A stretch of DNA of 29,712 nt from a virus, in IMG/VR virus record IMGVR_UViG_3300048999_000087, positions 1 through 29,712 of that record; one strand, written 5' to 3'. The position numbers and the translations under genes are program-made. Positions within the stretch are counted from its first letter, which is position 1. Each line of letters begins with the position of its first letter. Below, piece after piece: positions 1 to 29,712 of this stretch. The notes under the pieces were generated by a model. The model had not been told where the DNA came from, did no database searches, and worked only from the letters and a program-made list of their open reading frames with translations.

Positions 1-2
1 CG

Positions 3-761
3 GCCGGCAGCGCGGCGGCGCCACCGCCCCCGACCCGTGTCGCCGCCGCGCTGCCATCCCGGCGCTACGACACCCGCAGCCTGGCCGGCCGGCTGGGCCG
101 GCTCAAGGGCCAGCCCGACCCGCTGCGGGCCCGCCTGGTCGAGGAACATCGCGCCGCGCTGGTCGACTACACCCGCCGACTCTCGGCGGCGATCCAGACC
201 GCGCTGCAGCGCAAGGACGCGGCCAGCGCCGTTGACGGCGACTACTGGTCGGGCCAGCTCGCCGAGTTGCTGCTGTCGCTGGGCACGGTGACCGTCCAGA
301 TGCTCGGCGGCGCCACGGCCCAGCAGCTCGGCGGGTCGTATGACCCGGGCATCCTCGCGGCCTGGCTGCGGGAGGAGACCGCCAGCGCGGCGGCCAACAT
401 CGCTGCGGCCACCCGCGAGGAACTGCGGGCCGCGATCACCTCGGGCCCCGATGCGCTGCAGGCCGCCCGGGACTACTTCACCGGCCTGGAGGCCAACCGG
501 CTGGGCGAGATCGCGCAGTCCCGGGTGACCGCGATCGGCGGCAAGGCCCAGCGCGACGCGGCCCGCGTGGCCGGCGCCCGGCACAAGACCTGGCGGGTGA
601 CCAGCGAGCGCCCGCGGCCCAGTCATGAGGCGATGGACGGGCAGACCCGCCCGCTGGGCCAGCCATTTTCCAACGGGATGCACGGGCCCGGCGACTACTC
701 CGGCGGCGCCGATGAGGTCGCCGGCTGCACGTGTGTCCTGGAGTTCAGCACCGGGGAGTGA
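3..761 (+). CDS. Phage head morphogenesis protein (Mu F / SPP1 gp7-like C-terminal part), 5' end outside window
   Basis: The frame is open from the first bases of the window, so the true start lies upstream and only about 252 C-terminal residues are seen. The C-terminus reads like the Mu protein F / SPP1 gp7 minor head family: a conserved His in PSHEAMDG, then FSNGMHGPGD and a terminal CTCVLEF, the usual H...F.NG...PGD...C.C pattern. The preceding part is helical and Ala/Arg-rich. In this family the protein is a minor capsid component near the portal and is sometimes fused to the portal protein; whether that holds here cannot be seen. Its position directly before the prohead protease is the normal order. 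The stop (759-761) overlaps a possible GTG start of the next gene. Confidence 0.8.
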   Translation, partial: AGSAAAPPPPTRVAAALPSRRYDTRSLAGRLGRLKGQPDPLRARLVEEHRAALVDYTRRLSAAIQTALQRKDAASAVDGDYWSGQLAELLLSLGTVTVQMLGGATAQQLGGSYDPGILAAWLREETASAAANIAAATREELRAAITSGPDALQAARDYFTGLEANRLGEIAQSRVTAIGGKAQRDAARVAGARHKTWRVTSERPRPSHEAMDGQTRPLGQPFSNGMHGPGDYSGGADEVAGCTCVLEFSTGE

Positions 762-766
762 CCCGC

Positions 767-1729
767 GTGGACATCACCGTCAAGGACGCCGCCGCGGCGA
801 TCGAGCCCGGCAGCGACGACGCCGAGCACCCGACCGGCACGTTCGATGTCGTCCTGTCGACGCCGGCCCGCGACCGCGACGGCGAAGAGGTCAAGGCCGA
901 CGAATGGGTCCAGCCGCTGCCCGAGCGGATCCCGTTCGACGCCGATCACGGCATGTCCGTGGCCACCACGGTCGGCTCTGGCGAACCCTGGCTTGACGAC
1001 GCCGGCCGGCTGCGGGTGACCGGCACGTTTGCCGCCACGCAGCTGGCCCAGGACGTGCGCAGCCTGGTGCGCGACGGGCATATCACCGCGACCTCGGTTG
1101 CGTTCCTGCGTCGCTCGGAGGAGAAGTCGGCGGGGGTGACCCGCGAGCTGCTCAACGGAGCGTTTGTCGCGATCCCGGCTAACCCGCAAGCCCGCGTCCT
1201 GGCAGCCAAGGAAGGCCGGCGCAACCGGCGGTCCGACGCCGAGCTGATCCAGGCGATGCACGACCACTCGGTCACGCTGGGGGCGAGCTGCGGCAAGGGC
1301 CTACGGCGCCTGGCCGGCGATGAGTCGGCCGTCAGGCCGTCCGCATCATCTTCCGGCGGTGAGGGCGGCGCCGGCCGCTCCGTTGTCTCTGACCGCAAGG
1401 ACGCCGACCAGGCCGACGCCGACGACCCGGGCGCGCTGGCGCAAGCCACTGACGCCGCCCTCGATGAGGCGATCGACCTGCTCGCGGACGTCGACACCTC
1501 CGCACTTCCCGGGCCCGTCCAGCAAGCCCTCGGGCTGCTACAGGCCGCCGATGAGTCAATCGACGCGCTGCTGGACGCGCTGGGAGTACCTGATCCGGAT
1601 GAGGACACGGGCCAGGACGCCGCCGCTGCCGACGACCAGGCCGCCGTTTCGACGGCCGCCGCCGCGTCTGCCGCTGCCGACCTCGACCTGCGCCGTCGTC
1701 GCTACCGGGCACTGACCGCACTCGCCTGA
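767..1729 (+). CDS. Prohead protease, HK97 family, with long acidic C-terminal extension
   Basis: Serine protease that matures the procapsid by cutting the delta domain from the major capsid protein. From a GTG at 767, about 9 nt after GGGGAG, the protein has 320 residues. The protease domain covers roughly residues 20-165. The likely catalytic His61 is in FDADHGM and Ser110 in ITATSVAF, followed by the family signature AIPANPQARVL. A GTG at 758 overlapping the previous stop is an alternative start adding three residues. Residues about 170-310 are Ala/Asp/Glu-rich and low in complexity. No separate scaffold gene lies between protease and capsid, so this extension may act as scaffold; that is inference. 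Confidence in the protease is high. Confidence 0.88.
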   Translation: MDITVKDAAAAIEPGSDDAEHPTGTFDVVLSTPARDRDGEEVKADEWVQPLPERIPFDADHGMSVATTVGSGEPWLDDAGRLRVTGTFAATQLAQDVRSLVRDGHITATSVAFLRRSEEKSAGVTRELLNGAFVAIPANPQARVLAAKEGRRNRRSDAELIQAMHDHSVTLGASCGKGLRRLAGDESAVRPSASSSGGEGGAGRSVVSDRKDADQADADDPGALAQATDAALDEAIDLLADVDTSALPGPVQQALGLLQAADESIDALLDALGVPDPDEDTGQDAAAADDQAAVSTAAAASAAADLDLRRRRYRALTALA

Positions 1730-1744
1730 CAGGAGAGGGCAGCC

Positions 1745-2986
1745 ATGCCAACTCTGACCGAGGCGCGCGAACAGGTTCGCAGCCTGGCGTCCAAGATGCT
1801 GGTCGTTGTCGAGGACCCGAACCTGACCGACGCCGAGAAGCAAGCCCAGCTCGACGCCTACGAGCCCGACCTTGCCGCCGCGCAGGAGCAGGCCAAGAGT
1901 AAAGAGCAGATCGAGACCAAGCGGCGCGAGCTGCTCGGCTGGACCGAGCAGGCGCCCGACGCGGCCGGCGAGGAGACCGAGCAGCGCGCGGCGAAGTCGC
2001 TGGGGCGGCAGTTCGTCGAGTCCGGCGGCTATCAGCAGCTGATGCGCCGCGGCCTCAAGGGCGGCCAGTGGTCCTCCGGCGACGTCGAGTTGACGACCAA
2101 GGCGACGCTGACCGAGGGCACCTCGGGCACGCCCGGTGGCGGCTACTGGCCGTCGCATCTGCAGCCGACCATCCTGCCCGGTGTCACCGACATCCGGTTT
2201 CGGCAGCCGGTCGTGGAGGATCTGCTGCCCGCCGGCGCCACGTCCAGCCCGCTGATCCGGTACCTGGTCGAGACCGCGGTGACCAACGCCGCCGCGACCG
2301 TCGCCGAGGGCGGCCTCAAGCCCGAGTCGGCAATCAGCTTTGACCGGGTTGACGAGACGCTGCGCAAGATCGCGACCTTCCTGCCGATCACGGACGAGAT
2401 GCTTGAGGACTGGGAGCAGACGCAGTCCTATGTCGACGGCCGGTTGACGCTGTTCATTCGACTGGCGTCCGAGACGCAGCTGCTCAACGGTGACGGCACC
2501 GGCAACAACCTGGTCGGGCTGCTCAACCGGCCCGGCCTGGCGACCTCGATCGCCAAGGGCACCGCGCCGTCCGCAGCCGGTGACAACGACATGGACGCGA
2601 TCTATCGGCAGATCACCGCGATTCGCCAGACCGCGTTTCTGGAACCGGATGCGATCGTGATCGACCCGACCAGCTGGCAGAACATCCTCATCAGCAAGAA
2701 CAGCCAGGGGTTCTACTACGCCGCGGGCCCGTTCGCCGGTGAGCAGCCCGCGATGCTGTGGGGCAAGCGCGTGGTCGTCACCCCGGTGATGGCGGCTAAC
2801 ACGGCACTGGTGGGTGCGTTTAGCCAGGCTGCGCAGATGTTCACCAAGGGTGGGTTGACCGTCGAGGCGAGCAATTCGCACGCGGATTTCTTCCAGCGCA
2901 ACCAGACCGCGATCCGGGCGGAACGCCGGCTCGGGCTCGCGGTCTACCGGCCCGGGGCATTCGGGACCGTGACCGCCCTGTCGTAA
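1745..2986 (+). CDS. Major capsid protein, HK97 fold
   Basis: Forms the icosahedral shell. ATG at 1745 follows a strong AGGAGAGG ribosome site. The 413 residues split into an N-terminal charged helical region of about 110 residues (Glu/Gln/Lys-rich, like the cleaved delta domain) and a shell domain. The shell part has typical HK97 capsid features: a TSGTPGGGYWP segment, the repeated basic/acidic strand around LPITDEMLEDW, LLNGDGTGNNLVGLLN, and a C-terminal segment with RAERRLGLAVYRPGAF. The order protease-capsid is standard for the family. A strong stem-loop follows the stop, fitting a highly expressed gene whose transcript end is stabilised or attenuated. Confidence 0.93.
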   Translation: MPTLTEAREQVRSLASKMLVVVEDPNLTDAEKQAQLDAYEPDLAAAQEQAKSKEQIETKRRELLGWTEQAPDAAGEETEQRAAKSLGRQFVESGGYQQLMRRGLKGGQWSSGDVELTTKATLTEGTSGTPGGGYWPSHLQPTILPGVTDIRFRQPVVEDLLPAGATSSPLIRYLVETAVTNAAATVAEGGLKPESAISFDRVDETLRKIATFLPITDEMLEDWEQTQSYVDGRLTLFIRLASETQLLNGDGTGNNLVGLLNRPGLATSIAKGTAPSAAGDNDMDAIYRQITAIRQTAFLEPDAIVIDPTSWQNILISKNSQGFYYAAGPFAGEQPAMLWGKRVVVTPVMAANTALVGAFSQAAQMFTKGGLTVEASNSHADFFQRNQTAIRAERRLGLAVYRPGAFGTVTALS

Positions 2987-2991
2987 GCCCG

Positions 2992-3026
2992 CCGGCCCGG
3001 CCGCTGTCCCCCGGCGGCCGGGCCGG
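2992..3026 (+). terminator. GC-rich stem-loop after the major capsid gene
   Basis: Perfect 13-bp arms (2992-3004 and 3014-3026) with a 9-nt loop, six bases after the capsid stop. No T-tract follows, so it may be an attenuator or a 3'-end stabiliser instead of a full terminator. The next gene's ribosome site (GGGAGG) starts a few bases downstream. Confidence 0.6.
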
Positions 3027-3046
3027 TTCGCCCGGGAGGCAACCCA

Positions 3047-3364
3047 ATGGCGACCCGCAAAACCCGCAGCGACCCGGACACCTACGAGCAGACGCCGGGC
3101 GCCTCCGAGTCGACCGGCGCCGTGCCGGGCCCACCCGCGGCGACCGAGCACACCGCGCCTTGGCATCACGCCGACGCCGACGTGCGCGTGGCCACGCCGA
3201 CCGGGCCCACCACGATGACGGTGTCGTGGCTGTCTGCGGCGGAAACCAAGCGCATCACCGCCGAGCACCAGGGCCCGCCGGCACCGGCGTCCTCGACCGC
3301 CAGCACCAAGAGCAAGGGAAGCAGTGACAGCACCGGCGACGCCGGCCGCGCTGGCGACTCCTGA
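3047..3364 (+). CDS. Small hydrophilic head-region protein, unknown function
   Basis: The ATG lies about 8 nt after CGGGAGGC. The protein has 105 residues and no membrane segment. It begins and ends in disordered Ser/Thr/Pro/Gly-rich sequence, with one ordered-looking stretch in the middle (ADVRVATPTGPTTMTVSWLSAAETKRI) that resembles one or two beta strands and a helix. Its place between capsid and connector genes is where many actinophages encode small head-associated proteins such as head-decoration or DNA-packaging accessories. I do not recognise a family. The last 41 bases overlap the next gene in another frame. Confidence 0.65.
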   Translation: MATRKTRSDPDTYEQTPGASESTGAVPGPPAATEHTAPWHHADADVRVATPTGPTTMTVSWLSAAETKRITAEHQGPPAPASSTASTKSKGSSDSTGDAGRAGDS

Positions 3365-3914
3365 TGACCTGACGGCCTACCTGGGTGCGCCACCGACCAA
3401 CGCCGCGCAAGCCGCCTGGATGCTCGACACGGCCGCGGCGATCGTGCGCGGCTACTGCGGCTGGTCCATCACGCAGGAGGCCGCCACGTGGACGCTGGAC
3501 GCCGATGGCGGGCCGATGCTGCTGGTGCCGACGCTGTATCTGGACACCTCGACGGTGACCGTCACCGACAACACCCCGGCCACCGGGCCGGTGACGGTCG
3601 ACCCGGCCGACTACAGCGCCAGCGACATTGGTGTGTTGACCCGCCGCGGCTACCCCTACGCCTGGCCGGCCGCGGCGCGGGCGGTCACCGTGTCGGCCAC
3701 GCACGGCTATGCCACGCCGCCCCGCGAGATCACCGCGGTGTGCTGTGCCATGGCCAGCCGGCTGATCGCCACCGCCGGGCTCGGGCCGGTGAGTTCGTAT
3801 CGGGTCGGCGGTGTCGGCGCCTACTACCGCGGCAGCGAGGGCGACACCATCACCGTGCCGACACTGGAGGCCGCCGTCCTGGATCAGTACCGCATCACCG
3901 GCGGGCCGACATGA
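3324..3914 (+). CDS. Head-tail connector / adaptor protein (gp6-like)
   Basis: The GTG start at 3324 is preceded by AAGGGAAG and lies inside the previous gene. The 196-residue protein starts with the helical layout of phage connector (adaptor) proteins: LATPDDLTAYLG, then AAWMLDTAAAIVRGYCGWSI. A beta-rich middle follows, then a second helical segment with ITAVCCAMASRLIATAGLGPVSSYRVGGVGAYY. Helix-beta-helix proteins of this length immediately after the capsid gene are adaptor proteins that bind below the portal ring and prepare the head for tail joining. Function comes from layout and residue pattern; no single catalytic motif exists for this family. The stop overlaps the next start as ATGA. 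Confidence 0.7.
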   Translation: MTAPATPAALATPDDLTAYLGAPPTNAAQAAWMLDTAAAIVRGYCGWSITQEAATWTLDADGGPMLLVPTLYLDTSTVTVTDNTPATGPVTVDPADYSASDIGVLTRRGYPYAWPAAARAVTVSATHGYATPPREITAVCCAMASRLIATAGLGPVSSYRVGGVGAYYRGSEGDTITVPTLEAAVLDQYRITGGPT

Positions 3915-4237
3915 GGCCCGGCCGGGAGACCGTGACGCTGATCCGCCGGGTGGTCGCCTCGACCGACCCGTACGGCAACGACACCACGACCGAGACCAGC
4001 GCGACCGTCGACGGCTGCAGCGTCCAGCCGGCCGACTCGACCGAAGTCCTCGCCTCGGCGGATCGGATCACCACCCGGATGCGGCTGTATGCCCCGGCGG
4101 GCACCGACCTGACTGCGGTCGATGCGGTCGAGCACAACGGCACCCGCTATGAGGTCGACGGCGAGCCGATGGTGTGGGCCTCACTGACCGGCACCGGGCA
4201 TCACGTCGAGGCGTACCTGCGGAAGTGGACCGGCTGA
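3911..4237 (+). CDS. Head closure (stopper) protein
   Basis: Start ATG at 3911 overlaps the previous stop in an ATGA. The 108-residue protein is mostly beta: an N-terminal VTLIRRVVASTDPYGNDTTT hairpin, TRMRLYAPAGTDLTAVDAVEHNGTRYEVDGEP, and a short C-terminal strand with HHVEAYLRKW. This matches the small beta-barrel head closure proteins that sit under the adaptor ring and plug the DNA channel. Position as the second small gene after the capsid supports it. Assignment is from size, fold pattern and order, so moderate confidence. Confidence 0.68.
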   Translation: MRPGRETVTLIRRVVASTDPYGNDTTTETSATVDGCSVQPADSTEVLASADRITTRMRLYAPAGTDLTAVDAVEHNGTRYEVDGEPMVWASLTGTGHHVEAYLRKWTG

Positions 4238-4569
4238 TGAGTGCACCGCGGTTCGAGTTGGACGAGCAGGGCCTGGCCGACTACCTCAAGCACGATCCGG
4301 CGCTGCGGTCCCAGCTGGAGCGCATGGCCGCGGCCGGCGAGGCGCACGCGAAGTCGATCGCACCGGTGGGCGACCCGCGCACCGACCCGCATTCCGGCGC
4401 GTATCGGGATTCGATCGTCGGCGCGGTGCGGGTGGGCCGCTCGCGGATGGCCGCCCGGATCGCCGCCTATGACCCCAAGGCGTCCTGGATCGAGTTCGGC
4501 GCAGCCAACACCCGCAAGCAGCGCGTGCTCGGGCAGGCCCTTGAGCGGGCGGCGCACGAGATCGCCTGA
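4237..4569 (+). CDS. Neck / tail completion protein (HK97 gp10-like)
   Basis: ATG at 4237 shares its A with the previous stop. The 110-residue protein starts with helices (EQGLADYLKHDPALRSQLERMAAAGEAHAKSIAPVGDP). It then carries the diagnostic YRDSIVGAVRVG...ARIAAYDPKASWIEFGAANTRKQRVLGQALERAAHEIA segment, in which the W-IEFGA motif is typical of HK97 gp10-type neck proteins. These proteins take part in head-tail joining or tail completion. It ends in an overlap with the next start at 4569, so the four connector genes are translationally coupled. Confidence 0.72.
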   Translation: MSAPRFELDEQGLADYLKHDPALRSQLERMAAAGEAHAKSIAPVGDPRTDPHSGAYRDSIVGAVRVGRSRMAARIAAYDPKASWIEFGAANTRKQRVLGQALERAAHEIA

Positions 4570-4949
4570 TGTGGCCCGACGTCGAGGCACTGCTGGTGTC
4601 CGCGCTGGCCGGCGTCGGCGGTGCCCGCCGGGTCGGCACGAACACGCCGGCCGACCTCGCCTCCTGGCTGCCGATGATCCAGGTCGGACGGGTCGGCGGG
4701 GCCGACGACCGGCTGTCGGACTACCCGCACGTGGACGTCGACTGCTTCGCGGCCAGCCGGTACGCCGCCGGCACGCTGGCCGGCACGGTGCGATCCGCCG
4801 TGCTCGCGTTGCGGCACACCGACGTCGGCGGCGTGCTGGTCGACGACGTCGAGACGCTCACCGGCCCGATGTGGGTCGACTACGCCGACCCGACCATCTG
4901 GCGCTACCTGCTCACGTTCGAGATCACCCTGCGACCCGCCGCGTCCTGA
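4569..4949 (+). CDS. Tail terminator protein (gpU / gp17-like)
   Basis: The ATG at 4569 overlaps the preceding stop. The 126-residue protein has the alpha/beta pattern of tail terminators: an N-terminal helix DVEALLVSALAGVG, then strands MIQVGRVGG and HVDVDCFAAS, a helix AAGTLAGTVRSAVLAL and C-terminal strands WRYLLTFEITLRP. Such proteins cap the tail tube and join it to the head. Its place immediately before the major tail protein is the standard position. No catalytic motif is expected. Confidence 0.72.
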   Translation: MWPDVEALLVSALAGVGGARRVGTNTPADLASWLPMIQVGRVGGADDRLSDYPHVDVDCFAASRYAAGTLAGTVRSAVLALRHTDVGGVLVDDVETLTGPMWVDYADPTIWRYLLTFEITLRPAAS

Positions 4950-4975
4950 CCCCTCCGTTTCGTTAGGAGTCACCG

Positions 4976-5644
4976 ATGACGGCACCCGCGCCGGCTACGT
5001 GGGACAGCCTGTTTGAGGGCCGCACCGAGTTGGTGCGCAAGGTCCTGTTCGGCAGCGTCCTGGTCCGCGACTACGACCCGGCCGTCAACCTGGCCACGTT
5101 CTCGCCGTTCGACGACACCTCCGGCGACCTGCGGGGCGACCTGCTCACCGGGACGCCGGCCTGGTCGGATGTCGGATACCTCGATGAGTCCGGTGTGGAG
5201 TGGACGCCCGCGTTTACCACGGCCGACACGACCGGTTGGCAGACCCGCCAGGCGGTGCGCACCGACATCACCGAGGACAGCGAGACGGCCAAGATCGTGT
5301 GCCTGGAGTCAACCCCGGTCGTGGAGGCGCTGTACTACAACCGCGCGATCAGCGAGCTGCCCGCCCTCGGCGCGCACCCCTACAAGGTCACCAAGCCCAA
5401 GACGCCGGAACTGAACTACCGCTCGATGCTGTTTCTCGGCGTCGACGGCTCGGGAGCCAGCCGGCAGTACGTGGCGAAGCTCTACCCGCGGTGCCTGGTC
5501 ACCAAGCCCGACAAGCAGTCCTGGGCACCCAAGACTGAGCTGCAGTACCCGATGACCATCACCCCATTTCCGGATTCGGTCTCGGGCTTCTCGGTGGCGC
5601 ACTGGCACGAGGGCGCCGGCTGGCGGGCCTACGCCGCCCCGTAA
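4976..5644 (+). CDS. Major tail tube protein
   Basis: The ATG follows TTAGGAG at a good distance. The 222-residue protein is beta-rich with few helices, as tail tube subunits are. It has a segment describing a value change along the tail (SDVGYLDESGVEWTPAFTTADTTGWQTRQAVRTDIT) similar to actinophage major tail proteins, which often begin with a statement of the reference level. A second half carries ASRQYVAKLYPRCLVTKPD...LQYPMTITPFPD. The gene lies between the tail terminator and the tail chaperones, where the tube protein belongs, and a strong stem-loop follows the stop. Confidence 0.82.
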   Translation: MTAPAPATWDSLFEGRTELVRKVLFGSVLVRDYDPAVNLATFSPFDDTSGDLRGDLLTGTPAWSDVGYLDESGVEWTPAFTTADTTGWQTRQAVRTDITEDSETAKIVCLESTPVVEALYYNRAISELPALGAHPYKVTKPKTPELNYRSMLFLGVDGSGASRQYVAKLYPRCLVTKPDKQSWAPKTELQYPMTITPFPDSVSGFSVAHWHEGAGWRAYAAP

Positions 5645-5654
5645 CCCCTGATCC

Positions 5655-5697
5655 GGGCGGGCCGCGCGTCTTCTGGCGGGTCGACGCGCGCCCGTCC
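5655..5697 (+). terminator. Stem-loop after the major tail protein gene
   Basis: Arms 5655-5670 and 5683-5697 pair over 15 positions, with one G-U pair and one bulged C, around a 12-nt loop. The hairpin starts 10 bases after the tail protein stop and has no T-tract. Like the hairpin after the capsid gene, it follows one of the two most abundant virion proteins and may stabilise or attenuate the transcript. Confidence 0.5.
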
Positions 5698-5735
5698 GGC
5701 CTGACCCGCCGTGACCCGCCATCTTGGGAGAGACC

Positions 5736-6107
5736 GTGTCGGAGATCGACCTTGACGCGATCCTGGCCCAGCGCGCCGAGGCCACCGGCGGCAGCCCGGA
5801 CGAGATCACGTTCACGTTTGCCGGGCAGCGCTGGACGGTGCCGCATCCGATGCTCGCCGACGACGACTGGAAAGACGGCCTCGCCGACCTCGACGGCTCG
5901 GACGTCGACATGGCGCGCTACTACCTCGGCGATGAGCAGTACGCCCGGTTCCGGGAGGCCGGCGGCCGGGCGGGCTATGTGCTGCTGCTGATCCGCCAGG
6001 TCGCCGAGGACATGCGCGCCGAGATGCCCGGCTCGGACGGCCAGCCACGCCCTACACGGCGTGCGACGTCCTCGGCGCCGCGCCGGAAGCCGTCGAAGCG
6101 GACCTAG
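5736..6107 (+). CDS. Tail assembly chaperone, upstream part (lambda gpG-like)
   Basis: I chose the GTG at 5736, five bases after GGGAG; a TTG at 5724 is in frame but has no ribosome site. The 123-residue protein has an N-terminal SEIDLDAILAQRAE segment, a strand TFTFAGQRWTVPHPM and a helical domain DWKDGLADLDG...DMARYYLGDEQYARFREAGGRAGYVLLLIRQVAEDM. This is the pattern of actinophage tail assembly chaperones, which coat the tape measure before tail tube polymerisation. It sits between the major tail protein and the tape measure gene. The basic tail after residue 100 is probably seen only in the non-shifted product. Confidence 0.78.
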   Translation: MSEIDLDAILAQRAEATGGSPDEITFTFAGQRWTVPHPMLADDDWKDGLADLDGSDVDMARYYLGDEQYARFREAGGRAGYVLLLIRQVAEDMRAEMPGSDGQPRPTRRATSSAPRRKPSKRT

Positions 6108-6433
6108 CGCGGTACTACCCGCGCGAGGACGACCAGCTGGCCGCCTACTGGCAGGGCCGCATGACGCTGCGGCGACTGCGGGTGCTGATCCAGCATCTGC
6201 CGCCCGAGTCGGCCACGGCCCGCGCCGCCCGCGGCCACGGCTGGACCTCGACCGAGCTGCTGCTGGCCGACCTGGTCGACCTCCTGCAGTACCTGCGGGC
6301 GGAATGGCTCACCGCGCACGGCGCGAGCCCACCCAAGCCCGAGCCGATCCCGCGGCCGGGCCGCGATCCGGCCCAGGGCCGCCGAACCATGCGCGAGGTG
6401 CACGACGTGATCATGCGCAGCCAGGGGCGGTAG
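6053..6433 (+). CDS. Tail assembly chaperone, downstream part made by -1 frameshift (lambda gpGT-like)
   Basis: The frame one base back from the upstream chaperone is open from 5936 to the stop at 6431-6433. It encodes a clearly conserved sequence: YTACDVLGAAPEAVEADLAR, YYPREDDQ and RMTLRRLRVLIQHLPPES. The RRL..L...LPPES element is typical of the T half of actinophage chaperones. No start codon with a ribosome site precedes the conserved part, so production as a fusion through a -1 slip is likely. The start given is approximate. The best slip point I see is CCCT at 6050-6053, where a CCU-reading proline tRNA could re-pair perfectly with CCC; no classical heptamer is visible. The product ends directly before the tape measure GTG. 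Confidence 0.72.
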   Translation, partial: YTACDVLGAAPEAVEADLARYYPREDDQLAAYWQGRMTLRRLRVLIQHLPPESATARAARGHGWTSTELLLADLVDLLQYLRAEWLTAHGASPPKPEPIPRPGRDPAQGRRTMREVHDVIMRSQGR

Positions 6434-9400
6434 GTGCCGGCGAACGCTGGTCAGCTGTGGGTCGAGATCATCCCGACGATCCGCGGCTTCGCCGAAGAAA
6501 TCCTGCGGCTGACCTCGGATGACATGCTCAACGCCGGCCGCGAGTTGGGCGCCGAGCTGGGCAGCGGCCTGGTCGCCGAGGCCACCACCGCCAGCGGCGA
6601 GGCCGCCCGCGCGATCAGCTCGGATATCGCGACCTCGACCGAGGCCGGCGCCCGGACAGCCGGCGAAGAGCTGCGCTCAACCCTGGCCACGGCCGGCCGC
6701 GAGGCCGGCGCCGAGGCCGGCGCGGCGATCGACGCCGGGATCTCCGGCGGGTCCGAGCGCGCCAACCTGGCACTGCGCGAGGTAGTGACCACCGCCGGCG
6801 CGACCGGGTCGGCAGCCCTGGAGACCGGCGAGCGATGGTCCTATGCCGGCGGGCGAATGGGCGGCGCGATCCGCGAGGCCAGCTCCGCCGTCGACGCGCT
6901 GGGGCCCGCGATGCGCGGTGTGGCCGCTGAATCCGAGTCGGTGTGGTCCCGGGTCGGCGGCGCGCTGCGCACCGGCGCGCTGGCGCCGATCACGTCGCTG
7001 CGAGACACCGCGCAGCAGTACGGGCTCACCGCCGGCACCGCGTTCACCCTGGCCGGCGTCGCCGCGGCCGGCATGGGGATCCGGTTCGACGCCGCCGAGG
7101 AACAGTCCCGCATCGCCTTTACCACCATGCTGCACAGCAGCCAGGCCGCGGGCGAGATGATCGACCACCTCAACCAGCTCGCGGCCACGACGCCGTTCGA
7201 GCTGGGCCAGGTCACCACAGCGGCACAGCGACTGCTGGCCTTCGGCTTCCAAGCCCAGGACGTCGTCCCCGTGCTGACCTCGATCGGCGACGCCGTGTCC
7301 GGCCTGGGCGGTGACGCGCAGATGCTGGATCGCGTCACCGAGGCGATCGGGCAGATGTCGGCCAAGGGCCGCGTGCAGTCCGACGAAATCCTGCAGCTCA
7401 CCGAGGCCGGGATCCCCGCTCTGCGGATCCTGGCCAACCAGATGCACGTCACGACGGGCGAGCTGTCGGACATGATCCAGAAGGGGCTGGTGCCGTCCAG
7501 TCAGGCGATCCCGCAGCTGCTGTCCGGGATCGAGCAGGGCACGACCGGCGCGGCCGGCGCCACCCAGGCATTCGCCGGCATGATGTCCGCGCAATCCCAG
7601 TCGCTGACCGGGATGTGGTCGAACTTCATCGACAACACCAACCGTGCCCTCGGTCGGCTGTTCGAGCCCGCCATGCCGGCGATCAAAGCCACGCTCGGCG
7701 GGCTGACGACCGTGCTCGGCGACCTGCCCGGGCTGATCACGCGGCTGGGCCAGTCCGCGGCAATCCATGTCCTCGCCGACACCTTCCGCGACCTGGGCCG
7801 GTTCGCGGGCGAGCTGATCCCGGTGCTGGCCAACGTCTGGTCCGCGATCCAGCCGGTCGCGGCCGCGTTCGGCGGCGCGCTGCTCGGCGGGCTGCGCGAG
7901 GCCGCCCGGTTGCTCGCCGACGTCGTCGGTCCCGCCCTGGTCGCGGTCTCGGGCTGGCTGCGGCCCCTGATGCCCGTCGTCGTCGGCATCGGCGCCGCGT
8001 TCGCGGCCTGGGCCGCGCTCGACGCAACGATCGGCGTGCTGGCCAAGGCATTCGTCCTGGTCCGCGACGCGATCATGGGCGTGCGGATCGCGTTCGCCGC
8101 GCTGTCGATCGCGTTCGAGACGAACCCACTCGGGATCATCCTGTTGGCGCTGACCGCCGTCGTCGTCGGGGTGATCTACGCCTGGCAGCACTTCCAAGGC
8201 TTTCGTGACGTCGTGCTCGGCACCTGGCACGCGATCGAGACCGCCGGCCGCGCCGTGTGGGACTGGCTGCAGGGCGCGTTTGCCTGGCTGGGCAACGTGG
8301 CGGCGACGGTGGGTCATGCGCTGGCCATCGGGCTGCAAGGCGTCGTGATCGCGTTCCATGCGGTCGGTGACGCCGCAGTGTGGGTCTGGCGCACGATCCT
8401 GGAGCCCGCCTTCCGCGGCATCGCCCTGGCCGCCGAGATCGCGTTCCTGGTCATATCGACGGCGCTGATCGCGCCGCTGGTTTTCGCGTTCCGCGAGCTG
8501 GTCGCCCCGGTAGCGCTGTGGCTGTGGCACACCGTGATCGAGCCCGTCGCGGGCGGGATCGCCGCGGCGTTCCGGTGGCTCTACGACAACGGCATCCGCC
8601 CGGTCATCGACTTCATCCGGTTCGAGATCAACGGGTGGGCGGCGATCCTGACCTGGCTGTGGCACACCGTGATCGAGCCCGTCGCGGGCGGGATCGCCGC
8701 GGCGTTCCGGTGGCTGTGGGATACGGCGATCTCGATCGTTGGCACGTTCATCCGCCGCGAGATCGACGGGTGGGCGGCGATCTTCCGTTGGCTCAACGAC
8801 AGCGTCGTGCAGCCGGTCTGGCACGCGATCTCCACGGCGTTCCACTGGCTGTGGGACACCGCCGTATCCGTGGTCGGCGGCTTCATTCGCCGCGAGATCG
8901 ACGGGTGGGCCGTGATCTTCCACTGGTTGCACGACAACGCCGTTCGGCCCGTGATGGACGCGATCGGCGCGGTGATCCGATGGACGCATGACAACGTGAT
9001 AGCGCCGGTGCTCGCGGCCGGCGGCGAGGCCGTGCACGGCCTGGGTGCCGCGTTCGACGCGACTGCCGAGTGGATCGGCCGCGCCTGGGATCGGGTCAAG
9101 GCCGCCGCAGCCGTACCGGTCAACTTTGTGATCACCGACGTGTATGACAACGGGATCCGCGCAACGTGGAATTGGATTGCCGACCACGTCGGGCTGCACG
9201 ACCTCGATCTGCCCTATGTCGCCCCAGTGCGATTCGCCGGTGGCGGCCTGGTGCCCGGCCTTGATCGCGGCGTCGATGAGGTGCCGGCCCTCCTGCGTCC
9301 CGGCGAGATCGTGCTCTCCCCGGAGCAGATCGCCGGCCTCGGCGGCCCCCAGGCCGTGCTGTCCGCGGTGGGGCCCATGGGGCCCGGCGAGCTGCTCGAC

Positions 9401-10240
9401 GGTGTGGTGCACGCACAACTCGGCGCCTGGATCCAGTCCAACGTCCTGGCGCCGCTCGGGTCGGCCGCGGACACCGCCTGGTCGACGGTGACCAACGTCG
9501 CCGGCACCGTGGTCGATTTCGTGCGCGACCCGGTCGGCTCGGCACAGCGGCTGCTGTCCGCGATCGTCAACGACGGCGCCGGATTCCTGGCCGGCGCGGG
9601 CGATATGGGCCGGCTGGCGCTGGGTGTGCCCGGCGGTGAGATCCGCCTGCTGGTCGACCACTTGCGCGACTGGTGGTCCCGCATGGCCGCCACCGGCGGC
9701 GCCGCGCCACCCGGGCAGGTCTCGGACTGGATCGCGGCCGCGCTGTCCATCCTCGGCTTCCCGCAGTCGTATGCGGCCGGGCTCTACCAGCAGGCAATGA
9801 CCGAGTCCAGCGGCAACCCGCGGGCCGTGCAGGGCATCGTCGATATCAACTCTGGTGGAAACGAGGCGTTGGGGCTGATGCAGGTCATCCCGCCGACGTT
9901 TCGGGCCTACGCCCTGCCCGGGCACACCAACCCGTTCGACCCGATCGACTCGGTGATCGCCGCCAGCCGGTACGCGATGGCCAACTACGGCCCGTCGTGG
10001 TTCGCGCCGGGCCCGTGGCACAGCCACGGATACGACACCGGCGGCCTGATGCCGCCCGGGCTGTCCCTGTCCTACAACGGCACCGGTAGCCCCGAGCCCG
10101 TGCTGAGCCCCGGGCAGTGGGACGCGCTGACCTCCGGCGCCGCCGGGCCCTCTGTCGAGATCCACGTCTCCGGCGAGGGCATGAACCCAACACAGGTCGC
10201 GGCCGAAGTCGAGCGTCGGCTGCTGTTCGCCCTGAGGTGA
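6434..10240 (+). CDS. Tape measure protein with C-terminal lytic transglycosylase domain
   Basis: GTG at 6434, right after the chaperone stop and preceded by AGGGGCGG, opens a 1268-residue protein, the longest gene of the tail module. Residues about 230-380 match the tape-measure N-terminal domain pattern (AATTPFELGQVTTAAQRLLAFG, LTEAGIPALRILANQM). The middle holds hydrophobic helices (about 515-600). Residues about 694-860 carry Trp-rich 45-residue repeats. Residues about 1096-1200 form an SLT-type lytic transglycosylase: the likely catalytic Glu1124 in AMTESSGNP, GLMQVIPPTF from residue 1147, and a later AASRYAMANYG. It sets tail length and probably helps open peptidoglycan during DNA entry. 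The large open frame on the opposite strand is a base-composition shadow. Confidence 0.93.
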   Translation: MPANAGQLWVEIIPTIRGFAEEILRLTSDDMLNAGRELGAELGSGLVAEATTASGEAARAISSDIATSTEAGARTAGEELRSTLATAGREAGAEAGAAIDAGISGGSERANLALREVVTTAGATGSAALETGERWSYAGGRMGGAIREASSAVDALGPAMRGVAAESESVWSRVGGALRTGALAPITSLRDTAQQYGLTAGTAFTLAGVAAAGMGIRFDAAEEQSRIAFTTMLHSSQAAGEMIDHLNQLAATTPFELGQVTTAAQRLLAFGFQAQDVVPVLTSIGDAVSGLGGDAQMLDRVTEAIGQMSAKGRVQSDEILQLTEAGIPALRILANQMHVTTGELSDMIQKGLVPSSQAIPQLLSGIEQGTTGAAGATQAFAGMMSAQSQSLTGMWSNFIDNTNRALGRLFEPAMPAIKATLGGLTTVLGDLPGLITRLGQSAAIHVLADTFRDLGRFAGELIPVLANVWSAIQPVAAAFGGALLGGLREAARLLADVVGPALVAVSGWLRPLMPVVVGIGAAFAAWAALDATIGVLAKAFVLVRDAIMGVRIAFAALSIAFETNPLGIILLALTAVVVGVIYAWQHFQGFRDVVLGTWHAIETAGRAVWDWLQGAFAWLGNVAATVGHALAIGLQGVVIAFHAVGDAAVWVWRTILEPAFRGIALAAEIAFLVISTALIAPLVFAFRELVAPVALWLWHTVIEPVAGGIAAAFRWLYDNGIRPVIDFIRFEINGWAAILTWLWHTVIEPVAGGIAAAFRWLWDTAISIVGTFIRREIDGWAAIFRWLNDSVVQPVWHAISTAFHWLWDTAVSVVGGFIRREIDGWAVIFHWLHDNAVRPVMDAIGAVIRWTHDNVIAPVLAAGGEAVHGLGAAFDATAEWIGRAWDRVKAAAAVPVNFVITDVYDNGIRATWNWIADHVGLHDLDLPYVAPVRFAGGGLVPGLDRGVDEVPALLRPGEIVLSPEQIAGLGGPQAVLSAVGPMGPGELLDGVVHAQLGAWIQSNVLAPLGSAADTAWSTVTNVAGTVVDFVRDPVGSAQRLLSAIVNDGAGFLAGAGDMGRLALGVPGGEIRLLVDHLRDWWSRMAATGGAAPPGQVSDWIAAALSILGFPQSYAAGLYQQAMTESSGNPRAVQGIVDINSGGNEALGLMQVIPPTFRAYALPGHTNPFDPIDSVIAASRYAMANYGPSWFAPGPWHSHGYDTGGLMPPGLSLSYNGTGSPEPVLSPGQWDALTSGAAGPSVEIHVSGEGMNPTQVAAEVERRLLFALR
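8519..8715 (+). repeat. Tandem 135-bp repeat units inside the tape measure gene
   Basis: A 62-bp segment at 8519-8580 recurs without change at 8654-8715, an offset of 135 bp (45 codons). Diverged units at the same period continue to about 9000; for example, the FIRREIDGWA coding stretch appears at 8747 and 8882, again 135 apart. The repeat unit carries a WLWHTVIEPV...FRWL core. The perfect copy suggests a recent duplication or gene conversion. Confidence 0.9.
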
Positions 10241-10244
10241 CCCG

Positions 10245-11117
10245 GTGATCACGCTCGACGCGTTCGCGCTCGACGGCTACGACGACGGCACTGTGTCGCT
10301 GACCGTCGCAGAGATCAACTGGTACGACAGCCCCAAGCCGAGGACGTCCTACACGCCGCGCCCGTTCGCCGCCGGGTCCTACTACGCCCCGGCCTGGCAG
10401 GACGCGCGCACCATCGCCATCACCGGGCGACTGTCGGCGACCACCGATGAGGCATTCGCCGCGACCAAACGGCAGCTGGCCGCGCTGTGCCTGGATCCGG
10501 GCGCACTACGCGAGCTGACCGTGACCGACGCGCTGGGCACGCTGTTCTGCCTGGTCCAGCGATCATCCGAGGTGCAATTCAAAGCCCAAGGGGCACGCGC
10601 CGCCGACTTCTCCCTGAGCCTGACCGCGCCCGATCCGCGGCTGCTCTCGGTCGACCTGCAGTCAGTCTCGACGCCGATGGCCCAGTCCGGGCCGGGCGGC
10701 GTCGCTTGGAACGGCCCGGCCGGCGTCACCGGTGTGCGCTGGAACGGGCCAGCGACACCGGCGACCGGCATCGCCTGGGGGACGCCGACCGCGACCGGGA
10801 TCGTGATGCTGGACAACACGGCCGGCACCGCCCCGGCCGACGTCATCGTGACCATCACCGGTCCCGTTCAGCGGCCGGCGCTGCAGGCCGGTGACGGCTG
10901 GATCATCTACGGCGGCGACCTCGCCGCATCCGACGTGCTCACGATCAACACGGGCACCGGTGCGGTCACGCTCAACGGTGCCGGCCGCCGGGCCTACCTG
11001 CTCGCCGCTGACTGGTTCGCCGTGCCGCCCGGCCAGACGCTGGCGCTGCGATTCGTCGGCGCCGTCCAGTCCGCATCCGCCGCACTCACCGCCAGCTGGC
11101 GCACCAGCTACGCATAG
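10245..11117 (+). CDS. Distal tail protein (Dit-like minor tail protein)
   Basis: GTG at 10245, four bases after the tape measure stop, with GAGG just upstream inside the previous gene. The 290-residue protein has an N-terminal domain of about 130 residues with the pattern of phage distal tail proteins (WQDARTIAITGRLSA, a helix ATKRQLAALCLDPGALRELTVTDALGTLFC, then FSLSLTAPDPRLLS). A beta-rich C-terminal domain follows (VIVTITGPVQRPALQAG, GWIIYGGD, TINTGTGAVTLNG). Such proteins form the hexameric hub at the tail end that joins the tube to tip and fibres. The gene order tape measure then Dit is standard. Confidence 0.78.
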   Translation: MITLDAFALDGYDDGTVSLTVAEINWYDSPKPRTSYTPRPFAAGSYYAPAWQDARTIAITGRLSATTDEAFAATKRQLAALCLDPGALRELTVTDALGTLFCLVQRSSEVQFKAQGARAADFSLSLTAPDPRLLSVDLQSVSTPMAQSGPGGVAWNGPAGVTGVRWNGPATPATGIAWGTPTATGIVMLDNTAGTAPADVIVTITGPVQRPALQAGDGWIIYGGDLAASDVLTINTGTGAVTLNGAGRRAYLLAADWFAVPPGQTLALRFVGAVQSASAALTASWRTSYA

Positions 11118-11126
11118 GGAGCACCG

Positions 11127-12233
11127 TTGGCCGTCGCCCTCGCCGATGCCGTCCCGCTGACCGCGGCGGACGGTGTCACCGGTCAGAATTCCGGCCGCGA
11201 CATCCGCAAGTTCCTGGCCAGCCTGCTACTGCCCGACGTCAAGTCGGCAAACCCGCTCGCGGCCCGCAACGGCGTCCTGCCGCACCAGTGGGATAGCAGC
11301 GGGTGCACGTCGCTGCGGGTCCAGCAGCAGACCACAGCGGCGATGGCCGTCGACGTGCTGGCCGGGCCGTACGTGTGTGAGCGCTCGGGCCAGGGCCCGT
11401 ATCTCGGGTGGTCCGAGTCGACGGTGACGGTCAACCCGGCCGCGGCGAACGCGACGAATCCACGCATCGACGTGGTGTTTGCCGTCGTCTATGACCAGGC
11501 GTCGATCAGCAACGACCCGGCGCACGGCGCCATGGTCGACATTCTCACCGGCACGCCGGCCGCGTCGCCGAACGCGCCGACCAACCTGCCCGATGGTGCC
11601 GTTGCCCTGGCACAGGTCCGGGTGCGCGCCGGGACCACCTCGATCGTCGCGTCAGACATCACCGACGTGCGTCCGAGTACGGCACTGACCGGCGGCGTGC
11701 GGCATATGCTGCCCGGCGACGCCCTGGCCTCGCCCGGGCGCATCGACGGCGAGCTGCGCTATCGCACCGCCGTGGCCCCGTATCCGGCGCTGGTCGACTA
11801 CTGGGACAGCTCGCAAAGCCTCTGGCGCGGCACCCAAGGCGCGGTATTCACCGGAGCGTGGCCGGGCACACCGGACAGCAATAGCAACGTCGCGGGCACG
11901 GTCAGTGGCGCGGGAAACACGCTGATCAGCGTCAACGTGCCCGACCCGGGATTTCCGTACCGGCTGTGGGCGAGCACGCTGTTCAAGATCACCAGCATTG
12001 TCAGTCCGACGACGATCAACTACTACGCCTCGGTCAACAACGGCCCGTTCGCGGGGGCGATCGCGACCGCCGGTGCCGGCGGTGACAACCGCTGCGCGGT
12101 GATGCCGATCGGCTCCACTGTCTTCACCGGCGCATCGACGGTGCGGCTGAAAGTCGACGTCCTCGGCGGGGGCTCGGTCGGCTGGGCCGCGGACACCCGC
12201 AATCCCCTGACTGTCGGCCTGACGCCCGCCTGA
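11127..12233 (+). CDS. Minor tail / baseplate protein
   Basis: The likely start is TTG at 11127, preceded by TAGGGAG; no ATG or GTG with a ribosome site fits. The 368-residue protein begins with AVALADAVPLTAADGVTGQNSGRDIRKFL. Its middle, VQQQTTAAMAVDVLAGPYVCERSGQGPYLGW...NPRIDVVFAVVYDQ, is the pattern of actinophage upper baseplate or tip proteins. ALAQVRVRAGTTSIVASDITDVRP, also typical, follows. The C-terminal 120 residues are beta-rich and Gly/Ser/Asn-rich, suitable for a tip or receptor domain. It is close to the distal tail gene and probably part of the same tail-tip complex. Precise role unknown. Confidence 0.72.
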   Translation: MAVALADAVPLTAADGVTGQNSGRDIRKFLASLLLPDVKSANPLAARNGVLPHQWDSSGCTSLRVQQQTTAAMAVDVLAGPYVCERSGQGPYLGWSESTVTVNPAAANATNPRIDVVFAVVYDQASISNDPAHGAMVDILTGTPAASPNAPTNLPDGAVALAQVRVRAGTTSIVASDITDVRPSTALTGGVRHMLPGDALASPGRIDGELRYRTAVAPYPALVDYWDSSQSLWRGTQGAVFTGAWPGTPDSNSNVAGTVSGAGNTLISVNVPDPGFPYRLWASTLFKITSIVSPTTINYYASVNNGPFAGAIATAGAGGDNRCAVMPIGSTVFTGASTVRLKVDVLGGGSVGWAADTRNPLTVGLTPA

Positions 12234-12243
12234 GGAGAACGAC

Positions 12244-12582
12244 GTGGCTTTCACCGTCGCCGTCCGCAACGCCGCGCTGGACAACGTCGGCGCACAGGGA
12301 TCGTGGGTGTCGCTGCATACCGCCGACCCGGGCACCACCGGCGCGAGCGAGGTCACCGGCGGGTCGTATGCCCGCGTGCAGACCACCTGGTCGGCCGCCG
12401 CCAACGGCAGCAAAGCCGGATCACAGGTCACGATCAACGTGCCGTCCGGGGTGACCGTCGCCTACTTCGGCGTGTGGTCGGCGTCCGCGGCCGGCACGTT
12501 CTGCTTCGGCGGCTCCCTGGCCGCGAGTCAGGCTTTCTCGTCCGCCGGCACATACCAGCTCACGGTGACCATCACCGACTAG
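12244..12582 (+). CDS. Small tail fibre-like structural protein
   Basis: GTG at 12244 follows TGAGGAGAAC. The 112-residue protein starts AFTVAVRNAALDNVGAQGSWVSLHTADPGTTGASEVTGGSYARVQTTW. This is the hallmark opening of a short fibre-like family widespread in mycobacteriophages and other actinophages (S-LHTADPG followed by E-TGG-YAR). The remainder is beta-rich (VTVAYFGVWSASAAGTFCFGG...TYQLTVTITD). The role in virions is structural at the tail tip; receptor binding is possible. Its placement between tip proteins agrees. Confidence 0.75.
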   Translation: MAFTVAVRNAALDNVGAQGSWVSLHTADPGTTGASEVTGGSYARVQTTWSAAANGSKAGSQVTINVPSGVTVAYFGVWSASAAGTFCFGGSLAASQAFSSAGTYQLTVTITD

Positions 12583-12586
12583 CGCC

Positions 12587-14044
12587 GTGGCACCCACGTT
12601 CGTCGCGCGCTATGAGAGCGCCTGGAACACGGCGACCTCACCCAAGACGCTCAGTGTCACGGTGGCCGCCGGTGACGTCCTGGTCATCTACGGAATCACC
12701 CAGGACGCCGGCACCACCCTGGCCACGCCGACCGGTGGCGGCCTGACCTACACACAGCGCCAGGTCGTCAGCGCCGCGAGCTACTGCTGGGTTTCGATCT
12801 GGACGGCCAGCGCAGCCTCTGCGCAGACCTTCACCCTCAGCGTGACCGCGGCCGGCAACGGCCTGGATTACGGCGTCTCCTGCTTGCGGTTCTCCGGCGT
12901 GGCCGCGGTCGGCGCCTCGGCGCAAGCGCACGCGGCCGGCGCGGGCTCGGTCGGGCTGACCACCACCGGTGCCGGTAGCGCGATCGTCGCCGCGATCGGC
13001 GACTGGAATGCACTGTCCAACGCCGGCACCTGGCTGGCGATCGACGGCGTCGCCGCCACGCAGCAGACCGGCCTCAACGTCTCCGGCGCCTACACCGTGT
13101 GGGGCGCCTACTGGTCCGGCCTCGGCGCCGCCGGGGCGAAAACCGCCGGGCTGAGCGCGCCGAGTGGGCAGAAATACTCCATCGCTGCCGTCGAGCTGAC
13201 CGCCAGCGCGGGCCCGGCCTACTCCGGCACCGGCAGCGCCGCGCTGACGCTCGGATCGGCCAGCGCCGGCACCCCGCGCCCGGCCGGCACCGCCGCGGCC
13301 GCACTGGGCCTCTCGGCGCCCACAGCGGCCGGCACGCCGCGCGTGACCGGCACGGGCTCCATCCCGCTGCCGCTGGCCGCGGCGGTGACCGGATCACCCA
13401 CCCTCGCCGGCGCCGGCACGGCTGCACTGACGCTGGCCACCGCGGCGGCCACACTGCCGCCCTACGTCGTGGCGCCACCCTCGCCGGCCCTGGCCGGCCG
13501 GACCGGCAGCGCCCGGATCGGCCCGCCGTTTCGGCTGCTACTCGCCGAAACCGTCTCGGGTCAGGTGGTCGCCGACCTGCCGATCGCGGCGCCGCCGAGC
13601 TGGTCGCGGCAGATCAACGGATCCGGGTCGCTGTCGGCAACGGTGGCGCTGGCGCCGCGACTGGACGACGACACCCTGCAGATGCTCCGCGAGCCCTGGC
13701 GCTGGACGCTCGCCTATGCCTACGGCTCGATCATCCTGCAGGCCGGCATGGTCGCGCAGGTCAGCGTCGACGACAGCCAGCAGCCACCGACCGCGGCGAT
13801 CACCACCACGACGCTGTGGGACTACCTCGACAAAAAGGCCCTGGCGATCTACGAGCAGCGCTCGGGCGGGGCCAGCGTGGCCACCGGTGACATCGTGTTC
13901 GGCCCGGCCAGCACCGACCCGGGCAACACGGCGCTGTCCTGGGCCTCGGTCGCCGCCCGGCTGGTCTGGATCTGGTCCTACTACACCGCCGGGGCCTACG
14001 CACCGCCGATCTCGCCTCACTGGGTCAGCGCCTCGCGGACCTGA
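12587..14044 (+). CDS. Minor tail protein, N-terminal part of a frameshifted gene
   Basis: GTG at 12587, four bases after the previous stop, gives 485 residues. Residues 1-205 are a beta-sandwich domain resembling adhesin or carbohydrate-binding folds (FVARYESAWNTATSPKTLSV, ALSNAGTWLAID). Residues about 214-290 are a low-complexity linker of roughly 20-residue repeats beginning GTGSAALTL. From about 305 a typical actinophage tail-tip domain starts (FRLLLAETVSGQVVADLP...GSGSLSATVAL...WRWTLAYAYGS). It breaks off at 14044 with an unlikely tail after YYTAG. The expected continuation is in the next frame back (13996-14661), so the gene appears split by a one-base loss. Confidence 0.75.
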   Translation: MAPTFVARYESAWNTATSPKTLSVTVAAGDVLVIYGITQDAGTTLATPTGGGLTYTQRQVVSAASYCWVSIWTASAASAQTFTLSVTAAGNGLDYGVSCLRFSGVAAVGASAQAHAAGAGSVGLTTTGAGSAIVAAIGDWNALSNAGTWLAIDGVAATQQTGLNVSGAYTVWGAYWSGLGAAGAKTAGLSAPSGQKYSIAAVELTASAGPAYSGTGSAALTLGSASAGTPRPAGTAAAALGLSAPTAAGTPRVTGTGSIPLPLAAAVTGSPTLAGAGTAALTLATAAATLPPYVVAPPSPALAGRTGSARIGPPFRLLLAETVSGQVVADLPIAAPPSWSRQINGSGSLSATVALAPRLDDDTLQMLREPWRWTLAYAYGSIILQAGMVAQVSVDDSQQPPTAAITTTTLWDYLDKKALAIYEQRSGGASVATGDIVFGPASTDPGNTALSWASVAARLVWIWSYYTAGAYAPPISPHWVSASRT

Positions 14045-14661
14045 CCAAGCTCGCCGAGCGGGTCGAGATCGAGTTCAGCCCGGAGTGGGCCGACGACGCG
14101 CACGCCTACCTGCGCTGGCGGATGCGCGCCGTAGACGGCCGGCTCGGGCAGCTGGGCTACCCGCACGCCTGGGACTACGGCCAGGCGTGCACGGCGTTGA
14201 CCGCCACCGTCGACGGCACGGGCATGACATTCGACGTGTTCGCCAAGGGCCAAGACAGCCGCAGCACCAGCGGCGGCGCGCTGGCCTGGTCCAGCGCCTA
14301 TGACGAGACCTACCCGGCCGCCGGCTGGCCCTGGCTGCAGACCGCCGACACGTCGCATTCCAGCGAAACCAGCGTCGACGTGCTGCACGGCTACGCACTC
14401 GGCGAGCTGGACACCAACACGACACCCCGGTTCGGCGGGGCGGCCACCGTCCGCATGGACGGCCGCAGCATCACCGGCGCGGCCACCGGCAGCCCGCCGG
14501 TCGAGGCCGTGCAGGTCGGCGACACCGCCGTGATCCATGTCGCCGGGCACCCGTACCTGACACCCGGGCAATACGCCGTGCGGCTGCTAACCGTCGCCAA
14601 CGGAGCCGACCAGTGGTCCGCGGTCGGCACCGTGCAGATGATCGGACCCGTCACCGCATGA
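13996..14661 (+). CDS. Minor tail protein, C-terminal part in the -1 frame
   Basis: This frame is open well before 13996 and continues to the TGA at 14659. It encodes LRTADLASLGQRLADLTKLAERVEIEFSPEW, then HAWDYGQACTALTATVDGTGMTFDVFAKGQD, a sequence that reads as the natural extension of the tip domain broken at 14044. No ATG or GTG start lies between 13981 and the ATG at 14122, which is inside the conserved part and has no ribosome site. Adding one G to the GGGG at 13991-13994 would join YYTAG to GLRTADLASLG. If there is no error in the sequence, this part is untranslated or needs a recoding event. The stop overlaps the next start (ATGA). Confidence 0.68.
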   Translation, partial: LRTADLASLGQRLADLTKLAERVEIEFSPEWADDAHAYLRWRMRAVDGRLGQLGYPHAWDYGQACTALTATVDGTGMTFDVFAKGQDSRSTSGGALAWSSAYDETYPAAGWPWLQTADTSHSSETSVDVLHGYALGELDTNTTPRFGGAATVRMDGRSITGAATGSPPVEAVQVGDTAVIHVAGHPYLTPGQYAVRLLTVANGADQWSAVGTVQMIGPVTA

Positions 14662-15233
14662 CCTACCCGGACATCCCGGCCGGGCGGGCCCAGGTCCCAC
14701 CGAGCCCGCGGGACGAGATCGCCGCGCTGCGGGCCCGCGTCGATGAGCTGACCCGCGCCGGGCCGCCACCGGTGCCAGCCACCCCCGTGTGCCGCGTGAA
14801 GGCACTCGACGACGTGCCGCTACCGGCCAGCACCGACAACTTCGCCGGCACGCACTGGCAGATCGGCGAGGACCCGGACGGGCTCGCCACCATCGCGACC
14901 GCCAGCGGCACCCAGTCCACGATCACCATCGCCGCGACCGGCCGCTACCTCCTGCAGGTCCGGGCCGTGGTCACTGCGCTGGCCGCCGGGGCCACGTGCG
15001 CGGCGTTTGTCACCCGCGGCGCGGCCACCGCCGGGTCCTCCGTGCTGCGGGACAACCGCAACGTCGCCAACGCCGGAGGTGACGGCACGATCGTGGCCAG
15101 CTCGCGCGGCGTCGTCCTGGCCGCGGGCGACGTCCTGTACTGGGGCAGCTGGGCCTCGGCGGCCTACACCCTCTCGGCCGTCACGCTCGGCGTGCCCAGC
15201 GAGGTCGCCCTGTACTGGCTGGGCACCCGCTGA
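14658..15233 (+). CDS. Tail fibre / receptor-binding candidate with C1q-like beta domain
   Basis: ATG at 14658 overlaps the preceding stop. The 191-residue protein has an N-terminal helix with heptad-like spacing (PRDEIAALRARVDELTRA), a Pro-rich hinge, and a beta domain from about residue 55. There TSTITIAATGRYLLQVRAVV-like strands, AFVTRG and a closing VALYWLGTR resemble the jelly-roll (C1q/TNF-like) heads found on many phage fibres. A short trimeric coiled coil followed by a compact head is a common receptor-binding layout. Assignment is structural inference; the position between tip proteins and lysis genes supports it. Confidence 0.6.
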   Translation: MTYPDIPAGRAQVPPSPRDEIAALRARVDELTRAGPPPVPATPVCRVKALDDVPLPASTDNFAGTHWQIGEDPDGLATIATASGTQSTITIAATGRYLLQVRAVVTALAAGATCAAFVTRGAATAGSSVLRDNRNVANAGGDGTIVASSRGVVLAAGDVLYWGSWASAAYTLSAVTLGVPSEVALYWLGTR

Positions 15234-15652
15234 TGCGGCGCGAGCCGTTCGAGCTGTGGCTACTCGCGGCGTGCTGCGCCTCGGGCCTGGCTGGGCTGCT
15301 CGCCCCGGGCCGGGCCGCGGGAGTGCTGGCCCTACTACCCCCGTGGGAGCGCTACACGTGGTCGGCCGGGCTGCTGCTCGGTGGTGGCACCGCCCTGGCC
15401 GGCGTGATCGCCGCAAGCCCGGTCGGTCTGCTGGTCGAGCGCATCGGACTGTGCGTGCTCGCCGGCTGGTGCTGCGGCTACGGCGCCGCCGTGGTCGGCG
15501 TGGCTGGTTTGCGCGGCACCGTCGCCGCGGCGTTCGTGCTCGGATTCGCCGCGGCGTGCGCGGTGCGCGCCTGGCAGATCGGCCGCCAGCTGCGGGCCGC
15601 GGCCACCGGCGCCGCGCTGCTGCGACGCGACCTGGACCGGGGCGAGTCGTGA
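15233..15652 (+). CDS. Four-helix integral membrane protein, possible lysis accessory
   Basis: ATG at 15233 shares a base with the preceding TGA. The 139-residue protein has four predicted membrane helices: around residues 8-33, 42-62, 67-88 and 93-112. It ends in a charged cytoplasmic tail (RQLRAAATGAALLRRDLDRGES). Its place just upstream of the endolysin gene, overlapping the next gene, suggests a part in lysis. However, holins usually have one to three helices, so a membrane-remodelling or superinfection role is also possible. No family is recognised. Confidence 0.6.
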   Translation: MRREPFELWLLAACCASGLAGLLAPGRAAGVLALLPPWERYTWSAGLLLGGGTALAGVIAASPVGLLVERIGLCVLAGWCCGYGAAVVGVAGLRGTVAAAFVLGFAAACAVRAWQIGRQLRAAATGAALLRRDLDRGES

Positions 15653-15978
15653 CGCCCGGATGGCTGACCATCGCCCAACTACTGGCCAGTGCCGGCGGCC
15701 TCGGCGGGCTCGCGTCCCTGCTCGCCTTCCGCGGCCAGCGCCGGCAGGTCGCCGCCGACGTCGAGCGATCCGGCGCCGAGGCCGCCCGCAGCCTGTCCGA
15801 GTCCGCCGTGGCCCTGCTCGGGCCGTACCGCCGGCAGGTCTCCGACCTGACCCGCGAGCTAGCCGAAGCCCGCGCCACCGTCGCCGACCTGTCCGGGCAG
15901 CTCACCCTCGCCCGCGGTGAGGTCGAGCGGCTGCGGGCCCAGGTCGCCGACCTGTCCCGAGACCTACCCAGGGAGTGA
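15649..15978 (+). CDS. Membrane-anchored coiled-coil protein in lysis cassette
   Basis: GTG at 15649 overlaps the previous stop (GTGA). The 109-residue protein begins with one hydrophobic helix (LTIAQLLASAGGLGGLASLLAF). A long heptad-patterned helix to the end follows (VAADVERSGAEAARSLSESAVALLG, LTRELAEARATVADLSGQLTLA, VERLRAQVADLSRDL). The arrangement is like small membrane-anchored coiled-coil proteins found beside actinophage endolysins. It could be a spanin-like or holin-regulating factor, but no lipoprotein signal or partner is evident. The end overlaps a potential start of the endolysin gene. Confidence 0.6.
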   Translation: MTPGWLTIAQLLASAGGLGGLASLLAFRGQRRQVAADVERSGAEAARSLSESAVALLGPYRRQVSDLTRELAEARATVADLSGQLTLARGEVERLRAQVADLSRDLPRE

Positions 15979-15983
15979 CCCGC

Positions 15984-17024
15984 GTGCTGTTCGGGATCGA
16001 CGTCAGCGCGTACCAAACCGGCATCGACATGCACGCCGTGGCCGCCGAGGGCTTCACCTTCGCGCTGGTCAAGGCCACCGAGGGCGCCGACTACACCAGC
16101 CCGGCGTTCCTGGACCAGTACAACGCCGCCCGCGACGCCGGGATGATCACGATCGCCTACCACTACCAGCGCGACGGCGACCCGGCCGGCCAGGTCGAGC
16201 GCATCCGGAAGACCGTGCCGGCCGGCGTGCCGGTGGCCATCGACGTCGAGCAGGGCTCCGGCGACCTGACCACCACCCGACCACTGATCGACGGGCTACA
16301 CGCCGCCGGCTACGCCGTGCCGCTGACCTACCTGCCGCAGTGGTACTGGCGCCAGATCGGCGAGCCCGACCTGACCGGCCTGCCGCCGCTGTGGTCCAGC
16401 CGCTACCCCTCGACCCGGCCCGCGCCGGCCTCGGTGCTCTACGGCGACGTGCCGGCCGACTACTGGACCGGCTACGGCGGCCTACCCGTGGCCGTCCTGC
16501 AGTTCGCCGACTCAGCCCAGGTCGCCGGCCACCTACTCGACGCCAGCGCGTTCGGCGGCGAGATCGCCGAGCTGGCCGCCGTGCTCTTCGGCGCACCCGC
16601 ACCCGCACCCGCACCACCGGAGGATGACGACGCCGTGGCAACCGTGATGCTGCCGGCCACACCGGCACCCGCCGAACCGGGCAGCCCGCCCGAGACCTGG
16701 GACCACTGGGACTTCACCATCCCGCTCGCGCCGCCCGGCGGCTGGCACGGCGACGTGATGGCCCATGTCGTCGTCGGGCCGTACTACCCGCACGACGCGA
16801 AGGTCGCCGGGCACGTGCGGTACGCCAACTGGTTCGTCGAGCCCGACCCGGGCGGCGACGACGTCCACCCGGTCGCCGTGGCCGACCACGTTAACGACCT
16901 CGGCGCGCCGATGGTCCGGTTTTGGTCGGCGCACTGGGGCCCGGCGCCGGCCCGGACGTCGGCGCTGGTGCTCAACCTGGCCTGCCCGGGTGGCGCCGCG
17001 GTGACCCTGGAGTACCAGCGGTGA
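15984..17024 (+). CDS. Endolysin, GH25 muramidase with C-terminal extra domain
   Basis: I prefer GTG at 15984, 8 nt after GGGAG; a GTG at 15975 overlapping the previous stop would add three residues. The 346-residue protein starts with a GH25 lysozyme domain (about 1-200): Asp6 in FGIDVSAYQ, ALVKATEGADY, and the DxE motif AIDVEQG with Asp87 and Glu89. A Pro/Ala linker (about 205-240, APAPAPAPP) leads to a 105-residue beta-rich C-terminal domain (WDFTIPLAPPGGWHGDVMAHVVVG...ALVLNLACPGGAAVTLEYQR), which may bind the cell wall. The enzyme cuts peptidoglycan glycan strands. No signal peptide is present, so export should need a holin. Confidence 0.9.
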   Translation: MLFGIDVSAYQTGIDMHAVAAEGFTFALVKATEGADYTSPAFLDQYNAARDAGMITIAYHYQRDGDPAGQVERIRKTVPAGVPVAIDVEQGSGDLTTTRPLIDGLHAAGYAVPLTYLPQWYWRQIGEPDLTGLPPLWSSRYPSTRPAPASVLYGDVPADYWTGYGGLPVAVLQFADSAQVAGHLLDASAFGGEIAELAAVLFGAPAPAPAPPEDDDAVATVMLPATPAPAEPGSPPETWDHWDFTIPLAPPGGWHGDVMAHVVVGPYYPHDAKVAGHVRYANWFVEPDPGGDDVHPVAVADHVNDLGAPMVRFWSAHWGPAPARTSALVLNLACPGGAAVTLEYQR

Positions 17025-17293
17025 CCGGCCGCCCCGAACCTGCGATGGTCACCGGCGCGGTGACGGCCGTCGTGGCCGCTGTGGTGGCCGTGCTGGCCGC
17101 GCTGGGCCTGGCCCTGCCCGATGCCGCCGCGCACGTCGCCGAGGGCCTCACAGCCGTCCTGGCGCCGCTGATCGCGGCCTGGATCACCCGCCGGCAGGTC
17201 ACCCCGACCGCCGACCCGCACGGCGGAGACGGCACGCCGCTGGTGTCCGCGGCGGCGACGGCGCACGATGGCAGCCAATCGCCGGGCACCTGA
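17021..17293 (+). CDS. Holin candidate, two membrane helices
   Basis: GTG at 17021 overlaps the endolysin stop (GTGA). The 90-residue protein has two hydrophobic helices (residues about 9-31 and 35-56) joined by a short turn at PDAAAH. A polar C-terminal tail with basic residues follows the second helix (ITRRQ). This is the usual form of actinophage class II-like holins, and the gene directly follows the endolysin. It is the last gene of the late operon; a strong hairpin follows 22 bases later. Confidence 0.7.
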   Translation: MTGRPEPAMVTGAVTAVVAAVVAVLAALGLALPDAAAHVAEGLTAVLAPLIAAWITRRQVTPTADPHGGDGTPLVSAAATAHDGSQSPGT

Positions 17294-17315
17294 CAGCCGT
17301 CCCCCGGCACAGAAA

Positions 17316-17350
17316 AGCGCCCCGGTCGAGGATCACTCGACCGGGGCGCT
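17316..17350. terminator. Bidirectional terminator between late phage genes and transfer genes
   Basis: Perfect 14-bp arms (17316-17329 and 17337-17350) around a 7-nt loop. Read on the minus strand the hairpin is followed by TTTTCT, a canonical U-tract, so it can end the transfer operon transcript. On the plus strand it would end the late operon without a U-tract, as is common in actinobacteria. It lies 22 bases after the holin stop. Confidence 0.85.
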
Positions 17351-17366
17351 GCTGTGTGTCTGGACC

Positions 17367-17535
17367 GGGGAGGGAGGCACCGGGGGTGGCCCGAAAGGGC
17401 CGCTGAGAGCCCTCCGAGGGCCGCCGGATCGGGTGCTTCCCGCGCCTCCCCGTGACCTGTTTTGCCTGGCCAGCCCGGGGAGGCAGGCCCGGGGAGGCCC
17501 CGGGGAGACCTCCCCGGATTTCCGGGCGCCTCCCC
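17367..17535. repeat. Cluster of GGGGAGG heptamers downstream of the TraB-like gene (clt/TRS-like candidate)
   Basis: Six exact copies of GGGGAGG occur in 169 bp: plus strand at 17367, 17477 and 17491; minus strand (CCTCCCC) at 17445, 17509 and 17529. One variant (GGGGAGA) lies at 17502. The cluster ends 12 bases past the translocase stop. In Streptomyces plasmids TraB binds short plasmid-specific repeats in the clt locus at the 3' end of traB (pSVH1 repeat GACCCGGA). The position fits that role here; the binding is inference. Confidence 0.55.
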
Positions 17536-17547
17536 GGGTCACGACGA

Positions 17548-19782
17548 TCACTCGCCGTCGTCGTCGGCGTCCTCGGCGCGGACCTCATCGGCCCGGTTGG
17601 CGATCGCGACCTGCAGGTCAGCCAGCAGCAGATGCATCTTGCCGCCGTCCCGCTTGCGCGGCGTGACGCCGATGACCCGCAGACCCGCGTTGAGCTGCTT
17701 GGTCGTCCACTCGCCGTAGGTGCCGGCGTGCAGTTCGGCCAGCCGCTTCACGATCGTCTCGGTGCGAACCTGCTGCTCACCGTGCATGACCTCATCGAGG
17801 TCGTCGAGCAGGTCGCGGTCCTCGGGCGCCTCGACGACCGGCGACTGCCGCGCGTCGCGGCCGTGCCGGCGCATGATCTCCACCGAGCGGGCCGCGACCG
17901 CCGTCGACTGATCGTGGTCCACGTAGTGCGTCTTAATGATCACAAACGCTTGACCTGCGGGAATGCCGTCAACCTCGCCGGTTGCCACGACCGTGCCGCG
18001 GTCACGGAACGGCCGCAGGTCCTGCGGACGCGCGCCGCGGTCGACCGTGTCGGCGAGGATCATCCGAGCCGTTGACTCGTTGGGCACGTTCAGCGCCACA
18101 CGCACGTGCGCACCCTCGCGGACCTGCACCGGCAGCGTGCGGTCGTCCGGCCGCTGCGTGGCCTCCAGGAAGTGGATATTCACCGCGCGGGCCTGGTCAT
18201 GCAGCGTCTTGGCATACCGCCATGCCTTGCTCTTGTTGCTGGTGCCGCCGACCGGGGCGGGTGCGCCGTACAGGATCTGGCACTCGTCAACCATGATGTA
18301 GATCGGGTGGAATCCAGACCCCTTTTGCCTGCTCAGGGCACGGTCAAGGCGTAGCCCCTGCTCCGTTTTGACCTCATAGCGGCGACGCATCTCGGTCACG
18401 CCCCAGCCGAGCAGGTCGCAGGTCGCCTCGGCGTGTTCCTCGGCGCCGCCCTCGATCAGCGTCGCCGCCCGGTCGCGGAACATCGACCAGTCACCGTCGC
18501 CCTTGAGGTCGGCGATGTGCAGCTCAACGGTCGGGTCCAGCGCCACGAACAGCGCGACCAGGCGAAACACGGTCGTCTTGCCCTGCTTGCTGGTCGCGCC
18601 GATCAGCCAGTGGCGCTGCAGCATCCCCTGCTCGACCTGCTCGCCGCGCATGGTCACGCCCCACGGAAGGTTGTCCTTCCAGACGTCAACCTCGCCCTCA
18701 GCCAGCAGCGGCCACTCGGGTGCCGGCTGGTCCAGCGCACCCTTGTCTGCCACCCACAGGTCCAGTACGCGGGCGTCGGCCTCCGGATCGCGCTGCGGGT
18801 AGGTCTCGTGCTTGTGCCGGTTCAGGTTGCCGGCCAGTCGCTCGATCACCTCTGGCTTGAGGATGTCGGCCGCCATGATGCCGACAGGCAGCTTGACCTG
18901 CAGATACGTGCCCCCGCCCTGCTCCCGGGGCGGCACGATGAAGTCGAGCAGCTGCCCTTCCTTGGTCAGCTTGCGCGTCAGGTCGGCGATCTTGAGGTTC
19001 ACCAGGGCTTGCGTGACCGCATCCGCCGTGATCGCGACGTCGCCGAAGCGCTTCGCCTCGGGCAGCAGCCACCGCGGCGTGTCCTCGCCCCGGCCGGTCA
19101 GGTAGGCCGCGCCGACCCAACCGAGTGCGGCGGCACCGGCCGTCCACGGGGAAAGCAGCAGGTCAGAGGCCACGTGGCCGCCGCTGATCAGGGCCTGCAG
19201 CACGTGACCGAGGCCGTGATACCAACTGGCGGCCGTCACGCCGTCGACACCCGCGACCACGATCACGACCGGAATCACGACCAGCAGCAGCACGAGCAGC
19301 GCGCCGACCGCGATCACGGTCGCCTTGATCACGGCGAACGTCGACACGGGCAGATCCTTGATCCGCTGGTGACGGGCCATCTGCGCACGCTGCAGCCGCT
19401 CGATCGCGACCGAGTACGCGGCCTGGTCGCCCGAGTGTCGGGCGATCTTGACGGCCTCATGGTGATCCGCCAGCGTCAGCCGGCGGCGTGCCCTCTTTGC
19501 CCAGGTCAGATGCCCCTGAGCGACCACGACCGCGACCCGGATGCCGGTGCGGCTGCCCTCGATCGCCGCGGCCCGCGTCCGCGGCCCGGGGGTCGGCACG
19601 ACGTCGCGCAGTCGGCGCGTGGCCGGCAGCCGCTGGCCGCGGGTGGCCGGCAGGTTGGTCGGCTCGGGCTGGTCGGTGACCAGCTCGCCCTCGACGGTCT
19701 CGGGCGCGGCCTCGACGTCGTGGCCGGGGAGGTAGATCACCTCTGCCGTGTCGTCGTGCTCGGACTCAAATGGCTGTGCCAT
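17548..19782 (-). CDS. FtsK/SpoIIIE-type DNA translocase, TraB-like conjugal transfer protein
   Basis: ATG at 19782 (minus strand) follows AAGGGAG; an open frame continues to 20139 but has no ribosome site and overlaps the upstream gene. The 744-residue protein has an N-terminal charged region, two membrane segments (about 150-178 and 205-229), and a RecA-like motor with Walker A GATSKQGKT (395-403) and Walker B IYIMVDE (494-500). ATQRPDD follows. A C-terminal winged-helix-like region (about 672-730, TETIVKRLAEL...WTTKQLNAGLRVIGV) comes last, then an acidic tail. This is the layout of Streptomyces TraB and AICE Tra proteins, which pump double-stranded DNA between hyphae. A chromosome-segregation FtsK is unlikely given the context and size. 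Confidence 0.85.
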   Translation of the reverse strand: MAQPFESEHDDTAEVIYLPGHDVEAAPETVEGELVTDQPEPTNLPATRGQRLPATRRLRDVVPTPGPRTRAAAIEGSRTGIRVAVVVAQGHLTWAKRARRRLTLADHHEAVKIARHSGDQAAYSVAIERLQRAQMARHQRIKDLPVSTFAVIKATVIAVGALLVLLLVVIPVVIVVAGVDGVTAASWYHGLGHVLQALISGGHVASDLLLSPWTAGAAALGWVGAAYLTGRGEDTPRWLLPEAKRFGDVAITADAVTQALVNLKIADLTRKLTKEGQLLDFIVPPREQGGGTYLQVKLPVGIMAADILKPEVIERLAGNLNRHKHETYPQRDPEADARVLDLWVADKGALDQPAPEWPLLAEGEVDVWKDNLPWGVTMRGEQVEQGMLQRHWLIGATSKQGKTTVFRLVALFVALDPTVELHIADLKGDGDWSMFRDRAATLIEGGAEEHAEATCDLLGWGVTEMRRRYEVKTEQGLRLDRALSRQKGSGFHPIYIMVDECQILYGAPAPVGGTSNKSKAWRYAKTLHDQARAVNIHFLEATQRPDDRTLPVQVREGAHVRVALNVPNESTARMILADTVDRGARPQDLRPFRDRGTVVATGEVDGIPAGQAFVIIKTHYVDHDQSTAVAARSVEIMRRHGRDARQSPVVEAPEDRDLLDDLDEVMHGEQQVRTETIVKRLAELHAGTYGEWTTKQLNAGLRVIGVTPRKRDGGKMHLLLADLQVAIANRADEVRAEDADDDGE

Positions 19783-19879
19783 GGTTGGCGCACTCCCTTG
19801 GTGGAGTAGCCCGGGTGGGCGGCGAGGTCTGGACTCCTTGTGCCGCCCACCCGGTGGCTTACGGGCGGGGTAGTAGGGG

Positions 19880-21091
19880 CTACTGCTCGGCGGATCGGCG
19901 GATCGCCTCGGCGACCCGGTTGGACCGACCGCGGCCGGCGCCGTTGGGCTGGCCAACCGCCGTGAATACCGCGTTGTTGGTCGGGCTAACCGGCAGGTCT
20001 CCGGCGGCGATCGCGTCCCGAACCTTGCTGAACAGATCCAGGTCACCATCCTTGAGCAGCAGGTCAGTGCGGGTGTCGTCAGCCGGTTGGGTATCTGCGG
20101 TAGGCGGTTGGCCACCGGTTGGCCCGGCGGTTGGCGCACCGGTTGGCCGGGCGGTTGGCTTGCGCGCCGCCGGGCGGTTCGCCGAGCCGTTCGGCGAGCG
20201 GTTAGCGCGGCGGTTACCCGACCCGCCGGCCGGCGGTTGGCCGGCGACGTGGCGACCCGGGCCCGCGGCCGGTTGACGGGCCACCGTCGCCTGAGCGTGC
20301 AAGGCGTCGATCCGCCGGTTGTATCGGGCGGCCACGATCGGCAGCACCAGCGCGACGGCGAACGCCGCGGACGGGATCACCATGTCCCGCACGAGCGCGG
20401 ACACGTCCAGCGGCGCCGCCGGCACGCCCGGGCGCCAGCCGGCCGGGTGGCCGGAGAGCACCGGGGCGACGTTCATGCCGAGGACGGCGAACAAGACGCC
20501 AAGCTCAACGATCAACAGGATGGTGTCGCCGCGCTTGTCATCACTGCCGGCCAGGTCGCCACGGGACTTGACCAGGCTCACCACGATCGCCGACAGCAGC
20601 GGGTCGACCAGCCACGCCACCCACCACATGGGCTTGTGCCAGTCGATCGGGCCCGCCACGTACGTCTGCACGTTCACGCAGGTGTAGGCCATGGCGGAGA
20701 TCATCACCGCCCACAGCACCCGGATCAGCCGATCGCGGCGACCGGCCAGCTCAAGTGCCCGCACGGACGGGTCGGCGGCCAGCCGGCGCTTAGCGGCTGC
20801 CGCGTCGGCTTTCGCCTGCAGCTCGGCACGCTCTTTGGCGGCCTCGCCGTCGAGCGTGATCGCATGGAACTGCGCGTCGAGCGCGGTCACCCGCTCGTGC
20901 TCGGTGATCTCCTGCTGCCGCTGCAGTACAGCCTCGCTCGGCAGCTCGCGGATGCGCTGTGCCTCCGCCGCGGCGATCTCCAACTGGCGAACGTCGTCGG
21001 TGTAGCCCGCCAGCTCGGCCTCGGGCGAGAGTGTGGCCGGCAGGATCAGCGCGCCGCGGCGCGTGTAGGACGGCTCAAACAGCGCGGTCAC
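19880..21091 (-). CDS. Spd-like membrane protein (plasmid spread / conjugation)
   Basis: GTG at 21091 on the minus strand overlaps the previous stop and is preceded by AGGGGAG. The 403-residue protein has a long helical, coiled-coil-like N-terminus (about 28-118). Four membrane segments follow (about 123-145, 155-175, 190-212, 237-256), then a Pro/Arg/Thr-rich linker (283-340) coded by a short-period DNA repeat. A C-terminal basic domain closes it (FSKVRDAIAAGDLPVSPTNNAV...GRGRSNRVAEAIRRSAEQ), similar to the ends of Streptomyces SpdB-type proteins. SpdB proteins help intramycelial spread with TraB. Placement directly upstream of the TraB-like gene supports this, though no family is certain. 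Confidence 0.6.
   Translation of the reverse strand: MTALFEPSYTRRGALILPATLSPEAELAGYTDDVRQLEIAAAEAQRIRELPSEAVLQRQQEITEHERVTALDAQFHAITLDGEAAKERAELQAKADAAAAKRRLAADPSVRALELAGRRDRLIRVLWAVMISAMAYTCVNVQTYVAGPIDWHKPMWWVAWLVDPLLSAIVVSLVKSRGDLAGSDDKRGDTILLIVELGVLFAVLGMNVAPVLSGHPAGWRPGVPAAPLDVSALVRDMVIPSAAFAVALVLPIVAARYNRRIDALHAQATVARQPAAGPGRHVAGQPPAGGSGNRRANRSPNGSANRPAARKPTARPTGAPTAGPTGGQPPTADTQPADDTRTDLLLKDGDLDLFSKVRDAIAAGDLPVSPTNNAVFTAVGQPNGAGRGRSNRVAEAIRRSAEQ
20084..20241. repeat. About 12-bp period CGGTTGGC array inside the Spd-like gene
   Basis: Exact CGGTTGGC octamers start at 20105, 20116, 20128, 20140, 20152 and 20234. Near copies lie at 20084 (CGGTTGGG), 20175 (CGGTTCGC), 20199 (CGGTTAGC) and 20211 (CGGTTACC). 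Spacings are 11, 12, 12, 12, 23, 24, 12 and 23 bp, so the DNA period is kept while the coding phase shifts. The core is read as Gln-Pro, Pro-Thr and Asn-Arg in different parts. This looks like an iteron-type array or a repeat expansion at the DNA level. Confidence 0.8.
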
Positions 21092-21324
21092 TGGTCGCTC
21101 CCCTGGTCGGCGGGTCGGATGAAGCGGTTCGCGCTGGCTGGCAGCGGCTGGCCGGCGAGGTAGGCCAGCAGCGCCAGGCCGGCCACCGCGGCGATCTCGG
21201 TCAGCTCAGCGGCGAACGCCGTCAGCCATCGCGGCGCCTGCAGGATGCCAACCAGCACGGCGACAAGGACGAAGACACACGCGAGCGGCAGCGACATGCG
21301 CGCCAGCTGGGCCCGGGCGGTCAC
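21088..21324 (-). CDS. Small two-TM membrane protein of the transfer operon
   Basis: GTG at 21324 overlaps the stop of the preceding gene (GTGA), and its own stop overlaps the next start in the same way. The 78-residue protein has two hydrophobic helices (about residues 11-30 and 40-60: SLPLACVFVLVAVLVGILQ and ELTEIAAVAGLALLAYLAG) and a polar tail. Small membrane proteins of this kind sit beside traB in many Streptomyces plasmids as Spd proteins, and coupling to the next two genes suggests a shared membrane complex. No family motif is visible, so the role is inferred from context. Confidence 0.65.
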   Translation of the reverse strand: MTARAQLARMSLPLACVFVLVAVLVGILQAPRWLTAFAAELTEIAAVAGLALLAYLAGQPLPASANRFIRPADQGSDQ

Positions 21325-21512
21325 TGGGCACCGTCCTGGGCCGGCGCGGAAAGCTCGGGAAACAGGACGTCTTGACCCTCGATCGGGTCATGCAACGACG
21401 ACAGCGGCCGGCGGGCCGCAGCCCGGCCGCGGGTGCGATGCGCACGAGCCACGGCGCGAAGCGGGCTGTCCGCTGGCGACTCCTGCCGCTGGTCAGGCAC
21501 ACTCTTGGGCAT
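21321..21512 (-). CDS. Small basic hydrophilic protein, first gene of the transfer operon
   Basis: I chose the ATG at 21512 because GGGAGG lies 8 nt upstream; the open frame continues to 21599 without a ribosome site. The 63-residue protein has no membrane segment and is rich in Arg, Pro and Ser (AVARAHRTRGRAAARRPLSSL), with an acidic or hydrophobic end (DPIEGQDVLFPELSAPAQDG). I do not recognise it. Being the first gene, it may be regulatory or an accessory of the transfer machinery. Confidence 0.55.
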   Translation of the reverse strand: MPKSVPDQRQESPADSPLRAVARAHRTRGRAAARRPLSSLHDPIEGQDVLFPELSAPAQDGAQ

Positions 21513-21604
21513 CGGGGCTACCTCCCGATCAGGGCCCGGGGCTGTGTCAGCAGCCGCCGGGCCGTTCTCATGACAGCCGCCAGGATGACACGACAGCACG
21601 CCGC

Positions 21605-21642
21605 TTGTCTACTCCTGCACACACGGGGTACTGTCCGGCGCA
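21605..21642 (+). promoter_or_regulatory. Promoter for a leaderless HTH transcript
   Basis: TTGTCT (21605-21610) and TACTGT (21629-21634) are spaced 18 bp and resemble -35/-10 elements. The ATG of the HTH gene is only 7 bases after the -10, and no ribosome site is present, so transcription would begin at or next to the start codon. TGACA words lie just upstream, at about 21570 and 21585, and may be operator half-sites. The minus-strand transfer operon starts 129 bp away, so both directions may be controlled from here. Confidence 0.55.
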
Positions 21643-21959
21643 TGACACAGCTACCCGAGCAACAGCAGCTTGAGATCCTGAAGCGCGGCCAGGCCGAAGG
21701 GCAGACCCGGGTCGACCTGCAGGCCCAACTCGACGCGTGCAACGAGCGGCTTCGGCTGCTCGTGATGGAGGCACTCGACGCCGGGATCAAGACCGAGCGA
21801 ATCGTGGACGTGTTCCAGATCGCGCGCCGGACGCTGTATGCCTGGAAAGACCGGCGAGACGCGACCGAGCAGCAGACCGATGTGGCCCATTCGGCCGACA
21901 CGCCGCAGAAGGTCACCCGTGCCCGAGGCCGATCGCGGCACGCTCCCCCTCAGACGTGA
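21642..21959 (+). CDS. Small HTH DNA-binding regulator
   Basis: ATG at 21642 begins a 105-residue protein. Residues 1-40 are a Gln/Glu-rich helical stretch. Residues about 40-72 read as a helix-turn-helix (LVMEALDAGIKTERIVDVFQIARRTLYAWKDRRD), with RRTLYAWK like the recognition helix of MerR- or transposase-type HTHs. The remainder is polar and basic. It stands divergent to the transfer operon and upstream of the replication genes, closed off by its own terminator, so it is the best candidate here for a transfer or copy-control regulator. No ligand domain is present. The lack of a leader fits the promoter position. Confidence 0.72.
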   Translation: MTQLPEQQQLEILKRGQAEGQTRVDLQAQLDACNERLRLLVMEALDAGIKTERIVDVFQIARRTLYAWKDRRDATEQQTDVAHSADTPQKVTRARGRSRHAPPQT

Positions 21960-21992
21960 CAAGGGGCCCAGCCCGACCAGCTGGACCCCTTG
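21960..21992 (+). terminator. Hairpin terminator after the HTH gene
   Basis: Arms of 13 bp (21960-21972 and 21980-21992) pair with a single C-A mismatch around a 7-nt loop. The hairpin starts right after the HTH stop. There is no long T-run, only TTG. It separates the regulator transcript from the replication genes. Confidence 0.7.
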
Positions 21993-22047
21993 ACGCCTAG
22001 ACCGCCCGCTCCTGCCACGGACACCCGGGCGGCACCGCTTGAGCGTA

Positions 22048-22114
22048 GCGGAACGCGAACCGCGTCCGCAGCGCCTCCCGCGCGTGTCGTGCCCGGTGGG
22101 AAGGACTCCCCACC
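22048..22114 (+). promoter_or_regulatory. Leader hairpins and structured ribosome site before the primase gene
   Basis: A hairpin at 22048-22069 pairs GCGGA-CGCG with CGCG-TCCGC. A second one places GGTGGG (22095-22100) against CCCACC (22109-22114), just before the ATG at 22115. The likely Shine-Dalgarno (GGGAAGG, 22098-22104) is partly in this stem and partly in its loop. Access to the start may thus depend on structure. The two hairpins are visible; the control is inference. Confidence 0.4.
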
Positions 22115-23194
22115 ATGCGAGCCGACCACTGTCACATCGCCCGCGAGGTCTCGCCGGCCGCAGCGTCCGCGTTGTGGCTGGTCACGCACCGGCGCTGGTA
22201 TCTCGTGCCGCTGCAGGACGGCGGCAAATTCCCCCGCGGCGGGTGCCAGGCGTGCAAGCCCGGCCGCGCCGACCATGTCGCCGCCGAGTGCCCGTGCCTG
22301 GCCGCCGACCCGGTATCGCTGTGCCACGGGATCTACGCCGCCAGCAACGACCCGACCGTGACCCGGTTTCGGGCCGCGCTGTACCCGCACGCGAGTTGGG
22401 CCGTGCACTGCGGCGCCTCGGGCCTGCTCGGTGTGGACATCGACTGCAAGCCCGGGCTGATCGCGCCCGAGCAGCCGCTGCCCGGGCGGGAGTGGACGGC
22501 CGCGCTGGCGCCGACCAGCGGCGTCGACTGCTTCGGCCAGCTGGCACCCGAGGCCCAGCAGGCGATCGCCGAGCGGGACACGCTGACTGTCCAGACACCC
22601 TCGGGCGGGCTACACCTGATCTACGCCGCCGAGGCCGGCCGGTGGAAAACCAGCAGCGGCCGGGTCCGCACGGACGGCCAGATGGCCGCCGGGGCCCTGG
22701 CCTGGCAAGTCGACGTCAAGGCCCGGGGCGGCTACCTGCTCATCCCGGGCAGTGCGACCGCGGCCGGCACCTACCGGCGGATCAGCGCCGGCCACGACCC
22801 GGCACCACTGCCCGCATGGCTGGCCGGCGAGCTACGCCGCACCGGCCACGACGCGACCGACCAGCCGCAGCGCACGACCACGATCACCCGGCCGGCCGCC
22901 GCATCCCGGGCCCTGGCCGCAGCCGAAGACCGCAACCAGCGCTACGCCGCCGCGGCACTGGAGTCGGCGTGCGCCGAGCTGGCCGGGATGGAACCCAACA
23001 GCGGCCGCAACCGGAAGCTGTACCGATCAGCCTCGCGGCTGGCCGGCATGGCCGACGCCGGCTGGATCGACCGCGGCGAGGTCGAGGCCGCCCTGGCCGA
23101 CGCCGCGCGACAGGCCCGACTACCCGCCGGGGAAATCAGCTACGCGATCGCCTCAGGCTTCCGGTCGCCGCGACGGGTGGACGGTGCGCGATGA
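22115..23194 (+). CDS. Bifunctional primase-polymerase (prim-pol, AEP superfamily)
   Basis: The 359-residue protein has the archaeo-eukaryotic primase core of plasmid and phage prim-pols. Asp108 and Asp110 in GLLGVDIDCK are the metal-binding DxD. His167 in VQTPSGGLHLIY is the nucleotide-binding motif, followed by DVKARGGYLLIPGSATAAGTYR. A Cys-rich insert near the N-terminus (Cys44, Cys47, Cys59, Cys61) may bind zinc. The C-terminal 90 residues form a helical domain (AAEDRNQRYAAAALESACAELAGM...) common in actinobacterial prim-pols. It would synthesise primers, and perhaps DNA, for element replication. Its stop overlaps the helicase start, so the two are probably made together. Confidence 0.88.
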   Translation: MRADHCHIAREVSPAAASALWLVTHRRWYLVPLQDGGKFPRGGCQACKPGRADHVAAECPCLAADPVSLCHGIYAASNDPTVTRFRAALYPHASWAVHCGASGLLGVDIDCKPGLIAPEQPLPGREWTAALAPTSGVDCFGQLAPEAQQAIAERDTLTVQTPSGGLHLIYAAEAGRWKTSSGRVRTDGQMAAGALAWQVDVKARGGYLLIPGSATAAGTYRRISAGHDPAPLPAWLAGELRRTGHDATDQPQRTTTITRPAAASRALAAAEDRNQRYAAAALESACAELAGMEPNSGRNRKLYRSASRLAGMADAGWIDRGEVEAALADAARQARLPAGEISYAIASGFRSPRRVDGAR

Positions 23195-24939
23195 GCGAAA
23201 ACGTGATCCCGCTGCGCACCGAGGCCGACACGGTCGCCGGGCTGCAGGCAACGGCCCGCGCGCAAGGCGCCGACTCCCGAGCCGCCGAGATCATCGCCGA
23301 CCACGTCGTGCGCGGCCGTTTTCGCTGGACGCCGGCACTGGGCTGGCTGCAGTGGGATGGCTGCCGCTGGTCGATCGACGAAGCCGCCGAGGCCGCGCTG
23401 ATCGAGGCCGTACGGCAGTTCGCCGACGACACCGAGCGGGACTACCGTGCACGCGCCGGATCGGCGCAGCTGCGCGAGTCCGCCCTGATCGACACCGTGC
23501 GGGCGCGGGCCGGCCTCGACCCGCTGGCTGTGCTCGACCGAAAAGAGGTCGAACGGCTGATCGAGAACAAGGGCACCCCGGACGAGCGCAAGACCTGGCA
23601 GCAGATCACGCGGGACCTGACCGAGGCGCGCACGCAAGCCGACATCTGGCTGAACCTGCTCAACGTCAAGAAGCTGCAGGCCGTCGTGACGCTGTGCCGT
23701 GGCATGGACGGCGTACGGACCCGCACGACCGATCTGGACGCTCACCCGGACCTGCTCAACGTCCGAAACGGTGTCGTTGACCTGCGGACCGGTGAGCTGA
23801 GACCGAGCGACCCTGATCTACTCATGACGCGGGTGGCGGGCGTCGACTACATACCCAGCATGAGGGCGCCGCGGTGGACGAAGGCGCTTGAGGCCGTGCA
23901 TCCCGGCTGTCTGGAATGGTTCCAGCTCAAGATCGGGCAGTCCGCCACGGGCTATACGCCGACCGACGACACCATGGTGATCAGCCACGGGGGTGGCGAG
24001 AACGGCAAAACGGCCGTCATGACGGCGATTCGCCGCGCTCTCGGCGACTACGCCCGCACGATCTCCCACCGCGTGCTGATCGCTCAGCCCGGACAGCACC
24101 CCACCGAGCTGATGGACCTTCGCGGGTGCCGGCTCGCGCTGCTTGAGGAGACCCCCGAAGAGGGTCGCCTCGACACGCACCGGATCAAGGAGACCGTTGG
24201 CACGCCCGAGATCGAGGCTCGGCGGATGCGGCGCGACCCGGTGACCTTCACGACCAGCCATACGCTGTGGGTCAACACGAACTTTCGCCCGCAGGTTGAC
24301 TCAACCGACCATGGCACCTGGCGACGGCTACAGGAAATGCCCTGGCCGTTCACGTTCGTCAAGCCTGGCCGGCCGCTGACCACCGACGCGCACCGGGCCG
24401 GCGATCCGAGGCTCAAGCCGGCTTGTGAGCGTGACCCGCGCATCTGGCAAGCCGCACTCTCGTGGATCGTCGAGGGCGCGGTCGCATGGTTCGCCGGTGG
24501 CGAGGTCGGGTCAGACGCCCCGGCGCCGGTCGTCGAGGCCACGGCTGAATGGCGCTCAAGCACTGACGTTGGGTTCCAATTCGCCGCCGAGCAGCTGGTC
24601 GCCGACCCGGCGGCGTTCATCACAGCCGAGGTCATGCGTCGGGAGTTTTCCGCGTTCCTGGCCGCGCAGGGCAAGCGCGACTGGTCAGCGCAGACGCTGA
24701 ACACGCGGCTACCCGCATCACTGGCCGCTGCCGGCATCGTGGTCAGCGCGGTGCCGACGAAGCCAGCGAAGATCCGCCAGGGCGATACCGAATCGCGGCC
24801 GGCCGGTCGCGACGAACACTGGATCGAGGCCGACTATCCAGCGCCGGTCGGCAACGCGCCAGGCAAGCTGCAGCGCATATGGCGCGGCGTGCGATTCAAA
24901 ACAGCCACCGAGGCAGCCAGTCACCTCCGGCTGGTCTGA
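23191..24939 (+). CDS. SF3 replicative helicase (phage/plasmid primase D5/P4-like C-terminal type)
   Basis: ATG at 23191 overlaps the prim-pol stop (ATGA); the open frame runs further upstream but overlaps prim-pol and is not coding. The 582-residue protein has an N-terminal D5N-like helical domain (about 60-225, DLDAHPDLLNVRNGVVDLRTGEL). An SF3 AAA+ motor follows: Walker A GGGENGKT (267-274), Walker B-type LALLEE (315-320) and a motif C with LWVNTNFRP (359-367). The C-terminus (about 450-582) includes a winged-helix-like region. It would unwind the origin and work with prim-pol. Such pairs drive replication of actinobacterial phages, plasmids and AICEs. Confidence 0.9.
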   Translation: MSENVIPLRTEADTVAGLQATARAQGADSRAAEIIADHVVRGRFRWTPALGWLQWDGCRWSIDEAAEAALIEAVRQFADDTERDYRARAGSAQLRESALIDTVRARAGLDPLAVLDRKEVERLIENKGTPDERKTWQQITRDLTEARTQADIWLNLLNVKKLQAVVTLCRGMDGVRTRTTDLDAHPDLLNVRNGVVDLRTGELRPSDPDLLMTRVAGVDYIPSMRAPRWTKALEAVHPGCLEWFQLKIGQSATGYTPTDDTMVISHGGGENGKTAVMTAIRRALGDYARTISHRVLIAQPGQHPTELMDLRGCRLALLEETPEEGRLDTHRIKETVGTPEIEARRMRRDPVTFTTSHTLWVNTNFRPQVDSTDHGTWRRLQEMPWPFTFVKPGRPLTTDAHRAGDPRLKPACERDPRIWQAALSWIVEGAVAWFAGGEVGSDAPAPVVEATAEWRSSTDVGFQFAAEQLVADPAAFITAEVMRREFSAFLAAQGKRDWSAQTLNTRLPASLAAAGIVVSAVPTKPAKIRQGDTESRPAGRDEHWIEADYPAPVGNAPGKLQRIWRGVRFKTATEAASHLRLV

Positions 24940-24961
24940 CGCGGCCAGCTAGCGGCCGACG

Positions 24962-24994
24962 ACGGGCGTCCCCATTCCGGGGGCGCCCGTTTTT
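24962..24994 (+). terminator. Rho-independent terminator after the helicase gene
   Basis: Arms 24962-24973 and 24979-24990 pair over 12 bp with one G-U, a 5-nt loop, and a run of five T (24990-24994). It lies 23 bases after the helicase stop and is the most classical plus-strand terminator in the window. Confidence 0.92.
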
Positions 24995-25090
24995 CGTCGC
25001 TCGCACTGCTCCATACGGGTGACGCGGCCAAGATCAAACCGCCACCCCGCTTTTCGGCACTTCATCGGCCCTGACCTGCGGAAACGCCGC

Positions 25091-25214
25091 CAGGTTACGG
25101 AGGTTACGACTTCGCTGGTTTACCTCTCCCGTACGTACGCGGGCGCGCGGCCGCCCGCGCGCTCACGTGCCTGCAGGAAGGGTTAACCAGGCTGGTCGTA
25201 ACCTCCGTAACCTG
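25091..25214. repeat. Large inverted repeat with GTAC and GC palindromes; candidate replication origin
   Basis: Arms 25091-25110 and 25195-25214 are a perfect 20-bp inverted repeat. Each arm contains two direct copies of AGGTTACG at 9-bp spacing. Past a 4-bp mismatch the symmetry continues (CTGGTTTACC at 25115-25124 against GGTTAACCAG at 25181-25190). The 56-bp centre holds CGTACGTACG and a GCGCGCGG/CCGCGCGC hairpin. The block follows the replication genes and has no gene, as expected of an origin. Origin function is inference; a regulator site is the main alternative. Confidence 0.65.
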
Positions 25215-25520
25215 CCTGGTCAGAAGGCTGCGGGCCCGCTTCGGGCACTCGGCTGGCCGTCACTCGACTGGCCTAAAGAGGCCCCACTACCCCCGCCGGG
25301 CCGCACCTCAAGCCCGACACCGCCGGGGGTAGGGGGGCCTCGGTCCTCTCGTTCGGCTCTCTCGGGCCGCCAGCGCTGCCGAGAGCGGGCGAACCGGTGC
25401 GGGTCGGTGTCAGGCCACCCGCCGGGCCGCAGAGGCGATCTCAGGGCGCGTTCGGTTACCACCGGCCGCGCGGACCCGCCATGATTGCCCGGTCGGAGTC
25501 CAGACCGAACGGAGAAAGTC
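25215..25520. other. Non-coding block with two further inverted repeats
   Basis: No credible gene is seen between the large inverted repeat and 25521. Inverted repeat arms lie at 25278-25295 and 25324-25341 (18 bp, one mismatch, 28-nt loop). The right arm carries a G-rich run (GGGGGTAGGGGGG) that could form a G-quadruplex. A shorter hairpin pairs 25359-25365 with 25379-25385. The stretch from about 25440 to 25508 presumably holds the promoter of the next gene, but no clear -35/-10 pair stands out. Confidence 0.5.
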
Positions 25521-25688
25521 ATGCCGATCTACAGCGTCAACCAGGTCAAGGGCCGCGGGCCGCTGTGGCCGCACTGGGTGATTGCCGCCGCACTTGGGTT
25601 CGTGCTGTCGTTCGCGATCACGGACCAGGCCGCGCCGCCAGCTGGCGCCGCCACCACGGCGAGCACCTGCCAGGTCGCGGCCAGATAA
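25521..25688 (+). CDS. Small single-TM membrane protein
   Basis: The ATG follows ACGGAGAAAG at a good spacing. The 55-residue protein has a short N-terminal polar part (MPIYSVNQVKGRGPLW), one hydrophobic helix (about residues 17-34, PHWVIAAALGFVLSFAIT), and an Ala/Thr-rich C-terminus with one Cys. It is the first gene after the non-coding block. The function is unknown; small membrane proteins expressed early are common in phages and plasmids. Confidence 0.6.
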   Translation: MPIYSVNQVKGRGPLWPHWVIAAALGFVLSFAITDQAAPPAGAATTASTCQVAAR

Positions 25689-25767
25689 CCCGATCGGACG
25701 CTGCCGCGTGTGCACAGGTAGACTAGATTCGAGCGTGCAAGCACAGCCGATCAGGGAGGTAGACGCG

Positions 25768-25959
25768 ATGGCCAAGGTTCGCGGGTATGAACCACCGGCA
25801 CGCGGCAAGCGCGAATCGCAGAAGCGCTACTACGAACGGTGCGACCGCACGCCGGTGGTCATCCGCACGCCGGACGGCGGCCGGATCACGGTCGGCGCGG
25901 TGTCCGCAGCCGTCGTGCTCAAGAGCTACCCGGGCTCGACCGTCGAGAACTGCCAGTAA
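25768..25959 (+). CDS. Small basic protein, unknown function
   Basis: The ATG at 25768 has a strong AGGGAGG nine bases upstream, while longer frames to the left lack a ribosome site. The 63-residue protein is rich in Lys/Arg and Tyr at its N-terminus (MAKVRGYEPPARGKRESQKRYYERCD). It continues with beta-type sequence (PVVIRTPDGGRITVGAVSAAVVLKSYPG). It could bind nucleic acid, but no fold is recognised. The 79-bp gap before it contains TAGACT and TAGATT hexamers near 25722 that might be a -10 box. Confidence 0.62.
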   Translation: MAKVRGYEPPARGKRESQKRYYERCDRTPVVIRTPDGGRITVGAVSAAVVLKSYPGSTVENCQ

Positions 25960-26026
25960 CGACCAGCGCCCGGCCGGAGACCACCGCCGGCCGGGCGCCA
26001 CTTCCGCCGATAGGAAGGAATCCACC

Positions 26027-26482
26027 ATGTCAGACCAGATCCAGCAGCGCGACCAACAGGCGGTCGACGTCACGACCGGAGTGTCGCCCGAGGCCGTCGC
26101 TGCCGCCACTGCGGCGTTCGAAGGCGACCCGGTCGGCCTGCTTGACCTGTCCGATACCGACCGCGATGACGCGATCGCGATCCTGGGTGAGCTGCGCCGC
26201 GGCGTGCTCTGTCCGGGCCACGTCGGCCGCGGCACCGGCGATGTGTGCTGCATCTGCGACAAGCCGATCCCGGACGCCAAGCGGCGCAAGCCCGGCGATC
26301 GGCCCGAGCACCGGCACGACTGCCCGGCCTGCCAGCGATTCGCACCGCACGTGCACAACGTCGCCTGGCTGGTCGAGCAGCAGCAGCGGGCCGCCGGCCG
26401 CGAGCGCGACCTGCAGCGCGCCGATCAGGCCAGCCGGCCGGGCATCCCGTCGCGGCACCCGTTCCGGGAGTCGGGCGCATGA
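26027..26482 (+). CDS. Cys/His-rich protein, likely zinc-binding
   Basis: ATG at 26027 follows TAGGAAGGA. The 151-residue protein has an acidic helical N-terminus (about 20-60, PEAVAAATAAFEGDPVGLL...DAIAILGELRRG). A central metal-binding region then includes Cys62, His65, Cys74, Cys75, Cys77, His95, His97, Cys99, Cys102, His108 and His110. A helical C-terminus with a Gln-rich segment closes it. The Cys/His spacing (CPGH...CCICD...HRHDCPACQRF) suggests one or two zinc sites. The stop overlaps the next start, so the two Cys-rich proteins are coupled. No named family is recognised. Confidence 0.68.
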   Translation: MSDQIQQRDQQAVDVTTGVSPEAVAAATAAFEGDPVGLLDLSDTDRDDAIAILGELRRGVLCPGHVGRGTGDVCCICDKPIPDAKRRKPGDRPEHRHDCPACQRFAPHVHNVAWLVEQQQRAAGRERDLQRADQASRPGIPSRHPFRESGA

Positions 26483-26706
26483 GCGGCCAGCGTCCGGCAG
26501 CGTCCGACCACGGTCGGACCGGCAAGCCCGGCGAGCTGTGCACGTGCGGCCGGCCGGCCATCGTTGTGTGGGAGACCGAGCTGTTCGGCGAGGTCGGCTA
26601 CTGCGGCATACCGGGCATGACGCCGATCAGCCCGTGCCCGTTCTGCGGGGCGTCGCAGCCACATCGGGAGAAGTGCCCGCAGTACCGGCTGACGCCGGAG
26701 AGGTAA
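26479..26706 (+). CDS. Small zinc-ribbon-like protein
   Basis: ATG at 26479 overlaps the preceding stop (ATGA). The 75-residue protein contains CTCGRPA (Cys21, Cys23), Cys42, and CPFCG (Cys53, Cys56) followed by His62 and Cys66. The CPFCG knuckle is typical of phage zinc-ribbon proteins of the restriction-alleviation Lar type. The overall length also fits Lar-like proteins, but the match is too short to claim that role. A terminator follows 17 bases after the stop. Confidence 0.65.
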   Translation: MSGQRPAASDHGRTGKPGELCTCGRPAIVVWETELFGEVGYCGIPGMTPISPCPFCGASQPHREKCPQYRLTPER

Positions 26707-26723
26707 AGCCCAGTCAATTACCC

Positions 26724-26755
26724 AGCGGCCCGGCGGTTCAAACTGCCGGGCCGCT
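26724..26755 (+). terminator. Hairpin terminator after the zinc-ribbon gene
   Basis: Perfect 11-bp arms (26724-26734 and 26745-26755) enclose a 10-nt loop. The 3' flank is GTCATTTC, a weak T-rich tail. It closes the small transcription unit ending at 26706. Confidence 0.75.
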
Positions 26756-26999
26756 GTCATTTCAGGTCACTGCAAGAGGGCTTTTCACATTCCGTGCCGG
26801 GTGACTCTGCTCTGTATCCAGCAACCGGCCGCGCCGGCCAGTCTTCGGCTGGATCGGGCATCTGACCTGCGTTCGAGTGATACCGGGAGTAAAAACTAAC
26901 GGTCTGTCACTGCGCGCCCGCGCGCAAGCGTCACTCCCGTGGCCCAATTGTCGCCCGATTGGTGGCGTCACCTTCAATACGGTTTTACGGTGTCTCGCT
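26756..26999. other. Non-coding, lower-GC regulatory stretch with nested inverted repeats
   Basis: No supported gene. CGGGAGT at 26884-26890 pairs with ACTCCCG at 26933-26939. Between them TGCGCGC (26911-26917) pairs with GCGCGCA (26920-26926), so the arms are nested. CCAAT (26944-26948) and ATTGG (26958-26962) form a further small dyad. A UUCG-loop hairpin sits at 26838-26852. The local A/T content is higher than in neighbouring genes, as expected for promoters or operators of the next operon. Confidence 0.5.
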
Positions 27000-27410
27000 A
27001 TGGGTTATGGGTCGGGATCATCGGATACGGGCGAAAGGTCGGCTACGCGCAGCCCTCGGCGGCCGGCGCACGTGCCGGTGCCAGACATCGCCGCCGCTGC
27101 TGACGTGCTGGTCGCCGCGGGCTATCGGGTTGTGCGGCTGGCCGAACCGCCCGCCCTGCTCGGCACGCTGGCCCGGCACGGCTGGACGGCTGGCGTCTGG
27201 ATCGCTCCGTCTCAGCGTCTGGTCTGGCTGGCCCGTGGCCGCCACACCGTGTTTCGGTCCGCCGGCCGGCCGGTCGACCACACCTGGCAGCGGTTCAGCG
27301 TCAGTGGCGCGACCCGCCGCGCGTTAGCGCTCGCCCGCGAGTTGGACAGCAAGCCTGCCGCCGACCGGGAGGGCGAGAACACGTGGGACGGGAGACCAAG
27401 GACGACATAG
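27000..27410 (+). CDS. Small protein of unknown function with a TTA codon
   Basis: The start is uncertain: ATG at 27000 has no clear ribosome site, a GTG at 27072 is a shorter option, and the frame is open upstream to 26877. From 27000 the protein has 136 residues: a polar N-terminus, then an ordered alpha/beta part (DIAAAADVLVAAGYRVVRLAEPPALLGTLARHGWTAGVWIAPSQRLVWLARGRHTVFR). A basic helix (ATRRALALARELD) follows. Leu109 is coded by TTA (27324-27326), the only in-frame TTA I found in the window. I recognise no family. The end overlaps the next gene. Confidence 0.6.
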   Translation: MGYGSGSSDTGERSATRSPRRPAHVPVPDIAAAADVLVAAGYRVVRLAEPPALLGTLARHGWTAGVWIAPSQRLVWLARGRHTVFRSAGRPVDHTWQRFSVSGATRRALALARELDSKPAADREGENTWDGRPRTT

Positions 27411-27580
27411 CCGCCGACCGGGACCGGCTGACCGTCGAGCGGGACGCCGTGCTGGCGATCGTGCTCGGCGTGGCCCAGCGCGACCTCGCCGCCGAGATCG
27501 GCCGGCTCGGGCTGGCCGGCTATCTCGCCGACGACGGCCCGGCCGACGTTGAGCACGTCTCCGGCGAGGTCGAGCCGTGA
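27383..27580 (+). CDS. Small helical protein, unknown function
   Basis: GTG at 27383 has GGGAGG about 9 bases upstream and lies within the end of the previous gene. The 65-residue protein is mostly helical and charged (ETKDDIAADRDRLTVERDAVLAIVLGVAQRDLAAEIGRLGLAGYLADD), with spacing compatible with a short coiled coil. The stop overlaps the next start. I do not recognise the family. Its place suggests it belongs to the early gene block leading to the recombination genes. Confidence 0.6.
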   Translation: MGRETKDDIAADRDRLTVERDAVLAIVLGVAQRDLAAEIGRLGLAGYLADDGPADVEHVSGEVEP

Positions 27581-27867
27581 CCGCCCTGGTGGTCGCGCTG
27601 ATCGTCGTCGCCGCCGGTGTGCTGGCCGTGCTCGGGCTGGTCCTGGGCCTGGTGCTGCTGCGTCGGGCCCGCCCCGGTGCGCATTCCCGTGCCGGCGAGG
27701 ACGACCCGCTGACGGCCGCGACCGTGCCGAACCTGGCTGAGCTGGCCGCCGCGGTCGAGCGGCCCGGCCGGCATCGGGCCCGTGGCCGGCTGGTGCCGGT
27801 GTGGACATCGCGCGGCGTGCGGTTGCGCCGCGAGCCCGAGGACAACGCAGAGATTGAGGATCCGTGA
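27577..27867 (+). CDS. Small single-TM membrane protein
   Basis: GTG at 27577 overlaps the previous stop (GTGA). The 96-residue protein begins with a strong hydrophobic helix (about residues 3-28, ALVVALIVVAAGVLAVLGLVLGLVLL) followed by Arg residues, so the C-terminal 65 residues are likely cytoplasmic. That part is polar and basic (ERPGRHRARGRLVPVWTSRGVRLRREPEDN). The function is unknown. The stop overlaps the start of a zinc-ribbon gene. Confidence 0.62.
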   Translation: MTALVVALIVVAAGVLAVLGLVLGLVLLRRARPGAHSRAGEDDPLTAATVPNLAELAAAVERPGRHRARGRLVPVWTSRGVRLRREPEDNAEIEDP

Positions 27868-28037
27868 AGGACCCGTGCCATCAGGTCGCCTGCCCGAGCT
27901 GCGGCCGCCCGCATATCCAGGTGGTCAAGCGCACCGGCTGCCTGGTGTTTCACTACGACCGCCGCGACAAGCACCTGCGGCAGCCGTGCCCGGGTAGCGG
28001 CACCCGATACGAACCCAGGAGCGCGATCATGCCGTGA
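27864..28037 (+). CDS. Very small zinc-ribbon-like protein
   Basis: GTG at 27864 overlaps the previous stop, and the TGA at 28035-28037 overlaps the exonuclease GTG. The 57-residue product has Cys5, His6, Cys10 and Cys13 (CPSCGRPH), His17, Cys26, His30 and Cys42. The paired Cys and His motifs suggest one zinc site. It is tightly coupled to the exonuclease gene on its 3' side. Function is unknown; the coupling hints at a DNA-related role. Confidence 0.62.
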   Translation: MKDPCHQVACPSCGRPHIQVVKRTGCLVFHYDRRDKHLRQPCPGSGTRYEPRSAIMP

Positions 28038-28828
28038 CACGCCTGGCCCCGCCGATCCGGCGGGTCAACCACGGTAAGGGACACCGTTACGTCGACAGCC
28101 AGGGTCAGCGGGTGCCCGGCGTGACGTCGATCATCGGTGACGGACTACCCCGGCCCGCGCTGATCAATTGGGCGGCGAACACGACGGCAGAGTGCGCCGT
28201 GGATCGCTGGGATGAGTTGGCCGAACTGCGGCCGGCCCAGCGACTCAAGGCCCTGCAGCAGGCCCGGTTCACCGCCCGCGACGCCGCGGCCCGGCGCGGC
28301 ACGGAAGTGCACCAGCTCGCCGAGCGGCTGGTGGCCGGCGGCGAGGTCGAGCTGCCCGAGGCGATCGCCGGCCACGTCGAGGCATACGCGGCGTGGCTGG
28401 ACGCCTGGCAGGTGCAGCCGGTGGTCGTCGAGGGTGTGTGCATCAGCTACCGGCACGGCTACGCCGGCACGTTCGACCTGATCGCCGACCTACTCGACGT
28501 CGAGGACCCGCGCCGGACGGTGCGCTGGCTGCTGGATCTCAAGACGTCCCAATCTGGCGTGTTCGGCGAGACCGCCCTGCAGCTGGCGGCATACCGCTAC
28601 GCCGAAGCGTTCCGGCCGGCCGGCGGTGACGCCGAGGTCGAGGTGCCGGAGGTCGAGCAGACCGGTGTGGTGCACGTGACCGCGGACGGCGCGCACCTGG
28701 TGCCGGTACAGGCCGGTCCCGTGCAGTACCGGCAGTTCCTGTACGTGCAACAGGTCGCCGAGTTCTGCGAGTCCTCGCGGGACCTGGTCGGCACGCCGCT
28801 GCCCGCGCCGGGGCGTGATGCGGCATGA
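28034..28828 (+). CDS. Cas4/RecB-like PD-(D/E)XK exonuclease
   Basis: GTG at 28034 overlaps the previous stop. The 264-residue protein carries the RecB/Cas4-type nuclease motifs: His93 in RRGTEVHQLAERL, Glu133 in VVEGVCIS, Asp148 in YAGTFDLIADL, Asp168-x-Lys170 in WLLDLKTS, and Gln183 in ALQLAAYRYA. Such enzymes degrade DNA ends to make single strands for phage recombination. The next gene, a RecT-like annealing protein, overlaps it (ATGA), so exonuclease and annealing protein are likely made together, like lambda Exo-Bet. There are no iron-sulphur cysteines of the kind seen in true Cas4. Confidence 0.85.
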   Translation: MTRLAPPIRRVNHGKGHRYVDSQGQRVPGVTSIIGDGLPRPALINWAANTTAECAVDRWDELAELRPAQRLKALQQARFTARDAAARRGTEVHQLAERLVAGGEVELPEAIAGHVEAYAAWLDAWQVQPVVVEGVCISYRHGYAGTFDLIADLLDVEDPRRTVRWLLDLKTSQSGVFGETALQLAAYRYAEAFRPAGGDAEVEVPEVEQTGVVHVTADGAHLVPVQAGPVQYRQFLYVQQVAEFCESSRDLVGTPLPAPGRDAA

Positions 28829-29712
28829 GCATCGAGCGCTACGACGACGGCCGCGGACATATGCCAGCAGATATGCCGGCCCAGCCGCCCGGCCTGCCGC
28901 TCGCGGCGGACTACCGGGACTGGCTGCCGGCGCTGCAGTCAGCCTCGGCGATCGCCCGCGAGATCGCCTCCACCGAGTTCGTGCCCGAGGCACTGCGGGA
29001 CGCACCCGCCGCGGTGGCCGCGTGCATCCTGGCCGGCCGCGAGCTGCAGCTCGGGCCGATGGCCAGCCTGCAGCACATCCACGTGATCGAGGGCCGGCCG
29101 GCGCTGTCGGCGGAGATGGCCCGGGCGATGATCCTCGCGCACGGGCACACGCTGCGCTGGCGCGAGATCGGCAACTCCCGGGTCGTGCTGGCCGGCCGCC
29201 GCGCCGGTGACACCGACTGGACCACGGTCACGTGGACCTGGGACGACGCCCGGCGGGCCCGGCTGACGCAGCGCCGCAACTGGGAGCGCTACCCGCGCCG
29301 GATGCTGCAGGCCCGGGCGACCGGCGAGCTGGCCCGGCTGGTGTTCGCCGACTGCCTGGCCGGCATGGGTAGCCAGCTGGTCGAGGAAGTCGACGACGAC
29401 ACCGACGACGCCGGTCCGGGTGAGGCCGCACCGCGGCGGACGATCCGGCGGCGCACGGCCGTGCACGCACCACCGGCCGGGCCCTCATCCGAGGGCGCAA
29501 AAGAGGAAGCCGAGCAGCCTGCCGGCCCGCCGCTACCCGGCGAGGAAGCCGACGACGGCGCCGACGACGGATCGGGCGTGCCGCCGGTGACCGAGTGGAA
29601 AGAGCCCGCGAGCGAGGCCCAGCTGCGACGGCTGCACACCGCGCTGGCCGAATCCGGCCTGACCGACCGGGATCAGCGGCTGCGGGTCGCCGCGGCGATC
29701 GTCGGCCGGCCC
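28825..29712 (+). CDS. RecT-like single-strand annealing protein, 3' end outside window
   Basis: ATG at 28825 overlaps the exonuclease stop, and the frame is open to the window end (296 codons seen). The N-terminal 175 residues fit the actinophage RecT family: VAACILAGRELQLGPMASLQHIHVIEGRPALSAEMARAMILAHGHTLRW, then VTWTWDDARRARLTQRRNWERYPRRMLQARATGELARLVFADCLAGMG. A long acidic, disordered linker (about 180-265) follows, and a C-terminal part begins with SEAQLRRLHTALAESGLTDRDQRL, a frequent end module in these proteins. It would anneal single strands produced by the exonuclease. Nothing suggests the gene is broken. Confidence 0.85.
   Translation, partial: MSIERYDDGRGHMPADMPAQPPGLPLAADYRDWLPALQSASAIAREIASTEFVPEALRDAPAAVAACILAGRELQLGPMASLQHIHVIEGRPALSAEMARAMILAHGHTLRWREIGNSRVVLAGRRAGDTDWTTVTWTWDDARRARLTQRRNWERYPRRMLQARATGELARLVFADCLAGMGSQLVEEVDDDTDDAGPGEAAPRRTIRRRTAVHAPPAGPSSEGAKEEAEQPAGPPLPGEEADDGADDGSGVPPVTEWKEPASEAQLRRLHTALAESGLTDRDQRLRVAAAIVGRP

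Follow-up and report, generated by a model that had tools for sequence, protein, structure and literature searches.

A TraB-type DNA transfer module in a siphovirus genome fragment and its recurrence in complete phage genomes

Introduction

Phages and conjugative elements are normally placed in separate categories. The locus described here has features of both: a TraB-like gene lies beside the lysis genes of a phage. We analysed a stretch of 29,712 bases, hereafter the window. It is the whole of the IMG/VR record IMGVR_UViG_3300048999_000087, yet only part of a phage genome: the terminase, the N-terminus of the portal and any integrase lie outside of it. The original prediction, made from the sequence alone, saw here a Streptomyces-type conjugation gene set joined to a siphovirus late region. 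We consider it likely that the window derives from a temperate siphovirus, infecting a mycelial actinomycete, that has acquired a module for transfer of double-stranded DNA of the type found in plasmids and in actinomycete integrative and conjugative elements (AICEs).

Phage gene content of the window

A siphovirus head-tail module occupied positions 3-15233 of the plus strand. It comprised the C-terminal part of the portal at the left end of the window, a head protease (767-1729), the major capsid protein (1745-2986), head-tail connectors and a tail terminator, the major tail protein (4976-5644), a tape measure protein of 1268 amino acids (6434-10240) and minor tail proteins. The gene at 14613-15233 remained without annotation. 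Residues 709-1229 of the tape measure protein also matched PHROGs named endolysin, and this protein may contain a murein hydrolase domain. The lysis genes, also on the plus strand, were a GH25 endolysin, recognized by a profile match (15975-17024), and a holin-like protein with a transmembrane (TM) segment (17045-17293). The window thus had the HK97-type head, connectors, major tail protein, tape measure and lysis genes of a siphovirus, with the terminase beyond the fragment.

The right part of the window carried a possible regulatory gene and genes for replication, on the plus strand. A helix-turn-helix (HTH) protein of the HTH_23 type (21642-21959), divergent from the tra operon, is a possible regulator. 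It was followed by a bifunctional primase/polymerase (PrimPol, PF09250; 22115-23194) and a D5-type primase-helicase (PF08706, TIGR01613; 23191-24939). Small genes separated the latter from the region 28034-29712, open at the right end, which encoded a phage exonuclease and a RecT-like annealing protein. No integrase, partition gene (ParAB) or replication origin was found within the window.

The tra operon and its membrane proteins

Between the lysis cassette on its left and the HTH, PrimPol, D5 helicase, exonuclease and RecT genes on its right, we found an operon of four minus-strand genes (17548-21512), with the location, extent and gene number that had been predicted. The first gene encoded a small protein of 63 amino acids (21321-21512), the second a protein of 78 amino acids with two hydrophobic segments (21088-21324), in agreement with the predicted two-TM protein. 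The third encoded a protein of 403 amino acids (P0002; 19880-21091), with a charged helical N-terminal part and four hydrophobic segments. The last was traB (17548-19782), encoding a double-stranded DNA translocase of the FtsK/SpoIIIE family with 744 amino acids (P0001). Adjacent reading frames overlapped by 4 nt, except for 97 nt between the 403-aa gene and traB. All four showed a codon-position GC bias, the signal being weakest for the 63-aa frame. The operon was directed away from the late genes and had no transcript in common with them.

The operon layout resembled that of the conjugative Streptomyces plasmid pSVH1, in which a small protein, a TM protein, a membrane protein of ~400 aa and TraB are also followed by repeats (8-bp in pSVH1) directly behind traB. 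The pSVH1 proteins preceding TraB have 89, 79, 409 (SpdB2) and 108 aa, and the 403-aa protein of the window corresponds to SpdB2 in size and place. Unlike the window, pSVH1 has another repeat sequence, a remote TraB and no phage genes. Its replication protein, a rolling-circle Rep, differs as well.

The 403-aa protein had been described as a four-TM, Spd-like protein. The four segments were confirmed, the Spd identity was not. P0002 had no match in Pfam, PHROG or NCBIfam, no relatives of it were found in IMG/VR, and a profile comparison with DUF2637 proteins gave a probability of 0.2%. Agreement with Spd/DUF2637 proteins was limited to the four TM segments and the position in the operon. Since neither identity is confirmed by the sequence, we infer the label Spd-like from architecture and position only. 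Weak tblastn matches of P0002 on other plasmids were to proteins beside conjugation genes: on pLS2-2 to a gene adjoining a type IV coupling protein, on a Nocardia plasmid to a gene close to mobilisation genes, and on pRL1 to a gene located three genes upstream of one for a 667-aa protein with weak similarity to FtsK. Within the 403-aa gene, CGGTTGGC occurred at least six times (20105-20241), encoding a low-complexity stretch rich in Pro, Gly, Thr and Ala.

Domains of the TraB translocase

P0001 had N-terminal TM segments, at about residues 141-188, and a motor with both Walker motifs. Walker A (A-TSKQ-GKT) fitted the pattern [AG]x4GK[ST], not its strict G form, and Walker B was IYIMVDE. In family searches P0001 matched PHROG 1358 (FtsK/SpoIIIE-like; E 5e-21) and had no match in Pfam, where PF01580 was not reached, or in NCBIfam. 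PF01580 was reached by the TraB of locus L002, the closest phage relative of P0001 (54% TraB identity). Among solved structures, Foldseek placed TcpA first, an FtsK-like coupling protein from the conjugative plasmid pCW3, and FtsK motor domains next (E 1e-9 to 1e-6). By sequence, TcpA and, weakly, FtsK were the sole solved structures matching P0001.

The full-length AlphaFold model of P0001 was poor (mean pLDDT 54), and therefore only a model of the C-terminal domain and the Foldseek ranking were used. The C-terminal 95 residues were modelled as a winged helix with a mean pLDDT of 85. The matches of this domain in the PDB were weak, none under E 0.001, and many were winged-helix proteins. With the TM segments, the Walker motifs and this predicted winged helix, P0001 agreed with the FtsK/TraB-like translocase that had been proposed. 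P0001 thus combined the traits of a TraB-type translocase: the motor with Walker A/B, the N-terminal TM segments, a grouping with TraB proteins and a repeat cluster at the gene (sequence only for the last), the latter two being described below.

Searches with P0001 against 50,697 phage records gave no match at E <= 1e-5, and likewise none was obtained with a second phage-borne TraB as query. These records thus contain no phage isolated as virions that has precisely this gene set.

A clt-like repeat cluster behind traB

In Streptomyces plasmids the clt site lies in or adjoining tra and is bound by TraA/TraB via a winged helix (PMC3583192). As plasmid TraB selects DNA via such repeats, we scanned the region behind the window traB. 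Directly behind its stop codon there was a cluster of inverted and direct repeats on both strands (CCGGGGAGG / [AG]GGGAGGC; 17365-17538). A long, terminator-like inverted repeat (17303-17363), situated where the lysis and traB transcripts converge, closed the repeat region. The motif CTCCCCG had seven copies (both strands) in the 320 nt behind traB, compared with at most five in 100 shuffles, and the 9-mer CCTCCCCGG had five copies compared with at most three. When the whole 29.7 kb were scanned, the five [AG]GGGAGGC sites of the window were all found at most 248 nt from the traB stop. As a positive control, the same scan detected the published GACCCGGA motif cluster behind the traB of pSVH1, in the same place.

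Repeats were more strongly clustered behind traB at 119 loci (mean z 2.74) than in 283 control regions following other genes (mean z 0.68; Mann-Whitney p 3e-25), with the statistics based on first-order shuffles and the loci being partly related. The [AG]GGGAGGC motif recurred with a similar layout in AICEs of Kibdelosporangium, Prauserella and Actinophytocola, all Pseudonocardiales, in one Streptomyces plasmid and in several prophages. The arrays were similar in strand order and spacing: a forward copy near 0-15, a reverse copy near 35-65, a forward copy near 80-100 and a reverse copy near 150-170. L002 and the P. broussonetiae element described below had repeat clusters of different sequence behind traB. 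No repeat cluster was found in the region behind the traB of pPaSha2, so the link between TraB and repeats is not universal.

The repeats at 17365-17538 look like a candidate DNA address tag of TraB, and this clt-like cluster makes the conjugation reading stronger. Other repeats were seen along the way. Another putative recognition repeat, CGAAACCG, was common to a large set of prophage loci with TraB (L109-L150), typically in three copies and mostly ~250 nt behind traB. Repeats of 8-10 bp also clustered at places away from traB (L002:3500-3937, L003:21025-21204, L006:17148-17405, L039:11439-11649 and L044:16866-17019). Several of these clusters stood directly behind a replication gene, and they are probably replication iterons.

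In the mechanism that we propose, TraB would form a hexameric membrane channel like that of FtsK. By recognizing the clt repeats behind its own gene, the C-terminal winged helix of TraB would pick the circular DNA of the phage, which the motor would pump as unprocessed double strands through a septum or a hyphal contact. The small membrane proteins encoded with TraB would then aid the spread of the DNA along the recipient mycelium. Expression would be expected in the lysogenic or episomal state. The phage may thereby spread both by virions and by cell-to-cell DNA transfer.

Spd proteins of Streptomyces plasmids act in intramycelial spread. With an operon laid out like that of pSVH1 and a membrane protein of SpdB2 size, the module might serve this purpose only. 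TraB and the membrane proteins would then pass the DNA of an infecting or induced phage through the septa of one mycelium, and more compartments would produce virions or become lysogenic, with no transfer between mycelia. The phage records without a P0001 match, many of them from phages of unicellular mycobacteria, agree with such a role. We find it rather unlikely, however, because clt and TraB are the very parts required for intermycelial transfer in plasmids and because the module is common to self-transmissible AICEs. In addition, the 403-aa protein is not proven to be Spd, and the orientation of the operon separates it from late transcription.

Phylogeny and selection

A placement of the translocase with chromosomal FtsK/SpoIIIE would have spoken against the original prediction, but the trees gave the opposite result. 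In a first tree of 30 rows, including chromosomal FtsK and EccC proteins of four actinomycete genomes, P0001 fell in a clade of eight rows (100/99) with L002 and the TraB proteins of AICE-like loci. The chromosomal FtsK proteins of the same bacterial group formed a separate clade (100/100). A tree of 92 rows agreed, with P0001 nested among AICE and plasmid TraB proteins. A chromosomal FtsK or EccC origin of P0001 was ruled out by the tree. For the Streptomyces-type conjugation gene set as a whole, the TraB phylogeny and the clt-like cluster, the latter absent from the original prediction, spoke in favor, and the Spd label was the part that the sequence did not support.

FtsK-like translocases are found in other phages, and PHROG 1358 is named FtsK/SpoIIIE-like, which would suit a housekeeping protein that aids the resolution, segregation or packaging of phage DNA, without a role in transfer. 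P0001 matched such phage-type FtsK proteins only weakly and only in the motor, and we rejected it as one of them. Its N-terminal TM segments, TraB-type C-terminus, TraB phylogeny and clt-like cluster all argue against housekeeping, the phage has its own head and tail set, and its relatives encode their own terminase. We regard this role as very unlikely.

The TraB copies on phages remained intact. Between close pairs of phage-borne TraB genes, changes per codon position were 0.07/0.05/0.21, and this excess at the third position indicates selection to keep the protein. These values replaced a Nei-Gojobori dN/dS over all TraB pairs, which we discarded: with synonymous sites saturated, as they are in this GC-rich DNA, it has no meaning.

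Recurrence in other phages and exchange of modules

When the operon type was sought in relatives, TraB modules were found in complete circular phage genomes and in many prophages. With an alignment as query, TraB relatives were found at 79 IMG/VR loci, L002 among them. Of the 46 TraB-bearing IMG/VR records tested, 30 had a capsid of the HK97 type (PF05065), a portal (PF04860) or both above the cut-off. Several records were complete siphovirus prophages sharing one gene order: integrase, PrimPol, rep, DUF2637-like membrane protein, TraB, terminase, portal, protease, capsid, tape measure and lysis genes.

The closest phage relative (IMGVR_UViG_3300009545_000016; locus L002, genome G001) was circular, with a 123-bp end overlap and a portal frame continuous across the ends. 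Its tra operon, like that of the window, lay between the late genes and the integrase/replication genes, and was read in the direction opposite to that of the late genes. It differed from the window by its 8-bp repeat (TGCTCCG), a serine integrase and its own late genes.

Two complete circular records filed as Pseudonocardia plasmids, pPaSha2 (CP052773.1, L044) and P. broussonetiae unnamed3 (plasmid 3; NZ_CP053567.1, L045; 27.4 kb), were phage genomes, with terminase, portal, protease, capsid and integrase genes plus DUF2637 and TraB. Integrases were also present in other relatives. Both records shared with the window the virion genes, a long tape-measure-sized gene and TraB, but their TraB belonged to another subclade and a DUF2637 protein replaced the 403-aa protein. 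The C-terminal parts of these two TraB proteins (L044:4807-6855 and L045:16990-19230) weakly matched DUF3631, a domain of AICE replication initiators (RepAM).

In Pseudonocardiales genomes, HMMs found head genes around TraB in 0 of 40 neighbourhoods, although divergent heads may escape the HMMs, and AICEs are therefore the usual home of TraB there. An accidental origin, by insertion of an AICE in or beside a prophage or by chimeric assembly, would fit these phage-free AICEs and the AICE-like contiguity of the tra and rep modules (17548-24939), but is highly improbable. The same arrangement was seen in a circular genome from a metagenome, in both complete circular plasmid records and, with a single gene order, in many prophages; no integrase or xis adjoins the window tra operon, and the reading frames are intact.

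At least 10 changes between phages and AICEs/plasmids were required by the 92-row TraB tree. Among prophage pairs with TraB >75% identical, the portals were <40% identical in 189 of 235, and the reverse pattern was found in 27 pairs, which shows that tra and head modules were freely exchanged. Across the IMG/VR loci L076-L153 there were near-identical TraB modules with unrelated heads, and near-identical heads with unrelated TraB, a pattern of module exchange in which an AICE-like chassis is combined with different virion modules.

Comparison with known systems

AICEs of the pSAM2 type (PMC3218068) resemble the window in having a TraB of the same clade, PrimPol and a replication protein, small TM proteins and clt-like repeats behind traB. 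They have no virion genes, whereas a full set for head, tail and lysis is present in the window, along with RecT and an exonuclease. Of the AICE components integrase, Rep/PrimPol and Tra, the window has PrimPol and Tra, and an integrase was not recognized in this fragment.

The Streptomyces plasmid-phage pZL12 (phage ZL12, GQ919031) was, by the title of its original study as cited in PMC3583192 and PMC4487206, reported to combine conjugal transfer with a lytic cycle. Like the window, it has phage genes and an FtsK-like transfer protein; it differs by its size of 90 kb and by ParAB. Its FtsK-like protein pZL12.71c was not detectably related to the window TraB, and we rejected pZL12 as a homologous precedent. 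It is a precedent for the combination of phage and transfer, with an unrelated-looking translocase. No description of TraB-bearing siphoviruses was found in the openly licensed papers that were searched.

Significance

Complete siphovirus genomes were repeatedly found to carry a compact transfer module of the AICE type together with its cis site, and this module seems to have moved many times between AICEs and phages. Tentatively, the window may represent a widespread class of actinobacterial siphoviruses that spread both in virions and through TraB/clt conjugation of double-stranded DNA. These would consist of an AICE-like chassis (integrase, PrimPol/Rep, TraB, clt) and interchangeable head-tail modules, so that AICEs and phages of mycelial actinomycetes would form one continuum. 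Since complete elements are present in two culturable strains, the question of dual transfer is directly testable. For TraB of the pSVH1 type, binding to clt-like sites in the chromosome of the host has also been reported (PMC3218068), and host genes might therefore move as well. If the module is functional, such phages could spread through a mycelial host without lysing it, and chromosomal DNA would have two routes of transfer.
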